The position numbers were made by a program, and so were the translations under genes. From Candidatus Thalassospirochaeta sargassi (GTDB taxonomy: Bacteria; Spirochaetota; Spirochaetia; UBA9216), in the NCBI GenBank assembly GCA_028532855.1, contig JAQQAL010000024.1, positions 1 to 64,000 of the forward strand: a stretch of 64,000 nucleotides of DNA, in the 5' to 3' direction. The notes under the pieces are model-generated. The model saw only the letters and a list, made by a program, of their open reading frames with translations. It ran no database searches and was not told where the DNA came from. Below, piece by piece: positions 1 to 64,000 of this stretch (position 1 is the stretch's first letter; every line of letters starts with the position of its first letter).

Positions 1-1
1 A

Positions 2-79
2 CCCTTGCTGCCTGATTTCATCTTTGCAACAGGGGGGAACAATCACTTTTCAGATCCCAATAAAAAAAATGACGCATAG
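2..79 (+). CDS. possible C-terminal end of a gene that starts before the window
   Basis: An open frame runs from the first bases to two adjacent stops (TAG TAA). It reads as 25 residues ending FATGGNNHFSDPNKKNDA, which has a protein-like composition. No family can be assigned from so little. It could equally be a chance frame, so the call rests only on the open frame, the composition and the double stop. Confidence 0.3.
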   Translation, partial: PLLPDFIFATGGNNHFSDPNKKNDA

Positions 80-230
80 TAACCTCATATAAATAATACA
101 GTTTATTAATAAATTTATTCATGTATTTTTTCAGTGTTGACATATTAGATTGAATAATATAACAATGAATAGAGCAGATAAATTTATTTAAAAATCATCT
201 ATTCTTTATTTATATGCTTCAGAGTTATAT
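80..230 (+). promoter_or_regulatory. AT-rich upstream region with candidate promoter for the PEGA protease
   Basis: A perfect TTGACA lies at 137-142. The best -10 candidate is TATAAC at 158-163, but the spacer is only 15 bases. The start codon at 231 has no clear Shine-Dalgarno sequence, only AGAG eight bases upstream. Nothing else recognisable is present. Confidence 0.3.
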
Positions 231-1334
231 ATGAGAAAAACAACAATATTTTTTCTTCTGGTTTTTGCATCCATAACAAACTCAATCTATGCCGCCGACT
301 GGGCTTCCATAGTCAGGGAATTCGGACCAGCTGTTGCAAAAATAACAGTAACTGACGGTAAGGGTGCCGTAATAAGTCAGGGAACCGGGTTTATGGTGGA
401 AAATGCTGAAGGAAAGCAGCGAATGGTATCCAATGCACATGTTGTTGCCGAGGCTGAGCATTCCGATACGGCAACACTTAGCGCTGAGTTCCTTTATCCG
501 AATGATTCGGAAGAATCAATTCCACTGATGATAGAAATGATCAACCGTGAACAGGATCTTTGTTTTCTGAAACTTGAAGGTGATGCTCCGGCGGTTCTTG
601 AACTGTCGGATGGTCAGGGCGCGGGATTGATGGAAGAAATAATCGTAATAGGCTATCCGCTTGGCAGGAATTTTAAAACTACCCCTGGCTACCTGCAGGC
701 TTATCAGGATATTGAGGGCATTGGCCGTATGCTCGATTTAAGTGCGGTAGTTGCTCCCGGAAACTCAGGCGGACCAGTCCTTGATACGAAAGGACGGGTA
801 ATAGGAGTTATCACAGCAGTTATTCACGGGTTTAACTTCAATCTGGCTATCCCTGTATCCAATCTCAGTGCGCTTATGGAGAGTGATAGCGAACAGATAG
901 ATGTATCTCTTAACAGCAGCCCGGATGGGGCATGGGTGTTTGTTGACGGTGCTTATAAGGGCAAAACCCCTCTTGAGCTTGAGCTCTTCAACAGAGAATA
1001 TAAACTGCGGATTGAGAAGGAAGAATATGAGGTTTTTGAGACTGAAATCGGTCCGTGGAAGGGCCAGTCGGAAAAAGCTGATTTTGCACTTGTGAAGGAG
1101 ATCGATGATAATCCAGTAATTGAGATTATAGCTATTCCTTCAAAAGCGAGGATTTCGGTGAATAACAGAGAACTTGATGCTGACTCGGCCACTGTACAAT
1201 ATCCGTCGGGGAGTATTCTGAGAATTCTGCTTACAGCGCCGGGGTATAAAGAAAAACTTGAGTTTTATGAGGTCACTGAGGATCCCGAACAGCGTGTTGA
1301 GATTGAGCTTGAGGGGAAATTTAAACTATGGTAA
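231..1334 (+). CDS. secreted trypsin-like serine protease with PEGA domain
   Basis: This is a 367-residue exported protein. Residues 1-22 form a signal peptide ending near YAA. A chymotrypsin-fold protease domain follows, with the catalytic triad readable as His70 (SNAHVV), Asp109 (EQDLCFLKL) and Ser179 (APGNSGGPV), as in HtrA/S1C-like proteases. There is no PDZ domain. Residues about 224-270 match a PEGA module (PDGAWVFVDGAYKGKTPLEL), a small surface beta domain common in spirochaete and deltaproteobacterial envelope proteins, and a second weaker PEGA-like stretch runs to the end. It probably acts in the periplasm or at the cell surface on unknown substrates. The following lipoprotein begins 32 bases downstream and is probably co-transcribed. 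Confidence 0.85.
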   Translation: MRKTTIFFLLVFASITNSIYAADWASIVREFGPAVAKITVTDGKGAVISQGTGFMVENAEGKQRMVSNAHVVAEAEHSDTATLSAEFLYPNDSEESIPLMIEMINREQDLCFLKLEGDAPAVLELSDGQGAGLMEEIIVIGYPLGRNFKTTPGYLQAYQDIEGIGRMLDLSAVVAPGNSGGPVLDTKGRVIGVITAVIHGFNFNLAIPVSNLSALMESDSEQIDVSLNSSPDGAWVFVDGAYKGKTPLELELFNREYKLRIEKEEYEVFETEIGPWKGQSEKADFALVKEIDDNPVIEIIAIPSKARISVNNRELDADSATVQYPSGSILRILLTAPGYKEKLEFYEVTEDPEQRVEIELEGKFKLW

Positions 1335-1366
1335 TTAACCCTGATCACAGGGGAAAGGAGATAAAA

Positions 1367-2290
1367 ATGAATAAGAAAACAATATTCATTATTATTGTTG
1401 CGGCTGTTGCTCTTATTACGACCGGTTGTAGCAGTATCGATTACATGGCGAGGCCCAGCTATGTCGGGTTCTACAGCGAAGGTGCGAAGTCTGTGAAACA
1501 GACTAAAAAGACTGACTACAAGAGTGACGAGCTTGTACAGACTTTTGATGATGAGTTTGTCTACGACGAAGATGGGAATATCATCAAACATACCCAGACA
1601 CAGTATCATCAGGGCACGCTCGGTTTTGATGAGTTCGTAATGACATATCAGAAGATAGGCGGTGTTGTACTTCCCGAATCAGCCGCGGTAAATGGTGTGG
1701 TGTACATGGAAGTTGAGTATGATCTGCTGCCCGTTGATCACGAAGGAAGAATTCCTGAGTATACTTCAGTGCCTGTTTACTACAGAAAACTATTTAATAT
1801 CATGATGCTTCAGCCTATGCAGGACCGTTGGACAATGGATATTGAGAACTTTGATATGCCTTTCAGGGTTGACGGTAAATATATTGTTTCTGAAGAATCT
1901 TTCGATTATTATTACGGATTTGACAGCGACAGTGTTCTTACCACCGGCTATGACAACATACTCCTGCAGCGTTTCTATTTTTCAAATGCCAAACTGGACG
2001 AAGGCCTCGGCATTCCAAGCAGTTCGATTTCAACCGGTCTTTTCGGTATAAACAGAATGATATCTGAAGAAACCACCTTCAATTTTAAATGGGATGTAAA
2101 GGCAGACAAGCTGATCCACGATGGAGTTGAGGTTATTGAGGTATTTAGAAGCGGCCTTGTTATGAATTTTAATGTTGAGCGAGAGTTCGACAGTCAGGCC
2201 AGACTTACAAGTGAAGAATGGACTGTTTATGATTCAAAGCACGGCGAAGAGAAAATGAAGACTCTTTATCGACAGGAACTTGCATACTGA
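1367..2290 (+). CDS. lipoprotein of unknown function
   Basis: The start at 1367 is chosen over an in-frame ATG at 1328 because AAAGGAG lies seven bases upstream and because the resulting N-terminus is a clean lipoprotein signal (MNKKTIF, hydrophobic stretch, lipobox ITTGC). The mature protein is about 287 residues, rich in Tyr, Asp and beta-prone segments, with no motif I recognise. It follows the PEGA protease by 32 bases and is followed by a terminator, so the two probably form a small envelope operon. No function is proposed. Confidence 0.75.
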   Translation: MNKKTIFIIIVAAVALITTGCSSIDYMARPSYVGFYSEGAKSVKQTKKTDYKSDELVQTFDDEFVYDEDGNIIKHTQTQYHQGTLGFDEFVMTYQKIGGVVLPESAAVNGVVYMEVEYDLLPVDHEGRIPEYTSVPVYYRKLFNIMMLQPMQDRWTMDIENFDMPFRVDGKYIVSEESFDYYYGFDSDSVLTTGYDNILLQRFYFSNAKLDEGLGIPSSSISTGLFGINRMISEETTFNFKWDVKADKLIHDGVEVIEVFRSGLVMNFNVEREFDSQARLTSEEWTVYDSKHGEEKMKTLYRQELAY

Positions 2291-2312
2291 GTTTTATTAA
2301 AGATCAATCAAG

Positions 2313-2345
2313 TCCTCCTGCCGTAATCCGGCGGAGGGCTTTTTT
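2313..2345 (+). terminator. rho-independent terminator after the lipoprotein gene
   Basis: CCTCCTGCCG, loop TAATC, then CGGCGGAGG form a GC-rich stem with one bulged T, followed by GC and six T. Confidence 0.85.
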
Positions 2346-2352
2346 AATCTCG

Positions 2353-2382
2353 TTGACTTAAGCCCCGTTAAAAAGCTAAAAT
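2353..2382 (+). promoter_or_regulatory. metG promoter, predicted leaderless
   Basis: TTGACT at 2353-2358 and TAAAAT at 2377-2382 are 18 bases apart. Only six bases (GCGCTC) separate the -10 box from the metG ATG, so transcription should start at or within a base or two of the start codon. No Shine-Dalgarno sequence is present. Confidence 0.65.
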
Positions 2383-2388
2383 GCGCTC

Positions 2389-4617
2389 ATGAGAAAGAGA
2401 TTAGTAACTTCCGCATTACCCTATGTTAATAATATTCCGCACCTCGGCAACCTTATTCAGGTTCTGTCCGCCGATGTTTTCGCACGCTTCTGCCGTCTTA
2501 AAGGCTATGAAACGATGTATGTTTGCGGAACCGATGAGTATGGTACAGCTACAGAGACAAAGGCTATTGAAGAGGGTGTTACCCCGCGTGAACTTTGTGA
2601 TCACTACCACGCAATTCATACCGAAATATATGAATGGTTTAATATCGCATTCGATAAGTGGGGCCGGACATCTACCCCTGAGCAGACCGAGATTGTTCAG
2701 CACATTTTCAAGACCCTTGATGATGCAGGCTATATAAAGGAGAAAACCGATACCCAGCTGTTTTGCGACAGCTGTGACCGCTTTCTTGCCGATCGGTACG
2801 TGCTTGGAACCTGTCCCCACTGCGGGTATGAGGAAGCCAGGGGTGACCAGTGTGAAAATTGCGGCAAGCTACTTGATCCGGCTGATCTTGAGACACCCCG
2901 CTGCAGCACCTGCGGCAATACACCGCATGAGAAGCAGACTGATCACCTTTACATTGATCTTCCGGGAATCCTCCCGCTGCTGGAAGAGTGGATGAATGAG
3001 ACCTCGGTACGCGGCCGATGGGCTAACAATGCCATTCAGATGACAAAGAGCTGGATTCGTGACGGGCTTCATGAACGCTGTATTACCCGTGACCTTAAAT
3101 GGGGAATCCCTGTCCCGAAAGAGGGCTACGAAGACAAGGTTTTCTATGTATGGTTTGATGCGCCCATTGGTTATGTCTCAATTACAGCAACCCATACCGA
3201 CAAGTGGAAAGATTGGTGGATGAACCCCGAAGAGGTTGATCTATTCCAGTTTATAGGTAAAGACAACATACCTTTTCATACGGTTATTTTCCCTTCCAGT
3301 CTCCTGGGTTCGGGTGAGAACTGGACCAAGCTTTATCATATGTCGTCTTCGGAGTATCTTAACTACGAGAACGGCAAGTTCTCAAAAAGCAAGGGGATAG
3401 GTGTTTTTGGAACCGATGCGCGTGATACTGGAATTCCTGCCGATGTATGGAGATTCTATATTTACTACAACCGTCCCGAAAAAGCGGACGTTCAGTTTAC
3501 CTGGAAGGATTCTCAGGAGAAGGTTAATTCCGAGCTTATCGGAAACCTCGGCAACCTTGTAAACCGTACGCTGACCTTTCTTAATAAGCAGTTTGACGGA
3601 ATGGTTCCGGCTGCTCCCGAAACAAGTGAGTTTAACGACGCCGTCAAAGCAAAGATCGCGGAGGTTACGGAGCATCTTGAATGGGCCGATCTTCGCGATG
3701 GAATAAGAAAGACTTTTGAGCTTGCCGACATGGGTAATAAGGCCTTTCAGGCCGGAGAGCCCTGGAAAATTATAAAAGAAGATAAGGAAGCGGCAGGTGT
3801 GCTGCTTCACGAGCTTGTATACCTGGTACGGGATCTTGCAATCCTTATCGCACCATATCTGCCTGATACATCTGATAGGATTGCAGAATTTTTAGGTAAT
3901 CCCGATATGGGATGGAACAGTCTGGGACGGCGCGATGATCTTGGAAAGATTGAAAAGCCGAGCCTGCTGTTTAAGAAGCTTGAGGATGACGCAATCAATG
4001 CCTTTCGCGATAGATTTGCGGGAAGCCAGAAGGAACGTGCTGAAGAGGATGCAAAAGCTGCTGATGCGAAGAAGGGCGGAGTCAAGGCGGATGTTGCCGG
4101 AGATCTCAGTCCGGAACAGATGTTTCGTAATACCATAGATTTGCGCGCTGCCAGGATTGTTGAGGTTGAGCGCCATCCAGAAGCTGATAAGCTGTTTATT
4201 CTTCAGCTTGACGACGGCACCGAAGAGGGGCGACAGATAGTTTCAAGCATTGTGCCTTACTATTCCGAAGAGCAGCTTCAGGATAAAACATTAATTGTTG
4301 TTTCCAACCTGAAACCAGCGAAATTCCGGGGAACCAAGAGCTTCGGTATGCTGCTTGCTGCCGAAGGCCCCGTTTCCGGCGGCGAGGATGAAACCTGTGA
4401 GGTTATCTTTGTAGACGGTGTTGCTCCCGGAACAAGAATTTATCTTGACGGTGATGATCCGGCCTCACTTCCCGAGTGCACAAAGATAAAGATAGATAAA
4501 TTTTTCGCTGTACCGATGAAGACCGTTGATGGAAATGTCCTTGTCGGTGAAACTCCGATAGGAGCCGGAGACGTTAAGCTTAAGACAACGACTGTTCTTA
4601 ATGCCGAAGTCGGCTGA
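2389..4617 (+). CDS. metG: methionyl-tRNA synthetase with C-terminal tRNA-binding domain
   Basis: This cytosolic enzyme charges tRNA-Met with methionine. The 742-residue protein has the class I HIGH-type signature HLGN at residues 18-21 and a KMSKS-type loop FSKSKG. Between them is a zinc knuckle with four CxxC pairs (CDSC, CPHC, CENC, CSTC), so it is the long, two-knuckle form. The anticodon-binding helical domain follows, then a linker rich in Glu/Ala/Lys. The last 105 residues form a Trbp111/EMAPII-type tRNA-binding domain (RAARIVEVERHPEADKL, PAKFRGTKS). Length is normal for the fused form. The start is fixed by the homologous N-terminus, and the -10 box lies just upstream. The next gene starts 17 bases before the metG stop, suggesting translational coupling. 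Confidence 0.97.
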   Translation: MRKRLVTSALPYVNNIPHLGNLIQVLSADVFARFCRLKGYETMYVCGTDEYGTATETKAIEEGVTPRELCDHYHAIHTEIYEWFNIAFDKWGRTSTPEQTEIVQHIFKTLDDAGYIKEKTDTQLFCDSCDRFLADRYVLGTCPHCGYEEARGDQCENCGKLLDPADLETPRCSTCGNTPHEKQTDHLYIDLPGILPLLEEWMNETSVRGRWANNAIQMTKSWIRDGLHERCITRDLKWGIPVPKEGYEDKVFYVWFDAPIGYVSITATHTDKWKDWWMNPEEVDLFQFIGKDNIPFHTVIFPSSLLGSGENWTKLYHMSSSEYLNYENGKFSKSKGIGVFGTDARDTGIPADVWRFYIYYNRPEKADVQFTWKDSQEKVNSELIGNLGNLVNRTLTFLNKQFDGMVPAAPETSEFNDAVKAKIAEVTEHLEWADLRDGIRKTFELADMGNKAFQAGEPWKIIKEDKEAAGVLLHELVYLVRDLAILIAPYLPDTSDRIAEFLGNPDMGWNSLGRRDDLGKIEKPSLLFKKLEDDAINAFRDRFAGSQKERAEEDAKAADAKKGGVKADVAGDLSPEQMFRNTIDLRAARIVEVERHPEADKLFILQLDDGTEEGRQIVSSIVPYYSEEQLQDKTLIVVSNLKPAKFRGTKSFGMLLAAEGPVSGGEDETCEVIFVDGVAPGTRIYLDGDDPASLPECTKIKIDKFFAVPMKTVDGNVLVGETPIGAGDVKLKTTTVLNAEVG

Positions 4618-5749
4618 TCCTCATATGAAGCAGAGCCTCAATAAGATTAAACTGCCTGAAATAGGACTGCACAGCAATATGCTGCAGTCCTCCTTCTGGG
4701 GAAGCCTCAAGCAGGAATTCGGCTGGCAAGCGTTCGCATTCAGCCTCTGTGACGATGAGCCGGTTGCACATACCCTTCTGGTTCTTGTGCGTGAACTGGG
4801 AGCAGGCCAGTCGCTGGCATATATCCCCCACGGGCCTATGAAAAACAGCGGGCCGACAGCAGAAAGCTGGGAGGCTTCAGCCGAACTTGCTGAAGCCCTG
4901 CGTCCGCACCTGCCGGGGAGCTGCATGTTCATCCGCTTCGACCCGCCCTGGGGTATTACAACACCTGCAATAGCGAAGGAACCTGCAGGCTACCCCGAAA
5001 CGGAGCTCTCACCGTTGGGTACACAGAATGCTAACACGGGGGATAAGTCCGCCGCCCGCGCATTCCGCAAGGCGCGTATGGATATCCAACCGCCCAGCAC
5101 GGTCATACTCGACCTTAATAAAACAGAGGACGAGCTGCTTGCCGGCATGAAATCTAAAACACGGTATAATATCCGACTTGCCGCCAAAAAGGGGGTAGAG
5201 GTGCGGACCGCCGGGATAGAGGACCTTCCGGAATGGTACGAGCTTTACCGGGTAACTGCCGAACGTGATAAAATAGCTCTGCACGGATATGACTATTATG
5301 AGCGTATTTTTGAGCTCGCTGCTGAACAGACCGGCTCAGGGTGCGCCCCCGAGCTACGGCTGCTGCAGGCAGTTATTGACGGTGTTGTTGAGGCAGGTAT
5401 AATCACCGCCTGGCAGGGAGCACCCGGAGTGGACCGGCTTGCGACATATCTTTACGGAGCAAGTTCCAACAACAAACGCAACTACATGCCTGCCTACGCA
5501 CTGCAGTGGGAAGCCATTAAGCAGGCCGCAGCAGCAGGCTGCACTGGTTATGACTTTTTCGGGATTCCCCCCGTGGATAACCCCGACCATCCTATGTACG
5601 GGTTATACAGATTTAAAACCGGCTTCGGAGGCGAGATTCTGCACCGACCCGGTTGCTGGGATTTTCCCTATAAGAAAGCTGCTTATGCCGCTTTCAGTAC
5701 CGCTGAAAAGGCACGGAACTACTATTATAAAACACTTCGAAAGAGGTAG
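4601..5749 (+). CDS. FemAB-like peptidoglycan bridge aminoacyltransferase
   Basis: This 382-residue protein belongs to the FemX/FemAB (GNAT-fold, tRNA-dependent lipid II aminoacyltransferase) family. That family adds amino acids from aminoacyl-tRNA to the peptidoglycan stem peptide at the cytoplasmic face of the membrane. Visible family features are the DLNKTEDELLAGMKSKTRYN segment (the conserved K-x-R-x-N-I region), YLYGASSNNKRNYMPAY, and the C-terminal YGLYRFKTGFGG. The ATG at 4601 overlaps metG by 17 bases, and an alternative in-frame ATG is at 4625. It sits directly after an aminoacyl-tRNA synthetase, which fits a tRNA-using enzyme. The amino acid it transfers cannot be told from sequence. 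Confidence 0.85.
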   Translation: MPKSADPHMKQSLNKIKLPEIGLHSNMLQSSFWGSLKQEFGWQAFAFSLCDDEPVAHTLLVLVRELGAGQSLAYIPHGPMKNSGPTAESWEASAELAEALRPHLPGSCMFIRFDPPWGITTPAIAKEPAGYPETELSPLGTQNANTGDKSAARAFRKARMDIQPPSTVILDLNKTEDELLAGMKSKTRYNIRLAAKKGVEVRTAGIEDLPEWYELYRVTAERDKIALHGYDYYERIFELAAEQTGSGCAPELRLLQAVIDGVVEAGIITAWQGAPGVDRLATYLYGASSNNKRNYMPAYALQWEAIKQAAAAGCTGYDFFGIPPVDNPDHPMYGLYRFKTGFGGEILHRPGCWDFPYKKAAYAAFSTAEKARNYYYKTLRKR

Positions 5750-5752
5750 AAC

Positions 5753-6979
5753 GTGGCACTTAAAAGAACAGTAATATTGTTTCCGGCAGCTTTTTTGATG
5801 AATCTCAGTCTGTTGATGATCAATTTTGCGGTAATCTTTTTCCTCAAAGATCTGGTAGGGCTTAATGCTTCCTCCATCGGATGGTATTTTGCCGCCGGTT
5901 ACGGTTGCTATGCAGTAGGCTGTATCGCAATCCGGCCGGTTCAGAATAAGATCCTTCCGCCGGTTTCAATGTTCATTGCAATTGCGATGACTGTTTTTTC
6001 TCTGCTCATGATCTCCCGGAGCACATCACCCGGCGCAGTTCTTGTCTATTATATGATATTCTCAATGGCCCCCACTTTCTACTGGCCCCAGGTTATGGGA
6101 TGGTTTTCTTACGGACTCAGTAATGATGAGCTGAGCAAATCGATATCGCGCTTTAACGTCTCATGGTCCAGCGGGGCGCTTGTAGGCCCGCTATTGGGCG
6201 GAATTCTTGCGGAAAGAAATATAATGATGTCGTTTTATCTTGATATCGGAATGATAGGCGCCATTGCTCTGCTGTTGATCATCGGGCTTATCTTTATAAA
6301 GGATATGCGTAATTTTCCAGCGCATACGGCACCAGCAGCCAATGGTCCTGCAACTCATGAAACAGGGCTTGAAGAGGAGTTGTCTGAACCCACTGAAGAA
6401 CTATTAAACGGTGGAAAAGGGACTGTCCTGCGATTCTGCGGCTGGATAGGTGTTTATTCGGTATATGTAGTATTGGGGCTCATGAGCAATATATTTCCGC
6501 TTTTCATCAGGGAAACCCTCGGTTTCGGTGAAAGTGTTGCCGGAAATCTTCTGTTTGCCAGGGGCCTGACTACCGCTATAGGGTTCTATCTGCTTGGAAG
6601 GGTTACATTCTGGCATTTTAACCGGAAAATCATGCTCATTACCCAGGCCGCTACTGCCGTTTTGATGGTGATTATGGTATTTGTGAAATTAATCCCTGTT
6701 TTCTATCTGCTGTTAATCCTCTTCGGGGTACTATTCTCGCTTGCATATTCAAATGGAATATTCCATGGTTCAGCCGGGGCTCTTGATAGAGGGCGCAGAA
6801 TGGGCCTTTTTGAAGCTATTCTGACTCTCGGGGTTATCACAGGCTCTGTAGGCGGGGGGTATCTGCTGCAGTATGCATCAATTAGAACAGCCTTTATCCT
6901 AACGGCGGTGATTATTGCACTAGGGTTTGCTGCCCAGATTCTCATCTTCTCATTATCAAAACAAAAAAATCTGCCCTGA
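5753..6979 (+). CDS. MFS transporter
   Basis: A 408-residue, strongly hydrophobic protein with about 12 predicted membrane segments in two halves joined by a charged loop around residues 185-220 (HETGLEEELSEPTEELLNGG). This is the usual major facilitator layout. The start is GTG at 5753, three bases after the FemAB stop, with GAAAGAGG overlapping the upstream stop as ribosome-binding site. The substrate is unknown. Tight coupling to the FemAB-like gene may point to an envelope precursor or drug, but this is only context. Confidence 0.8.
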   Translation: MALKRTVILFPAAFLMNLSLLMINFAVIFFLKDLVGLNASSIGWYFAAGYGCYAVGCIAIRPVQNKILPPVSMFIAIAMTVFSLLMISRSTSPGAVLVYYMIFSMAPTFYWPQVMGWFSYGLSNDELSKSISRFNVSWSSGALVGPLLGGILAERNIMMSFYLDIGMIGAIALLLIIGLIFIKDMRNFPAHTAPAANGPATHETGLEEELSEPTEELLNGGKGTVLRFCGWIGVYSVYVVLGLMSNIFPLFIRETLGFGESVAGNLLFARGLTTAIGFYLLGRVTFWHFNRKIMLITQAATAVLMVIMVFVKLIPVFYLLLILFGVLFSLAYSNGIFHGSAGALDRGRRMGLFEAILTLGVITGSVGGGYLLQYASIRTAFILTAVIIALGFAAQILIFSLSKQKNLP

Positions 6980-7047
6980 AAATATTACGTAAATTCTGTT
7001 ACCGTTCTCCCGTAGTAATACATGAAACTTAAAAAGAGAGGACGAAA

Positions 7048-7075
7048 ATGAAACGGATAAAACTTGTTATTTTTA
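7048..7075 (+). pseudogene. stub of a host gene cut by an ISL3-like element
   Basis: A good ribosome-binding site (AGAGAGGACGAAA) precedes an ATG, and the first nine codons read MKRIKLVIF, like the start of a signal peptide. The frame then runs into sequence that looks like the left end of an insertion element (GGCGCTTCCGAC from 7076). The rest of the gene is not recognisable in the window. Confidence 0.45.
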
Positions 7076-7126
7076 GGCGCTTCCGACTATCATGTGGGAA
7101 AAAGGAAAATATGATAAACTCTCAGC

Positions 7127-7375
7127 ATGAGCGAGAGTTTAGAAGAATTTTATAAAAACCTGTTAGAGATTGATGACCCATGGAAGGGCTCCTCCATCAA
7201 TCGAGATAGTAAAAGCAAGGAAGTCGTCGCTGTCATAAGCATCCATGACGGAGAACCTCTTGTAGATTCGCAAATTAAATTAAACAATAATTTTCACAAA
7301 CAGATAGACAATTTTTCAAATAAAAATAAACAGATTGAAATACCCGAGGTCGAGCCGCGGGCGCTTTGCCTATAA
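7127..7375 (+). pseudogene. ISL3-family transposase, N-terminal fragment
   Basis: The first 46 residues (MSESLEEFYKNLLEIDDPWK, then SINRDSKSKEVVAVISIHD) match the start of ISL3-family transposases, just before their zinc-finger CxxC region. After DGEPLV the sequence changes abruptly to an unrelated Asn/Lys-rich stretch, and the CPHC finger and DDE domain are missing. The putative left inverted repeat begins about 50 bases upstream at 7076. Family assignment is from memory of the N-terminal pattern. Confidence 0.6.
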
Positions 7376-7511
7376 AATCAGCTCAGTTGCTGCAATCCTT
7401 ATATGCTCGGCCGATACCGTTTGTGAGCCGTCGCCGGAACATGCCAATAAGCCTGTCTTTGCCAAAGAGTTGGCCCTCTTTCTGGTCAAACTGGTCTCCG
7501 AGCCATCGAAA
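7375..7511 (-). pseudogene. possible C-terminal fragment of an ExeA/TnsC-like transposition ATPase
   Basis: On the minus strand a frame reads SLAKTGLLACSGDGSQTVSA followed by EHIRIAATEL and a stop. This resembles the C-terminal helical part of ExeA-like AAA ATPases that accompany some DDE transposases (pattern: IN-x-L-x-x-x-ALLxAxxxGxxxVxxEHVRxAxxEL). Too short to be certain. Confidence 0.3.
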
Positions 7512-8053
7512 CAGCTTTGGAGTCTATTAAGAATCTGCTTTATCATATAGGAGTAAAGAAAATTAAGCGTTCTACACTTTCTTATGCTAACAACAATCGC
7601 CCAGCTGCCAACTATGAAAATGTGTTTAGTGCCATGCTGGAAAAGGTTTTAAAACTTGATAGAAAACATAAGCACCGATTCAAAAATCCTTTATTCAGTA
7701 TTGATGCTTCTGTTATTGATTGATGCCTTTCAATGTTTCCATGGGCAAAATTCAGAAAAACCAAGTCCGTAATCAAGCTGAATGTAAAACTTGATCATAG
7801 CCGATATATCCCTACTTTTGTTTCTATTTCTAATGCCAATGTCCATGAAGTCAATTCAATAAAGGAAATGGACTTCCACAAAGGCGATGTCCTAACATTT
7901 GATAAGGGTTATATGGACTTTAAACAGTTTGCAAAGTATTGCAGTGCCGGTATTTATATCGTTACTCTTTTGAAAAAGAATGCAGATTACGAATAATCCG
8001 AAGCAAAGATCCTGAAACAGGAAAATATCTCGTAATCCTTACAAACACGCGTC
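7502..8053 (+). pseudogene. IS4-family transposase, broken
   Basis: The frame starts without its own N-terminus (AIETALESIKNLLYHIGVKK). It then shows RSTLSYANNNRP, the first catalytic Asp (SIDASVID), MFPWAKFRKTKSVIKLNVKL and the second catalytic Asp (TFDKGYMDF), all typical of IS4-family DDE transposases. A TGA at 7721-7723 replaces an expected Leu codon (family pattern IDLCLSMF). After KKNADY, about 20-30 residues are missing and the frame shifts to RSKDPETGKYLVILTNT, where homology ends at the integrase remnant. The catalytic Glu region is absent. It cannot be active. Confidence 0.75.
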
Positions 8054-9000
8054 TCTGCTCATCCTCAATGCCGATAGCCTTGAATGCCTTGAATAAAGAG
8101 AGTCTTAAGGTATCGGGGTATACCGGAAGCTCTCCACCATTTGTCGAAAAGACATATCCGCCGTTATTCAATTCAGAGTATTTCTTGAGCTCGATCATTA
8201 GCTGTTCGGGAATTATTACCTTTCTCGAACGGTGAGACTTCGTATCGGTCAGGCCGAAGTTTTTTGTGTATTGCATATTCACGAGAATGTGATTTTCTTT
8301 AAGTACTTCACCACGAACAGCAAGTTCTTCGCCTAGTCTCATGCCGGTGCAGGCTGATAACAGGTTGGCGTGATAAAAAATATCATTGGCCCATATTTGT
8401 TTTTTTATTCTCGGGATTAAAAAGTGTGGATACCTCATCCTGGGTAAGAACACCTCGTTCTACTGTTTCTGTTTTAAGCGGCAGAATTGAGGCAGAAGGA
8501 TCTTTAAACAATATTTCACGTCTGATTGCTTCTTTGAGCATGATTTTCAGAAACGCTAATCCGAGGTTTGCAGTAGCGTTTGAAAGTCCTTTAGCCGCGA
8601 AGGTATCAAGCCATTTCTCGATGTCATACGGGGTTATATCCGATAAGTACCTCTTTTCAAAGTAAGGCAGTATATGCTTTCCGAGCATTACCCTTGCGGT
8701 ATGAGCATATGATTTTGAAATTGTTTTTCTCTTTTTGAGATAATTCAGCTATTCGCATTCATCCCAATGCCACCAGTTTTCAGAATATTTCTTGAAACTT
8801 ATCCTACGGAGTCTTATCGGAATAAGTAAATCCTTTTTTAATAAATCAAAGCAATAAGCCTTAGCTGCTGTCTTTGATTTCTTCCCTGTAGAAAAAGCGC
8901 TGGTACGCTTATTGTTTTTATCGTATGTCTGATAGTCCCAAATTCGCTTACCTGAGGGTAACTTCCTGAGAAAAAGTGTAAAAGGTTCTTTGTAACGCAT
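8050..9000 (-). pseudogene. tyrosine recombinase/integrase, broken in three ways
   Basis: Read on the minus strand from 9000, an N-terminal arm-binding domain (MRYKEPFTLFLRKLPSGK) leads to a TAG at 8749. The same frame then continues LNYLKKRKTISKSYAHTARV into the core-binding domain (KHILPYFEKRYLSDITPYDI). A one-base shift in a run of A around 8400-8406 moves to the frame carrying the catalytic Arg (CTGMRLGEEL) and the beta-hairpin Lys region (TKSHRSRKVIIP). The HxxR and Tyr motifs are missing because the gene is cut at about 8053 by the IS4 fragment. Part of a former integrative element or phage. Confidence 0.8.
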
Positions 9001-9224
9001 AAAAACTCCTTATGCGGCCGAAATGCTATCATATTTGCGCATGCGGCCATTTTGTTTTATTGTTAGATAGAACCTACAGTGAAATAACTCTTTGCCGGGT
9101 AAGGGATTGACCTACTTTTTGAAGAATTACTTCTATGGGCTGCGTTTAAATCGTCGTTATACATTCTGTCTGTTACCCGGGCGGTAATTGATATTCAGCT
9201 TGGACTCTGAGTTTCTGGAATAGA
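9001..9224. other. non-coding gap between integrase remnant and murD
   Basis: No gene is seen. The only structure is an imperfectly placed inverted repeat, CCGGGTAA near 9094 and TTACCCGG near 9173, about 80 bases apart. It might mark an old element end but is too short to claim. Confidence 0.3.
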
Positions 9225-10658
9225 TTAATTGCTTAGGGATTTGACCAGTTCTCTGAACTGGTCACCCCTGTCAAACTCGTTTTTGAACATTCCGAATGAA
9301 GAGCTTCCCGGTGACAGTACCGCAGCCTGATGTCCGGTTACCTGTCCGTTCTTTTCTGCAACGCTTTTACTCCTGTTCAGCACGTTGTTCACAGCGGCAG
9401 TTAAATCTGAGAACGGACCATCATAATCTATGCCCAGCCGGTTAAAAAGGGCGGTTATTTTATCTGTAGCAGTCCCCTTAAGAAGACTGATTGATGCCGG
9501 CGGGCATTTCTTAACCGCATCCGCCAGTGGTGTGAAATCAAGGTCCTTATCTGTTCCTCCGCTTATCAGGTGGAGAGCTTCACTGAAACTTTCAACCGCA
9601 GCCGCTGCCGCCTCAGGTATTGTTGCCGCGGAGTCGTTATACCAGTCGATACCGGCAAAGTTTCTTATATATTCAAGCCTGTGTGCTATTCCCGGGAAAT
9701 CTGCGAGCCCGCTGATAATATCTTCAGGAGCTGTTCCAAACTTGTAAAGTATTCCCGCTGCGGTGAGCAGGTTCATTCCGTTGTGACTGCCTCGTATGAG
9801 GTTGCCGGTGCCCAGAATATCAGTGCGGGCACCTCCTTCGCTCCAGTATCCGCTTCCGTCGGCTCTGAGAACCGCTCCGTCCTGTGCATATGTCATGCAG
9901 GCTGTCTCTTCCTGCAGATAAAAAACCCTTGATGGCGCCGAAGCAGCAAATTCTTTCGTATATTCAGAGCCTGCGTTAAGCAGCAGCGGCATATCAGTCT
10001 GCTGCGATTCAAAAATAACGGCTTTGTCGGCGGCATAATCGTCCATAGAGCTGTATCTGTCCTGATGATCATGCATGATATTTGTTACAGCAGCTGCGGC
10101 CGGCTTCAGCAGGTTTCGTCCGGCTATGTCTGCTAACTGCCAGGATGAGAGCTCAAGGATTACCGGTGAGCCGCCCTCGTTTTTAGCCTCACTGTAAAAT
10201 GTTAGAGGTGAAACAGTAATATTACCGCCGAGATCGGTATCCGGATAAAGCCGGCTGAGAACATGATAGAGGGCGGATACAGTGGTCGATTTCCCCTTGC
10301 TGCCTGTAACCGCAATTACCGGACGTTTGTTCAGTTTTAGAAAGGTAGAGATATCGGTTTCTATTTCAGCTCCGCCTTCGAGGGCGGCTTTTAAATAAGG
10401 GGAATCAGGCCGTACTGCAGGATTTTTTATTATGATATCGGCATTTCTAAAATCCGATTCATTGTGTTTTTCCAGAACATAGTTGATGGAAAGGTCTGAG
10501 AGTGCCCTCAAAGACGGTTCAAGCACCTCTCTGCTGCGCAGATCGGTTACGGTGACAATTGCTCCGGATTCCGCAAAAAAACGTGCTGAAGCGCTTCCTC
10601 CGCCATGCAGGCCAAGGCCCATAACGGTTATTTTCTTATTTTGAAAGGCGGTATTCAA
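9225..10658 (-). CDS. murD: UDP-N-acetylmuramoyl-L-alanine--D-glutamate ligase
   Basis: This cytoplasmic ATP-dependent ligase adds D-glutamate to UDP-MurNAc-L-Ala in peptidoglycan synthesis. The 477-residue protein has an N-terminal Rossmann-like domain (TVMGLGLHGGGSASARF), the Mur-ligase P-loop VTGSKGKSTT near residue 118, the central-domain ILELSSWQL and NIMHDHQDRY, and the C-terminal domain (WYNDSAATIPEA). Length is slightly above the usual 440-460. The start is TTG with GAGGG eight bases upstream. The gene overlaps the upstream unknown gene by 23 bases. No other mur genes are nearby. Confidence 0.93.
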   Translation of the reverse strand: MNTAFQNKKITVMGLGLHGGGSASARFFAESGAIVTVTDLRSREVLEPSLRALSDLSINYVLEKHNESDFRNADIIIKNPAVRPDSPYLKAALEGGAEIETDISTFLKLNKRPVIAVTGSKGKSTTVSALYHVLSRLYPDTDLGGNITVSPLTFYSEAKNEGGSPVILELSSWQLADIAGRNLLKPAAAAVTNIMHDHQDRYSSMDDYAADKAVIFESQQTDMPLLLNAGSEYTKEFAASAPSRVFYLQEETACMTYAQDGAVLRADGSGYWSEGGARTDILGTGNLIRGSHNGMNLLTAAGILYKFGTAPEDIISGLADFPGIAHRLEYIRNFAGIDWYNDSAATIPEAAAAAVESFSEALHLISGGTDKDLDFTPLADAVKKCPPASISLLKGTATDKITALFNRLGIDYDGPFSDLTAAVNNVLNRSKSVAEKNGQVTGHQAAVLSPGSSSFGMFKNEFDRGDQFRELVKSLSN

Positions 10659-11589
10659 GGCTGTATTCCCTCATATCATTCTCATTCAGATAGGGACTGA
10701 TTTTAAGGGAAGACCAGATTTTTGTCCACTCTTCCGGAATACGCTCCCTGATTTTAAGATAGAGAGGAAGATCTCTACTGAATTTCTCTGATTTAAGGCT
10801 CTCTTCAATTTCAGGAATATCAGCCGATATCATTTCAAGCGATTTATGCAGATATCCAAGAAAGCTCTTTCTCCCTGCTGCAGTAATTGATGCCGGAAAT
10901 AGAGCCAGTGAATTAAAGTCACATCTAAAAGGATAGTAAGGATAGGTCTTTGCATTTTCCGGGAGAAAGGCTGCACTTATAAATTTTGTAATCTCATGAT
11001 CAATCCACTGTCCGTTGAGATGATAACCGGTACCGGTTTCTCCGATCCAGGTTGAACGGAAGAGCCTGTTTATCGGAATATTTCCTCCGTCGGGATTGAT
11101 TTCCGGTGTGTTTATTGGCAGTAGAGTGCTCTCAAAAAACATTTTTTCAGTTGTATATTCAGCTGTCCGGTCATTTGTGGCCGGAGTAATTACTTCGCTG
11201 TCTCCCAATCTGATATTCAGATCAGGGCGCAGCAAATAAAGATAATGTGAGTCCTCTACTTTAAAAATCTGGATAAAACAGGGTCTTAACACCTCTGCAG
11301 GATCAAAAAAATACCTTGTTCCGGCGAAAACACCCGGAAAACTCTCCGTTAGTACTTTTATGACTGCTCGTAGGGCCTGAAGATATTCTACAGATGGAGT
11401 AGCCTGTGAGACATCATGATGAATTGAAAATGAGGGAACATGGAAAGCCTGCGATACTTTTATGAAGGAATCTTCATTCTGGTTAAAAAAAAGAGGGTAA
11501 TCCGGTGTATTGCTGTCAACACCGCTAAGGATGTCCGAGATATCTGGATCAGAATAATTAAAGACGATTGTATCCAGCAACTTTTCCAT
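10636..11589 (-). CDS. conserved-looking protein of unknown function, upstream of murD
   Basis: A 317-residue soluble protein with no signal peptide and no motif I recognise. It is rich in Phe, Tyr, Pro and acidic residues, with a segment RLFRSTWIGETGTGYHLNG that might be a folded core. It overlaps murD by 23 bases, so the two are surely co-translated. The start has no Shine-Dalgarno sequence and lies 11 bases after a -10 box (11601-11606). No function is proposed. Confidence 0.75.
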   Translation of the reverse strand: MEKLLDTIVFNYSDPDISDILSGVDSNTPDYPLFFNQNEDSFIKVSQAFHVPSFSIHHDVSQATPSVEYLQALRAVIKVLTESFPGVFAGTRYFFDPAEVLRPCFIQIFKVEDSHYLYLLRPDLNIRLGDSEVITPATNDRTAEYTTEKMFFESTLLPINTPEINPDGGNIPINRLFRSTWIGETGTGYHLNGQWIDHEITKFISAAFLPENAKTYPYYPFRCDFNSLALFPASITAAGRKSFLGYLHKSLEMISADIPEIEESLKSEKFSRDLPLYLKIRERIPEEWTKIWSSLKISPYLNENDMREYSLEYRLSK

Positions 11590-11600
11590 ATAATAAATAG

Positions 11601-11629
11601 AATATACAACCTAAACAGTCGTAATGCAA
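11601..11629 (-). promoter_or_regulatory. promoter of the murD operon
   Basis: On the minus strand TTGCAT and TATATT are separated by exactly 17 bases. The -10 box ends 11 bases before the ATG of the first gene, giving a leader of about five bases without a Shine-Dalgarno sequence. Confidence 0.5.
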
Positions 11630-11730
11630 GTAGATAAACTACTTGAAACAATTGTCGTTTTCGTGCATAATCGTCCAACGACTTTAACAATTATTTTGGT
11701 TGTTTATATATCAATTTAAAGGAGCTCAGG

Positions 11731-11820
11731 GTGCCCTGCGGAAGAAAGAGAAAAAGGCATAAAATTGCCACTCACAAAAGAAAGAAAAAACTGAGAAAGA
11801 ACAGACACAAGAAGAAATAA
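11731..11820 (+). CDS. 29-residue basic protein, AURKAIP1/COX24 (mS38-like) type
   Basis: The frame encodes MPCGRKRKRHKIATHKRKKK, then LRKNRHKKK and a stop, so 18 of 29 residues are Arg, Lys or His. Very similar tiny proteins occur in Bacteroidota and spirochaetes. They resemble the C-terminal tip of the mitochondrial small-subunit protein mS38 (AURKAIP1/Cox24), so a ribosome-associated role is likely but inferred. The start is GTG with AAAGGAG seven bases upstream. It is a separate short transcription unit between the murD operon (divergent) and the ferredoxin gene. Confidence 0.8.
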   Translation: MPCGRKRKRHKIATHKRKKKLRKNRHKKK

Positions 11821-11851
11821 ACCATTTTTGTATGTTTGTCCGTATTCTCTG

Positions 11852-11884
11852 TTGACATTAAGTCGGACAGAGTAATACTATAAT
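11852..11884 (+). promoter_or_regulatory. promoter of the ferredoxin gene
   Basis: A perfect TTGACA at 11852-11857 is followed by TACTAT at 11876-11881 with an 18-base spacer. A perfect TATAAT at 11879-11884 overlaps it but would need a 21-base spacer. Confidence 0.6.
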
Positions 11885-11912
11885 CACGAAATCTTTATTG
11901 GAGGGACATTAG

Positions 11913-12083
<171 letters not shown>

Positions 12084-12090
12084 TTTCAAC

Positions 12091-12143
12091 AGGACCTGAA
12101 ATGGTTCCGGACTTTTCTGTCCCGGACTTAGGTCTTTACTTAT
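12091..12143 (+). terminator. hairpin just after the ferredoxin gene
   Basis: CCGGAC, loop TTTTCT, then GTCCcGG form an inner stem, and GACCT/AGGTC an outer stem. A short TTTACTT follows. It may work together with the stronger terminator just downstream. Confidence 0.5.
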
Positions 12144-12145
12144 AG

Positions 12146-12187
12146 AGCTGCCGATGCTTTTTTGCTTACGGCGGCTTTTTTTATGCC
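12146..12187 (+). terminator. rho-independent terminator
   Basis: AGCTGCCGATGC, loop TTTTTT, then GCTTACGGCGGCT form an interrupted stem ending in a run of T. It ends the ferredoxin transcript and insulates the ABC-F promoter. Confidence 0.7.
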
Positions 12188-12207
12188 TCAATAACACCTG
12201 CAATGCT

Positions 12208-12237
12208 TTGACAGCAGCCTGTCATTTTTAGTACATT
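12208..12237 (+). promoter_or_regulatory. ABC-F gene promoter, predicted leaderless
   Basis: A perfect TTGACA at 12208-12213 and TACATT at 12232-12237 are 18 bases apart. The -10 box ends eight bases before the ATG at 12246, and there is no Shine-Dalgarno sequence. Confidence 0.55.
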
Positions 12238-12245
12238 GTCGTACT

Positions 12246-13868
12246 ATGATTAATCTTTCTAATGTTAAAATAGCTTACGGCGGCAGAATACTCTTTAAAA
12301 ATGCCGACATGCAGATAAACGGCGGCGAAAAAATTGGGCTTGTAGGTCCTAACGGCTCAGGTAAAACTACAGTATTCAGGCTGATTGCCGGGATTGAGAC
12401 TCCGGATGAAGGCAGCCTGTCTATTACCCCGGGGTTGGTAATAGGATATTTTTCTCAGGATGTCGGAGAGATGGGTGGGCGTTCAGTCCTTGAAGAAGTT
12501 GTATCCGGAGCGGGGCGCGTATATGATTTGAGTATTAAGCTTGCCGCAATGGAACATAAAATGGGAGATCCTGAAAGTGGAGGCTTGAGCGATTCCGAAA
12601 TGGAAGAGTATGGCGAGCTTCAGATGAAGTTTATGGATCTTGACGGATATGAGCTTGAGTCGCACGCAGAGGCTGTTCTCAGCGGTTTTGGAATTGAACC
12701 GCGGCTGCAGAATCTTCCTGTGGAAAATTTCAGCGGAGGATGGAAGATGCGCATAGCGCTTGCAAAAATACTGCTGCTCAATCCTGATGTCCTCCTGATA
12801 GATGAACCTACCAACCATCTTGATGTGGAGTCTATAGTCTGGCTGGAAGGATGGCTTAATTCTTTTAAGGGTTCTCTGGTTATGACGAGCCATGATAGGG
12901 AGTTTATGACACGCTTATGCAGCAAAACTGTTGAGGTTGCGGCTGAAACAATTACTACTTATTCAGGTGATTATGATTTTTATCTACGTGAACGCGTTAT
13001 TCGCCGCGAACAGCTTATTGCCGCTCAGAAAAGGCAGCAGGCAATGCTTGCCAAAGAAGAGGAGTTTATTGCCCGCTTTGCGGCCCGGGCATCACATGCA
13101 GCCCAGGTGCAGTCAAGAATCAAAACTATAGAGAAAATAGAGAGAATAGTTATACCACCCGATCCAAAGGTTATGAAATTCAGTTTCGATGATGTAAGAC
13201 GCAGCGGAGAGCAGGTGCTGGATATGAAAAACCTTGGTAAAACCTGGGAGAATCCGGACGGAAGTCATAATCCTGTTTTCAGCGGTATCAACGGTACTGT
13301 GCAGAGGTTGAATAAAATAGCAGTTACAGGAATAAACGGGGCTGGGAAATCCACTTTGCTTAAGGTTATCGCAGGTATTACAAATGCTGGTGAAGGTTCA
13401 GCGGATATAGGTGCTAGCGTTAATCCTGGTTACTTCAGTCAGTATTCATCAGATGTCCTTAACCCTGACCGATCGGTATTCGAAGAGGTTGCTGAAAGGC
13501 TTCCGCTTGCAGGTATCGGATATATCAAAAATCTTCTCGGCGCATTCCAGTTTTCCGGAGACGATGCTGATAAGAAAATTTCTGTGTTGTCGGGAGGAGA
13601 AAAGAGCAGGGTGATGCTGGCGACCATTCTTGCCCAGCCTGTTAATTTCCTCATTCTCGACGAACCTACTAACCATCTTGATATTGCGAGCCGTGAAGTT
13701 CTTCTTGAGGCCCTGCAGGATTTTGAAGGCACAATAATGATTGTAAGTCATGACAGATATTTTCTTAAACATCTTGTTAACCGGGTGTTTGAGATGGATC
13801 ATGGCAGCATGAATGTCTATGAAGGTGATTATGAATATTATCTGGAAAAAAAAGGATTAGCTGATTAA
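12246..13868 (+). CDS. ABC-F family ATPase (ribosome-associated)
   Basis: A 540-residue soluble protein made of two ABC ATPase domains with no membrane part. Walker A motifs are GPNGSGKTT and GINGAGKST, signatures ENFSGGWKMR and SVLSGGEKSR, and Walker B motifs LLIDEPTNHLD and LILDEPTNHLD. The two domains are joined by the basic/acidic linker (about residues 245-310, RREQLIAAQKRQQAMLAKEE) typical of ABC-F proteins. These bind the ribosomal E site and act in translation factor or antibiotic-protection roles. The subfamily cannot be fixed from sequence alone. It ends in a CTGATTA/TAATCAG inverted repeat (13861-13886) shared with the convergent permease gene. Confidence 0.9.
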   Translation: MINLSNVKIAYGGRILFKNADMQINGGEKIGLVGPNGSGKTTVFRLIAGIETPDEGSLSITPGLVIGYFSQDVGEMGGRSVLEEVVSGAGRVYDLSIKLAAMEHKMGDPESGGLSDSEMEEYGELQMKFMDLDGYELESHAEAVLSGFGIEPRLQNLPVENFSGGWKMRIALAKILLLNPDVLLIDEPTNHLDVESIVWLEGWLNSFKGSLVMTSHDREFMTRLCSKTVEVAAETITTYSGDYDFYLRERVIRREQLIAAQKRQQAMLAKEEEFIARFAARASHAAQVQSRIKTIEKIERIVIPPDPKVMKFSFDDVRRSGEQVLDMKNLGKTWENPDGSHNPVFSGINGTVQRLNKIAVTGINGAGKSTLLKVIAGITNAGEGSADIGASVNPGYFSQYSSDVLNPDRSVFEEVAERLPLAGIGYIKNLLGAFQFSGDDADKKISVLSGGEKSRVMLATILAQPVNFLILDEPTNHLDIASREVLLEALQDFEGTIMIVSHDRYFLKHLVNRVFEMDHGSMNVYEGDYEYYLEKKGLAD

Positions 13869-13878
13869 CTGCTTCAGG

Positions 13879-14763
13879 CTAATCAGCAGTCTGCATTTTC
13901 CTTAACAGTTTGCCGAAAATGACTGAACAGCTGAATGTTAGCATAAAATATAGAAGGGTTATGACAATCCATGTTTCGAAGGTTGCATAGGTTGAAGCCA
14001 TAACCTGCATACCCTGGAAGGATAGCTCCGGAACCGAAATAACTGAAACAATAGCAGAATCTTTTATAGTCGAAATAAACTGACCCGACAGCGGGGGCAG
14101 TACATTTTTTAATGCCTGGGGCAAAATTATATGTCTGAACTGGGAAAACCTGGACAATCCTATTGCATGAGCAGCTTCCCACTGGCCCTTCGGAATACTT
14201 TCAATGCCTGAGCGGACAATCTCAGTGATATATGCTCCTTCATACAGCGCTATACTCAGTGCTGCAGAGAAGAATTCATTCAGGAGTTTAGGTTCGATAA
14301 AAATTATTGATATAAATCTCTTTAAGCCGGGGCCGGCCGTTGTTATAGCGTCCTCAATACCCAGATGATCCAGCAGCTGGCTGCTGAAAAAGAAATAGAA
14401 AATGAATACGAGAACTATCGGCGGAATATTCCTTATGAGTTCAACATAGGCTCTGCCTGCAAATCTGGCAAATAAACCGCTCTGTACCCTGAGTATACCC
14501 ATAATGAGGCCAATTATAGTGCCGAGAATTATGCCCCATATGCTGAGTTTAATTGTCATAGTGAAGCCGAGTGTAATAGTGGATGCTACAAACCGGCTTT
14601 TCCCCTTATCGAATCTGAAAAGGTACTTAGGGATTATTTCCCATGACCAATCATAGCGGATTGTGACCTTAATCCTATATACAATATAGACCAAAGCAGC
14701 AGTTATGAGAGTAAGGAGAACAATATCTATAAGTTTAAATTTAAGCTTTTTTTCAGCAGGCAT
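13879..14763 (-). CDS. polar amino-acid ABC transporter permease (second)
   Basis: A 294-residue inner-membrane permease of the His/Glu/Gln type. After an extended N-terminus with one membrane segment comes the binding-protein-dependent transport domain. The EAA-like loop is visible as GQWEAAHAIGLSRFSQFRHI followed by ILPQALKNVLPPLSGQF. It is the last gene of a four-gene operon (permease, ATPase, binding protein, permease) and probably forms a heterodimer with the permease at 16444-17292. A hairpin separates it from the binding-protein gene. Confidence 0.9.
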   Translation of the reverse strand: MPAEKKLKFKLIDIVLLTLITAALVYIVYRIKVTIRYDWSWEIIPKYLFRFDKGKSRFVASTITLGFTMTIKLSIWGIILGTIIGLIMGILRVQSGLFARFAGRAYVELIRNIPPIVLVFIFYFFFSSQLLDHLGIEDAITTAGPGLKRFISIIFIEPKLLNEFFSAALSIALYEGAYITEIVRSGIESIPKGQWEAAHAIGLSRFSQFRHIILPQALKNVLPPLSGQFISTIKDSAIVSVISVPELSFQGMQVMASTYATFETWIVITLLYFMLTFSCSVIFGKLLRKMQTAD

Positions 14764-14785
14764 ATTATGTATTGGTTAGATCGGA

Positions 14786-14803
14786 GGAGGGGCAGGCCCC
14801 TCC
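14786..14803 (-). promoter_or_regulatory. intercistronic hairpin between binding-protein and permease genes
   Basis: GGAGGGG, loop CAGG, CCCCTCC form a perfect 7-bp GC stem that can extend with GGA/TCC past a bulge. No T run follows, so it is more likely an mRNA-stabilising or processing element than a full terminator. It would raise binding-protein mRNA relative to the downstream permease. Confidence 0.6.
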
Positions 14804-14814
14804 ATCCGGTTGTT

Positions 14815-15684
14815 TTATTCCGAGCTTAGATCCACCTGATCCATCCATTCTTCACCCATAAACCAGTAACGGTACCTGGTGTCAAGAAAACCATCCCCCC
14901 ATTTCAATGCAATCCAGTTATTAAGGAAATTCATGAAATCATGTTCGCCCTTTCTTACAGCGAAAGAGATAGGTTCTTCACTGAATATTTCAGGTTTAAT
15001 TGGAATATACAGGGTGTCGGGATATTTTTCCGCCTGAATCTGCGGGAAAGGAAAGGATGAAACCCATGCATCAACCCTGCCGTTCAGAAGCTCCTGTACT
15101 CCCTGAGGCTCATCATCGAATAATCTGACTGTGGCTTCAGGCAGAAACTGCTCTATAGCGGCAACGCTTGTGGAGCCTGTTCTTGCAGCAAGCACAATAT
15201 CGGGACTGTTCAACTGTTCCAGCGAGGAAAGCCCCGGTGCACGGTTTATGTTGGCAACAATTGACTGCCCACTGTATTCATATGCGTCAGTGAAGTTAAC
15301 CGAAATATTTCGTTCCGGAGTTACAGACATTCCTCCAATTATAATATCGAATTTACCGGTAAGAAGTGCCGGAATAATCCCAGACCATTTTGTCTGTATG
15401 AAATCAACCTCGACACCCATGTCTGCGGCAAGCTGCTTTGCTACATCAACCTCAAATCCAACGAGATTACCCTGCTTGTCCAGCATCGCCCACGGGACAA
15501 AGGTTGATAGACCTACCTTCAGTGTGCCGCGTTTGATTATCTCATCAAGCTGGGCGACATTTTCTGTTTTAGAGTCATTATCCTGACCCCCATCTGCATC
15601 CGAATTGCTTCCGCATGATACGAGCGCAAGGCTCATTACTAATACCAGCAGAAAAACAACATACTTGAAATTTGTTTTTTTCAT
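14815..15684 (-). CDS. amino-acid ABC transporter substrate-binding lipoprotein
   Basis: A 289-residue lipoprotein of the solute-binding family 3. The lipobox is LALVSC near residue 24. An acidic linker follows, then the family signature ([49 protein letters not shown]). It captures a polar amino acid outside the membrane and delivers it to the two permeases. Its ATG overlaps the ATPase stop (ATGA). The specific amino acid is not deducible. Confidence 0.93.
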
Positions 15685-16451
15685 TCACATCCTCCATTCT
15701 CGAGAATCTTACTTAAAAACAGTTTTGTTCTTTCTTTTTCCGGGTTAGCGAAAAAATTTTCAACACTGTTTTCCTCTACAATTTTACCCTCATCCATGAA
15801 GATGATGCGGTCACCAACTTCCCTGGCAAAACCTATTTCATGGGTAACAACAACCATTGTCATCCCCTCGATCGCTAGATTTTTCATAACCTCAAGCACC
15901 TCTCCTACCATTTCAGGATCAAGAGCACTTGTTGGTTCGTCAAAAAGCATGATAAGCGGATTCATTGCAAGTGCACGCGCAATTGCGACGCGTTGCTGCT
16001 GTCCTCCGCTGAGCTGTCTCGGATAGGATTCAATTTTGTCGGTGAGCCCAACCCGGGCAAGTAGATCTTCAGTTGTTCTGTCTGCTTCCTCCAACGATGC
16101 TTTTCGCACAAACCTCGGACCCGTTCTGATATTCTCCCTGACAGTCATATGAGGAAAAAGGTTGAAATTTTGAAAGACCATACCTACTTCTGTTCGTATC
16201 TTGAGCTTATTTCTATGATGCTCATTCAGAGGAGTGTCATCTATAACGATGGCTCCACTGTCGGTTTCTTCGAGCCCGTTAAGACATCTCAGCAGTGTTG
16301 ACTTACCTGAGCCGGACGGTCCAATTATTACAACCACTTCTTTCTGTTTCACTTTAAGGCTTACCCCCTGCAGTGCCTTTACATTTCTATCAAAGGTTTT
16401 ACTGACTGAATCCACCGCTATTATGGTCTCGCCGAGTGTTTTATTATGCAT
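15681..16451 (-). CDS. amino-acid ABC transporter ATP-binding protein
   Basis: A 256-residue GlnQ-like ATPase with Walker [10 protein letters not shown], signature [14 protein letters not shown], Walker [14 protein letters not shown] and the switch His in [10 protein letters not shown]. The ATG at 16451 is preferred over an upstream in-frame one at 16478 because it has AGAGG upstream and overlaps the permease stop by only eight bases. It energises the two permeases in this operon. Confidence 0.93.
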
Positions 16452-17292
16452 TTTTCTGCCTCTTTTTATTCTGCTCAAATATTCTTATGATCATAGAAAG
16501 GCATATATTGATTATCAGATAAATTGCTGCTACAGAGAACCAAACCTCAAAGGTCAGAAAAGATTTGGAAATTGCCACCTGCCCCTGCATGGTCAGTTCA
16601 TAGATTGCTATTGTTGAGATTAAGGCTGAATCTTTGACAAGGGATATTGATTGACTGGCAAGCATCGGCATAACCTGTCCGAAAGCCTGGGGCAGGATTA
16701 TTCTTCTATAAGTCTGCACTCCGGTAAGGCCTATGCTGTGAGCAGCCTCCCATTGTCCTTTCTCTATCGAGATGATTCCAGAGCGAATTATTTCAGATGT
16801 ATATGCTCCTTCAAATAGGCTCAGCGCCATAATTGCCGAGACCATACGCCCTATTCCAAGTATGGGCGAAATTACAAAGTATACAAGAAACAGCTGTATC
16901 AGCAAAGGTGTATTTCTAACCACCTCAAGGTAGATTCTTGAGACTGCTACAGCTGTCACCGAATCTGAAAGTCTGAATAAGGCTGTTATAAAACCGATCA
17001 GGTTTGATAAAATAAGTGATATAGCCGAAATTAGTAATGTAAGGCCAAGTCCTGTGAACAGCGGGCCGGCAATGAACCCGGAATCACTTATTTTATAAAA
17101 ATAATCAGGCATGCGATACCATTGCCATCGGTAATCCAAGCCGTTTATTCCTTGGACAGCGATAAATACAAGAATGAAAGAGAAGAAAAGGAATTTCAGG
17201 CCTTCATAGATGAAAGGTTTCCTTATTTTAAATAAGTGGGCCTTGTGTCGAAGTTCATTCGCTCCGGCTAAGAGACCCTGGACAAAAGTCAT
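16444..17292 (-). CDS. polar amino-acid ABC transporter permease (first)
   Basis: A 282-residue membrane protein of the same family as the permease at 13879-14763, with the loop [20 protein letters not shown] followed by [17 protein letters not shown]. It opens the operon. The ATG is preceded by a promoter rather than a ribosome-binding site, so its mRNA is predicted to be leaderless. Confidence 0.9.
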
Positions 17293-17298
17293 ATAGGA

Positions 17299-17327
17299 AT
17301 AGTAATTGCGTGAGCAGCAATAGTCAA
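17299..17327 (-). promoter_or_regulatory. promoter of the amino-acid transporter operon, predicted leaderless
   Basis: On the minus strand TTGACT and TACTAT are separated by exactly 17 bases. The -10 box ends six bases (TCCTAT) before the ATG at 17292, and no Shine-Dalgarno sequence is present. Confidence 0.65.
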
Positions 17328-17393
17328 GCAGATTAGACTATTCTTACAAAAAAGCTAAAGAATGAAGTATTTTGAGCTGTCGGCAGTCACAAG

Positions 17394-18251
17394 TCATTTC
17401 TTCTGCTTCATTCTCATAGGATTGAAGTTTTCAGTAGGTCCGCGATAGGGCAGGCTGCCGTCTATGCTTTTATATTTTTTAGTCCGGTAAAGAATAGATT
17501 GCGATGGACAAAAGTTGTAGCAGCGCAGACAGAGATTGCATTCACCGTTAAACTCCGGAAAGCCGCCTGTATCTTCAGGTGCAAACTGAATGTTTGAAAT
17601 CGGACATAGCTTTATGCATAATCCGCATTTTGTACATGTAAAGGGATCAATTGTCATGTCGTTCCGCCATCCGGGAAACATTTTCCTGTAAGGTTCCCTC
17701 TGTATCAGCCCCATCAATCTAGAGAGCAAACTGGTTCCAGTTAGTTCCGCTATCTCTGCAGCAACGCTGCGGGACAGCGCTTCAAGTCTCATGTCGGCTT
17801 TTGTGAGTATCTTTTTAAGTTTTTCTCTATCATTTGTAGAGCGAAATGGGAATAGGGGAATGGACACATTATTAGGCATTCGCAGGTGGATGGCCCAGTT
17901 GATTTCATAACCTTTGTGCTCAATAAGTTCATGCTCAAGCCATGCTCCGTCTCCGGAATACAACATCTGGGTGCATATTATTCCAAACTCTTTTGGCCCC
18001 TCGCTGTGAGCTACATCTGGCAGGTGGTTGATGAAATCCTTGACAATCTCTGGTCTGTCCGAACTGTAAACCGGGTAATTAAGAAATACTATATCGCTTT
18101 CTAATATCCGTTGCTTAAGAATGTTCTGATCTGATTCAATTGAAAAAGCTTCAGCCTTGATACCCTTTGAGTTAAGGTGTTCGGCGAAGCGATCTGAAGC
18201 CCACAGGGTGTTTCCTGTGCCGGAGAAATATAGAATTGACGCAATTTTCAT
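17394..18251 (-). CDS. EFR1-type flavodoxin/ferredoxin fusion protein
   Basis: A 285-residue soluble redox protein. Residues 1-170 form a flavodoxin-like FMN domain (ILYFSGTGNTLWASDRFAEH holds the phosphate-binding loop). Residues about 205-260 hold two 4Fe-4S motifs: CTKCGLCIKLCP and CNLCLRCYNFCP. Such fusions (EFR1 family) are widespread in anaerobes and probably move electrons between ferredoxin pools and a flavin. The physiological partner is unknown. It is divergent from pyruvate kinase, and TATAAT lies immediately before its ATG. Confidence 0.88.
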   Translation of the reverse strand: MKIASILYFSGTGNTLWASDRFAEHLNSKGIKAEAFSIESDQNILKQRILESDIVFLNYPVYSSDRPEIVKDFINHLPDVAHSEGPKEFGIICTQMLYSGDGAWLEHELIEHKGYEINWAIHLRMPNNVSIPLFPFRSTNDREKLKKILTKADMRLEALSRSVAAEIAELTGTSLLSRLMGLIQREPYRKMFPGWRNDMTIDPFTCTKCGLCIKLCPISNIQFAPEDTGGFPEFNGECNLCLRCYNFCPSQSILYRTKKYKSIDGSLPYRGPTENFNPMRMKQKK

Positions 18252-18323
18252 AATTATAGCTTATCATAAAATCTTACGGATGTTATATTGAAAATAATCA
18301 AAAGAGAAAAAACAGAGGATGCT

Positions 18324-19751
18324 ATGAGAAAGCAGACGAAGATTGTTGCGACAATCTCGGACAGGCATTGTGAAACAGAATTTATTAATGAAATGATTGC
18401 CCGGGGAGTTGATGTATTCAGGTTGAATACAGCACATCAGAGTATTTCCGATTCACTTAAAGTAATAAAAAACATTCGGGCGATTTCTGATTTTACCGGA
18501 ATACTGATAGATACCAAGGGGCCCGAAATACGTACCGCTGATCTTGAAAATGAAATCGAGGTTAGAACCGGTGACAATGTGGCATTCGGCAGCATGGGCT
18601 GCAATGTGAGTGATATGCCCGGCGGGTTTAAAGTAATTCCGGTAAGTTATAAGAGTATTGTACATGATGTTCCTGAAGGCTCACAGATTCTAATCGATGA
18701 CGGCGAGACCTCGTTCAGGGTTACCGGAAAGGGCGAAAACTGCCTCTTTGCCGAAGCTGAAAATGACGGGTTTGTAAAAAACAGGAAAAGCGTAAACATT
18801 CCCGGTGTTCATTTGAACCTGCCGGCGCTTACTGAAAAGGACCGGGAATTCATTAAATTTGCAGCTGAGAATGATGTTGATTTCATTGCTCATTCTTTTG
18901 TGCGAAGTCCTGAAGATATAAAAGAAATAAATGAGATTCTTGCGAGTAATGACAGCAATGTGAAAATTATTGCAAAGATCGAAAACCGGGAAGGCGTAGA
19001 CAATGCTAAAAAGATACTTGAAGTATGTCATGGAATTATGGTTGCCCGCGGAGACCTGGGTATCGAAATACCAGCTGAAGAGGTTCCGGCAATACAGAAA
19101 AGACTGATAAAGTATTGTGTTAAACGGGCTAAACCGGTGATTACCGCTACCCAGATGCTGCAGTCTATGATTGAAAATCCCAGACCTACCAGGGCTGAGG
19201 TCAGTGATGTAGCGAATGCCGTTCTTGACGGTACAGCCGCACTTATGCTCAGCGGAGAAACCGCTTATGGGAAATATCCTCTTGAGGCGGTCTCAACGAT
19301 GGTGAAAATAGCAAAGGCTTCGGAGGATAGCCGTAAAGGAATATGGAAGCACGGGCTTTCCGAGAAATCAGGCGAAGTAAGAAAATTCCTTGTTCAGGCT
19401 GCTATTGAAGCCTCTGAGAAGCTGCCTATCAAGGCTATAATTGTTCATACCTATTCCGGGTTAACCGCGAGATTGATTTCATCTTTCAGAGGAAAGACAC
19501 CAATCTATGTCAGATGCCATGAACAGCGAATTGCCCGCGAATTGTCACTTTCCTACGGGCTGTATCCGCGTGTGATAAAGCTACCGGATACTACGGATGA
19601 TTTAATTGCTACTTCGGTCCGCCCACTGCTTGAGAAGGGTGTGCTTCAAAAAGACGACATGATTGTAGTGCTTGCCGGCAGTCCACCGCTGAAGACGAAT
19701 GAATCGAATATGATAGAGATAAATACTGTTTCAAACTTTATAATAGACTAA
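18324..19751 (+). CDS. pyk: pyruvate kinase
   Basis: The last step of glycolysis: PEP plus ADP to pyruvate and ATP. Family features are TKIVATIS at the N-terminus, TKGPEIRT, IAKIENREGVDN (catalytic Lys/Glu), GIMVARGDLGIEIP, and ITATQMLQSMIENPRPTRAE. The usual RxNFSHG segment reads RLNTAHQ, a variant I associate with Bacteroidota-type enzymes. The ATG at 18324 has GAGG seven bases upstream and is preferred to the TTG at 18288, which falls in the promoter region. TATATT at about 18282-18287 is a plausible -10 box. Confidence 0.95.
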   Translation: MRKQTKIVATISDRHCETEFINEMIARGVDVFRLNTAHQSISDSLKVIKNIRAISDFTGILIDTKGPEIRTADLENEIEVRTGDNVAFGSMGCNVSDMPGGFKVIPVSYKSIVHDVPEGSQILIDDGETSFRVTGKGENCLFAEAENDGFVKNRKSVNIPGVHLNLPALTEKDREFIKFAAENDVDFIAHSFVRSPEDIKEINEILASNDSNVKIIAKIENREGVDNAKKILEVCHGIMVARGDLGIEIPAEEVPAIQKRLIKYCVKRAKPVITATQMLQSMIENPRPTRAEVSDVANAVLDGTAALMLSGETAYGKYPLEAVSTMVKIAKASEDSRKGIWKHGLSEKSGEVRKFLVQAAIEASEKLPIKAIIVHTYSGLTARLISSFRGKTPIYVRCHEQRIARELSLSYGLYPRVIKLPDTTDDLIATSVRPLLEKGVLQKDDMIVVLAGSPPLKTNESNMIEINTVSNFIID

Positions 19752-19762
19752 GGGAGGTGTTT

Positions 19763-20302
19763 ATGACTAAAACTAAACGGAGCTATGCATCAGGGGGTGT
19801 TATCAACTGCGGATTCACCATCCATTGAGTGGATATGAAAAAGCTGATTTAAGCGCTATTTCTTCACGTGATGCCGACAGGGCTGATGGAAGCCTTCTTG
19901 TTCCGCTTTCTTCTCCAGTGGCTGAGGGTTAAGGATATTGTTGATACAGGTGAAATAGGGGACATGACATCATTGCAATGTGTTTTTTTCATATAATATT
20001 ATAGACCCCGGAAATATCAGAAAACAGGTAACTGCCGGTGGTGTTGTATTGCGGGAAATCGGCTGTTATGGAATAGCTGTGCCACAGCTAAGGCACAGTC
20101 TTATTACATATCAACGCAGATGCAGTCAGTCCAGAATGTAAGGATTACAGGAACTGAGGGAAGCATTGAAGTGATTATTCCTTTTAACACATTCAATGAA
20201 GCGGTATTGAATAAGGATGAAGTTTTTTTTACTATGATGGAAATATTTTCAAAAAGAAATCAGAAAATGATTGATTCTGTTTTTGAAGCCGGGGATAAGT
20301 GA
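19763..20302 (+). pseudogene. decayed Gfo/Idh/MocA-family oxidoreductase
   Basis: A strong ribosome-binding site (AGGGAGGTG) precedes MTKTKRSYASGGVINCGFTI, which looks like a damaged dinucleotide-binding start (family pattern GVIGCGxIA), then a stop at 19826. Further remnants follow in shifting frames: EKADLSAISSRDADRA, DIVDTGEIGDMTSLQC, and finally NVRITGTEGSIEVIIPFN up to 20302. These are the family's landmarks in the right order but compressed to about half the normal 1 kb. The SorC regulator overlaps the last codon, so the two were one operon. Confidence 0.7.
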
Positions 20303-21243
20303 TCGAAAAAAAAATACTTACAAAGATTGCATATTACTATTACAAGCTAGAATTGACTCAGAATGAAATAGCGCAGCGATTGGGTATGTCCAGGCAGCGT
20401 GTTAACAGACTTCTTAAAAGGTGTAGGGAAGAGGGGATAGTAGAGATTCGCATTGCCGGCTTTGAAGAGAGTTTTGTAGAGCTTGAAGGTGAATTGGAGT
20501 CCAAATACGGATTAAAGCAGGTTATAATTACTCCGGAAGCAGAAACCGGGCAGCTCTATGATGTCCTTGGTGCTGCAGCCGCTGATTATGCTGGTGAAAT
20601 TATCGCGACGCAGTCAATTATCGGTATATCCTGGGGGCGGACTATGTACAGTATGGCTCAGCACATGCCGTCTCGATCTCCAGGAAACCCTGAGCTGAAG
20701 GTTGTACAGCTTGTAGGTAATATGGGGGAGCTCAATCGCGATGTACAGCCGGATGAGGTGACGAGACTTTTTGCTTCAAAACTCGGTGCCTCCCCTGTAT
20801 TGCTGTATGCCCCCGTCTACATTAAAAACAAGGTTGCGAAGTTCACCCTTGTACATGAAGAATCCATAAAATCCGTGCTGGAACTAATGCCGCTATGTGA
20901 ATCTGTGTTCTTGAGTATTTCCGGTATTCAGAATAATTATACCTGGCTTAATCAGACTGTTATTGAAGATGAGTACATACGGGAATTACGCGAAAAGAGG
21001 GCGGTTGGAAATATCTGTCTGAGGTATTTTGACGAAGACGGCACCTGTATTGATTCGGAGCTTCACCGGCTTGAAATAGGAATAACCGGAGAAACGTTGA
21101 AATCAATTCCGAATGTAGTTTGTGCTGCCGGAGGTGAGGATAAGTATGATGCCCTTTACTCGGCTATTAAGGGCGGTTTTATAAATACCCTGATAACAGA
21201 CAAGGCCACCGCCGATTTCCTGAACCGACAGCAGCCTCTATAA
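20299..21243 (+). CDS. SorC-family transcriptional regulator
   Basis: A 314-residue regulator with an N-terminal helix-turn-helix (ELTQNEIAQRLGMSRQRVNR, then LLKRC) followed by a sugar-binding domain (IIGISWGRTMYSMAQH, VVQLVGNMGELN, and C-terminal AAGGEDKYDALYSAIKGGFI). SorC proteins sense phosphorylated sugars. The start is GTG at 20299, overlapping the decayed oxidoreductase. It faces the PTS operon and may once have controlled the decayed gene or still control the PTS genes. That link is inference. Confidence 0.88.
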   Translation: MIEKKILTKIAYYYYKLELTQNEIAQRLGMSRQRVNRLLKRCREEGIVEIRIAGFEESFVELEGELESKYGLKQVIITPEAETGQLYDVLGAAAADYAGEIIATQSIIGISWGRTMYSMAQHMPSRSPGNPELKVVQLVGNMGELNRDVQPDEVTRLFASKLGASPVLLYAPVYIKNKVAKFTLVHEESIKSVLELMPLCESVFLSISGIQNNYTWLNQTVIEDEYIRELREKRAVGNICLRYFDEDGTCIDSELHRLEIGITGETLKSIPNVVCAAGGEDKYDALYSAIKGGFINTLITDKATADFLNRQQPL

Positions 21244-21263
21244 AAATTTTAAAAAGTTTTATT

Positions 21264-21548
21264 TCAGATTTTTACAGAGTCGTTAATCTTTTCAAAATCA
21301 GATTCAATGAGCATTTTCAATTCTTCAATTGCTGCATCTTCATCAGGACCGTCTGCGGTAATCTTGATGGTGTCGTTCTGAGATACATTTAAAAGTATCA
21401 CCTTGATGATTGTTTTTGCATTTGCTGATTTTTCGCCCTTTGAAACCTTAATGTCGGATTCAAATAGTTTTGCAGTTCTGACAAATACATCTGCTGGTCT
21501 GGAGTGCAGGCCAGTATCATTTTTTACTACTATATCAAGTTCTTTCAT
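21264..21548 (-). CDS. HPr-like phosphocarrier protein
   Basis: A 94-residue HPr family protein. The phosphorylated His is in NDTGLHSRPADVF. The segment that normally carries regulatory Ser46 (KSIMGVM) reads AKTIIKVILL, so the serine is replaced by Thr and its surroundings differ. This suggests a dedicated carrier not governed by HPr kinase. It is the last gene of the PTS operon and overlaps the upstream small gene (ATGA). Confidence 0.88.
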   Translation of the reverse strand: MKELDIVVKNDTGLHSRPADVFVRTAKLFESDIKVSKGEKSANAKTIIKVILLNVSQNDTIKITADGPDEDAAIEELKMLIESDFEKINDSVKI

Positions 21549-21730
21549 TCTTTATACTCCTTATTATCATCGTTATCATTTTTTTCTGACCGGGATTTTC
21601 CTTTTCGTATGATCAATACAATACCCCAGGCCACAACAATTATACTTATTATTAACTGGTACTCGTAAACAAAATTCAGCGCTGAACGCCCCCAGTCTCC
21701 AAGCAGTGACTCTGCTATTTTTTCAAACAT
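21545..21730 (-). CDS. 61-residue single-span membrane protein in the PTS operon
   Basis: One hydrophobic segment (LIISIIVVAWGIVLII) is followed by a charged tail (RKGKSRSEKNDNDDNKEYKE). The gene sits six bases after the DeoR gene stop and overlaps the HPr start by four bases, which supports real translation. No homologue is recognised. It may be an accessory subunit of the transporter, but nothing in the sequence proves that. Confidence 0.65.
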   Translation of the reverse strand: MFEKIAESLLGDWGRSALNFVYEYQLIISIIVVAWGIVLIIRKGKSRSEKNDNDDNKEYKE

Positions 21731-21736
21731 GCTACC

Positions 21737-22504
21737 TCATACCATCGTAAGATTAATGCCTTCATGACTGAACGCTTTTTTAATGTTTTTATTGATACCA
21801 TTGTCAGTTATAATCCTGTCAATCTTTGAGAAACCACAGAGATAATTAAAACAGACATTTCCGAATTTTGATGAATCAGCGAGAAGGATAATTTCTTTTG
21901 CTATACCCATCATCCCGTTGATAACGGGAATTCTTGACGACTCAAAATAGGTAAGTCCATATTCTGCATCAATTCCATCGGCCGTCATGAACAGCTTGTC
22001 GGCATATTTGATGCCATCCATCGGATCCCTGTCGAAATTTTTAATTGTCGAGTACTGTTTTTCTATTTCGCCGCCAAGCATGAAAAGACTGATGTTTTCA
22101 AGTTCGGATAATTCAAGTGATAGGGTCAGCGAATTGGTAATTACCCTGAATTGGAAATCAAGCCCGCTGAAGATTCTACCGGCTAGTGTTGTGATGACTC
22201 CTGGCCCGATTATTATTGTTTCCTGTTCTTTTATCAGTGTAGAGCAGTACTCTGAAATCCTTATCTTTTCATTGATAAATTTACTCAGCATTGCTTCACG
22301 GGGAGGTCCAGGGTAATCTTTATGATAGAGGACTTCGCCCCCTTTCCCCTGATAAACCTGACCGGAATTTTCGAGGAGTTTTATGTCTCGTCTGATTGTG
22401 GCTGTTGAAACATCAAACCTTGCAGCCAAAGCCTGAAGAGTGGTTTTTTCTTCAAGCTGAAGTATTCCGGTTATCCCGTCCAGCCTTAATCTTTTATTCT
22501 TCAT
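21737..22504 (-). CDS. DeoR-family transcriptional regulator
   Basis: A 255-residue repressor-type protein. The N-terminal HTH (TTLQALAARFDVSTATIRRD) is followed by the DeoR sugar-phosphate sensor domain (VITNSLTLSLELSE, LFMLGGEIEK, LLADSSKFG). It lies inside the PTS operon and is the obvious candidate to control it, possibly through the repeated AAAATTG boxes around the operon promoter. Confidence 0.92.
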   Translation of the reverse strand: MKNKRLRLDGITGILQLEEKTTLQALAARFDVSTATIRRDIKLLENSGQVYQGKGGEVLYHKDYPGPPREAMLSKFINEKIRISEYCSTLIKEQETIIIGPGVITTLAGRIFSGLDFQFRVITNSLTLSLELSELENISLFMLGGEIEKQYSTIKNFDRDPMDGIKYADKLFMTADGIDAEYGLTYFESSRIPVINGMMGIAKEIILLADSSKFGNVCFNYLCGFSKIDRIITDNGINKNIKKAFSHEGINLTMV

Positions 22505-22519
22505 GCTGAATTCTTTTCT

Positions 22520-22855
22520 CTATAACAAATGAAAAAGTCCTATTGTTTTCTTTTTAGTAGAAATTTCATTATAAAGTTCAGCGGCTTTTTCTGATTTTTC
22601 AACTAAAACTTCAATACCCTTTTCCTCAAGTGCTGATATAGCTGCATCGCTTATTGAAATGGGCATTACAAAGCCAAGTCCTACAACAACCACTTCAGGT
22701 TCTGCTTTGAAAACGTCTTCAAGATCAGCCGGTTCAATTGTAGTTCTTGCGGCTATCCACCATTTGGTGTTCATATGATCTGGATATACTATGGTGTCTG
22801 AGCGGGAAACCTTGCCCATGAAGGCCATTTTTCCCATTGAAATTGAGTCTATCAT
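22520..22855 (-). CDS. Mth938-like domain protein
   Basis: A 111-residue protein matching the Mth938/DUF498 (NDUFAF3-like) fold: DSISMGKMAFMGKVSRSDTI at the start, PEVVVVGLGFVMPISIS, and EKGIEVLVEKSEKAAELYNE. The family is structurally known but biochemically undefined. Its place between the EIIB and DeoR genes, with gaps of 2 and 15 bases, is unusual and suggests a role connected with the imported sugar. Confidence 0.75.
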   Translation of the reverse strand: MIDSISMGKMAFMGKVSRSDTIVYPDHMNTKWWIAARTTIEPADLEDVFKAEPEVVVVGLGFVMPISISDAAISALEEKGIEVLVEKSEKAAELYNEISTKKKTIGLFHLL

Positions 22856-22857
22856 TG

Positions 22858-23139
22858 TTATTCCTTTATGTATGAAATTATCTTTTCCATATCAGCATCT
22901 ACACCAATGCCGGTAAGAAAAGAAAGGGTCTGAATAACGGGAATATCGCCAACATCACCTACCGGTGTGGTGGTTACTATAAGGTCCACCCCGTCAAGTT
23001 TTGAAGGCACTTCCGCAGCCTTGCACTGAATCAAATCTGCTTTTATACCTTTTTCCTGAAGATTTTCTTCAATTTTTCTAAGAACAACTGTAGATGTAGC
23101 TACTGCTGTACCGCATGAAACCAGTATTTTTTTTGCCAT
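22858..23139 (-). CDS. PTS EIIB component, galactitol type
   Basis: A 93-residue EIIB. The phosphorylated Cys is in ILVSCGTAVATST close to the N-terminus, as in GatB/SgaB-type domains. It takes phosphate from EIIA and passes it to the incoming polyol or sugar on EIIC. It lies four bases after the EI gene. Confidence 0.92.
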   Translation of the reverse strand: MAKKILVSCGTAVATSTVVLRKIEENLQEKGIKADLIQCKAAEVPSKLDGVDLIVTTTPVGDVGDIPVIQTLSFLTGIGVDADMEKIISYIKE

Positions 23140-23143
23140 AAAA

Positions 23144-24874
23144 TTACTCCTGTGTAAAGTTTTCCTGAAGGAAGACTTTAATTTCCTCTTCAGTTTTAAG
23201 TTTTAACAGCTTTTCAGCCGCCTTTTTACAGTCTTCATATTTTAAAGACCGGATGATAGACACTGCTTCAGGAAGCATCTGCCCTGTCATACTCAATTCG
23301 TCGATACCTAAACCGATAAGTATAGGTAATACTATCGGAATACCGCCAAGTTCACCGCAAATGCCTGCCCATCGGTTATTGGCGTGGGCATTATCAACGG
23401 CCGTTTTTAATGATCGAAAGATTGCCGGACTGAAGATCCGGTAATAATCGGAAACATTTTCATTTATTCGATCAGCACAAAGTACGTACTGCGTAAGATC
23501 ATTCGTACCAATACTGATAAAATCACACTCCTCTGTAAGGATGTCAGAAATCATAACTGCGGCCGGGGTTTCAACCATAACACCGATTTCAATATCACCA
23601 TTATAATCGAGTTTCTCCGACTCGAGTTCTGCACAGCATTCGACTATAAGTGTTTTTGCAGCGCGGAATTCAGTAAGATCAGCAACCATCGGAAACATCA
23701 TTTTTATGTTTCCATATGCAGCTGCACGCAGTACAGCACGGAGCTGTGTCTTGAATATCTCCCGATATTTCAGACAAACCCTTATCCCTCTTAATCCGAG
23801 AAAGGGATTATCTTCATCAGGAAGATCAAAACATTTTACTTCTTTATCTCCGCCGATATCAAGTGTCCTGATGACGACCATTCCGGGGTTAAGAGATTCA
23901 GCGATTGTTTTATAGAACTCAAATTGTTTGTTCTCATCCGGCAGGGAAACCGTGTCAAGGAAGAAGAATTCGGTTCTCAGAAGTCCGACACTCTTTGCTC
24001 CGAAACTACGGGCGCTATTCAGATCCTCAATTGAGCCGATATTGGCTGATAGATCAATTTTGCGTCCATCAATGGTTACTGCTTCCAGATCCTTCACAGA
24101 ATCAAGACGCTGCAGTCTATCTTCATGCTTCTTTTTTTCAATGAGAAAAATTTCTTTTTCTTCTTTATCTGCAGAAAACCAGATTTTGGCCGTTTCGAAA
24201 TCACGTGAATCAAGCAGGATTTCAGACTTAGGAGAGGTCTTGCCAATAGCTTCTGTCACACCGACTGCTGCCGGAATACCGAGGCTCTTAGCAAGAATTG
24301 CCACATGTGAAGTGACGCCTCCCTTCTCAGTAATCATACCGGCAATATTTTCTTTATTCATCAGGGCGGTGTCCGAGGGCATAAGGTCTTCAGCAACTAT
24401 TATTGAGTTTTCCGGTACACCGGAGAGATCGCCGGCCTGAAGGCCAAGTAAATTTCTAAGGATGCGTTTATAAACATCGGTTAAATCAAGAAGCCTCTGC
24501 CTGTTATAATCATCTTCACCGAGAGATGAAAAAAGATCTGAATATCCAGTGAAGATTGTTTTCAGTCCGGCTTCAGCACAAATCTTTTCTTCTGCAATTA
24601 TATCGGTTATTTCCTGATAGAATTCTTCGTCTTCAATCATCGTCATCTGTGCTCTGAAAATATGACCGAACTCTTCACCGAGATCTCCGCTGAGACTGTT
24701 TTTTATATCTTCCAGTTCGAGTTTTGAATTTCCAAAGGCATCTTTAAGCCGCAGAATTTCCTTATCAGGGTCAGAGGTGCTGACTGTTTCAAATGAGAGA
24801 TCCTGCTCAATATAAATGAAGGCGTTGCCTGACGCCATGCCGGGTGATGCACTTCTGCCTGTAATGTAACTCAT
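23144..24874 (-). CDS. ptsI: PTS enzyme I (PEP-protein phosphotransferase)
   Basis: A 576-residue cytosolic enzyme that takes phosphate from PEP and passes it to HPr. The active-site His is in EKGGVTSHVAILAKSLGIPA. The PEP-binding region is seen as SVGLLRTEFFFLD, RTLDIGGDKEVK, FLGLRGIRVCL and the C-terminal FISIGTNDLTQYVLCADR, and the catalytic Cys as AGICGELGG. Its start overlaps the EIIA stop. An EI inside a substrate-specific PTS operon is uncommon. Confidence 0.95.
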   Translation of the reverse strand: MSYITGRSASPGMASGNAFIYIEQDLSFETVSTSDPDKEILRLKDAFGNSKLELEDIKNSLSGDLGEEFGHIFRAQMTMIEDEEFYQEITDIIAEEKICAEAGLKTIFTGYSDLFSSLGEDDYNRQRLLDLTDVYKRILRNLLGLQAGDLSGVPENSIIVAEDLMPSDTALMNKENIAGMITEKGGVTSHVAILAKSLGIPAAVGVTEAIGKTSPKSEILLDSRDFETAKIWFSADKEEKEIFLIEKKKHEDRLQRLDSVKDLEAVTIDGRKIDLSANIGSIEDLNSARSFGAKSVGLLRTEFFFLDTVSLPDENKQFEFYKTIAESLNPGMVVIRTLDIGGDKEVKCFDLPDEDNPFLGLRGIRVCLKYREIFKTQLRAVLRAAAYGNIKMMFPMVADLTEFRAAKTLIVECCAELESEKLDYNGDIEIGVMVETPAAVMISDILTEECDFISIGTNDLTQYVLCADRINENVSDYYRIFSPAIFRSLKTAVDNAHANNRWAGICGELGGIPIVLPILIGLGIDELSMTGQMLPEAVSIIRSLKYEDCKKAAEKLLKLKTEEEIKVFLQENFTQE

Positions 24875-25356
24875 TATGATGCCTTAAGGTTTTTACCTAC
24901 GTTCTCGTGCAGGATATTATAGATTTGAGTTTCATTTTCTGCATCAAGGAGAGCTTTTAGAACCTCGTTATCCTGATATGTTGTAATCAGGGTTTCCAAC
25001 AGATCTCCGATCTTTTTCTTTTCCTTAAGTGCAAACATAGAAATAAGGCGTACTGGGATTTTTTCTTCAGGAGCGCCCATCACTGAGAATTCTACATTTT
25101 CAGGGAGCCTTGCAAAGCATATAATTGACTGGTTTACATGATCGGCATCGGTGTGCGGGATTGCAATCTTTAAATCCTCCATAGGCAGGCCTGATGGATA
25201 GTTGGCTTCGCGATCCTGGATAGCCTGTATGTACGATTCTTTCACGTAACCGAGGCTGTAGAGTTTTTCAGCCATTATTTTTAATGCTGTTTCTTTGTCG
25301 GATGCATCTACATTACAGAGAATGCAATCAGTTTTAAGTATATCTTCAATTTTCAT
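24874..25356 (-). CDS. PTS EIIA component, fructose/galactitol type
   Basis: A 160-residue EIIA_2 domain with the phosphorylated His in KIAIPHTDADHV. The ATG at 25356 (MKIEDILKTDCILCNVD) has AAGGA about nine bases upstream and fits the family N-terminus better than the in-frame ATG at 25410. It relays phosphate from HPr to EIIB. Confidence 0.9.
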   Translation of the reverse strand: MKIEDILKTDCILCNVDASDKETALKIMAEKLYSLGYVKESYIQAIQDREANYPSGLPMEDLKIAIPHTDADHVNQSIICFARLPENVEFSVMGAPEEKIPVRLISMFALKEKKKIGDLLETLITTYQDNEVLKALLDAENETQIYNILHENVGKNLKAS

Positions 25357-25415
25357 GTAAGGTATTTCCTTGAAATAAGCAGTATCCCGGACAGTGTGCC
25401 CGGGATACATAGCTA

Positions 25416-26816
25416 TTATTTTTCTTCGTTTTCCGGAGTGTATCCGGCGAGTTTATGCATTGCTGCAGGTTTTTTCTTAAGAATAACAAAAAGTAAAGCA
25501 ATTACTACTGCTACTATGATGTTGCCAACCCAGAAATTCTCAGCAAGCTTAAGAAACATTGCAGGAATCCAGTTGCCGCCGTCACAGATTGAAGTAATGA
25601 GGTTTGCGCCTTCCGGAAGTGCGAAGTCAGCTGCAACAGCTGCCGCAGTTGTTCCTTCAGCGAGGAAGTTCATAATATAGATTGATGGAATCATAAAAAC
25701 AGTTGAAACAACAACTGATCTGAACACGTTAGCTTTTACGATAGGTATAACTATAGCAACAAGAAAGGGGATTACAGCAAGGTCGCCGAACGGAATAACA
25801 CGGTTGCCCGGTAGAATAATCGCCAGGATTAAGGTTATGGGGACCATTATTAAGCCCGTAGCAATGGCTGTCGGGTGACCAACGATGATCGCTGAGTCAA
25901 GACCAATGTAGATTTCTCTATCACCTGCACGCTTCTGGAGGAAGTCACGAGCTGCATCTGAAAGCGGTATAAGGCCTTCCATTAATAACGATACCATACG
26001 GGGCATAAGAACCATTACGGCACCTAGGGTAACACCTGTCGAGAGCATTTTTGTAAGCCAGTCGGTCCAGGGGCCATCGCCCATATAAGCAACAGCGGAG
26101 AGGATCAGGCCTATTACAACGCCCATGATAAGGGGTTCACCCATAAGACCGAATTTCTTTTTAATAGTATCAGGATCACCTTCGATTTTGTTGAGTCCGG
26201 GAATTATATCAATTATCTTGTTGATAATAATTGCAAAGGGAACCGGAGCTGCGGAAAATCCATGGGGAATAGATACCCCGGGAAGTCCCATTGTCTGCTG
26301 AACAGCAGGGGCTGTCCAGTCTGCAAAAAACAGCATTGCAGCAGCGAAGAGCAGGGCCGAGATAAGGCCGTACCAGATGTTTCCTGTTGCCCACTGAACA
26401 AGTCCGCCGACGAAGGCGAAGTGCCAGAAGTTCCAGATATCAATATTGATTGTTTTTGTGACTCTGGTGAACAGCAGCAGTAAGTTAAGCAGAATTCCTG
26501 CCGGGATAATAAGTGTTGAAATGTTTGAGCCGAATGCGATAGAAGCACATGCCGGCCAACCAACGTCGATTATATCGAGTTTCAGGCCGAATCTTTCAAC
26601 CATCCCCTGTGATACAGGTCCGATGCTGTTAGACAGAAGTCCAATGATAAGATTAAGACCGATGAATCCAACGCCGAACATCAGCGAGGATCGAATTGCT
26701 TTTCCCGGTTTCGCTCCAAATATTAATGATAATATAAAGAGAATAATCGGGAGAAGAACGCTTGCGCCCAGTCCGAGAAAAAAATTCACGACTGTTTGTA
26801 GTGCACCAAGTTCCAT
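25416..26816 (-). CDS. PTS EIIC component, galactitol type
   Basis: A 466-residue membrane permease of the GatC family, with about ten hydrophobic segments and the substrate-loop motif IIVGHPTAIATGL. The ATG at 26816 has AAGGAGA at the right distance and gives the expected N-terminus MELGALQTVVNFFLGLGASV. It is the first gene of the operon. The actual substrate, galactitol or another polyol, cannot be told, and no tagatose or other catabolic genes are present beside it. Confidence 0.9.
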   Translation of the reverse strand: MELGALQTVVNFFLGLGASVLLPIILFILSLIFGAKPGKAIRSSLMFGVGFIGLNLIIGLLSNSIGPVSQGMVERFGLKLDIIDVGWPACASIAFGSNISTLIIPAGILLNLLLLFTRVTKTINIDIWNFWHFAFVGGLVQWATGNIWYGLISALLFAAAMLFFADWTAPAVQQTMGLPGVSIPHGFSAAPVPFAIIINKIIDIIPGLNKIEGDPDTIKKKFGLMGEPLIMGVVIGLILSAVAYMGDGPWTDWLTKMLSTGVTLGAVMVLMPRMVSLLMEGLIPLSDAARDFLQKRAGDREIYIGLDSAIIVGHPTAIATGLIMVPITLILAIILPGNRVIPFGDLAVIPFLVAIVIPIVKANVFRSVVVSTVFMIPSIYIMNFLAEGTTAAAVAADFALPEGANLITSICDGGNWIPAMFLKLAENFWVGNIIVAVVIALLFVILKKKPAAMHKLAGYTPENEEK

Positions 26817-26844
26817 ATTGTCTCCTTTTCCAATAATTTTGCTA

Positions 26845-26917
26845 AGAATATAACGAAAATTGCTATTTGTCAAAAGAAAATTGAAAAAAACGTCATTAAT
26901 GCTGCAAAAAAATTGCA
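26845..26917 (-). promoter_or_regulatory. PTS operon promoter with repeated AAAATTG boxes
   Basis: On the minus strand TTGACA (26868-26873) and TATTCT (26845-26850) are 17 bases apart. On the plus strand GAAAATTG recurs at 26855-26862 and 26876-26883, 21 bases apart, and AAAAATTG at 26908-26915, 32 bases further on. These are near whole helical turns and flank the -35 box. They are candidate operators for the DeoR or SorC protein. Confidence 0.5.
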
Positions 26918-27006
26918 AAAAGTTTCAAAGATGAGTAATATCATTGAGGAATAATCAAAAATCAGTTAGGTTTATTCATAAATCATCAAAACAACAGGAG
27001 AATTGA

Positions 27007-28002
27007 ATGAAAAAATACAAATGGGGAGTGATCGGTACTGGAAAAATAGCAAACAGATTCGCAACCGCTCTGAATAACATAGCCGATGAGGCTGAGTTTT
27101 ACGCAGTAGGTTCGAGAAATCAGAGCACAGCGGAAGATTTTGCAGCAAAATATAATGCAAAGAAAGCATATGTTGGCTATGACGCACTTATGGCGGATCC
27201 GGATCTTGATGTAGTCTATATCGGCACTCCGGGTAAATTTCATCATGATGATGTTGTGAGGGCGCTTGAAGCAGGAAAGAATGTTCTCTGTGAGAAATCA
27301 CTTACCTCCAATGCTTCAGAAGCTGAAGACCTCATCAAACTTGCACGTTCAAAGAACCTGTTCTTTATGGAAGCAATGTGGACCAGATTTTTTCCAATTC
27401 ATGTGCGTATCCGGGAACTAATAGCTGATGGAGCCTTAGGCGATGTTAGAGGGATGGTTGCCAATTTCAGCGCTAAAGTCCCCGGCGGACCGAATGATAT
27501 TAATCGGTTCTGGGATGTAAACCTGGGAGCTAGTGCTCTTCTTGATATAGGTGCGTACGGCATTTCTTTCGCTTCAAGCCTTTTCGGCAAACCGGAAGAA
27601 ATCAATGGTGTTGCCTACATGGGTGAAGCCGGTTTTGACTATCAGAATTCGTCCTCAATCAGATATGCCGGAGGCCGAATAGCCACTATTATGGCGTCAC
27701 AGATATCTTATGATGTCAAGGAGACAATCATTTTTGGAACTGAAGGTAAAATAGAGATTGATGACCCTTGGTATAAGCCGGTCTCAATGACATTGACTAA
27801 GGCAGGAATGGCTCCTGAAAAAATTGAATATCCTCTTGATGGTTTTAACGGTTATGAATATGAGATACGCGAGGTTCAAAACTGCCTTTCAGCAGGTGAG
27901 AAAGAATCAACTATAATGCCGTTGGATGAAAGCCTTGAAGTGATAAGGACAATGGATGAACTTCGTTCACAGTGGGGTTTTAAATTTCCAGGAGAAAAGT
28001 AG
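27007..28002 (+). CDS. Gfo/Idh/MocA-family oxidoreductase
   Basis: A 331-residue NAD(P)-dependent dehydrogenase. The N-terminal Rossmann motif is GVIGTGKIANRFATAL, the family's EKP-type motif reads CEKSLTSNA, and the dehydrogenase-domain landmarks are DIGAYGISFASSLFG and FGTEGKIEIDDPW. It uses an unknown sugar or polyol derivative. It is divergent from the PTS operon and followed by an esterase nine bases later. The decayed gene at 19763-20302 belongs to the same family, so one paralogue may have been lost. Confidence 0.9.
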   Translation: MKKYKWGVIGTGKIANRFATALNNIADEAEFYAVGSRNQSTAEDFAAKYNAKKAYVGYDALMADPDLDVVYIGTPGKFHHDDVVRALEAGKNVLCEKSLTSNASEAEDLIKLARSKNLFFMEAMWTRFFPIHVRIRELIADGALGDVRGMVANFSAKVPGGPNDINRFWDVNLGASALLDIGAYGISFASSLFGKPEEINGVAYMGEAGFDYQNSSSIRYAGGRIATIMASQISYDVKETIIFGTEGKIEIDDPWYKPVSMTLTKAGMAPEKIEYPLDGFNGYEYEIREVQNCLSAGEKESTIMPLDESLEVIRTMDELRSQWGFKFPGEK

Positions 28003-28011
28003 AGCTGTTGT

Positions 28012-28773
28012 ATGGCAACAATCAAATGTAGAGTGAATTCTATAAAACTCGGTAAAGGGAATAATATCAGAGTTTTTGTTCCAGAAAGCGGCAGGGTCAA
28101 GTATCCGGCTGTGTACATGCAGCATGGCCTTGGTGATGATGAGACTACAGCCTGGACCCATTCTGATCTTGAAGCCTATGCCTCGGAAGCTGATATTATC
28201 GTGGTTACCGCTGATGCTGAAGCCTCCTGGTTCTGTAATGATTTCAGAAATGGTGAGGAGGGCTCCGGTGGGATTCTCTGGGAAGATTATTTTGCCTATG
28301 AACTGCCTTCTTATATAGAAGAAAACTTCCCTGCAGTTTCTTCAGCTGCAGGGCGGGGGCAATGCGGTTTCAGCATGGGCGGTTATGGAGCAATGATGCT
28401 GACCCTGCTTCATCCAGAGCGGTTTACTGCGGTGTCGGCACATAGCGGTTCCTTCATGTTCGGTCATGAATACAGGAAGAACAGACCCGAGCGTGCAGAA
28501 TTTATGAAGGTTGTTGCGCCTCCCGGAGGACGCTATGATTTATTCACACTGCATGAGCAATCTTTTGTAAAAGACGCGAGGATGCCGGCTATAAGATTCG
28601 ATGTCGGTGATCACGATCATCTACTGGAACATGGGCGGAGATTTAATCATTATCTTGAAGAAAATAATGTGCCTCATCAGTATATAGAAGCTGAAGGCTC
28701 ACATCTCTGGTCTTATGTTGACAAGCAACTCTCTGATAGTTTTAAATTTTTTGCAGATAAACTTAGTATTTAA
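28012..28773 (+). CDS. alpha/beta hydrolase, EstA/esterase-D-like
   Basis: A 253-residue hydrolase of the putative esterase family. The nucleophile Ser lies in QCGFSMGGYGAMM, the acid is probably the Asp in DVGDHDHLLEHG, and the His is in EAEGSHLWSYV. It has no signal peptide, so it is cytosolic. It probably cleaves acyl or formyl esters, perhaps of a sugar. Its stop overlaps the stop of the convergent kinase gene. Confidence 0.88.
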   Translation: MATIKCRVNSIKLGKGNNIRVFVPESGRVKYPAVYMQHGLGDDETTAWTHSDLEAYASEADIIVVTADAEASWFCNDFRNGEEGSGGILWEDYFAYELPSYIEENFPAVSSAAGRGQCGFSMGGYGAMMLTLLHPERFTAVSAHSGSFMFGHEYRKNRPERAEFMKVVAPPGGRYDLFTLHEQSFVKDARMPAIRFDVGDHDHLLEHGRRFNHYLEENNVPHQYIEAEGSHLWSYVDKQLSDSFKFFADKLSI

Positions 28774-30353
28774 TATAGCCTTATTATAAACTCGGAGCCT
28801 TTTTCCTCTTCCGAGTTTATTTCTATTTCACCATTTAATTTTTTGCAAAGCTGGCGGGCAATAGTAAGTCCCACTCCCAGACCTCCCTGTTGTCGGGTGA
28901 ATGGATGTTCCAATTGATGAAAGGGGATAAAAACCTCTTTTAGATGACCGGGCGCTATACCCCTTCCCTGATCCTTAATTTTTATCTGGAGATTTCGGGA
29001 TATCTCTGCCTCAATGGTTATTATACCTTCCTCTGAAAAATCAACAGCATTGAATAAAAGCTGTATCAGTACCTGTTTAAGCCTGCTACTATCTGTTTTC
29101 CAGAAGATTTCTTCATCATGGGGATGATACTCTATTCCAATCTGCTTTTTTGCAGCGTAGATTCTCATATAGCTGACTACATTCATGATTACTTCATTTA
29201 TATTTATACTACTCATTTTTAATTCAAGCTCCGGAGCAGTACTTTCATTGAGATCAAGTAGATCCTGAATGATTTTATTAAGGCTGTGTGATGCCTGCGA
29301 TGCCAGATTAAGATACAGTTCCTGATCTTTATTTAAGTCAGTATGATTGAGCAGGGTGTGCATTCCCATAATTCCATTAAGAGGGGTTCGGAGTTCATGA
29401 CTGACTTTTGAAAGAAACCCTGTTTTCAATCTGTCGCTCTCCTCTGCATGTTTTTTTTCGATTAGAAGATCAATTGTAGTTCGTTTCACCAGAAATCTTA
29501 GAAGAAGTACAAAAACCAGGGCGGTGACTGCAAGAACTGAAAGGCTAATTACAAGAATAATCAGCCATTGTGGAAGATACTGCTCCTGGTATATTAATCT
29601 GTATTTACCCAGTATTTCATAATAGAAACTATCATTATCCTCTTTCGCTTCTCTAAGGGCGTCATCAATTTCCTGCAGCAATTCTGAATTTGTACCCGCT
29701 GGAACGGCAAGGTAGGAATTAGATGGTGAAAATACTATGTCTGTAGGTTTTATCTGAAATTCTTCGTTAAGGTATGTGCTGAAATAAACTCCGGCGTCAA
29801 TTTCGGCCATCACTAAAGCTTGTGTAATTTCATCAAAGTTATTAAAGATTACTGATTCAAAAGAGATTTCAAACGACGACATCAGGTTGATAAAGTTTCG
29901 GGCGTTCTGGTCAGCCGCCATAAGACCGATACGCCTATCCCTGAGATCGAATATAGATTCCACAGTACTGCCCTCTGATGTAAAAACCTGACTCCATGCT
30001 ACAAAGACTGTAGATGTTCCGTAGTCGAATAACTTTTCCCTTTCCGCAGATTTCTGCAGTGCCGGCATGATGTCTACCTTGCGGGATGCTGCAGCTTCGA
30101 ATGCTTCCTGAAAGGTGTCAAAAACAAGATATCTCACATTATAACCGGCGTCATGAAGTATTATTTCGAGAAGATCCGGATATATCCCCGCAGGGCGGCC
30201 GTGTTTATCAACGAAGATAACCGGCTGGGCGTTTCTGAATACTGCTATAGTAATACTTTTATCTTCATCCGGAACCTGAGCTGAGCAGGGCATAATCGCT
30301 CCAAGTATTAAGATAAAAAGAATTGCTGTAAAGCTGAAAGTATTTTTATTCAT
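28770..30353 (-). CDS. sensor histidine kinase with periplasmic solute-binding sensor domain
   Basis: A 527-residue protein in the order signal peptide, family-3 solute-binding sensor domain (about residues 30-245), one membrane helix (WLIILVISLSVLAVTALVF), HisKA dimerisation domain with the phospho-His in FLSKVSHELRTPLNG, and HATPase with N box LIQLLFNAVDFS, G1 DQGRGIAP and G2 GGLGVGLTIA. There is no receiver domain and no response regulator next to it, so it is an orphan. It probably senses a small ligand such as an amino acid. The ATG at 30353 is chosen for its clean signal sequence and AAGG upstream. Confidence 0.9.
   Translation of the reverse strand: MNKNTFSFTAILFILILGAIMPCSAQVPDEDKSITIAVFRNAQPVIFVDKHGRPAGIYPDLLEIILHDAGYNVRYLVFDTFQEAFEAAASRKVDIMPALQKSAEREKLFDYGTSTVFVAWSQVFTSEGSTVESIFDLRDRRIGLMAADQNARNFINLMSSFEISFESVIFNNFDEITQALVMAEIDAGVYFSTYLNEEFQIKPTDIVFSPSNSYLAVPAGTNSELLQEIDDALREAKEDNDSFYYEILGKYRLIYQEQYLPQWLIILVISLSVLAVTALVFVLLLRFLVKRTTIDLLIEKKHAEESDRLKTGFLSKVSHELRTPLNGIMGMHTLLNHTDLNKDQELYLNLASQASHSLNKIIQDLLDLNESTAPELELKMSSININEVIMNVVSYMRIYAAKKQIGIEYHPHDEEIFWKTDSSRLKQVLIQLLFNAVDFSEEGIITIEAEISRNLQIKIKDQGRGIAPGHLKEVFIPFHQLEHPFTRQQGGLGVGLTIARQLCKKLNGEIEINSEEEKGSEFIIRLY
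28788..28825 (+). terminator. hairpin at the esterase end, inside the kinase gene
   Basis: AAACTCGGA and TCCGAGTTT form a perfect nine-base stem around a 13-base loop, followed by a modest T-rich stretch. It could terminate the esterase transcript although it lies within the last codons of the convergent kinase gene. Confidence 0.45.
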
Positions 30354-30437
30354 TGGTTGCCTTAGTTTCAAGTATAATGCATTCTAAGATTGTTTCAAGC
30401 TTATTAAACTTATCGAGCTTATCTGATTTAAATATAC

Positions 30438-30466
30438 TTGACGTAAGCTATAAACTGCTGTACTTT
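30438..30466 (+). promoter_or_regulatory. leuB promoter
   Basis: TTGACG at 30438-30443 and TACTTT at 30461-30466 are 17 bases apart. A leader of about 40 bases with an AGGAGA ribosome-binding site precedes the ATG at 30515. Confidence 0.5.
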
Positions 30467-30514
30467 ATACATACTAAAGGCACTTAAATATAATTAAATT
30501 TACAGGAGAATTCT

Positions 30515-31597
30515 ATGGCGAACACATATAAAATCGCGGTGATACCCGGAGATGGTACCGGCCCGGAAGTCGTGGCAGAAGGGAAAAAGGTTCTGGATGT
30601 AGCAGCGAAAAAATTCGGCTTCAAGCTTGATATGAATGATTTTGATTACGGCGGAGATCGTTTTCTTAGAACCGGGGAAATTCTTCCCGATAATGCTGCT
30701 GATGAACTCAAACAGTACGATTCAATCTATCTCGGGGCAATCGGTCATCCTGATGTTAAGCCGGGTATTCTGGAAAAGGGAATTCTGCTTAGACTCCGCT
30801 TCGAACTTGATCAGTATATAAATCTTCGACCGGTTAAGCTCTACCCGGGTGTTGAAACTCCTTTAAAGGATAAGGGTCCCGAGCAGATTGATTATGTTGT
30901 CGTTCGGGAAAACACAGGCGGTATCTACACCGGCACCGGCGGATTTTCAATGAAAGATACTGAGCATGAGGTAGCAACCCAGTCAATGGTTTACAGCAGA
31001 CATCAGGTTGAACGTTGTCTGAAATATGCCTTCGAATATGCCCAGCGACACGGCAAGAAAGCACGGGGCAAGGGTGAGGCTAACACACTGGGGCTAGTCG
31101 GCAAGACCAATGTTCTTACCTATGTCTTTGATCTCTGGGAAAGAGCGTTTAATGAGCTAGGTGCATCCGATTATGCCGATGTAAACAGAGAATACTACCA
31201 TGTTGATGCAACATGTATGTGGATGGTAAAGAGTCCTGAATGGTTTGACGTTCTTGTTACAAGTAATATGTTCGGAGATATCATCACAGATCTCGGTGCA
31301 ATCACACAGGGCGGAATGGGGATAGCTGCTGGCGGTAATATCAATCCTGAGGGCGTCTCCATGTTCGAACCCATTGGAGGATCAGCACCTAAATATACCG
31401 GTCAGGGCATAATTAACCCGCTTGCATCAATAGTCGCCGGTGCAATGATGCTTGATACCCTCGGTGAAACTGAAGCCTCAGTTGCTATTGAAAATGCGGT
31501 TATGGAAGTTACCGGAACGAAGCTTAAGAGCCTCTCAGCCGGCAGAATGGGTTATTCTACCAGTGAAGTAGGTGACCTGGTTGCAAATCTTCTTTAA
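30515..31597 (+). CDS. leuB: 3-isopropylmalate dehydrogenase family protein
   Basis: A 360-residue NAD-dependent beta-decarboxylating dehydrogenase. Motifs include VIPGDGTGPEVV, the substrate-binding segment LRLRFELDQYINLRPVKLYP, VVRENTGGIYTG, the Tyr/Lys/Asp catalytic regions, and the NAD-binding PIGGSAPKYTGQG. The GVLERG-LLLxLRFELDxYxNLRPVxLYPG pattern resembles actinobacterial-type LeuB. No other leucine genes are adjacent, so a related substrate (isocitrate, homoisocitrate, tartrate) is possible. AGGAGA precedes the ATG and a strong terminator follows, making it a single-gene unit. Confidence 0.88.
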   Translation: MANTYKIAVIPGDGTGPEVVAEGKKVLDVAAKKFGFKLDMNDFDYGGDRFLRTGEILPDNAADELKQYDSIYLGAIGHPDVKPGILEKGILLRLRFELDQYINLRPVKLYPGVETPLKDKGPEQIDYVVVRENTGGIYTGTGGFSMKDTEHEVATQSMVYSRHQVERCLKYAFEYAQRHGKKARGKGEANTLGLVGKTNVLTYVFDLWERAFNELGASDYADVNREYYHVDATCMWMVKSPEWFDVLVTSNMFGDIITDLGAITQGGMGIAAGGNINPEGVSMFEPIGGSAPKYTGQGIINPLASIVAGAMMLDTLGETEASVAIENAVMEVTGTKLKSLSAGRMGYSTSEVGDLVANLL

Positions 31598-31674
31598 ACC
31601 TGATATATTACTTTAACAGTGATATACTGAATCTAGATTAATTTCGGTTGGATAACTATCCACTGATAATGATA

Positions 31675-31704
31675 CCCCGGGCAGAGGCTCCGGGGCTTTT
31701 TTTT
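31675..31704 (+). terminator. rho-independent terminator after leuB
   Basis: CCCCGG, loop GCAGAGGCT, CCGGGG, then C and eight T. Confidence 0.9.
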
Positions 31705-32015
31705 GCTCTGTCAATAAATCATTTATGGGCTTTACTTTTAATATCTCAGGATAGCATCAAGGGGGGGGAACTATTACATTAAAGAGATTAAGAACTTATT
31801 TATAAATTGAACGTACAAACAAAATAACTTGCAAAACTATGTATTTCTGTGTACTCTTAATAAGAGATTCAAATGTCAGAGGTCTGGAATGATTATGATT
31901 CAACCGAGGTCTCTCGCAAATCGGCCATACGGTGTTCCGATGGTTTATGAGGAGGATGACGGAACTGACCACACAAGACAAAAATAAACAAAAATGAATT
32001 TCACGGAGAAAATTT
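31705..32015 (+). promoter_or_regulatory. intergenic region with G8 tract and candidate promoter for the next gene
   Basis: About 310 bases without a supported gene. It holds a run of eight G (31761-31768). A candidate promoter TTGCAA (31829-31834), 17-base spacer, TACTCT (31852-31857) leaves a leader of about 150 bases that contains several short inverted repeats. ACGGAG precedes the ATG at 32016. Confidence 0.4.
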
Positions 32016-33236
32016 ATGAAAAGGTTATTAGTTTTAGGCTCAGGTGCTCAAGGAAGTACTGTTGCCAAGAGAATGGATGAAGAACCGAATGTTGCTGAAA
32101 TAATCTGTGCTGATTATGATGAGAAAGCTGTTAGCGACCTCGCAGGTCAGCTGAAAAAGGGTAAAGCCCTACAGATAGATGCGCGTAATGTTGAAAATAT
32201 CGTTAAGGCCGCCGTGGGGGTCGACCTGATTGTTAATGCCCTGCCGATGGCATTTGGAAGAATTGTTATTGAAGCTGCTCTGAAGGCCGGTGTAAACTAT
32301 CAGGATTTTGCAGCAGCGGATGATCCTTCTATGGACTGGGTTGAAGGGATCAGGGTAATGCTCGATGAAACTTCAGCAAAATTCAGGGCGATAGGTAAAA
32401 CCGCAGTTATCAGCACGGGCTCTGCTCCAGGTATAATATGTGTAGCAGCAAGAGATGCCGTCAGAGAACTGGACAGCTGTGAAACAATAAATATGTATGT
32501 ATGGGAAGGGGTGAAAGCTAAACGTTTCCTGCCGTTCTGGTGGTCACCTGAAGTCGCATATGCAGATATGAGCGATGAAGCATTTCCCTTTGTAAACGGC
32601 AATATCATAGCTTCAAAGCCTTTTGAACTTCCCGTAACGAGAGATGTCCCTGGTTCGGACACGCCAATACGCTTTGTTGAACATGCCCACGATGAAACTG
32701 TTTTAATGGGACTGAATTCGGAAAAGTATTTCAAGGGTGTCAGGAATGTATATTTCAAGTATGGTGGTTACGGTGTTGATTTTGCCGAAAACCTTTATAA
32801 AATGGGCCTGCTTTCTGAAGAACCGATTGAAGTTGACGGTCAGAATGTAATTCCCAGAAAGGTTGCGTTAAAGCTGACTCCGCCAGCGCCTAAATATCAT
32901 GATGAAATTAAGGAAATTCTTAATGAAGGACTCATCGATGACAGCGGTGCGATGATAGTTGAGGCTATAGGGACTATAAAGGGAAAAAAAGTCATGGTTG
33001 AAACCCATGTTAATTCCCTCAGCTGTGTTGATGCTTTTGAGAAATCCGGTCTTACCGGAGAAACATATTTTACAGGTCAGGGAGGTGCTTTGTTCACTAA
33101 GCTTTTTGTTAATGACAAAATCTATCAGAGCGGTCTCATCTCATCAGATATGCTGGAGTATGATCAGATTGATTATTACCTTGAAGAAGCTGCAAAGCTT
33201 GATATAACCCTTGATAAAAAGATGATAGAATTATAA
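32016..33236 (+). CDS. saccharopine dehydrogenase family protein
   Basis: A 406-residue protein with an N-terminal Rossmann domain (LLVLGSGAQGSTVAKRM) and the family's VNALPMAFG and GSAPGIICVAARDA segments. The family includes saccharopine and carboxynorspermidine enzymes, so it most likely acts on an amino-acid or polyamine imine. The exact reaction is not deducible. It is bounded by terminators on both sides. Confidence 0.82.
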   Translation: MKRLLVLGSGAQGSTVAKRMDEEPNVAEIICADYDEKAVSDLAGQLKKGKALQIDARNVENIVKAAVGVDLIVNALPMAFGRIVIEAALKAGVNYQDFAAADDPSMDWVEGIRVMLDETSAKFRAIGKTAVISTGSAPGIICVAARDAVRELDSCETINMYVWEGVKAKRFLPFWWSPEVAYADMSDEAFPFVNGNIIASKPFELPVTRDVPGSDTPIRFVEHAHDETVLMGLNSEKYFKGVRNVYFKYGGYGVDFAENLYKMGLLSEEPIEVDGQNVIPRKVALKLTPPAPKYHDEIKEILNEGLIDDSGAMIVEAIGTIKGKKVMVETHVNSLSCVDAFEKSGLTGETYFTGQGGALFTKLFVNDKIYQSGLISSDMLEYDQIDYYLEEAAKLDITLDKKMIEL

Positions 33237-33250
33237 TGGTTTATTTTTCA

Positions 33251-33278
33251 GGCCTGTGCACAGCACAGGCCTCTTTTT
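33251..33278 (+). terminator. rho-independent terminator
   Basis: GGCCTGTG, loop CACAG, CACAGGCC, then TCTTTTTG: a perfect eight-base stem. Confidence 0.9.
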
Positions 33279-33339
33279 GTATATTTGACATCAGCTGCTG
33301 GCTTGATTATAATTTCAACCAGTGAGAAGGTTTATAAAA

Positions 33340-35085
33340 ATGTCGCTCGGAATAGGAAAGCTTGTAAAAGTTGCTCCTAATATGATGAAGGCATTTATTT
33401 TAATAAATATTATATCAATCTCTTTTATTGCGGTTGTTTATCAAATATTGAATATAGATGATAATAACTCGGATGAGTATTTTCGTAGTTTCAATATTTA
33501 CGTCCTGTCCGTAATCAAATCGGGGGGGAGCCCCGACGACCGTCTTTTGAATCAGTATAAAGAGCTTAATGAATTATTTTATAATCTCAGCCCTAGAATG
33601 AGGGCGGGAACAATGCTTAATCCACCTGTTTTTTTTGATGAAGCATCCAGTAACGATTATTCTAATACTCTAAAGGAGCATGCCGCTGTCGTTCGTCAAA
33701 ATCTTTCGAACGCCGTTGATTTCTCATATGTGATTATCGGTATAATGCTGTTTATATCAGCCTGTGTGAGTATTGCAATGCTCTTGGTTCTATTTTTAGC
33801 AGGAAAAGCAGTGAAGGAATACAATGATGAGGTGCACGAAGGACTGGAATATATTGAACGAATACTTACCTTTGAAGCAATCCCCGACTACAGTTCAAAA
33901 AAAAGCAACGTTATTGAGGTGAATCAACTAAGTGAAGCTATTTACAATCTTTCCGAGGACATGAGCTTCAACCGGGCTCTCATTGATACTGCATTTCACG
34001 GAAATCTTGATAAACTTATGAATGAGCTGTATAACAGTATTTCAAAACGGATGCCCTGTGAGCGTATTGCTCTCGCATTTGTAAATCGTGAAGGCAGCTG
34101 TACGGCTGAAACTGCATTTACGTCGTATAAAAAAATCTTTCTTCAACCCGGTTTTTCTGAAAAACTCACCGACACCAGTTTGACGGGGCTGATGGAAACA
34201 GGTGAGCCCAGAATTATTAATGATTTAAAAACTTACTCGGCGAATCGGAAAATTTCAAAAGCTACTGCATTGTTGTTAAAAGAAGGTATTCAGTCCAATA
34301 TTACTGTACCCATGATGTTCGACGGCAGCTGTCTTGGTTTTTTCTTCGTTTCAAGTATTCTTCCGGATGCTTATAACGAAAAGAATATGCATTATATTTC
34401 AAGAGTAATTAATCTGATGAAGCAGAAGTTATATATTGAGTATCTTCTACAGGAAGTAATAGCCGGAACCTCGAATTCTTTTGTCGGACTGATGGATGAA
34501 AAAGATAACGAAACCGCCGCTCATATTGAGCGGATGTCTCAGTATTCTCATATAATAGCCCGTTCCTACCATGAAAATATTCGTCCGCTGTCGGCAAGGT
34601 TTATGCGCGAAATTTTATGGTTTGCGCCGCTTCACGATATTGGTAAGGTAAGTACTCCTGATTCTATCCTATTAAAAAAAGGTCGGCTTAGCGCGGAAGA
34701 ATTTGCTGTGATGCAGGAGCATGTTGAAGTCGGTGCAAGAGTTATAAAAAAGATGAATCACAGACTGCTTGATGTTGTTTCAACGCCATTAATGCAGACT
34801 GCCGTTGAGTTGATAGCTGCTCACCATGAAAAATATGACGGCAGCGGTTATCCTGCAGGCCTATGCGGTGAAGAGATACCTCTTGCCGGTCGGATTGTTG
34901 CAATTGCGGATATTTTTGATGCTCTGACCTCCAGACGCCCCTATAAAGAAGCCTATCCGGTTGAAAAAGCGCTTGAAATAATGGAATCGGAAATGAGAGG
35001 CAGTTTTGATCCTGAAGTTTACGCGGCATTTAAATCAGGTTTTGAAGAAATCCTTGTTGTATATAATGAGTTGAAAGATAAATAA
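33340..35085 (+). CDS. membrane HD-GYP domain protein with GAF-like sensor
   Basis: A predicted c-di-GMP phosphodiesterase of 581 residues. Two membrane helices flank an external loop of about 90 residues (first near residues 10-35, second near 125-155). A GAF-like domain follows at about 220-375. The C-terminal HD-GYP domain shows HIERMSQYSHIIARSY, LHDIGKVSTPDSIL, MQEHVEVGARVI and AAHHEKYDGSGYPAG, so all metal ligands and the GYP motif are present. The ATG at 33340 has AAGG ten bases upstream, and a GTG at 33322 is the alternative. It is probably co-transcribed with the Crp/Fnr regulator 13 bases downstream. Confidence 0.9.
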   Translation: MSLGIGKLVKVAPNMMKAFILINIISISFIAVVYQILNIDDNNSDEYFRSFNIYVLSVIKSGGSPDDRLLNQYKELNELFYNLSPRMRAGTMLNPPVFFDEASSNDYSNTLKEHAAVVRQNLSNAVDFSYVIIGIMLFISACVSIAMLLVLFLAGKAVKEYNDEVHEGLEYIERILTFEAIPDYSSKKSNVIEVNQLSEAIYNLSEDMSFNRALIDTAFHGNLDKLMNELYNSISKRMPCERIALAFVNREGSCTAETAFTSYKKIFLQPGFSEKLTDTSLTGLMETGEPRIINDLKTYSANRKISKATALLLKEGIQSNITVPMMFDGSCLGFFFVSSILPDAYNEKNMHYISRVINLMKQKLYIEYLLQEVIAGTSNSFVGLMDEKDNETAAHIERMSQYSHIIARSYHENIRPLSARFMREILWFAPLHDIGKVSTPDSILLKKGRLSAEEFAVMQEHVEVGARVIKKMNHRLLDVVSTPLMQTAVELIAAHHEKYDGSGYPAGLCGEEIPLAGRIVAIADIFDALTSRRPYKEAYPVEKALEIMESEMRGSFDPEVYAAFKSGFEEILVVYNELKDK

Positions 35086-35098
35086 AACTGGAGGCTTT

Positions 35099-35791
35099 AT
35101 GATTAATGCCGAAAGCATTTCTAAATTATTAGAGTCTGATATATTCCGAGGAGTCTCTGCGGCGAGTCTCGAAAGATTCTTCAGGAAAACGCAGACAGTC
35201 AACCGGAAATACCCGGCTGAAAAGTTATTGATGCTGCGCGGTGAGGTTGTTGACTCGCTGATGATTCTCGTAGAGGGGCGGCTTCAGGCTCAGATTCAGG
35301 GGAAGGGGGGGAAGCTTCTGAGGATAGAGGTTCTAAAAGCCCCCCAGGCTGTTGCGGCCGGTGTGTTGTTTTCTCAGGATAACAGGCTGCCGGTAAACCT
35401 TTTTTCGCTTGAAAGTTCAAAAATAATTTTTATTCCCAAAAAGGCAGTTCTCGAACTTTGTGCCGCCGAACAGGTTTTTATGCTGAATTATTTTACCGAT
35501 ATGGGTGATAAAATCTCCATCCTTGCTGAAAAGATTAAAATGTACCAGTTCAATACAATACGGCAGAAAATTTCGGGTTACATTATCGGACTCTCAGGGG
35601 CGATGAAACTCAAATCAGTTAAACTTGTCTACAGTAAGGAAGTCCTGGCAGAGATTATGGGTGTAACAAGACCGTCGTTGTCCAGAGAGTTATCAAATCT
35701 CTCTGCGTCAGGCATAATAAAAGTCAGCGGAAAAACAATCGATATACTCGACCGGCCGGCACTTGAATCTCTTCTTTCTGAAGAGGAATAG
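35099..35791 (+). CDS. Crp/Fnr-family transcriptional regulator
   Basis: A 230-residue regulator with an N-terminal cyclic-nucleotide-binding-like beta barrel and a C-terminal winged HTH whose recognition helix reads EVLAEIMGVTRPSLSREL. It lacks the N-terminal cysteines that hold an Fe-S cluster in FNR. The domain layout is like HcpR-type regulators that control hcp in anaerobes, and a Crp-like palindrome lies before hcp at 45407-45420. That link is inference. GGAGG precedes the ATG. Confidence 0.88.
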   Translation: MINAESISKLLESDIFRGVSAASLERFFRKTQTVNRKYPAEKLLMLRGEVVDSLMILVEGRLQAQIQGKGGKLLRIEVLKAPQAVAAGVLFSQDNRLPVNLFSLESSKIIFIPKKAVLELCAAEQVFMLNYFTDMGDKISILAEKIKMYQFNTIRQKISGYIIGLSGAMKLKSVKLVYSKEVLAEIMGVTRPSLSRELSNLSASGIIKVSGKTIDILDRPALESLLSEEE

Positions 35792-35797
35792 GGATTA

Positions 35798-37348
35798 ATG
35801 GCGGATTACGTTGTTGTGCAATTGGAGCTTGTCTCTGCGGAAGAAGCTTTGCATCTGCTGAAAAAAGCCGGCTCTTCCCTTTCGGATACGGGGATTTATC
35901 AATGGGATGAAGTCTATTCAGATATTGAAAAAGGAAACGCCTTCGGTTGTTTTATCGATGACCAGCTTACGGCCTATGTATGTCTTAATCAGGTTAATGA
36001 TGAACAGTATGCTGAAGTGGAATTTCAAAATCCGGCTGCGTCGGCTCTCACCATCCACCGCCTTGCAGTTCTGCCAGAATATCAGGGGCGTGGAATTGCA
36101 TCGGCGATAATCAGTTTTGCAGAGACCTATGCAGCAAAGAATAATTACAGGAGTATAAGGCTTGATGCATTCAGCCGGAATCCGGGGGCATTGCGGCTAT
36201 ATGAAGACCGGGGTTATATACAACGCGGCATAGTAAGTTTGCGTGGCGGCCTGTTTCATCTATTTGAGAAACAGCTTCCGGGGATTGAATTCCGGGCTAT
36301 GCGGCCGGAAGACTCAGGTGAAACTAAGAACCTCGCACGCAAATCTTTCCCGTTTTTTTATCGGCTGTTTATCAGGAACTTCAATAATGGTGAAGTGGCG
36401 GTTGAAAACGGAAAAATTATTGGAGCCGCAGTCTGGCACCGTTTTAACGCAGGCGGTAAGATCTTCGGATTCCTGGATTTCGGTTTTACCGACAGTGGAC
36501 ACCGCGGCAGGGGGATAGGCCGGAACGCCTATAGGCTTGCACTTGAGAGAATGGAGGCAAAGCATTCAGAATACCTTGGTGCCCTTGTTCTATGTGACAA
36601 TACAGCATCCTGGAAGCTCCTTGAAGACTGCGGCTGTAGACGGGTGGGATATATCGAGACAGCTCGTGAGTTCGGGATTGCAGGGGCGTTAAAAATCTGG
36701 TTCAATTCAGCTTATGCGTTTGCGCCCGGCGCAGATCTCTGGATTAAGGGCATGAAGAAGATGAAACGCAGGGAAGCTTCGATAGCTGAAACTGTCCGGA
36801 ACATTGCGGTTTTTATCATTCTTAACGCTGTGATTGCTCTTGTTCAGGGGCTGTATTTAAGCGGCCGACCCGATTTCGAGACAGCAGGTCTTGTCGCCGC
36901 ATTCTGTGCGCTGAAGCTTCTGAGCTCCGGGACTTTCATAATAGGCAGCGGGATGCGGTTTAGATTCCACTTCTGGAAGAGCGGAATGCTGCTCCCGTTA
37001 ATTATATTCTTCGGTGGCGGTATCTATCCTCTTGGGGGCGGGTATTATCCCGCGGCGGAACGATGGAACTATCATGAAAACAGACTGCGGTTGGGCCTTA
37101 TAGGTTTAGGCGGCTGGATGGCTTCAATCCTTGCAGGTGCAGCCTGGCTTGCTGCAGCTTATTACCTGCCGGATTCAATAACTCTGCCGTCACATTTTCC
37201 CAAATGGATATTTATCAGTCTTATTTTTAATTGCTGCCCATTTGTGATGGAGTCCTGGCCGGGGGCTCGTGTAGTGAAATGGAACCGAAAGGTTTTTGCA
37301 GTTCTGTTCTTAATAAGCTTATTATTAATAGTTCTCTTTATACTGTGA
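35798..37348 (+). CDS. double GNAT acetyltransferase fused to a membrane domain
   Basis: A 516-residue protein. The first GNAT domain (about 1-150) shows LAVLPEYQGRGIASAIISFA and the acetyl-CoA-binding loop. The second (about 160-300) shows FTDSGHRGRGIGRNAYRLAL. Residues about 325-516 are hydrophobic with five or more membrane segments, including FFGGGIYPLGGGYYP and ENRLRLGLIGLGGWMASILA. That part resembles the core of small site-2-protease-like membrane proteins, but no HExxH is present. The substrate is unknown. It follows the regulator by six bases and so belongs to the HD-GYP operon. Confidence 0.72.
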   Translation: MADYVVVQLELVSAEEALHLLKKAGSSLSDTGIYQWDEVYSDIEKGNAFGCFIDDQLTAYVCLNQVNDEQYAEVEFQNPAASALTIHRLAVLPEYQGRGIASAIISFAETYAAKNNYRSIRLDAFSRNPGALRLYEDRGYIQRGIVSLRGGLFHLFEKQLPGIEFRAMRPEDSGETKNLARKSFPFFYRLFIRNFNNGEVAVENGKIIGAAVWHRFNAGGKIFGFLDFGFTDSGHRGRGIGRNAYRLALERMEAKHSEYLGALVLCDNTASWKLLEDCGCRRVGYIETAREFGIAGALKIWFNSAYAFAPGADLWIKGMKKMKRREASIAETVRNIAVFIILNAVIALVQGLYLSGRPDFETAGLVAAFCALKLLSSGTFIIGSGMRFRFHFWKSGMLLPLIIFFGGGIYPLGGGYYPAAERWNYHENRLRLGLIGLGGWMASILAGAAWLAAAYYLPDSITLPSHFPKWIFISLIFNCCPFVMESWPGARVVKWNRKVFAVLFLISLLLIVLFIL

Positions 37349-37416
37349 AACGCTGGAATCAACGGAGACTAAAAAGTGAACTGAAACGAACTGATCAGGA
37401 AGAAAAGATTGAAAAG

Positions 37417-37425
37417 TGATATAAT
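37417..37425 (+). promoter_or_regulatory. extended -10 promoter of the C39-like gene, predicted leaderless
   Basis: TGATATAAT is an extended -10 box (TG-N-TATAAT) ending seven bases before a GTG start at 37433. No Shine-Dalgarno sequence precedes that start. Nearly the same string precedes the gene at 39135. Confidence 0.5.
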
Positions 37426-37432
37426 AAGCACC

Positions 37433-38098
37433 GTGAAAAAAATAGTTTTTGTGTTTACTGCCACCACAGCCCTACTGCTGCTTACATCAGCAGGCCAGCT
37501 TGACAGTGTTGAACTTGATGTCCCTGCTTATATTCAGGGAAAGGACTCCTCATGGGCTGATGACCTGCTCGGAAGTAATTCTGAGGTAACCATCAGAACC
37601 CATGGATGTGCACTGACCAGTATATCGATGGTATATTCCTATCATACTGGCAAAAAGTTAACCCCGCCGAAAATGAACGACTGGCTTAATAAAAACGGAG
37701 GTTTTCAGGATGCCTGGCAGAATGGAAAATATCTGGGGCGCATAATGATGAACTGGCCGGTCCTGACTGAATACGGGGAGGGCTGGGTATACACTCGATT
37801 CGATTGGAAGGCTCGACCGGCGGATTTATTGCTGATAAAGTACTACCTTGATATGGGAGTGCCGGTTATTACAGAGGTAACATATAAATCAGCGCCGCAT
37901 TACGTTGTTTTGACGGGCTATGATGAAACAGGATTCAGGATGAATGATCCGGAATTTCCGGAAGAGCACAGCTTCATCGCAAAGTATAACATCTCTGATA
38001 GCTGGGGTTCCGGTCCTGCCAGGAATATTAATGGCATCAGGGTGCTTTATCCGGAGAACTTGATTGAAAATAGAATTACAATGTTTAATAATGACTAA
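37433..38098 (+). CDS. secreted C39-like cysteine peptidase
   Basis: A 221-residue exported protein. From GTG 37433 it begins with a clean signal peptide (MKKIVFVFTATTALLLLTSA). An in-frame TTG at 37409 with AGGAAG upstream is the alternative and would add eight residues. The peptidase_C39_2 layout is visible: catalytic Cys in THGCALTSISMVYSYH, His in APHYVVLTGYD, and Asp in RMNDPEF. It probably cleaves peptides outside the cytoplasm, but the substrate is unknown. Confidence 0.78.
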   Translation: MKKIVFVFTATTALLLLTSAGQLDSVELDVPAYIQGKDSSWADDLLGSNSEVTIRTHGCALTSISMVYSYHTGKKLTPPKMNDWLNKNGGFQDAWQNGKYLGRIMMNWPVLTEYGEGWVYTRFDWKARPADLLLIKYYLDMGVPVITEVTYKSAPHYVVLTGYDETGFRMNDPEFPEEHSFIAKYNISDSWGSGPARNINGIRVLYPENLIENRITMFNND

Positions 38099-38192
38099 AT
38101 ACAAAGAATCAAATTACATCTTAACCTTGAAGAAATAATCTTGTTCTGATATACAGAAACAAGGATATTAATCTGATACTCAGGAGTACTTA

Positions 38193-39050
38193 ATGAAGAA
38201 CGAAAAGGCAATTCTACTGATATCCTGCCTGGATAAGGGCGGTATAGTAGCTGAAATATCGCATTTCATTTCAACATATAACGGTAATATTATTCACTCA
38301 GATCAGCATAATGACGACGCCTCTAATACTTTTTTTATGAGAATAGAATGGAATTTGAGCGGATTTACAATTCCCAAGGATAAAATATCACAGGCTTTTG
38401 AGGCCATTGCCATTAAATTTGATATGAAATGGGAACTCAAGTTTTCTTCCGAGCGGACAAAAATGGCAATTTTTGTATCAAAATATGATCATTGTCTTTA
38501 CGAGCTGCTGCTACGTAATCGGGCCGGTGAGCTTGATGCCGATATTGTCCAGATTATCAGCAACCATGAGGATGCACGTCCAATCGCTGATTATTTTGGT
38601 GTGCCGTATGAGGTTTTTAAAATAACGAAAGATACCAAGCTGGATCAGGAACAAAAGGAAATTGAGCTGCTTGAATCACGCGAAACGGACCTGGTTGTTC
38701 TTGCCCGTTATATGCAGGTTTTAAGTCCTGAATTCGAAGCCCGGTTTAGAAACAGGATAATAAACATCCATCATTCATTTCTTCCGGCATTCATCGGCGC
38801 TAAGCCCTATCATCAGGCATATACGCGCGGGGTAAAAATTATTGGAGCCACTTGTCATTATGTTACTCAAGAGCTTGATCAGGGCCCTATAATTGAGCAG
38901 GACGTAACCAGAATCAGCCATCGGGATACTGTTGAGGACCTGGTTGCCAAGGGGAAAAATCTTGAGAAGCTTGTGCTGACTCAGGGCGTGAAACTTCATC
39001 TTGAGCATAAAGTTCATGTGTATGGAAACAAGACCGTAGTATTTGATTAG
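38193..39050 (+). CDS. purU: formyltetrahydrofolate deformylase
   Basis: A 285-residue cytosolic enzyme that hydrolyses 10-formyl-THF to formate and THF. An N-terminal ACT domain (LLISCLDKGGIVAEISHFIS) precedes the formyl transferase fold with its catalytic signature INIHHSFLPAFIGAKPYHQA and the Asp in HYVTQELDQGPIIEQD. Length is normal. GGAG precedes the ATG. Confidence 0.95.
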   Translation: MKNEKAILLISCLDKGGIVAEISHFISTYNGNIIHSDQHNDDASNTFFMRIEWNLSGFTIPKDKISQAFEAIAIKFDMKWELKFSSERTKMAIFVSKYDHCLYELLLRNRAGELDADIVQIISNHEDARPIADYFGVPYEVFKITKDTKLDQEQKEIELLESRETDLVVLARYMQVLSPEFEARFRNRIINIHHSFLPAFIGAKPYHQAYTRGVKIIGATCHYVTQELDQGPIIEQDVTRISHRDTVEDLVAKGKNLEKLVLTQGVKLHLEHKVHVYGNKTVVFD

Positions 39051-39120
39051 TACTAATGTGAACCCCGGATTGTTTCATCTATTCCGGCAGGCCTGGAATG
39101 ATGAACATATTTTATATGCG

Positions 39121-39129
39121 TGATATAAT
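39121..39129 (+). promoter_or_regulatory. extended -10 promoter, predicted leaderless
   Basis: TGATATAAT (extended -10) ends five bases before the ATG at 39135. There is no Shine-Dalgarno sequence and only a weak -35 (ATGAAC). Confidence 0.55.
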
Positions 39130-39134
39130 AACGC

Positions 39135-39881
39135 ATGCATGTAAATGATGAAAAACATCTGACTTTTGTCTATAAAACAATCAAAGAAAAAATCGCATAC
39201 AGGAACAGCCTTGAAACTTGTCCGTTCTGCAACCGTGAAGAACTTGAAGATATTATCGAGATAGACGGTCCCTTAATACTGCTGAAGAATAAATTTCCGT
39301 CCTTAGCCGATACCTGTCAGTTGGTTCTGGTTGAAACTGAAAATTGTTCTGAGAGTATCTTAACCTACAGCAATGAGCATCTTAGAAAGCTGATTAAATT
39401 TGGAATTGATCACTGGCTTGAGATGGAACATTCCGGAGATTATAAATCTGTTGTGTTTTTTAAAAATCATGGTCCATTATCCGGAGGAAGTATGGACCAT
39501 TCACATATGCAGATAGTCGGCATGAAGAATATTGATTATAAAGAAAATATAAGAGATGAAATATTTGAAGGCATTGAGATACATAAAGAGGGAGCATCTC
39601 TAATAAATATTTCAACAAAACCCAACGCCTGTTCAACCGAGATTAACATAATTACGAGACCGCGAGACGATAACTATATAGCAGATCATCTCCAGATTCT
39701 GGTTAATTACATTATGAAACAATCCAGCAGCTACAACCTGTTTTTTTATAGCTGGAATAACTCCATCATCTGTAAAATAGTTGCCAGGTGGGTAACCTCG
39801 CCGTTTATTATCGGTTACTCTATTCCGCATGACTCAAACCGTATTCAAAAAACAGCAGAAGATTTGCGAGCTTTATTTTGA
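39135..39881 (+). CDS. GalT/HIT-fold protein (DUF4931-like)
   Basis: A 248-residue protein with a zinc-type CPFC near residue 34 and a histidine-triad-like active motif MDHSHMQIVG (HxHxQ), as in galactose-1-phosphate uridylyltransferase relatives. It is shorter than GalT and matches the pattern of DUF4931 proteins. A nucleotidyl transfer or hydrolysis reaction is likely, but the substrate is unknown. It stands alone between purU and the CGGC protein. Confidence 0.78.
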   Translation: MHVNDEKHLTFVYKTIKEKIAYRNSLETCPFCNREELEDIIEIDGPLILLKNKFPSLADTCQLVLVETENCSESILTYSNEHLRKLIKFGIDHWLEMEHSGDYKSVVFFKNHGPLSGGSMDHSHMQIVGMKNIDYKENIRDEIFEGIEIHKEGASLINISTKPNACSTEINIITRPRDDNYIADHLQILVNYIMKQSSSYNLFFYSWNNSIICKIVARWVTSPFIIGYSIPHDSNRIQKTAEDLRALF

Positions 39882-39983
39882 TAATTATAAAATACCACAT
39901 GCAGCCGCCGGCAAACATGATGTTATCAAACGCTCACGGCAGCCTGTATATATTTATGACTCAATTCAAACGGAGAAAAAAAT

Positions 39984-40421
39984 ATGAAAAAAATTGGAAT
40001 TGTTATCTGCGATCGATATCACAACTGTGCAGGTGGAAAATGTCTTAAATCTCTACGCAACAGGGAAGGAGCCTTTGAACTTTATAAAAATGAAGAAATT
40101 GAATTGGTTGGGTACACAACCTGCGGCGGGTGCCCTGGCGGCAACATTGAATATGCGCCTGCCGAGATGAAGAAAAACGGTGCAGAGATTATACATCTGG
40201 CAACCGGACTTGTTGTAGGTTATCCGCCATGTTCCCGAATTAAGGCCTTTTGTGAATTTATACCGGAAAAATACGGAATCGATGTAGTTGTTGGTACCCA
40301 TCCCATACCGCAGAATTATTTCATTACCCATTCGGAACTCGGGACATGGGATTCTGATATCTGGCAGGAACGAATTAAGCACGTCATTAATGATGAAAAA
40401 ACTCGATTAGCATACGACTGA
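39984..40421 (+). CDS. CGGC-domain protein
   Basis: A 145-residue protein with the family's eponymous motif in GYTTCGGCPGGNIEYAP, plus an N-terminal CDRYHNCAGGKCLKSL and a third Cys in GYPPCSRIKAFCEF. CGGC proteins are common in strict anaerobes and are presumed to bind metal. The function is not established. GGAG lies nine bases before the ATG. Confidence 0.88.
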   Translation: MKKIGIVICDRYHNCAGGKCLKSLRNREGAFELYKNEEIELVGYTTCGGCPGGNIEYAPAEMKKNGAEIIHLATGLVVGYPPCSRIKAFCEFIPEKYGIDVVVGTHPIPQNYFITHSELGTWDSDIWQERIKHVINDEKTRLAYD

Positions 40422-40543
40422 GCAATAGGAAGAGGGTGTTTCTCCTTCTCGACGGCCTGATAAATAAAAAATAATTCTAACATGGACATCCCTTGTCCAC
40501 CAATCCCCATCATAATAATCTATCAAATTATGAAGGACAGGTT

Positions 40544-40750
40544 ATGGACGTCTTAACAATTTTGCAGAGAATTATCGAAGTTTTTGGAACAGAGAAAGCG
40601 GGAATTGTCATTACATCAATTTCACATTTTATGTTGCTTATTGCCCTGGTTTACACTGTTATCCATCTCATAAAGATGATGTTTGAACATGAAGAAAAAG
40701 GAACAGGTTTTGAAGAACCAGTTATAGAAGCTGAAAAATTAATCAGTTGA
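40544..40750 (+). CDS. 68-residue single-span membrane protein
   Basis: The ATG at 40544 has AAGGACAGG upstream and is preferred to a TTG at 40493. One hydrophobic segment (GIVITSISHFMLLIALVYTV) is followed by a charged tail. It has its own strong terminator. No family is recognised. Confidence 0.6.
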   Translation: MDVLTILQRIIEVFGTEKAGIVITSISHFMLLIALVYTVIHLIKMMFEHEEKGTGFEEPVIEAEKLIS

Positions 40751-40757
40751 ATTACCT

Positions 40758-40816
40758 GTATCCTCATCCGGGCCCCCTCCAAGAAATTGCTCAACCCGGA
40801 TGGGGATACTTTTTAG
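40758..40816 (+). terminator. long-stem terminator
   Basis: GTATCCTCATCCGGG pairs with CCCGGATGGGGATAC over 15 positions (one G-U), with a 22-base loop, followed by five T. Confidence 0.85.
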
Positions 40817-40877
40817 AAAAATAAATCTGTTGTAATGATCATCTGCTGAGTTTAGTATATAGCCTAAGGGGTATTTA

Positions 40878-41846
40878 ATGAAAAAAAGTCAGCTATCACG
40901 CATCTTCTTTATACATGAACAGCTGAAAGCCGGCGGCTATCCGAGTTCGGTGAAGCTTGCGGAACTATGGGAAGGTGTCAGCAGCAAGACCGTTAGACGC
41001 GATATTGAGTATCTTCGCGACATGATGAATGCACCGATTGAATATGATGCTTCACGCCGTGGTTATTATTACACCGAGCCTTCATACGACATTCCTTCGT
41101 TCATGCTTACTGAAGGAGAACTTTTTTCGCTGGCAATTGGCGAGGTTGTTCTTGCCGACTATCAAAACTCACCCTTTTTCCCTCAACTAAAACAGATTTT
41201 CGATCGCATTAAAGTCAATCTGTCTGAGAATATAAATCTTGATTCTCTTGATATAAAGGATATGATAAGTGCTGTCCACTATCCGCAGGTAAAAATAGAT
41301 CCGGATATTTTTGCTCCGGTTTCCAGTGCGGTTTCATCAGCAAGGATAATCCGGGTTCAATACCAGGTTCCACGGTATTCAGATACGAGGGCTATGACAA
41401 TTGAACCATACAAGATTGTAGCCCATCGCGGAAACTGGTATTTGATTGGTAATCATATCGAAGCTGAAAAGATTAAGGTGTGGGCGATTAACAGAATTAA
41501 GCAGATCAATTTAAATGAGGAAACTTTTAAGATTCCAGCAGATTTTGATCTGGAAGATTATATCGATACCAGCCTGGGGATTTTTATTTCCACCAAACGC
41601 TATGAGGTCTCCCTGAAGTTCTCTTCTGCTGTTGCAGGTATTATTAAAGAAAGAAAATGGCACGATAATCAAAAGTTTACTGATCTTGAAGACGGAAGCC
41701 TGAGGCTTACCTACACAACAAATCAACTTGAAGAAACCCTGAATTGGGCGTTCTCCTGGGGAGAGAATGTTGTCATAGAAAAACCCGAAAAATTAGTTGC
41801 CGAGGCAAAAGAGAAAATCAGAAGGATGATGGAGCTGTATGGTTAA
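40878..41846 (+). CDS. WYL-domain transcriptional regulator
   Basis: A 322-residue protein with an N-terminal HTH (KLAELWEGVSSKTVRRDIEY) and a WYL domain (TIEPYKIVAHRGNWYLIGNH, KVWAINRIKQINL). WYL regulators respond to nucleic-acid or nucleotide ligands and often control stress or defence genes. No defence genes are adjacent here. AAGGGG precedes the ATG. Confidence 0.9.
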   Translation: MKKSQLSRIFFIHEQLKAGGYPSSVKLAELWEGVSSKTVRRDIEYLRDMMNAPIEYDASRRGYYYTEPSYDIPSFMLTEGELFSLAIGEVVLADYQNSPFFPQLKQIFDRIKVNLSENINLDSLDIKDMISAVHYPQVKIDPDIFAPVSSAVSSARIIRVQYQVPRYSDTRAMTIEPYKIVAHRGNWYLIGNHIEAEKIKVWAINRIKQINLNEETFKIPADFDLEDYIDTSLGIFISTKRYEVSLKFSSAVAGIIKERKWHDNQKFTDLEDGSLRLTYTTNQLEETLNWAFSWGENVVIEKPEKLVAEAKEKIRRMMELYG

Positions 41847-41997
41847 GTTTTAGATCTGGCTAACTGATGTAAAAAGTTTTTAGAAATAGAGCTACAGGGA
41901 GGCCTGGAACCATTATGCCTAAAAATTCAATGAAGCAAATGAGTGTTACTGCAAGTTTCTGAGCTGAATAAACAGGCTTCGACAAACTGGTTTGAAA

Positions 41998-42052
41998 TAC
42001 CCCTACATGAAGAAGAAAAAAACTTGCCTATATCCCTATGTAGGGGTATATT
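41998..42052 (+). promoter_or_regulatory. marR promoter with inverted-repeat operator, predicted leaderless
   Basis: TTGCCT (42024-42029), 17-base spacer, TATATT (42047-42052). The ATG is six bases further on at 42059. A 12-base arm ATACCCCTACAT (41998-42009) is matched by ATGTAGGGGTAT (42038-42049), which overlaps the -10 box, and CCCTATGTAGGG (42034-42045) is itself an inverted repeat. These are good candidates for an autoregulatory MarR site. Confidence 0.65.
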
Positions 42053-42058
42053 CTATTT

Positions 42059-42508
42059 ATGAATAGTGCTTTTGAGGAAGAGACAGTAGTTAATCTTAAG
42101 CTGATGACCATCTTTGCCCGTTTGGGGAAGTCCATCAGCAATAAGGTAGTTCCTGACATTAAAAAATATGGTTTGACACCCAATCAATTTGGGGTGCTCG
42201 AAGCCTTATACAATAAGGGTCCTCTGACTGTTAATGAGATCATTGTAAAGACACTTTCCTCCAGCGGGAATATAGACCTTGTAATTAAAAACCTGGAGAA
42301 AATGAATCTTGTAATGAAAAGGGTTTCTGCTGAGGATAAAAGATGCCGGAAAGTAGAGCTAACTGAGAAGGGGTGGGAACTGATTTCGACTGTGTTTCCA
42401 GAACATGTGCTCTGTGTTGACAATATGTTCAGTAGAATGGGCCTTTCTGAAAAGAAAGAATTATCAAAGCTCATGAAAAATTTGAGCAAAAGTATAGGAG
42501 AATTATAA
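42059..42508 (+). CDS. MarR-family transcriptional regulator
   Basis: A 149-residue winged-HTH regulator (GVLEALYNKGPLTVNEIIVK is the start of the HTH, VMKRVSAEDKRCRKVELTE the wing). It is followed immediately by an FAD oxidoreductase gene. It probably represses both genes through the inverted repeat over its promoter and releases them on an oxidant, quinone or similar ligand. The ligand is inferred only. Confidence 0.9.
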   Translation: MNSAFEEETVVNLKLMTIFARLGKSISNKVVPDIKKYGLTPNQFGVLEALYNKGPLTVNEIIVKTLSSSGNIDLVIKNLEKMNLVMKRVSAEDKRCRKVELTEKGWELISTVFPEHVLCVDNMFSRMGLSEKKELSKLMKNLSKSIGEL

Positions 42509-43555
42509 ATGAAGAGAGTAGTAATTATAGGCGGCGGTGTAGCTGGAAAGAAACTGGCTGAAAGTCTTTATAAAAATAAAACGGCGGAAGTGTTTCTTGT
42601 TGAACCGAAAGAATATTTTGAGGTTCCTTATGCTATGCTTAGGGCATTAGTTGAACCGGAAGAGTTCTCTCCCACAATTAGGGAAAAATATTCCAGCCTC
42701 ATCCCGGGGGTTAAGCACATAATGAAAAAAGCGGTTGGGATAGAAGCTGATAAAATATTGCTTGATGATAGTACAGAACTTGAATACGACTATCTAGTAA
42801 TCGCCTCAGGCTCAAGCTTCATAAACTGGCCATATCTCAAAAGCAATGAAACAAAAATAGATTCACGTCAGGCAGAAGTTGAAAATGACGGTGCTAAATT
42901 AGAGAAAGCAGGATCTATCCTGATTATCGGAGGAGGACCTGTCGGGGTAGAACTTGCGGGCGAGATAGCCTACAAGTGGAGTGATAAGAAAGTGACTATC
43001 ATAAACAGCGGATCCCGAATACTTAGCGGTTTGAGTGAGAAAATGACAGTCCGCACTGAAAAGCTTCTGAAGGATATGGGTGTAGAGATTTTCAACAGTA
43101 CCCGTTTAAAAGAGAATGGAGACGGTACCTGGATTGATGAAAACTCAAAAGTATTTACAGCTGATGTAGTTTATCCGGCTGTAGGGATGAGCCTTAATAC
43201 CGCCTGGCTGGAAGGTTCAAATATAGAGAGGACCGAAAAAGGTGCAGTAAAGGTTGAAGCAGATCTGAGAGTTAAGGGAGCAGATAACATTTTTGCAATT
43301 GGAGATGTAAATGATGTTCCTGAAATTAAACTTGGTGCACTGGCCGGAATTCAGGCTGATTTTACTGCTGAAAATATCAAGAGGCTGGTTAATAACCCGG
43401 AGGCTGTATTGAAAGCATATAAACCGGCCAAGCCGATGAGCTTTATTCCTGTAGGGAAAAAAGCCGGGGCAGTCCAGCTTCCCTTCGGCCATCCCCATTT
43501 TATGATCTCAATGAAGCAGAAGGATTTGTTTGTATCCAAGTCTTTGAATAGATAG
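42509..43555 (+). CDS. FAD-dependent NAD(P)H oxidoreductase
   Basis: A 348-residue flavoprotein of the AIF/FSP1/Ndh-like group. The FAD-binding motif is VIIGGGVAGKKLAESL and the NAD-binding motif ILIIGGGPVGVELAGEIA. The C-terminal FAD motif reads ADNIFAIGDVNDVPE. No membrane helix is present. It begins at the base after the marR stop, with AGGAG inside the end of marR, so the two form one operon. It may reduce a quinone or other oxidant. Confidence 0.9.
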   Translation: MKRVVIIGGGVAGKKLAESLYKNKTAEVFLVEPKEYFEVPYAMLRALVEPEEFSPTIREKYSSLIPGVKHIMKKAVGIEADKILLDDSTELEYDYLVIASGSSFINWPYLKSNETKIDSRQAEVENDGAKLEKAGSILIIGGGPVGVELAGEIAYKWSDKKVTIINSGSRILSGLSEKMTVRTEKLLKDMGVEIFNSTRLKENGDGTWIDENSKVFTADVVYPAVGMSLNTAWLEGSNIERTEKGAVKVEADLRVKGADNIFAIGDVNDVPEIKLGALAGIQADFTAENIKRLVNNPEAVLKAYKPAKPMSFIPVGKKAGAVQLPFGHPHFMISMKQKDLFVSKSLNR

Positions 43556-43612
43556 AAAATGGCCAATAGAAGGCGACATGCAGCGGTGCAGCAACTTCGT
43601 CCCGCTATACAA

Positions 43613-43654
43613 ATAAAAAAAAGCCGCCACCGGAGAAAAAATCCCGGAGGCGGC
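43613..43654 (-). terminator. rho-independent terminator of hcp
   Basis: On the minus strand GCCGCCTCCGG, loop, CCGGTGGCGGC, then seven T. On the plus strand no T run follows, so it serves hcp. Confidence 0.85.
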
Positions 43655-43695
43655 AATTATCAGGTCGAATCCAATCAACGAAAGGATTATATTCT

Positions 43696-45339
43696 TTATG
43701 CACCCATGAACATCTTGATATCGTCTTCAACCTCGCCGATACCGGCAATACCGAAGTTGTCAATCAGAACCTTCGCTACTCCAGGGCTTAAGAAAGCCGG
43801 AAGAGTAGGTCCAAGGTGAATGTCTTTGACGCCCAGATAGAGAAGGGCAAGAAGGACAATAACAGCCTTCTGTTCGTACCATGCAATGTTGTATGAAATT
43901 GGCAGCTCGTTGATATCATTAAGCTCAAAAACCTCTTTCAGCTTCAGAGCAATCACAGCCAGCGAGTATGAGTCGTTGCACTGGCCCGCATCAAGCACGC
44001 GGGGAATTCCACCTATGTCGCCCAGCGGAAGTTTGTTGTACCGGTACTTAGCACAGCCCGCGGTCAGAATAACAGTATCCTGAGGCAGCTTTTCGGCGAA
44101 TTCAGTGTAGTAATCGCGACTCTTCATCCGGCCGTCACATCCGGCCATTACGAAAAATCTCTTGATAGCTCCGGACTTTACAGCATCAACAACCTTGTCC
44201 GCAAGGGCCATAACCTGGTTGTGCGCAAAACCGCCTACTATCTCACCTGTCTCAATCTCAACAGGAGGCTCACAGGTCTTCGCCATTTCTATAATTGCGC
44301 TGAAATCCTTCTTTCCTGCCTCGCCGCTAATATGCTTAACACCCTCAAATCCGGAAGCACCGGTTGTGAAAACCCTGTCCTTGTAGCTGTCTTTCGGTGG
44401 AGTTATACAGTTTGTAGTAAACAGAATTGGACCGTTGAAGGTTTGAAATTCCTTATCCTGCTTCCACCATGCGTTACCGTAGTTGCCTACAAAGTGGTCG
44501 TACTTTTTGAAAGCAGGGTAGTAGTTGGCTGGAAGCATTTCAGAGTGTGTGTAAACGTCCACTCCCGTTCCGGCAGTCTGCTCAAGCAGCTGTTCCATAT
44601 CCTTCAGGTCGTGACCACTGATAAGTATACCCGGATTTGAGCCTACACCGATATTGACGCTTGTAATCTCCGGGTTTCCGTATGTGCTTGTATTAGCCTC
44701 GTCAAGAAGAGCCATGGCATCAACACCGAACTTACCGCATTCAAGAACAAGCGCAACCAGATCGTCAGCACTCAGGCTATCGTCAACTGTTGCGGCTAGA
44801 GCCTTATACATGAAACTGAATACCTCGCTATTCTCATAACCCAGGTTTGCAGCATGTTCAGTGTATGCTGCAATACCCTTCAAGCCGTATGTGAGAAGTT
44901 CCCGCAGCGAGCGTACATCCTCATTCTCGGTTGCAAGTACACCGACCGTTGCACTCTTTATCTCAAACTCAGCTTCGGTTGCGGCAGACCAGACAGCGCA
45001 ATCCGGAAGTTCGCTGGGGAATTCAATACCGGCATGCTCAGCTGCAGCTTTGATCTGATCACGAAGTTTGAGCCCCTCTTCAACATCCTTTACAAAAACA
45101 GCCTTATCAAAGTTGGCGTTGGTAATAGTCCTGAAAAGACCGTTGTAGACAAAGCTGTTAGCAACATCAACATTGATGCCCAGCTTTTCAGCCTCTACCG
45201 CATAATATGAAATACCCTTAAGTACAAAAATCAAAAGGTCCTGCATTCTTGCTAGGTCATCCTTCTTTCCACAAACACCGACCCTGGTGCAACCCGTACC
45301 CTTGGCGGCTTCCTGACACTGAAAACAAAACATTGACAT
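43696..45339 (-). CDS. hcp: hybrid-cluster protein (hydroxylamine/NO reductase)
   Basis: A 547-residue cytosolic iron-sulfur enzyme. The N-terminal cluster motif is [19 protein letters not shown]. Hybrid-cluster ligands are visible in [41 protein letters not shown] and [10 protein letters not shown]. Hcp detoxifies NO and hydroxylamine in anaerobes. The CxxC spacing of the first motif is the short form found in strict anaerobes. AAGGAGA precedes the ATG, and a 14-base palindrome lies 67 bases upstream. No hcr partner is adjacent, so the ferredoxin or EFR1 proteins may donate electrons. Confidence 0.96.
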
Positions 45340-45406
45340 AAAAGATCTCCTTAAAGTTTATAACCAATTTATGCCCTCAGAGTAATGAAGTACGCAGAAT
45401 AGATCG

Positions 45407-45420
45407 GTAACATATGTTAC
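45407..45420. promoter_or_regulatory. perfect palindrome upstream of hcp
   Basis: GTAACATATGTTAC is a perfect 14-base palindrome with the size and half-site spacing expected for a Crp/Fnr-type dimer. It lies 67 bases before the hcp start codon, where an activator would bind. The Crp/Fnr gene at 35099 is the candidate partner. Confidence 0.6.
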
Positions 45421-45513
45421 GAAAATGAAGGTTTATATTAAATATTATTAAAAAAGCAAGGAATACGGGCGCCCGGGCGGGTCTTTCGCTAAAAAACATT
45501 ATGTTTTCATCTT

Positions 45514-45552
45514 GCTGCGCAAGGAAATTGCGGCAGCCCCTGGCGCGGGGGC
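45514..45552 (-). terminator. hairpins downstream of the amidohydrolase-like gene
   Basis: CTTGCTGCGCAAG and GCCCC-CGCGCCA-GGGGC form two GC hairpins just past the stop. The T content downstream is weak, so this is a possible, not proven, terminator. Confidence 0.4.
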
Positions 45553-45556
45553 AGTT

Positions 45557-46951
45557 TTACTTATGGGTAAAATAAGCTCCAGCCTTTATAACCGTGAACG
45601 GATCACGCAGAACAGACAAATCGTTAAGCGGGTTGTCCTCAGTTAGGATAAAGTCAGCTGAAAAACCCTCCTTAATCAGACCCCATTTGCGTTTGGTTTT
45701 CATCCGTTCGCCGATTATAGAAGCGTTAAGGGTTGCTGTCTGCAGGGCTTCAAGGTTGGTGAAACCGTTTTCGGTCAGGATGCGCAGCTCATCGTGCAGT
45801 GATAATCCCGGCGCAATACCGTACCAGGAACGTGCATTCCAGTCGGTGCCTGCAGCAACCAGTATGTCTGCGTCATGAAGCAGCTGCAGGACGAGCTTGT
45901 TAAGCCTGTTTCTGAAAACAATGTAGTCAGGAACTGTCTCCAGCCTGAAGTGGTCGCCTGATACCCGCCTCGTCATGATCTTGATATTGTCGATAAACTC
46001 CGGTAGCCTGTGCTCTACGGCATATTCAACATAAGCATCGGGGTTATCAATCTTTAGTGACGATATCTCTTCAATAAACATACCGGTTGTTATTGCAATA
46101 TTTTTAGACTTCATTTTAGCAATGATATTTTCAAGTTGCGGACCGAACTCCTGCAGCAGTTCCGTATCGGAAAGTCCATAATAGCTGCTGAAAAACTCAT
46201 CATACTTAAGGTAGTATTCTTCCTCTTTGAAGTACTCAATGCTTTCGGCAAAATCCTGCGGCATCAGTAGAAGGTCAATCACCGCTATACTTTCGAGTTC
46301 ATCAAGCCCCAGGCCGGCACAACGGTTGAAATCGCCGATATTATAGACTGCCGCCTTTGTGTAGATATTGTTTTCTTCAGTATAGTTTAAAATGTTGTCC
46401 ATCTGGGCAGGCGCAACGTAGAAGTTAATCTTTACATATTCTGCCTCGGCTGCCTCCATGTCCCTGCCTATAGATTCGGCATATTTACCGGTGCTGTAAT
46501 TTGCAGGCAGGCACCAGATGAAATCGGGGCCCGGGGTTTCATTGCCGCGCATTTCCGCCTCGGCTTCGGCAAATGAAGCAGGGAAGTAGTTTGTGGCTCC
46601 GTTGCGCAGGTTTGTTATCCCGTATGAAAGGTATGTGTCGCCGGGATGGGTTCCCCAGAACTCAATGTCGGCAATCTTCTTGCCGCAATACACCTGCATG
46701 TCGCTAAGCCCAGGGGTAAGGTACATTGATTCACCGTCAAAAACGGTTTCAGCATCGGCCGGCAGTGCCGCGGCATCGGCAATCTGTGTAATCACTCCGC
46801 CTGTCATCTCGATATAGCGGTTTTCAGCAATCTCTCCGGTTTCAACGTCAATAATGTGAACGTTTGTGATATACGAAACCTCAGGCTTTTCACAGCCTGC
46901 AATAATAAGCAGGCAGGACACACTGCAAATTATCAATAACTTTTTCATCAT
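45557..46951 (-). CDS. amidohydrolase-like lipoprotein without metal ligands
   Basis: A 464-residue lipoprotein (lipobox LLIIAGC near residue 20). The overall layout is the metallo-dependent hydrolase family: an N-terminal VHIIDVETGEIAENRYIEM small domain, the TPGLSDM segment, and a C-terminal AAGTDWNARSWYG and GLIKEGFSADFILTEDNPL. However, the HxH after TPGLSDM is replaced by QVY, and the strand-5 and strand-6 His positions (TKAAVY and ELESIAV) also lack His. Only the final Asp is kept. It is probably a binding protein or an enzyme with a changed mechanism. AAGGACAGG precedes the ATG. Confidence 0.82.
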   Translation of the reverse strand: MMKKLLIICSVSCLLIIAGCEKPEVSYITNVHIIDVETGEIAENRYIEMTGGVITQIADAAALPADAETVFDGESMYLTPGLSDMQVYCGKKIADIEFWGTHPGDTYLSYGITNLRNGATNYFPASFAEAEAEMRGNETPGPDFIWCLPANYSTGKYAESIGRDMEAAEAEYVKINFYVAPAQMDNILNYTEENNIYTKAAVYNIGDFNRCAGLGLDELESIAVIDLLLMPQDFAESIEYFKEEEYYLKYDEFFSSYYGLSDTELLQEFGPQLENIIAKMKSKNIAITTGMFIEEISSLKIDNPDAYVEYAVEHRLPEFIDNIKIMTRRVSGDHFRLETVPDYIVFRNRLNKLVLQLLHDADILVAAGTDWNARSWYGIAPGLSLHDELRILTENGFTNLEALQTATLNASIIGERMKTKRKWGLIKEGFSADFILTEDNPLNDLSVLRDPFTVIKAGAYFTHK

Positions 46952-47113
46952 CCTGTCCTTTTTTACCTCTATTTCAATTCCATTGATAATTTTAACACGA
47001 TTATTTGAAAATTACTTTATTTTACCGGATGGAGACTTCGTTTATATAGCCTTGATTTATCAGTGCTTTCGTCAGCATGATGATTGTATTTTCAGAGGTA
47101 CTGAAACTTACTG

Positions 47114-47671
47114 TCAGCTGTATGAGTCGACATAAATAAAATCAGAGAGCGTTTTTCGATCGGGTCTATTTTCTTCTATTGCTGCCTGTTGTTCGTCTAA
47201 CAGCTCTTTATAGTTTTCAGAGTGCCTACCTACGGCAATGATGTTAATCAGTTTCATAGATTCAGGAATTTCAAGTATTTTTTTTGCTGAATCCTGATCA
47301 AAGCCCGCCATGGGATGGGCCACAAGCCCTAGTTCAACTGCCTGCAGCATAATAAATCCGCATGCTATACCTGTGTCGTAGAGATAGTAGTCTCTGCCGT
47401 CCTTCAAACGGCAATCAAGCCCGGCTTCTGTAAATACCGCAATAAGCAGAGAGGCCTCAGCCGCCCAGCTGTTCTTTTCTGAAAGTGCGCTGTTTAATTC
47501 TTTGAGCTTTTTACCATCTGAAATAAAAATAAACTGCCACGGCTGCTTATTAAAGCATGACGGAGCCAGTTGTGCAGCCCGGCCGAGTTTTGTGATGATA
47601 TCATTTGTAATATCAGTCCTTGTAAGAGCGCGGTAAGCCCTTCGTGTTTCTATTGCTTCATCCACATTCAT
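47114..47671 (-). CDS. nitroreductase-family protein
   Basis: A 185-residue FMN protein with N-terminal TRRAYRALTRTD, SCFNKQPWQFIFISD (a Cys- and Trp-containing FMN-binding loop) and C-terminal IIAVGRHSENYKELLDEQ. These proteins reduce nitro groups or quinones with NAD(P)H. The ATG at 47671 is preferred to a GTG four codons upstream because GGAGTGAAG lies before it. It stands alone, divergent from nothing and ahead of a 280-base gap. Confidence 0.87.
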   Translation of the reverse strand: MNVDEAIETRRAYRALTRTDITNDIITKLGRAAQLAPSCFNKQPWQFIFISDGKKLKELNSALSEKNSWAAEASLLIAVFTEAGLDCRLKDGRDYYLYDTGIACGFIMLQAVELGLVAHPMAGFDQDSAKKILEIPESMKLINIIAVGRHSENYKELLDEQQAAIEENRPDRKTLSDFIYVDSYS

Positions 47672-47842
47672 AAAAATCTTCACTCCCTGATAAGATTGAT
47701 AACAATAATTCCGAAAGCGCTGTTTGCAGGACGAGCCTTATGACATCTGGTAGTTACACAATAGTCTGTCAGTCAGTATCAAGGCAGCCTGATAAAAATG
47801 GCTCCGGAGAATTATAAATATAATAATATCAAAAATATCAAT

Positions 47843-47880
47843 AAAAAAAAGCCCGCCGGAACCAACTTCTGGTGTCGGTA
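47843..47880 (-). terminator. probable terminator of the propeller lipoprotein gene
   Basis: On the minus strand CCGACACC, loop AGAAGTT, GGTTCCGG is an imperfect stem followed by CGGGC and eight T. The rest of the 47672-47964 gap holds nothing recognisable. Confidence 0.45.
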
Positions 47881-47964
47881 AGTTAGATACGGCAAAATCT
47901 ATGTCAGTTAGCGATATGAAGTGGCATCCTGTTCTTACATTATTTCAAGTCAGCCGTGAAATAG

Positions 47965-50727
47965 TCATTCCCCCCTGAGATTGATAACCTGTAACCCTGA
48001 TGAGTCTGTTGCAAGATATGCGTAAGAACCCGCAACTGCGACTCCGGAAACCCGGTAGGGATAATTATAATTACCGATAATATGAAGATTTACAGCTTCA
48101 GGGTCATAGATGTCTATTATCTGGAGGCCGGCAGTATTATCAGCAATAAAAGCGTAACCGCCGGCAACGGCAACATCTTCGGCAGTATTGGAGGTATCGC
48201 AACTGCTGACAATTGTACAAAAATGATCAGAATTCGGGTCAATATCGATAATCTGCAAACCTGACCAGCCGTCTGCAATATAGGCGTAATCACCTGCAAT
48301 GACGACATCCCGTGCATCACTTGTAGTGCAGTTTGCTACAATTGTACAGTAGTCACTGGAATAGGGGTTAATATCAATTATCTGCAAGCCTGAGGAGTCG
48401 TCGGCGACATAGGCATAGTCGCCTATAACCGCAACACCATAGGCGTAACCGGAGGTTGTGCAGCTGCCGGCGAGAGTTGGCGATGCGGGTTCTGTTATAT
48501 CAAGTATCACCAGTCCTGAATCCTCGTTTGAAAGATATGCGTACTCACCTGCTACAGTTACGCTATAGGTATAATTGTCAAGTTCATAACTGCCTATTAT
48601 CGTTGGTGAAGACACCGTGCTGCAGTCGATTATCTTCAGGCCCGATGACTGGTTCACAACATATGCATAATTCCCGGCTATAGCGACGTCAAAAGTCCTG
48701 TCAACATCTTCATAATCATAATTATAAGTTTCACAACTGCCCACAAGCATAGGAGATTCCGGGTCAGTTATATCCGATATCTTGAGACCAAAGTATTCAT
48801 CTGCAACATAGGCATAGTTTCCTGAGACTACGAGGTCATAGGCTTCCGATATGGATTCATCACTTCCTTCCAAAACAGGGGCATCAGGGACAGTAATGTC
48901 GAATATCTCAAGCCCATAACTGCTTGATGCAACAAAGGCGTAATTGCCTGATACTTTGATATCAGAAGATCCTGAGGTTGTACATTTCTCCTGGAAAACA
49001 GGAGCTGACGGGTCGTTGCAGTTGATTTTCAGAAGGCCGAGATTGGTGTCCAGAACATAAGCGTAATTACCTGACAGTGCGACTCTGGAATTTGATGAAA
49101 TACCGTCATAGATGCCTGCGATGCTTAGATCAGTTGGATCAGAGCAGTCGGCTACCCAAAGAGTATCCGCATATGTAACATAGGCATAGTCGCCGGATAC
49201 AGCAAGTCCGTAATTATATCTATATTCATCCCCATCATTGAAATCGCTCATTTTTGAAATGCTTCCCTGGGATGAAATATCGTAGATATACAGGCCTCCA
49301 TCGAAGTAGTCGCCGGTTGCAATGTAGGCATAATCACCATCGACGACGATTTCATGAGGCTCTCCGCCGGTGAGCGGTCTGGAGGCATCTACAGCTGGAT
49401 TCTCCGGTTCAGTTATATTAATTTTATATAAATCCTCATCTTCACCGTATACATAGGCATAATCACCAGAGACAGTGATCACATTAATTGAATTTTCGGC
49501 AGTGAAGCTGCTTTCAAAAGAGGGTGAGGAGGGCGATCTGCAATCAATTATTTCCAGATAATCGTCTTCCGCGATATAGACGAACCCGTCGGAGTAGTCG
49601 ATGTCGTAAGCATAAGAGTTTAAGTCATCATACCTGCCCTCTATTGATGGAGATTCCGGGTTACTGCAGTCGATTATACTAAGACCGGAATTCCATCCTA
49701 CGGCATACACATAATCACCTGATACTGCAATGCCACTAGCTGAAACAGTCTCCAGGCTTCCTACAAGCTCAAAACTGAATCGATCAGGGACCGCGGTTGT
49801 ATAATCACTGATGATATCAACATAATCAGTAGGCCTTATCCTGTAATAGTAGGTTGTATCATTTTCAAGTGAGCTGTCGGTGTATTCGTTGTTATCTAGA
49901 TTGCTGCGTACAATACGCCATGAACCGTCGGGAGAAGTGCTGCGCTCTACTGTAAAGCTGTCGATGTCCGAATTTTCATTCCACGTGATGGTAATTGACT
50001 TGTAATCAACCTCCTTTACTGAAGGCACAAAGATGCGGCTGTTCAGGGGGATTGTTGTTTCTTCGGATGATAATGCATCATCTCCAATATCGTCCGGAAT
50101 AACGGCAGTTAACTGAAAGCTGTATTCAAGACCGTTTGTTAATCCAGTCCATGTATAGGTTGTTGACTCAGGATCAAGTTCTACCGTTTCTGAGTAGTCG
50201 GATTGATAGATCGAATATGATTCCACATTCGGGACCGGCTCCCAGCTGATCGTAACCTGCTTGTTTCCGGGGGAAAGCGTGAAGCCTGATATGTCGCCGC
50301 CGTCATCGGGTTTACAGATATTTACTCTGGCAGAGCCGGTGTTGCCGTTACTGTCTTCTGCAGAAAGTTCAATAACCTTATCTCCGCTGATATCTGATAC
50401 ATTAATCGTTGTTGAGAAGCCTCCGTTATTTATATCTACATCGGCGGTGCCGCTGACGCTTGTTCCCGAGATGCTGTATGTTACCGACAGGTTTGTTCCT
50501 TCGGGTAGACTGCCGATAGAATCATCAGCAATATATCCTGTCAGTTCCAGTACAGTGGCATACTCACCATAATCTTCGGGGCTTGTTACTACAATGGTCG
50601 GAGCATCCGCGTCGGTTAAAACCGTGAGAATACTGGTGTTAAGCGGTTCGGGGCAGCTCGTCAAAAACAGGCAGAGAACCATCGAGATTAAAGCTGCTGT
50701 TATAAGTTGTACTTTTCTATTCTTCAT
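47965..50727 (-). CDS. large lipoprotein: Ig-like and Fn3 domains plus 14 LVIVD repeats
   Basis: A 920-residue surface lipoprotein. The ATG at 50727 gives a clean signal and lipobox (CLFLTSC) and has GAGGA nine bases upstream; longer frames are unlikely. After a Ser/Pro/Asp-rich stretch come an Ig-like domain, two fibronectin type III domains (about residues 140-320), and then 14 repeats of about 42 residues of the pattern VSGDYAYVADxxSGLxIIDI. These are LVIVD beta-propeller blades, which would make two seven-bladed propellers. The gene follows the transglutaminase/TPR gene by four bases. It is probably an adhesin or scaffold. Confidence 0.85.
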   Translation of the reverse strand: MKNRKVQLITAALISMVLCLFLTSCPEPLNTSILTVLTDADAPTIVVTSPEDYGEYATVLELTGYIADDSIGSLPEGTNLSVTYSISGTSVSGTADVDINNGGFSTTINVSDISGDKVIELSAEDSNGNTGSARVNICKPDDGGDISGFTLSPGNKQVTISWEPVPNVESYSIYQSDYSETVELDPESTTYTWTGLTNGLEYSFQLTAVIPDDIGDDALSSEETTIPLNSRIFVPSVKEVDYKSITITWNENSDIDSFTVERSTSPDGSWRIVRSNLDNNEYTDSSLENDTTYYYRIRPTDYVDIISDYTTAVPDRFSFELVGSLETVSASGIAVSGDYVYAVGWNSGLSIIDCSNPESPSIEGRYDDLNSYAYDIDYSDGFVYIAEDDYLEIIDCRSPSSPSFESSFTAENSINVITVSGDYAYVYGEDEDLYKINITEPENPAVDASRPLTGGEPHEIVVDGDYAYIATGDYFDGGLYIYDISSQGSISKMSDFNDGDEYRYNYGLAVSGDYAYVTYADTLWVADCSDPTDLSIAGIYDGISSNSRVALSGNYAYVLDTNLGLLKINCNDPSAPVFQEKCTTSGSSDIKVSGNYAFVASSSYGLEIFDITVPDAPVLEGSDESISEAYDLVVSGNYAYVADEYFGLKISDITDPESPMLVGSCETYNYDYEDVDRTFDVAIAGNYAYVVNQSSGLKIIDCSTVSSPTIIGSYELDNYTYSVTVAGEYAYLSNEDSGLVILDITEPASPTLAGSCTTSGYAYGVAVIGDYAYVADDSSGLQIIDINPYSSDYCTIVANCTTSDARDVVIAGDYAYIADGWSGLQIIDIDPNSDHFCTIVSSCDTSNTAEDVAVAGGYAFIADNTAGLQIIDIYDPEAVNLHIIGNYNYPYRVSGVAVAGSYAYLATDSSGLQVINLRGE

Positions 50728-50731
50728 AATT

Positions 50732-52882
50732 TTATTCCTCAGAAAACATGACAAGGCTGTCTGCTGCATCAGAAGCCCGGGTGATATCTCCGCCGGAGCC
50801 CAGGTAGTTGAATGCAACGGCCTGGTCAGGATCCAATCGCTTAGCTTTTGCGTAATAAATACCGGCTTTATCATTTTCATCAAGTGCGTAACATGTTTTA
50901 CTCATGTTCAGGTAAAGTTTGAATAGTGTCCGTTTAGATGCTTGTGATGTTTCAGCCTCTTGTATAATGGTGTTGTATAAGTTGTATGTTGAGCTGTATT
51001 TTCCTGTCAGATAGTAAAGTGAGCCGAGGTTCAGTTTTGCATTCATGTAGCCCGGGTTTATTACGGTTGCTTTTTTGAATGCTGTTTCAGCTTCTCTGTA
51101 CTCGCCAAGTTTCGCTGCAGCTACCCCGTAGGAATTCCAGCTTCTGGGATTATTTTCTGTCTCGGCTTCAATGCGCATAGGTTTAAGTACCATTTGTGAC
51201 CATGCCTCCAGATCCTGATAAAAAGCTGACGTAACCGCATCGTTGTCCCCGTATTGCAGGCCCAGGTCTGTCTCACGCAGAACAACCGGGCGGAACAGCT
51301 TCTGGGCTTCTGCAGTTTTATAAAAGCCCCTGTGTTCAGGATTACTGTTTAATTCTGCGTACTCCGCATAACCCCTGCTCCAGGCTTCAGCAAAACTGCT
51401 CCGGCCTATCATCGTTATTTCAACAGGAATCCATATGCTGCCGTCGATTTCGATAATCATATTTCGAGCCGGATTAACCATCTTGTAATCTGCAGATGGT
51501 ACACCGGTGTTGAATGCACAGAATATGTGACCGGGAACTGTAACAAGTGCTGTATCAATTCCGATGGTTTCCAGCATTGTGCAGTAGAGCACCGTTAAAT
51601 CATCACAGTCTCCAGTCAGTCTTTTTAATGTCTCACGCGGGAGATTGATTGAATCTACAACTACATCGTCCCCCTGCATTTTTGTGAAGGGGGATGTTGG
51701 ATCAATCTGGTACAGGATTCCGATTTCACCGAGGGCGTTGAATGCCTGCATGGCAAACTGCAGGTTGCTGCTGATATATGGTTGAACAAGCTCCCGGTGA
51801 ATCTGCCGTATATGGCTTGAATAATTACGTACAGCGGAATCCTGGGATGTTATGAATGCAGCCGCCTTGCGATCATCGTCCCAGATTAGCGCATTGCGAT
51901 CATACAGGTCATAAGTGACTGAATGCCGCTGCTCAATCTCACGGCCCCGAACGGTGTAGTTTGCGATTACCTCCCCTGTAAGCGGTGTCACTCCCTGAGT
52001 TGCGAATACATCATTGTTGAAGCTCATCGTAACTGGAATCTCTATACTTTCACCCGGAGAAAGGTTTATATCCCGGGCAATAGGGCTTGGTGAGTCCATA
52101 AAGCCGGGCTGCATAAATGACAGACTGATGTCCTCGAGAGTATATTTTTCCTTGTTTGTTATAATCAGGCTTCCTGCCCGATTTTTTACGTAGTATGACT
52201 GCATGGCGGCAAACAACGGCGGCAGGTTGAGTTTATCAAATCTAATTGCCTTTATGGTCGACCGTGCTGAATCCGGATCTTCACCATAGCGGTATGAACC
52301 GGAAAAACCGACACCCAGAGTGAGGCCGTTATCGTCGGTAAGTTCGCCGAAAGTATGGTTGAAGCCCAGGGTCGGGTTGATTGATATACTGAAGCTGTAA
52401 GAGGGATTCAGAGCAAAACGACCCGATAGTCCGGCTATAATATTCTGCTGTCCATAGATTGTTTCCTCATCATCAATATACACCAGTTCGGTGTAGTACG
52501 ACTGGGCAAAGGCGCAGTAAAAGTCGGCTCCCAATTCGAATTCCCGCGACAGGCGTGAAGTGTAGCCTATACCCGGGCCTGCGTAAATGAAATAATGACT
52601 CCAGTCCTGATTATCATCTCCAGTGTAGCTGTAGTTTAAGAAGCCCGCTACAGCCAGAATCTGCAGGTTCGGCCGCCCCGGAAGCGGATATCTTGCTTCT
52701 CCGGATAGCTGGTTTATATCAAAATCACTCAATGCATCGCTGGTGATACCGGACATCTGATGATAATAAAATCCGGCTGATATTGGATAGGAATAATATT
52801 CATTCAGATTAACATCGCCGCCTTGACTGAAAGCTGTACTGCTGATCAGTAACAGGATAAAGGGAGTCATGAGTTTTTTCAT
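50732..52882 (-). CDS. transglutaminase-like protein with C-terminal TPR repeats
   Basis: A 716-residue exported protein. A signal peptide (MKKLMTPFILLLISSTAFSQ) leads into about 200 residues resembling an outer-membrane beta-barrel or all-beta domain. A beta-sandwich follows. The transglutaminase-like core is at about 420-500, with Cys in RLTGDCDDLTVLYCTMLE and His in VPGHIFCAFN. At least three TPR units occupy the C-terminus (YGVAAAKLGEYREAETAFKK and following). The ATG at 52882 has GGAG upstream and is preferred to 52897. It probably processes or cross-links envelope proteins, perhaps its neighbour, the propeller lipoprotein. Confidence 0.78.
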   Translation of the reverse strand: MKKLMTPFILLLISSTAFSQGGDVNLNEYYSYPISAGFYYHQMSGITSDALSDFDINQLSGEARYPLPGRPNLQILAVAGFLNYSYTGDDNQDWSHYFIYAGPGIGYTSRLSREFELGADFYCAFAQSYYTELVYIDDEETIYGQQNIIAGLSGRFALNPSYSFSISINPTLGFNHTFGELTDDNGLTLGVGFSGSYRYGEDPDSARSTIKAIRFDKLNLPPLFAAMQSYYVKNRAGSLIITNKEKYTLEDISLSFMQPGFMDSPSPIARDINLSPGESIEIPVTMSFNNDVFATQGVTPLTGEVIANYTVRGREIEQRHSVTYDLYDRNALIWDDDRKAAAFITSQDSAVRNYSSHIRQIHRELVQPYISSNLQFAMQAFNALGEIGILYQIDPTSPFTKMQGDDVVVDSINLPRETLKRLTGDCDDLTVLYCTMLETIGIDTALVTVPGHIFCAFNTGVPSADYKMVNPARNMIIEIDGSIWIPVEITMIGRSSFAEAWSRGYAEYAELNSNPEHRGFYKTAEAQKLFRPVVLRETDLGLQYGDNDAVTSAFYQDLEAWSQMVLKPMRIEAETENNPRSWNSYGVAAAKLGEYREAETAFKKATVINPGYMNAKLNLGSLYYLTGKYSSTYNLYNTIIQEAETSQASKRTLFKLYLNMSKTCYALDENDKAGIYYAKAKRLDPDQAVAFNYLGSGGDITRASDAADSLVMFSEE

Positions 52883-52897
52883 TCTATTATGCTCCAT

Positions 52898-53135
52898 TTT
52901 TCTATTTGTTTCTCAAAATCTATCGTATTATGGATAAATGATCGTCCGGAATTATAAATCCGGACGTTTTTATGCTAAAAAATTACAGTGAAAATTTATT
53001 GCAGCTTAATATGCGAAGGTTTGTGAATATTAAATCTAAATTCTATAAGTTGAAATAAATCGAAAAATATGAGATTATCACATCAAAACAACCACATTTC
53101 GGGGTTTACATTCCCCATATTCTTAAGGAGACAAC
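52898..53135. other. divergent promoter region between the TPR protein and proS
   Basis: 238 bases, strongly AT-rich, with no gene. AAGGAGA precedes the proS ATG at 53136. Promoters for both directions must lie here, but I see no clear pair of boxes. Confidence 0.4.
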
Positions 53136-54911
53136 ATGCGGTTTTCCCAGATTTTCGGACATACTTTGAAAGAAGCACCATCAGATGCTCAGGCTGTTTC
53201 ACATCAGTACCTCATCCGCGGCGGATATATTCACCAGGTTGCGGCAGGGCTTTTTTCATATCTGCCGCTTGCGCGCAGGGTTCTTAATAAAATAGAAGGG
53301 ATTCTTCATGAAGAGATGGCAATGATAGGTGCTCAGGAGATTACCATGCCTGTTGTACTCCCGGCTGATATGTGGCAGGACTCAGGGCGCTGGTACACAA
53401 TCGGCTCCGAGATGACAAAGTTCCACGACAGAAAAGACCACGACATGGTTCTTGCAATGACACATGAAGAAGCGCTCTGCGACCTTGCTGCCAAATATAT
53501 TCGCTCACATAAGGAGCTTCCACAGCTAGTTTACCATATTCAGACTAAATGGCGTGATGATGCCAGACCCCGTGCCGGTCTAATCCGGGTTCGCGAATTC
53601 AAAATGAAGGATTCCTATAGTTTGGATACCTCATGGGAGGGGCTGGACAAGCAGTACAGGGCTCACTATCAGAGCTATTTCAACATCTTTAACCGATGTG
53701 GACTGGATGTCCTTGCCGTTAAGTCAGATACGGGAATGATGGGGGGAAAGATTGCCCATGAGTTCATGTACCTCACTCCCATTGGAGAGGACACTATAAT
53801 ATACTGCGACAGCTGCGGTTATAATTCAAACCGTCAGGTCGCTGAGTTTGAAAAGCCCGAAGCAGTTAAAGAAGATCTAAAAGATGTGGAGAAGATTGAG
53901 ACCCCCGATTGCAAGACGATCGATGATCTCGCAAAATTCCTTGATGTACCTGAAAGCAGAACGGCAAAGGCTGTATTCATGGTTGCTACCATTCAGGAAG
54001 ATAATGAAACCGAGGTCGAAAAGTTTGTACTGGCCATTCTGCGCGGCGATATGGATCTTAATGAAACCAAGCTTGCAAATGCGGTAAAAGCCAAGGACCT
54101 GCGGCCCGCGCATGAAGATGAGATTAAGGCCGTAGGTGCGGTTCCCGGATACGGTTCGCCTGTAGGAGTAAAGGGGGCCTATGTGGTTGTGGATGATCTT
54201 GCGGCCGAATCAACAAACCTTGTCGGCGGAGCCAATGAAGCTGGGTTTCACCTGCTCAATCTGAACTGCGGGCGTGATTTTAAGGCTGACCTGGTTATTG
54301 ATATTGCCGCTGCTGAGGCTGGTTATAAATGTGTTAACTGTGGAGCCGAACTCAAGGCTGAAAAGGCTGTTGAGGTCGGCAATATATTCAAGCTCGGAAC
54401 CCGTTACAGCGAGGCAATGAATGTAACCTATCAGGATGAAAACGGCAAACTACAGCCTGTCATCATGGGTTCGTACGGAATAGGTGTTGGTCGTCTTCTG
54501 TCCTGTGTTGTAGAGCAGCACAATGATGAATACGGTATTAAATGGCCTATTTCGATTGCCCCCTTTCAGGTGGAGATTGTACTGCTTCATGATAAGAAGG
54601 GGACTGAAGCTCAGGAAGTGGCCGAGAGCCTCTATGAAGATTTCAAGGCTGCAGGCATTGAAGTCCTGTTTGATGACCGAAAAGAAAGTCCCGGTTTCAA
54701 ATTTAATGATGCCGACCTGATTGGTATACCACTGAGACTCACCGTCGGCCGGCGTGCGCTTGATAAGGGCGGTGTAGAGTTTAAGGTCAGAGGCGAAAAG
54801 GATAATGAAATTGTACCTGTTGATGAGGCTGTTGATAAAATCAAGACTGAAATTCAACGGCTGGAAAAAGAACTGCGAGACAGAGTTCAGAAAGTAGAAT
54901 ACAAAGACTGA
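53136..54911 (+). CDS. proS: prolyl-tRNA synthetase
   Basis: A 591-residue class II synthetase of the bacterial type. Motif 1 is around LIRGGYIHQVAAGLFSYLPL, motif 2 around WRDDARPRAGLIRVREFKMK, and motif 3 in SYGIGVGRLLSCVVEQ. Residues about 230-400 form the inserted YbaK-like editing domain that clears Ala-tRNA-Pro. C-terminal anticodon-binding residues are IEVLFDDRKESPGFKFNDAD. The AAGGAGA before the ATG is strong. It stands alone. Confidence 0.97.
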   Translation: MRFSQIFGHTLKEAPSDAQAVSHQYLIRGGYIHQVAAGLFSYLPLARRVLNKIEGILHEEMAMIGAQEITMPVVLPADMWQDSGRWYTIGSEMTKFHDRKDHDMVLAMTHEEALCDLAAKYIRSHKELPQLVYHIQTKWRDDARPRAGLIRVREFKMKDSYSLDTSWEGLDKQYRAHYQSYFNIFNRCGLDVLAVKSDTGMMGGKIAHEFMYLTPIGEDTIIYCDSCGYNSNRQVAEFEKPEAVKEDLKDVEKIETPDCKTIDDLAKFLDVPESRTAKAVFMVATIQEDNETEVEKFVLAILRGDMDLNETKLANAVKAKDLRPAHEDEIKAVGAVPGYGSPVGVKGAYVVVDDLAAESTNLVGGANEAGFHLLNLNCGRDFKADLVIDIAAAEAGYKCVNCGAELKAEKAVEVGNIFKLGTRYSEAMNVTYQDENGKLQPVIMGSYGIGVGRLLSCVVEQHNDEYGIKWPISIAPFQVEIVLLHDKKGTEAQEVAESLYEDFKAAGIEVLFDDRKESPGFKFNDADLIGIPLRLTVGRRALDKGGVEFKVRGEKDNEIVPVDEAVDKIKTEIQRLEKELRDRVQKVEYKD

Positions 54912-55221
54912 TTAATTATGAATTAATAATTTCAACCCCGGTGCTCATACGAATGGCGGCAAATTAGCTAGATCTCGTCCATTACAAAACTTTATCTGAC
55001 GGGAGCAGTAATATTTACATCGGCTGTTGAGAATTATAATTTCATGGGATATGGTTTGACAAATTTGTTTACAGATTTAAATATAGTGATGAAGATTACA
55101 AAAAAAGATGACTTTTCTCTTGTGGGTTGTATGGGATTAAAATATATATTAAGCAATGCTGATTTTTTGACAGTAACGATTTTACTCATCTTGAATTGGA
55201 GTGGGTTTTTGCGTTTTAAGC
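54912..55221. other. non-coding gap after proS
   Basis: About 310 AT-rich bases. A 66-codon frame (55044-55244) starts without a ribosome-binding site or promoter, runs into neuB, and shows no family features, so I do not call it. No terminator was identified for proS or neuB here. Confidence 0.4.
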
Positions 55222-56367
55222 TTATTCAATATCAGAAAGGGTAACTCCTTCGCCGGACGGGATATCGTTCCGCAGGCGTTTACCGATTAGGTCATTCCAG
55301 TGTTCGGGCCGCGCACCGGGCTTCAGGATTTTTTCTGTTCGGAGCAGGGCTGTGTTCTCGGAGGTAAGGATGGTTCCCGCGGCCAGATTAGTAAGGGCAT
55401 GAACCGAGCGGTTTGTCCGCCCGTAGTTTGCGGCCTCAGACGGGGCAAGGCGTTTGACACTGTCGCCGAGCACTGCTTCCAGGCGTTCTGCGCCGAACTG
55501 TTCGCGAAGTGCTGCGAGGGCGGCATCCGTGCCGCTGGTACGCCTAAGCGCGCCTGTATTGCGGACGGCTGCAGTCATTTCCGCGAACTGTTCAGGCGTA
55601 AGGGCGATTGGGTCGTCGAGGCCCCCGTCGTCGTTCTTCAAGGTTATATGCTTCTCTATATAACATGGAACAGTGGGGCATATAGCTGCTGCCATGCAGG
55701 GAACCAGAAGCGGGTCAAGGCTGTGGTCTGAAACGCCCAAAGCTATATTGAAACGTTTATTGAAGTTTTGATACAGAGTTTGGAGCAGGCGCAGCTTATA
55801 TTCAGTCTCAGGAGCGGGGTAGGAGGTGATGCAGTGCATCAGTACCGCCGGGGGAGCATCGGAAGGTGCTGATGAGGTGACTGTTTCAAGTGCCGCTTCA
55901 ATGTCGATCATCTCCGACACGCCGCTTGAGAGTATCAGCCGTCTGCCTGAGGCTGCCGCTGCGCGCAGCAGCGGGAAGTGGTTAAGCTCGGGTGAGGCAA
56001 TCTTTATGGAATCGCAGTCAAGGTTTAACAGCCAGTCAAGGCTTTTAGTGCCGAACGGGCTTGCCAGAAACTTAAGACCTGCGTCCTCGGTGAGTTCTTT
56101 AATACGCGCGTAGAAGTTGAAATTCTGCTCAAGCTCCAGGAATCTGTCGTAAAGTCTGATGCTTCCGCCGGGAAGACTAACCTCACCAGTATTGGGATGA
56201 ATAATCTCGTCGGCAAAAACTATCTGGGTTTTCACGCAGTCCGCTCCGGAATCAGCTGCTGCTGTAATCAGCTCTTCTGCCCTCTGAAGGCTGCCGTTAT
56301 GGGAGGTTCCTATCTCGGCAATAATAAAGCTTGAATTCTTGTCAGTTTTTTTCAGAGCGCTCATCAA
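55222..56367 (-). CDS. neuB: N-acetylneuraminate synthase family protein
   Basis: A 381-residue NeuB/PseI-type enzyme that condenses a sugar with PEP to form a nonulosonic acid. The TIM barrel shows FIIAEIGTSHNGSLQRAEEL, CVKTQIVFADEI, LASPFGTKSLDWL and GVSDHSLDP. The C-terminal SAF (antifreeze-like) domain has NRSVHALTNLAAGTILT and IPSGEGVTL. No other sialic-acid or pseudaminic-acid genes are nearby, so the product is not known. It overlaps pncB by 26 bases and is the last gene of the serS-pncB-neuB unit. Confidence 0.87.
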   Translation of the reverse strand: MMSALKKTDKNSSFIIAEIGTSHNGSLQRAEELITAAADSGADCVKTQIVFADEIIHPNTGEVSLPGGSIRLYDRFLELEQNFNFYARIKELTEDAGLKFLASPFGTKSLDWLLNLDCDSIKIASPELNHFPLLRAAAASGRRLILSSGVSEMIDIEAALETVTSSAPSDAPPAVLMHCITSYPAPETEYKLRLLQTLYQNFNKRFNIALGVSDHSLDPLLVPCMAAAICPTVPCYIEKHITLKNDDGGLDDPIALTPEQFAEMTAAVRNTGALRRTSGTDAALAALREQFGAERLEAVLGDSVKRLAPSEAANYGRTNRSVHALTNLAAGTILTSENTALLRTEKILKPGARPEHWNDLIGKRLRNDIPSGEGVTLSDIE

Positions 56368-57772
56368 GCATCCTGAATTTCAGCTCCGCGAGATTATCCG
56401 AAAGCGATACCTTGTAAATATGGGGATTGATAAGACGTTTATAGGTCCTGTCAAGTTTTTTTACGTCATCGATGACCTTCTGCCGGATATCGTGAATGGA
56501 AGGCAGTTCACAGCAGAGTTTTCCTCCCTCAAGCCTTTTAGTCAGCAGCGGTTTTACAGCATTATGATTAACACTTCTATAGGATTTATATCTAAACATC
56601 GGGTGGTTGAATCTATAGGTTTTTTCGGCCTGTATTTCATCTTCGTAGAAGGTCATTAAATCACCTAGGGGTGCATTCTGATCATCGTAAAATCGATAGA
56701 CCTGTTTGAATCCCGGGTTTGTTGATTTCTCCGGGTTATCGGAGAGTTTAATAGTCGGTACAAGGATGTCCCCCTGCTGTCTTGCCACAAGTTTATAAAC
56801 ACCTGTGAGCGACGAATCTTCACCACCCGTCACAAGCTGAGTGCCTACACCCCATGAGTCAATGGGAGCTTCATCTCGAACCAGCTGCCTTATGATATTT
56901 TCATCAAGGTCATTTGATACGGCAATAAATGAGTCTTCAAGGCCGGCATCGTCAAGCTTTTTTCGAACTTTTTCGGACAGGTACTGAAGGTCTCCGGAAT
57001 CGAGTCTTACACCGAAATTACGGCCCTGCGCTTTAAGTTCCTTCCCGACTATAATCGCATTTTCTATTCCGCTGCCCAGGGTGTCATAGGTATCTATCAG
57101 AAGTATTACCTTCTCCGGATAAAGTTCCGCATATTTTCTGAATGCCTCAAGCTCAGATTCGAAGCTCATTATCCAGGAATGCGCCATTGTTCCGGTTACG
57201 GGGATACCGAAATGCTTACCTGCAAATGTGTTCGATGTTGCCGTTGCCCCTCCTATATATGCGGCTCGAGATGCTGATAACGCACCGTCAATACCCTGAG
57301 CCCTTCTCAGGCCGAATTCCATAATCTGAGCCCAGCCGCTTGCAGTGAATATCCTTGACGATTTTGTAGCAATAAGAGTCTGATAATTGATGATGTTCAG
57401 AAGCATGCTCTCAATGAGCTGTGCTTCCATGAGGTTGGCTTTTACCGTAATAAGCGGTTCGGACGGGAACACAATGCTGCCCTCATCCATGGCATATAGA
57501 TCACCAGTGAACTTGAAATCTTTCAGATAGTTAAGAAAGCTGTCTCTGAAAATTCCGGTACTGCGCAGGTATTCAATATCTTCAGAATTGAATCGCAGTG
57601 ATTCAAGTCTTTGAAGAAGATCCTGCAGCCCGGCAAAGACTGAATAGCCGCCCTGAAACGGATTCCGTCTGAAAAACATCTCGAATACTACGTCAGGGTT
57701 GTTCTGTTTATAGAAATACCCCTGCATCATAGTCAGTTCATATAAATCCGTTATCAAGGCTGAATTGTACAT
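56342..57772 (-). CDS. pncB: nicotinate phosphoribosyltransferase
   Basis: A 476-residue enzyme of NAD salvage that makes nicotinate mononucleotide from nicotinate and PRPP. Landmarks are ALITDLYELTMMQGYF at the N-terminus, GTMAHSWIMSFESE, DTYDTLGSGIENAI, VRLDSGDLQYLSE and SWGVGTQLVTGGED. It begins 11 bases after serS without a clear ribosome-binding site, suggesting coupling. Confidence 0.95.
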   Translation of the reverse strand: MYNSALITDLYELTMMQGYFYKQNNPDVVFEMFFRRNPFQGGYSVFAGLQDLLQRLESLRFNSEDIEYLRSTGIFRDSFLNYLKDFKFTGDLYAMDEGSIVFPSEPLITVKANLMEAQLIESMLLNIINYQTLIATKSSRIFTASGWAQIMEFGLRRAQGIDGALSASRAAYIGGATATSNTFAGKHFGIPVTGTMAHSWIMSFESELEAFRKYAELYPEKVILLIDTYDTLGSGIENAIIVGKELKAQGRNFGVRLDSGDLQYLSEKVRKKLDDAGLEDSFIAVSNDLDENIIRQLVRDEAPIDSWGVGTQLVTGGEDSSLTGVYKLVARQQGDILVPTIKLSDNPEKSTNPGFKQVYRFYDDQNAPLGDLMTFYEDEIQAEKTYRFNHPMFRYKSYRSVNHNAVKPLLTKRLEGGKLCCELPSIHDIRQKVIDDVKKLDRTYKRLINPHIYKVSLSDNLAELKFRMLDERSEKN

Positions 57773-57783
57773 AAAATATCCGT

Positions 57784-59061
57784 TTATTTCTTCTTAATGA
57801 TATCGAAACCTGTATACGGTACAAGTTTCTCAGGAATTCTAATCGAACCGTCTTCGGTCTGAAAGTTTTCCATAATGGCGATAATAGCTCGTGATAGAGC
57901 GATTGCAGTTCCATTGAGCATGTAAACATGTTTGTTTTTTCCATCGTCATCCTTGAACCTGATTCCAAGGCGTCTTGCCTGATAATCCGTGCAGTTTGAA
58001 GTCGATGTTATCTCTCCCCAGCCGCCATTGTCGCCGCGTCCGGGCATCCATGCCTCAAGGTCGTATTTGCGGTATGCGGGTGCTCCGAGATCCCCTGTAC
58101 ATGTATCAACAACCCTGAAAGGGATGTCGAGACTTGAGAAAATCTCCTCTTCAATCCCTCTGATTTCTTCATGAAAATCGTCGGCGTCTTTTGGTTTGCA
58201 GAAAATGAACATCTCAACTTTCGAAAACTGGTGCACACGATACAGTCCCTTTGAATACTGGCCTGCAGCTCCGGCTTCCCGTCTGAAACAGTGTGAGATT
58301 CCTGCCATTTTAACAGGCAGTTCTTCGGAGTTGATAATCTGGTTGGCGAAATAGCCGCCAAGGGTAATCTCGGCCGTGCCGACCAGGCAGGTGCCGGTAT
58401 CTTCAATGCTGTAGATGTTTGATTCATCACCCCTCGGGTTGAATCCTATACCTTCAAGAATTTCTTCCTTGGCAATATCAGGCGTTATTGTGGGAGTGAA
58501 TCCGTGTTTCATTACCATATCTACCGCATATCTGCTTAGAGCCATTTCAAGTATGACTGCTTCATTTTTAAGATAGTAAAACTTGGCGCCGGATACCTTT
58601 GCAGCTGTATCGAAGTCAATCAGGTCTAACTCTGTACCTAATTCTATATGATCCCTGGCTTTAAACCCGAAAGCAGGAACCTTTCCTGAGCGCTTGATTT
58701 CTAGGTTATCCTTGTCCTCTTTTCCGATAGGAGCATCAGGATGAGCCATGTTAGGAACCTTTGACGCCTCTTCTTTAAGTTCCGTCTCAACTCCGGAAAA
58801 CTCTTCCTCTATTTTGGCGATATCTTCCTTGAGTTTTTTGCCCTCTTCAATGAGCTTCTGTCGCTCTGCCTGTTCCATGGGGCCCTTCATCTTCTTGGCG
58901 TTTTCGTTACGCTTCTGTCGAAGCCCGTCTATTTCTGAAATCAGAACATTTCGTCTGTCATATAATTCAATTACACGATCTACGTCTACTGTCATAAAAC
59001 GGTCCGCAACATTCTTTTTGACCGCTTCTGCATTCTCTTTGATATATTTTAAGTCCAACAT
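57784..59061 (-). CDS. serS: seryl-tRNA synthetase
   Basis: A 425-residue class II synthetase. An N-terminal coiled-coil arm (about 30-105, RNENAKKMKGPMEQAERQKL) binds tRNA-Ser. Motif 2 is CFRREAGAAGQYSKGLYRVH and motif 3 is NGTAIALSRAIIAIMEN. The start at 59061 (MLDLKYIKENAE) is the family N-terminus. A promoter ends six bases upstream and there is no Shine-Dalgarno sequence, so the mRNA is predicted to be leaderless. Confidence 0.97.
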   Translation of the reverse strand: MLDLKYIKENAEAVKKNVADRFMTVDVDRVIELYDRRNVLISEIDGLRQKRNENAKKMKGPMEQAERQKLIEEGKKLKEDIAKIEEEFSGVETELKEEASKVPNMAHPDAPIGKEDKDNLEIKRSGKVPAFGFKARDHIELGTELDLIDFDTAAKVSGAKFYYLKNEAVILEMALSRYAVDMVMKHGFTPTITPDIAKEEILEGIGFNPRGDESNIYSIEDTGTCLVGTAEITLGGYFANQIINSEELPVKMAGISHCFRREAGAAGQYSKGLYRVHQFSKVEMFIFCKPKDADDFHEEIRGIEEEIFSSLDIPFRVVDTCTGDLGAPAYRKYDLEAWMPGRGDNGGWGEITSTSNCTDYQARRLGIRFKDDDGKNKHVYMLNGTAIALSRAIIAIMENFQTEDGSIRIPEKLVPYTGFDIIKKK

Positions 59062-59067
59062 GCATAG

Positions 59068-59096
59068 AGGATACAAAAGTAAACCCATGAGGTCAA
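59068..59096 (-). promoter_or_regulatory. serS promoter, predicted leaderless
   Basis: On the minus strand TTGACC and TATCCT are exactly 17 bases apart, and the -10 box ends six bases (CTATGC) before the serS ATG. Confidence 0.6.
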
Positions 59097-59100
59097 TATA

Positions 59101-59109
59101 TGTTATTAT
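59101..59109 (+). promoter_or_regulatory. extended -10 promoter of the cupin gene, predicted leaderless
   Basis: TGTTATTAT is an extended -10 box (TG-N-TATTAT) ending six bases before the ATG at 59116. No -35 match and no Shine-Dalgarno sequence are visible. It lies back to back with the serS promoter. Confidence 0.5.
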
Positions 59110-59115
59110 GCTGTC

Positions 59116-59571
59116 ATGTATAGAATGAATGCTGAAGAATTTATTGAGAAACTGAATCTTGTACCGCTTCCGGATGAAGGTGGATATTTCAGGCAGACCT
59201 GGAGTACAGAGGCCGGTACTGCGATATATTTTCTTATTACCCCGGAATCATGGTCCAGTTTTCATCTGCTTGATATAGCAGAAATCTGGCATTTTTATGC
59301 CGGAGACCCATTAAAACAGGTACAGCTTCGGGCTGACGGAACTGCAGGATATTATGAGCTCAGTTCCAATCTATCAGAGGGGGTGGGCCCCCAGCTTATC
59401 TGTCCAGGAGACGTATGGCAGGCTACACGGCTTGTCCCCGGCGGAGAATGGGCGCTGGCCGGGACTACTATGGCGCCACCATATACTGAAGAATGTATCA
59501 GGTTTCCGGAAACAGATGAGCTTGAGAAATTATTTCCTCAGCATGTAGAATTGATTAAGGAATTCATTTAA
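59116..59571 (+). CDS. cupin-fold protein (DUF985/Cupin_5)
   Basis: A 151-residue single-domain cupin with DEGGYFRQTWST, SSFHLLDIAEIWHFYAGDPL, GDVWQATRLVPGGEWALAG and TMAPPYTEECIRFP, matching the Cupin_5 family. Conserved His/Glu residues probably bind a metal. The family's reaction is not established. It shares an operon with the SDR gene ten bases downstream. Confidence 0.87.
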   Translation: MYRMNAEEFIEKLNLVPLPDEGGYFRQTWSTEAGTAIYFLITPESWSSFHLLDIAEIWHFYAGDPLKQVQLRADGTAGYYELSSNLSEGVGPQLICPGDVWQATRLVPGGEWALAGTTMAPPYTEECIRFPETDELEKLFPQHVELIKEFI

Positions 59572-59580
59572 GGAGAAAAA

Positions 59581-60405
59581 ATGGCTATAGAAAACGCATT
59601 GGGTTCAGGTCTCGGGCTGTTAAATAAAAAAGCTGTCATTACCGGGGGCGCGGTGAATATCGGAGCGGCGATAAGTCGAAGGCTGGCGGAGCTGGGTGTT
59701 GTAACTGCAATTGTATATAATTATTCATCCTCGGCTGCCGATAAGCTGGTTGCTGAAATAGAGGAAGTAGGCGGTACCGCTGCAGCATTTCAGGCTGATG
59801 TCGCGGACGCAGTCTCAATGGCGGAGTTGTTTGCCGGGATTGAAGAGGACCCTCGATTCGGAAGGGTTGATATAATGGTAAACAATTCAGGAATTTTCAG
59901 TATGTCCGAGCAGACTGATCTGTCTGCAGAGGAATGGCAGCGCCTGTTCAATATAAACACGATGGGAGTATTTCTGGGGGCAAGAGAGGCTGCTAAACTT
60001 ATGAAATCTCAGCCTGCGCTTGATGGAGAGGCCTCCCGCGGCGTTATCATTAATATGGCGAGTATAAACGCTCTGCACCCCGGTTTCGGCCAGACCGTTC
60101 ACTATGATGCCACAAAGGGAGCTGTCCACGCTTTTACCAGATCGTTTGCAGCAGAGCTCGGCCCTCATTCTGTGAGGGTTAACGCCGTTGCACCCGGGCT
60201 GGTTGACTCGGAAGGTTTGCGTGATACAGCCGGCCCGCTGGCTGAAATGGTTGAGGGCCGTAATCCGCTTTCATTAGTCGACGGCAGCAGTCCTCTGGTG
60301 AAAGCTTCGGATGTAGCGAATGCCGTTGTATTTCTATCTTCCAGCCTGGCCGCCGCCGTCACCGGTGAAACTCTGGTTGTTGACCGCGGCTACCTGTTAA
60401 CCTGA
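59581..60405 (+). CDS. short-chain dehydrogenase/reductase
   Basis: A 274-residue NAD(P)-dependent oxidoreductase with a Rossmann start ITGGAVNIGAAISRRLAELG, the NNSG motif, the catalytic Ser region INMASINALHPGFGQTV and the YxxxK in HYDATKGAVH. The usual TGxxxGIG reads TGGAVNIG. The substrate is unknown, and it resembles 3-oxoacyl-ACP reductase-like SDRs. AAGGAGA precedes the ATG. Its end overlaps the end of aroC by nine bases. Confidence 0.9.
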   Translation: MAIENALGSGLGLLNKKAVITGGAVNIGAAISRRLAELGVVTAIVYNYSSSAADKLVAEIEEVGGTAAAFQADVADAVSMAELFAGIEEDPRFGRVDIMVNNSGIFSMSEQTDLSAEEWQRLFNINTMGVFLGAREAAKLMKSQPALDGEASRGVIINMASINALHPGFGQTVHYDATKGAVHAFTRSFAAELGPHSVRVNAVAPGLVDSEGLRDTAGPLAEMVEGRNPLSLVDGSSPLVKASDVANAVVFLSSSLAAAVTGETLVVDRGYLLT

Positions 60406-61455
60406 GGTCTGAGCACGGTGGCGCAGGAGGTGATCAATAATCACTATTGCCGCCATCGATTCTACAACCGGTACTATTCTCGGCGTAAGGCAGGGATCGT
60501 GACGGCCGGTTGTAATTATTTCTGTTTCTTCACCATTTACGTCGATAGTCTTCTGCGGATGTTCGATTGATGATGTCGGCTTAACAGCAATCCGAAATTT
60601 GATGTCCTCTCCGGTAGTGATTCCGCCTAGTATTCCTCCGGCATTATTGGTTTCAAAACCGTTTTTACCCATCCAGTCGTTATGTTCACTTCCGAGCATT
60701 TTAGCGGCACCGAAGCCTGCTCCGAACTCAATTCCCTTAACCCCGCCTAGCGACATGACTCCCTTCGAAATATCAGCATCTATCTTGTCAAAAACCGGTT
60801 CACCAATGCCCGCGGGAATCCCTTGTATCAGGCATTCTACGATGCCGCCCGCGCTGTCGCCTTTTTCGGCGAGCCCGGTAACCTTTTCGGTCATTTTCCA
60901 GGCGGCGGCGGGGTCTGCAGCCCTCATGGGATTGTCTTCAACCACGCTTAGGTCAATTGTCTCACAGCGGATACCCGCGGCTTCCAGGGTGTAGGCCTTA
61001 ATAAATACGCCTTCGCTTTCAAGCAGCTTTTTTGCCACTGCGCCTGCAGCAACACGGCCTGCTGTTTCTCTGCCTGATGCACGGCCGCTGCCGCGATGAT
61101 CGCGTATACCGTATTTCTGGAGATATGTAAAATCTGCATGACCCGGTCTGAAGAAATCTTTGATATTTGAATATGCATCGGGGTTTGCGTCATGATTGTA
61201 TAGAATAATTGTCAAAGGAGTTCCGGTGGTTTTTCCTTCAAAAGTCCCCGACACAATAGAAATCCTATCGCTTTCCTTTCGAGGAGTGGTGACGGAGGAC
61301 TGCCCGGGCTTGCGCCGGTTCATTTCAATCTGTATGTACTCCTCAGAAATCTCTACCCCGGGTATTACTCCGTCTATTATAACACCGACGGCGGTTCCAT
61401 GTGATTCTCCGAATGTCGTAATTCTGAATGCGCTTCCGAAACTGTTACCTGGCAT
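60397..61455 (-). CDS. aroC: chorismate synthase
   Basis: A 352-residue FMN-dependent enzyme that makes chorismate from EPSP, the last common step to aromatic amino acids. It shows the family's three signatures: TTFGESHGTAVGVIIDG, RDHRGSGRASGRETAGRVAA and RHDPCLTPRIVPVVESMA. It follows aroK with a small overlap and AGGAAGG upstream. Confidence 0.96.
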   Translation of the reverse strand: MPGNSFGSAFRITTFGESHGTAVGVIIDGVIPGVEISEEYIQIEMNRRKPGQSSVTTPRKESDRISIVSGTFEGKTTGTPLTIILYNHDANPDAYSNIKDFFRPGHADFTYLQKYGIRDHRGSGRASGRETAGRVAAGAVAKKLLESEGVFIKAYTLEAAGIRCETIDLSVVEDNPMRAADPAAAWKMTEKVTGLAEKGDSAGGIVECLIQGIPAGIGEPVFDKIDADISKGVMSLGGVKGIEFGAGFGAAKMLGSEHNDWMGKNGFETNNAGGILGGITTGEDIKFRIAVKPTSSIEHPQKTIDVNGEETEIITTGRHDPCLTPRIVPVVESMAAIVIIDHLLRHRAQTSG

Positions 61456-62005
61456 GGCCTTCCTCCATCAGTTTTTCTATTATCTCATCCCCGATTTGAC
61501 GGGTGGAACGTCCTTCGGCCTTTATACATATATTACATAGTTTATCGTAAATTGTTGAGCGCTTTTTATATAAATCAAGAAAATCTTTGTAAGGTGAGGT
61601 TTTCGACAAAAAAGCAGGGATACCTTTTCTGATAATTCGCTCATACAGAATGTCAGCTTCTTCTTTTATATAGATAAACATGAAACTGTTTCTGAGTACT
61701 GCTATGGCTTCGATGTTGTCACAGATTCCCCCGCCTGCAGCCGCAATAATTGAAGATTTATCAGCCCTGTCTTTAATTTTTACAGCTGCCTTGAGTTCAT
61801 AATCTTCAAATACTGTTCTGCCGTTCCTCCTGTATATTTCCCTTGAGTTCAGATTCTCTCTGTTTTCATCGTAATAAATCTGCTCCGCCTCATCATCAGT
61901 ATCAAAGAAGGGTACCGAAAAATAACTGGATAATAGTGCAGCAGTACTGCTTTTACCGCAATGTTTGAGTCCAGTTATGATAACGGAATTATATAGTTTG
62001 CTCAC
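61445..62005 (-). CDS. aroK: shikimate kinase
   Basis: A 186-residue kinase that phosphorylates shikimate at the 3-OH. The P-loop reads TGLKHCGKSSTAAL, the shikimate-binding Asp lies in VPFFDTDDEAE, the Arg in GRTVFEDYELKA, and AAAGGGI follows. The start is GTG at 62005: a promoter ends six bases upstream, there is no Shine-Dalgarno sequence, and a longer frame to 62083 would overlap the LacI gene. It forms an operon with aroC. Confidence 0.9.
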   Translation of the reverse strand: MSKLYNSVIITGLKHCGKSSTAALLSSYFSVPFFDTDDEAEQIYYDENRENLNSREIYRRNGRTVFEDYELKAAVKIKDRADKSSIIAAAGGGICDNIEAIAVLRNSFMFIYIKEEADILYERIIRKGIPAFLSKTSPYKDFLDLYKKRSTIYDKLCNICIKAEGRSTRQIGDEIIEKLMEEGHAR

Positions 62006-62011
62006 GGCTAA

Positions 62012-62040
62012 AAGATAACCGAGACGGGTAATATCGTCAA
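62012..62040 (-). promoter_or_regulatory. aroK promoter, predicted leaderless, within the end of the LacI gene
   Basis: On the minus strand TTGACG and TATCTT are exactly 17 bases apart, and the -10 box ends six bases (TTAGCC) before the GTG at 62005. The -35 box overlaps the LacI gene stop. Confidence 0.6.
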
Positions 62041-63152
62041 TGATCGGGCTTAGGATTAAGATCCGGGTGAGGGTATACAACACCTATGCGCAATTCAGGC
62101 TGTTCAAGCGGATCTTCTGGTCTGAGTTTAATATGTATGTTCTCACGTGGAAAACTGCATGAATCCCTTTTTATGAACTTGGTATCAAGCATTATTTTTT
62201 CTTTCGGCCTGTCGGGGTTTTCTATTGTTTTAATAAGTATATCGACGGCTTTCTCTCCGATTTCTTCAAGCGGCTGCTTCATTGTTGATAGCGGCGGGGT
62301 GAGGTATCCGGAGTAGGTTATATCATTATATCCGAAAATAGATAGATCCCTTGGAATCTTGAGTTTATTCAATCCAGCCTGGCGCATTATACCAAGAGCC
62401 ATATGGTCGTTGGCGCAGAATATGGCGGTTGGAGGATCCTTGAGTCCGAAAAAATAATTAAAAGCCCGGACACCGCTTTCAGGATGCCAGTTTCCATAAT
62501 AGACCAGTCTTTTGTCGACATCAATCTTATTATCTTTCAGTGCCTCGGTATATCCGTCAATCCTGTCGCGTCCGCAGATAAGTGTCGTACTGCCTGTTAC
62601 CATTCCGATTCTTTTATGTCCGAGGCTGATGAGGTAGTTTACCGCTTCTTTTGCACCCTTCAGATTATCTGCGTCTATATAGTTGATATCCAGCTCTTCA
62701 TCCCTGCTGTAAACAACCACTGAAGGGACATTATCCGTGATTAACTTTTTCATCAGCCATTGATCCACTGAAGGTGCAAGGACAATTACACCGTCAACCT
62801 TGCGCTCCTTGTAAAGCTGTGAATAGTCAGACGCACTCTTGAATGAGCTCGGCAGTTTAAATACGAGATGATAGCCCATTTTGTCGATATTTCGTTCCAG
62901 GCTGGATATAAGATCAAGAAAGTAAGGGGCTACATTCATGAATTCAGCATGAGGTATGACAATTCCAATTCCGTCGGTTTTATTATTGTTGAGCGCTCTT
63001 GCAGCTGCGTTAGGATAATAGCCCAGTTCTTCTATAGCTTTGAGGACTTTTTGTCTGGTTTCTTCTTTGACGTTTTCTTTGCCGTTTATAACCCTCGACA
63101 CCGTCATGAAAGATACATTTGCAAGTTTTGCAACATCGGATTGTGAAGGCAT
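62037..63152 (-). CDS. LacI-family transcriptional regulator
   Basis: A 371-residue repressor with an N-terminal HTH (QSDVAKLANVSFMTVSRVIN) followed by the periplasmic-binding-like sensor domain (GIGIVIPHAEFMNVAPYFLD, IGMVTGSTTLICGRDR, IFGYNDITYSGYLTPPLS). It carries about 40 extra residues at the C-terminus. It is divergent from hexokinase and may regulate it. GGAGGG precedes the ATG. Confidence 0.92.
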   Translation of the reverse strand: MPSQSDVAKLANVSFMTVSRVINGKENVKEETRQKVLKAIEELGYYPNAAARALNNNKTDGIGIVIPHAEFMNVAPYFLDLISSLERNIDKMGYHLVFKLPSSFKSASDYSQLYKERKVDGVIVLAPSVDQWLMKKLITDNVPSVVVYSRDEELDINYIDADNLKGAKEAVNYLISLGHKRIGMVTGSTTLICGRDRIDGYTEALKDNKIDVDKRLVYYGNWHPESGVRAFNYFFGLKDPPTAIFCANDHMALGIMRQAGLNKLKIPRDLSIFGYNDITYSGYLTPPLSTMKQPLEEIGEKAVDILIKTIENPDRPKEKIMLDTKFIKRDSCSFPRENIHIKLRPEDPLEQPELRIGVVYPHPDLNPKPDH

Positions 63153-63234
63153 ATGATCCCTCCGGGTAAAATAATTCAGGTTAAATATTGATTTTTACAA
63201 AATATTTATTCATTATACCTTAAAAGGAAGGGTT
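63153..63234. promoter_or_regulatory. divergent promoter region between lacI-type and hexokinase genes
   Basis: 82 bases with the loose inverted repeat TAAATATT...AATATTTA around 63184-63211 and a GGAAGG ribosome-binding site for hexokinase. The repeat lacks the central CG typical of LacI operators, so its role is uncertain. Confidence 0.35.
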
Positions 63235-64000
63235 ATGAAAGAAAAAGAGCTAGATGTTATAGAATTTTTAGATAAGAATCATATTAGTCTCGATTCATAC
63301 AATTTCAGAGAAAACCTGTACCTCTATCTGAAAGAAATGGAGAAGGGGTTGAATGATACTGCCAGTATGCCTATGCTTCCGACCTATATTGAGGACAGCG
63401 GTGAGCTGCCGGTGGATGAACCGGTTCTTGTTCTAGATGCCGGTGGAACTAATTTTAGAGCCGCTCTTGTTACTTTTACTGCCCAAAAAGAGCCGGTGAT
63501 CAGCCGATTCAGGAAGAGGGGAATGCCCGGTTTTGAAAAAGAGCTCAATCGGGAGGAGTTTTTTGGAGAATTTGCTGATTTTATTCTAGAGTTGGCTCCG
63601 GAAGTTGAGACAATCGGATTCTGCTTTTCATATCCTATGAGCAAGACCGCCGACAAGGACGGCAGATTGCTCGGGTTCAGCAAGGAAATAAAGGCTGCAG
63701 AGGTTGTCGGTGAAATGATAGGCCGCGGTGTGCTTGAAGCCCTTGAAGCCCGGGGGGTAGCCAATATCAGGAAGATTGTCCTTCTTAATGACACCATTGC
63801 AACCCTGCTAGCCGGAAAGGCTCAGATGACTGATGATGTAGACGGTTTCATCGGGCTTATCTACGGCACAGGATTTAATGCCTGCTATAATGAAAAAAAC
63901 ATAAATATCGGGAAGGTTGAAGGACTTATACCCGGGGGCAGTCAATTGATTAATATGGAGACAGGATCATGTTCTATCCTGCCGTCCGGGCCTCTCGATA
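63235..64000 (+). CDS. hexokinase, eukaryote-like, cut by the window end
   Basis: The open frame runs off the window after 255 residues. It contains the phosphate-1 motif VLVLDAGGTNFRAALVTF, the sugar-binding-type GFCFSYPMSKTADKDGRL segment, LLNDTIATLLAG and FIGLIYGTGFNACY, matching the large hexokinase family found in spirochaetes. It phosphorylates hexoses with ATP in glycolysis. GGAAGG precedes the ATG. The C-terminal half is outside the window. Confidence 0.9.
   Translation, partial: MKEKELDVIEFLDKNHISLDSYNFRENLYLYLKEMEKGLNDTASMPMLPTYIEDSGELPVDEPVLVLDAGGTNFRAALVTFTAQKEPVISRFRKRGMPGFEKELNREEFFGEFADFILELAPEVETIGFCFSYPMSKTADKDGRLLGFSKEIKAAEVVGEMIGRGVLEALEARGVANIRKIVLLNDTIATLLAGKAQMTDDVDGFIGLIYGTGFNACYNEKNINIGKVEGLIPGGSQLINMETGSCSILPSGPLD

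Follow-up and report, generated by a model that had tools for sequence, protein, structure and literature searches.

The stretch of DNA analysed here (64,000 nucleotides, called the window) carries at positions 21264-26816, on the minus strand, an operon of eight genes in the order EIIC, EIIA, EI, EIIB, DUF498/Mth938, DeoR, small membrane protein, HPr. We read it as a probable self-contained galactitol-type phosphotransferase system (PTS), with a phosphocarrier that would escape HPr kinase and with an accessory unit made up of the DUF498 protein and its membrane partner, and put the probability of this reading at roughly 0.7. The original prediction of an eight-ORF PTS cassette was correct in place and strand: all eight ORFs are present, and Pfam and NCBIfam name seven of the gene products (Table 1). 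The five functions of a complete PEP-dependent PTS (EI, HPr, EIIA, EIIB and EIIC) are all encoded, and the phosphorylation-site residues are intact in HPr (His15), EI (His), EIIA (His) and EIIB (Cys).

Table 1. Features of the operon and its surroundings, in window coordinates.
Feature	Position	Strand	Evidence
EIIC, galactitol (GAT) type, 466 aa	25416..26816	-	ATG at 26816; PF03611 E=2e-89
Intercistronic RNA stem-loop EIIC/EIIA, 12-bp stem, 3-nt loop	25382..25408	-	prediction
EIIA, fructose/mannitol/galactitol type (PTS_EIIA_2), 160 aa	24874..25356	-	PF00359 E=1.5e-33
Private Enzyme I, 576 aa	23144..24874	-	TIGR01417 E=7e-165; active-site His kept
EIIB, galactitol type, 93 aa	22858..23139	-	PF02302; Cys motif
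DUF498/Mth938-like protein, 111 aa	22520..22855	-	PF04430 E=3.6e-15
DeoR-family repressor, 255 aa	21737..22504	-	PF00455/PF08220
Single-span membrane protein, 61 aa, predicted N-out/C-in	21545..21730	-	one hydrophobic segment
Private HPr, 94 aa, with His15, Thr46 and Asn54	21264..21548	-	PF00381 E=1e-26
Candidate sigma-70 promoter TTGACA-17-TATTCT, upstream of EIIC	26845..26873	-	consensus match only
SorC-family sugar-binding regulator, convergent with HPr	20299..21243	+	PF04198 E=1e-58
Decayed second Gfo/Idh/MocA gene, 3' side of the operon	19783-20296		
Pyruvate kinase, 3' side of the operon	18288-19751		
Gfo/Idh/MocA oxidoreductase, divergent upstream	27007..28002	+	PF01408
Esterase-like alpha/beta hydrolase, divergent upstream	28012..28773	+	weak esterase-family matches under cut-off

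EIIC belongs to the GAT family, with 300.7 bits against PF03611 (cut-off 24.2); against the narrower TIGR00827 it reaches 453.7, under the cut-off of 542.2, and its sole PDB match is 9u82, 'PTS galactitol transporter subunit IIC' (E=1e-93). EIIB matches the galactitol IIB model PRK10310 with E=4e-24 and 84.8 bits (cut-off 95), and the best NCBIfam model for the DeoR protein is SrlR, at a score under the SrlR cut-off. For EIIA, a start at 25356 is more likely than one at 25410, and the resulting protein has the length seen in relatives. The operon shares its EIIC, EIIB and EIIA families with the galactitol PTS of E. coli (GatABC), but adds its own EI, HPr, DUF498 protein and small membrane protein, and no galactitol (galactitol-1-phosphate) catabolic genes were recognised adjoining it or nearby. 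The substrate class, as well as the insulation of the chain and the accessory function of the DUF498 and membrane proteins, we infer.

A divergent oxidoreductase and an esterase had been named as the only possible catabolic neighbours. Both do lie divergently upstream, but the surroundings turned out to be richer, with genes for a SorC regulator, a decayed Gfo/Idh/MocA protein and pyruvate kinase. The SorC gene adjoins the module also in G347, G348, G344, G417 and G489, and the Gfo/Idh/MocA gene in G346, G348, G344 and G417; the esterase-like gene is found in G346 and G348 and is fragmentary in G344. By eye, a box similar to the TTGACA of the candidate promoter is present in five of six aligned relatives. 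A long stem is predicted at the EIIC-EIIA junction in 13 of 13 loci, with a mononucleotide-shuffle z of -2.2 or lower in 10 of them. Two crude patterns revealed no cre-like sites upstream of EIIC in seven loci, and no palindrome is common to these seven upstream regions.

When the gene order was looked for in spirochaete genomes, as had been proposed, 12 loci (window included) proved to share the full set of eight genes in identical order, so the arrangement is not a matter of chance. A profile of the operon's HPr detected the same HPr lineage in 23 of 297 genomes of the class, and the collected set comprises 25 HPrs from 24 genomes (one genome beyond the 23) in six families. This profile overturned the idea that the module is nearly confined to the window's family, as it uncovered four further families (f11, f17, f71 and f78). 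Other families had first been missed because of sampling, not because of a narrow query: f8 was found in the first genome sample, and eight further DUF498-bearing module genomes lay outside that sample. Phyla other than Spirochaetes were covered through plasmids and one close-relative scan only.

The operon's HPr had been described as changed at its Ser46 site, and residue 46 is indeed Thr. Ser46 is the site where HPr kinase throttles ordinary HPr and turns it into a corepressor, and in organisms that possess this kinase, sugar uptake is usually coupled to catabolite repression by one HPr. The change is lineage-wide: the serine that marks HPr-kinase control is found in none of the 25 module HPrs (Thr in 7, Asn in 16, Ala in 1, Gln in 1), as opposed to 19 of 21 other HPrs, which were those in hand rather than a random sample and of which seven (L175-L181, all Ser) are the next-best matches of the same search. 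The search profile was built from six seeds, all with Thr46. In the seven module HPrs with Thr46, the window's included, this residue could still be phosphorylatable. All 25 module HPrs retain His15, and Arg17 is also fixed; Ser16, Asp20 and Asn54 each occur in all 25, versus 0 of 21 other HPrs. Crh of Bacillus, an HPr paralogue that kept Ser46 and lost His15, likewise misses one of the two phosphorylation sites, but the module lineage is its reverse, having kept His15 and lost Ser46. In the window's genome and six other genomes of its family a Ser46-bearing HPr adjoins HPrK; the kinase therefore exists where the Ser-less HPr lives.

It had been pointed out that the operon would be the general PTS if the genome held no second EI/HPr pair. 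Besides those of the operon, the genome encodes two clear HPrs and two plain EIs, arranged as an HPr beside HPrK, an EI beside der, and an EI/HPr pair in a mannitol operon. Since another plain EI and the HPrK-linked HPr are encoded at other sites in the genome, we reject the general-PTS reading. Two GAF-bearing EIs are also encoded elsewhere, and two to four plain EIs are present in all eight genomes searched (the window's, those of its family, and G305). Nor is this operon unique in having a private EI/HPr pair, since the mannitol operon of the same genome has one too. That operon and two Rhizobium plasmids also have private energy-coupling genes near a permease, but by profile the DUF498 and membrane proteins are absent there, and the HPr of the mannitol operon retains Ser46. 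A parallel EI/HPr chain is likewise a feature of PTS-Ntr (EINtr/NPr/EIIANtr), whereas Pfam detects no GAF domain in the operon's EI.

PTS carriers commonly show cross-talk, and with several EI/HPr sets in the genome, including the one in the mannitol operon, the operon might be a polyol PTS of the ordinary kind whose EI/HPr pair is redundant; the general EI and HPr would then feed it freely, and Ser46 would have been lost by drift in a low-use paralogue. The presence of Lys46 in two other HPrs of the window's family would fit such drift. However, Ser46 has given way to four different residues throughout the lineage, yet His15, Ser16, Arg17, Asp20 and Asn54 have stayed fixed. Moreover, the module EIs form one clade (support 1.0), as do the module HPrs (support 0.84), and the two matching clades are drawn from the same loci. 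We therefore consider a redundant pair unlikely. Even less probable, in our opinion, is an EI/HPr set that serves mainly a regulatory phosphorelay rather than uptake. Four lineage members (G418, G293, G334 and G487), which locally have only EIIA, EI and HPr, would be in keeping with a relay, but the window operon has the full EIIC and EIIB, the latter with intact Cys, and EIIC is strongly conserved, being 83% identical to that of another family when EI is only 51% identical. EIIC identity is 81-91% in G346, G347, G348, G344, G305 and G417.

The DUF498 protein is a member of the Mth938 family (PF04430, 56.3 bits, cut-off 33), which extends from archaea to human AAMDC and for which, to our knowledge, no biochemical role has been firmly established. 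The only PDB sequence that it matches at E<=0.01 is human C11orf67 (AAMDC; 2ab1, E=3e-10). All 15 module members have a GKVxR motif; the predicted structure is a low-confidence model (pLDDT 49). Within the collection of papers searched, none pairs DUF498 or Mth938 with 'phosphotransferase system'. The 61-residue membrane protein matched no family in Pfam or NCBIfam, and a PDB search with its profile returned nothing below E=0.75. It has relatives in 13 other loci, those in G433, G463 and G405 being assigned by position and then by alignment, with profiles trained on the same loci. Membership in the TMEM70 family was attractive, since TMEM70, like relatives of DUF498, is a mitochondrial assembly factor, but only one of 14 members matched, with 18.5 bits where the cut-off is 22, and the idea was dropped.

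Spacing and overlaps had been taken to argue that the two small genes are part of the unit, and the relatives agree, with nearly fixed order and tight spacing. In 13 loci, DUF498 lies between EIIB and DeoR and the membrane protein between DeoR and HPr. The membrane-protein ORF runs 4 nt into that of HPr in the window and in 11 of 14 loci overall, and EIIB and DUF498 are separated by 2-3 nt, again in 11 of 14. Both genes have pN/pS values below 1 (0.15-0.39 for DUF498, 0.34-0.69 for the membrane protein), with synonymous sites close to saturation. The idea survived the check on conservation that the original prediction had proposed: the genes are kept across six families, though both are missing from 8 of 23 judged loci. 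Both are present in 14 loci, DUF498 alone in one and the membrane protein alone in none (Fisher p 2e-5, without correction for kinship), and because they are mostly kept or lost jointly, they appear to belong together. By parsimony count, DUF498 requires 3 changes on the EI tree (22 leaves), against 6.7 expected on shuffling. G345 has DUF498, an unlinked HPr and no recognisable membrane protein genome-wide (best E 0.39; genome 86% complete). The eight absences of DUF498, for which the loci were searched a second time by profile, are local, with genome-wide information for G469, G293 and G334 only: the other copy in G469 carries DUF498, and G293 and G334, apparently within the sampled genomes searched, gave no match. 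G471 and G505, cut by contig ends, are outside the 23, and G462 was judged although its EI is cut. As eight loci go without the pair, including the otherwise well-stocked G442 (EIIC, EIIA, EI, EIIB, DeoR and HPr), it is not essential to the chain.

We also considered DUF498 as a general PTS partner and rejected this, since six of six standalone spirochaete DUF498 loci have no PTS gene nearby (among them a contig of 5.5 kb and a locus beginning 255 bases from the end of its contig; a seventh, weak match in G016 was left out). The DUF498 locus of an Ilyobacter plasmid has no PTS gene nearby either. A comparison set of 19 loci, containing other PTS genes or GAT-type EIICs, gave no match to either the DUF498 or the membrane-protein profile. 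GAT-type EIIC matches occur in 18 of 339 genomes of the phylum, two of which are module genomes. Among 15 such loci examined, from 14 of the 16 non-module genomes, none has DUF498, the membrane protein or HPr; EI is nearby in one (G240), and 12 show no EIIA or EIIB.

The standalone loci, the module loci that do without the pair, and the lack of an assigned biochemical function for DUF498 are what one would expect if the two proteins were unrelated to phosphotransfer, with DUF498 acting on the imported sugar phosphate or in some other process and the promoter merely shared. We take this possibility seriously, but give it less than even odds, as it leaves unexplained the fixed, tight position of the genes inside phosphotransfer genes in 13 loci and their mostly joint presence or absence.

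The reading as a self-contained PTS suggests a model in which phosphate would pass from PEP to the operon's EI, to His15 of the operon's HPr, to EIIA, to EIIB and on to a sugar or polyol carried by EIIC. Because the HPr lineage gave up Ser46, the chain would be expected to keep running while HPr kinase is active and to contribute nothing to the signal for catabolite repression. DeoR and SorC would sense the substrate locally. The DUF498 protein and the small membrane protein, putatively coupled in translation, would form the accessory unit, which most likely acts at EIIC as an adaptor or gate for the soluble carriers on the membrane side; in gene order, EIIB directly precedes DUF498 and HPr directly follows the membrane protein. 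That phosphate moves in this direction and only within the chain, that HPr kinase is evaded, that sensing is local, that translation is coupled and that the two proteins act as an adaptor are inferences. Only tentatively, and with more doubt than confidence, do we go further and propose a closed-circuit PTS, in which HPr would be the mirror image of Crh and DUF498 and its coupled single-span protein a new accessory pair docking or gating carriers at the permease.

If true, a closed circuit would provide a concrete bacterial pathway for the Mth938/AAMDC family. The presence of DUF498 in a small operon with measurable output (sugar uptake, phospho-state of the carriers) makes its function testable by deletion. 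A second HPr lineage with Ser46 variously replaced and His15 kept, beside a general HPr that keeps both, amounts to a natural test of what the serine costs.

The eight-gene phosphotransferase system (PTS) cassette predicted at 21264-26816 is present in full on the minus strand of the window; we refer to this operon and its relatives in other spirochaete genomes as the module. As predicted, the genes are tightly packed, with gaps that are short or negative (EIIB-DUF498, 2 nt; DUF498-DeoR, 15 nt; DeoR-membrane protein, 6 nt; membrane protein-HPr, -4 nt). The sole long gap, 59 nt between EIIC and EIIA (EIIA start taken at 25356), holds a 12-bp stem-loop. A long stem is predicted at this junction in all 13 loci compared (the window and 12 others), with z <= -2.2 in ten and -1.6, -1.6 and -0.6 in the remaining three, relative to mononucleotide shuffles. 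The position of the stem is constant and its sequences are mostly unrelated, with those of G433 and G412 resembling each other. As the 3' flank has no clean T run in the window and a seven-T run in G346, the stem could act in partial termination or in mRNA processing.

Features of the window and of other loci
Feature	Locus	Coordinates	Strand
EIIC	window	25416-26816	minus
EIIC-EIIA stem-loop	window	25382-25408	minus
EIIA	window	24874-25356	minus
EI	window	23144-24874	minus
EIIB	window	22858-23139	minus
DUF498/Mth938 protein	window	22520-22855	minus
DeoR repressor	window	21737-22504	minus
61-aa membrane protein	window	21545-21730	minus
HPr	window	21264-21548	minus
Decayed Gfo/Idh/MocA gene	window	19783-20296	plus
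Pyruvate kinase	window	18288-19751	plus
Mannitol operon	L014 (G000, the window's genome, C2)	7529-15118	
Protein with weak HPr-like stretch	L011 (G000, C35)	502-2049	
Small cupin gene	L189	7388-7834	
Small cupin gene	L026	239-703	
Mth938-like gene next to sixA	L044 (Ilyobacter polytropus plasmid)	5492-6345	

The original prediction of a private EI/HPr pair, as opposed to the general PTS of the cell, holds up, since the genome encodes three plain EIs and three clear HPrs. Seven of its proteins have an EI C-terminal domain: the plain EIs (572-580 aa) of the module, the mannitol operon and a locus adjoining the GTPase gene der, two EIs with a GAF domain, as in EINtr, and two proteins of 887 and 927 aa. 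The clear HPrs are encoded in the module, in the mannitol operon and directly after HPr kinase (HPrK); a further match is weak. In a search of eight genomes (all seven of the window's family plus G305), each had two to four plain EIs. In midpoint-rooted FastTree phylogenies, the 22 module EIs of full length group as a single clade (support 1.0), apart from the 15 other EIs, and the module HPrs also form one (support 0.84); the module EI of G462 and a non-module EI, L122, were left out of the EI tree for length. The two EIIC families searched yielded one permease each in the window's genome, PTS_EIIC (mannitol) and GAT-type (module). Its 12 EIIA_2 domains suggest that the general HPr, encoded beside HPrK, may have other clients.

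The mannitol operon (EIICB-EIIA-HPr-EI-mannitol dehydrogenase-regulator in a single run, the regulator assigned by eye) is a second self-contained cassette of this genome, and its HPr keeps Ser46. More private PTS pieces occur in the family, where HPr adjoins EI in L094 (G349), L097 (G348) and L099 (G345), and in L096 (G345) HPr follows an EII judged by eye to be mannitol-type. In L094 and L096, residue 46 of the HPr is Lys. The window's genome, G346 and G344 each encode a protein of some 515 aa that weakly resembles HPr over one stretch (22-25 bits); the copy of the window's genome matched no Pfam family.

A profile built from six module HPrs matched 287 of 297 genomes of the class, with the module HPrs as a separate top group in 23 genomes (E 7e-55 to 4e-29; next match 2e-25), for all of which, the window's included, neighbourhoods were obtained. 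Together with G305 this makes 24 genomes from six families (f1, f8, f11, f17, f71, f78) and 25 module HPrs, two of them in G469. All 25 keep His15, the phosphotransfer site. The change at Ser46, the usual HPrK site, that had been noted for the window's HPr extends to its entire lineage, with Asn in 16, Thr in seven, Ala in one, Gln in one and Ser in none. Ser16, Asp20 and Asn54 are likewise found in 25/25 module HPrs vs 0/21 other HPrs in hand, which have Ser46 (19) or Lys46 (two), and Gly54 in 17. According to passages in PMC12445079, phosphorylation by HPrK at Ser46 makes HPr a poor EI substrate and the CcpA corepressor, and B. subtilis shows altered catabolite repression when Gly54 is changed; a passage in PMC3526391 describes phosphorylation at His15 and Ser46 as mutually antagonistic in most Firmicutes. 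An HPr with Ser46 adjoins HPrK in all seven genomes of the window's family. Because four different residues replace Ser while the neighbouring motif stays fixed, the alignment points to selection against Ser at this site rather than drift, though Thr46 in the window's own branch would still leave room for residual phosphorylation.

That the DUF498 and membrane proteins belong to the unit, as the original prediction had it, is borne out in part. Two of the 25 module loci are cut by contig ends; among the 23 judged, 14 keep both genes, eight lack both, one (G345) has DUF498 only and none has the membrane protein only. The full eight genes occur in identical order in 12 loci; G405 lacks DeoR, G462 is cut inside EI, and one of the two copies in G469 has both small genes, the other neither. 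On the EI tree, DUF498 requires three changes and the membrane protein four; shuffling the DUF498 labels 2000 times gave a mean of 6.7 changes and a count as low as the observed one twice. The membrane protein (60-63 aa in f1/f8, 118-136 aa in other families) had no Pfam match above cut-off. It has one hydrophobic segment, preceded by a negative or zero net charge in 14/14 and followed by 18 residues that are positive in ten, neutral in three and negative in one, a pattern that suggests an N-out/C-in topology. The motif GKVxR is common to all 15 module DUF498s; its V16 and R18 each occur in one of six standalone relatives, and both groups share W32, W33, D44, G59 and G61. A search of 344 genomes of the phylum placed DUF498 in eight, PTS-linked in the window's genome and G305 and unlinked in the other six; within the window's family it is present in six of seven genomes. 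In the literature searched for DUF498/Mth938, including sections of PMC11263603, neither term was found alongside 'phosphotransferase system', and no mention of a PTS link was found. On an Ilyobacter polytropus plasmid, a Mth938-like gene lies directly 3' of sixA, which encodes a phosphohistidine phosphatase; the 12 kb fetched there contain no PTS gene. The SixA enzyme of E. coli seems to target NPr, the HPr of PTS-Ntr (PMC6282199). The Ilyobacter case is a single locus, but it places a second DUF498 beside histidine-phosphate chemistry.

Divergently upstream of the window operon lie a Gfo/Idh/MocA oxidoreductase and an esterase, which also adjoin the module in G346 and G348 (G344 has the oxidoreductase with a fragmentary esterase, G417 the oxidoreductase only). 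SorC lies on the other side, as in G347, G348, G344 and G417, and upstream in G489. A second Gfo/Idh/MocA gene, intact in G347 and G348, is decayed in the window, between pyruvate kinase and SorC, its pieces being 36% and 56% identical to a 324-aa gene of L013. A small cupin gene adjoins the module in G305 and G405, which belong to different families. Pyruvate kinase is near the module in four genomes (the window's, G346, G347 and G348); conversion of PEP to pyruvate is common to this enzyme and the PTS. Collectively, the flanking genes are a hint that the substrate is a polyol or cyclitol processed by dehydrogenases, but they do not name the compound.

Self-contained PTSs are already known, since Comas et al. 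2008 (PMC2405797) mention paralogous EIs whose genes cluster with those of PTS transporters, along with HPrK in spirochaetes, and two Rhizobium plasmids resemble the window operon in carrying a GAT-type PTS with EI nearby. The word 'galactitol' is absent from the main text of Comas et al. As far as our searches go, the new features are the HPr lineage without Ser46 and the pairing of DUF498 with the membrane protein. Eleven further spirochaete loci (L071-L081), in whose fetched stretches EIIA and EIIB were not seen, have a GAT-type EIIC (31-36% identical), and some of them adjoin LmbE-like or ABC-transporter genes (by eye).
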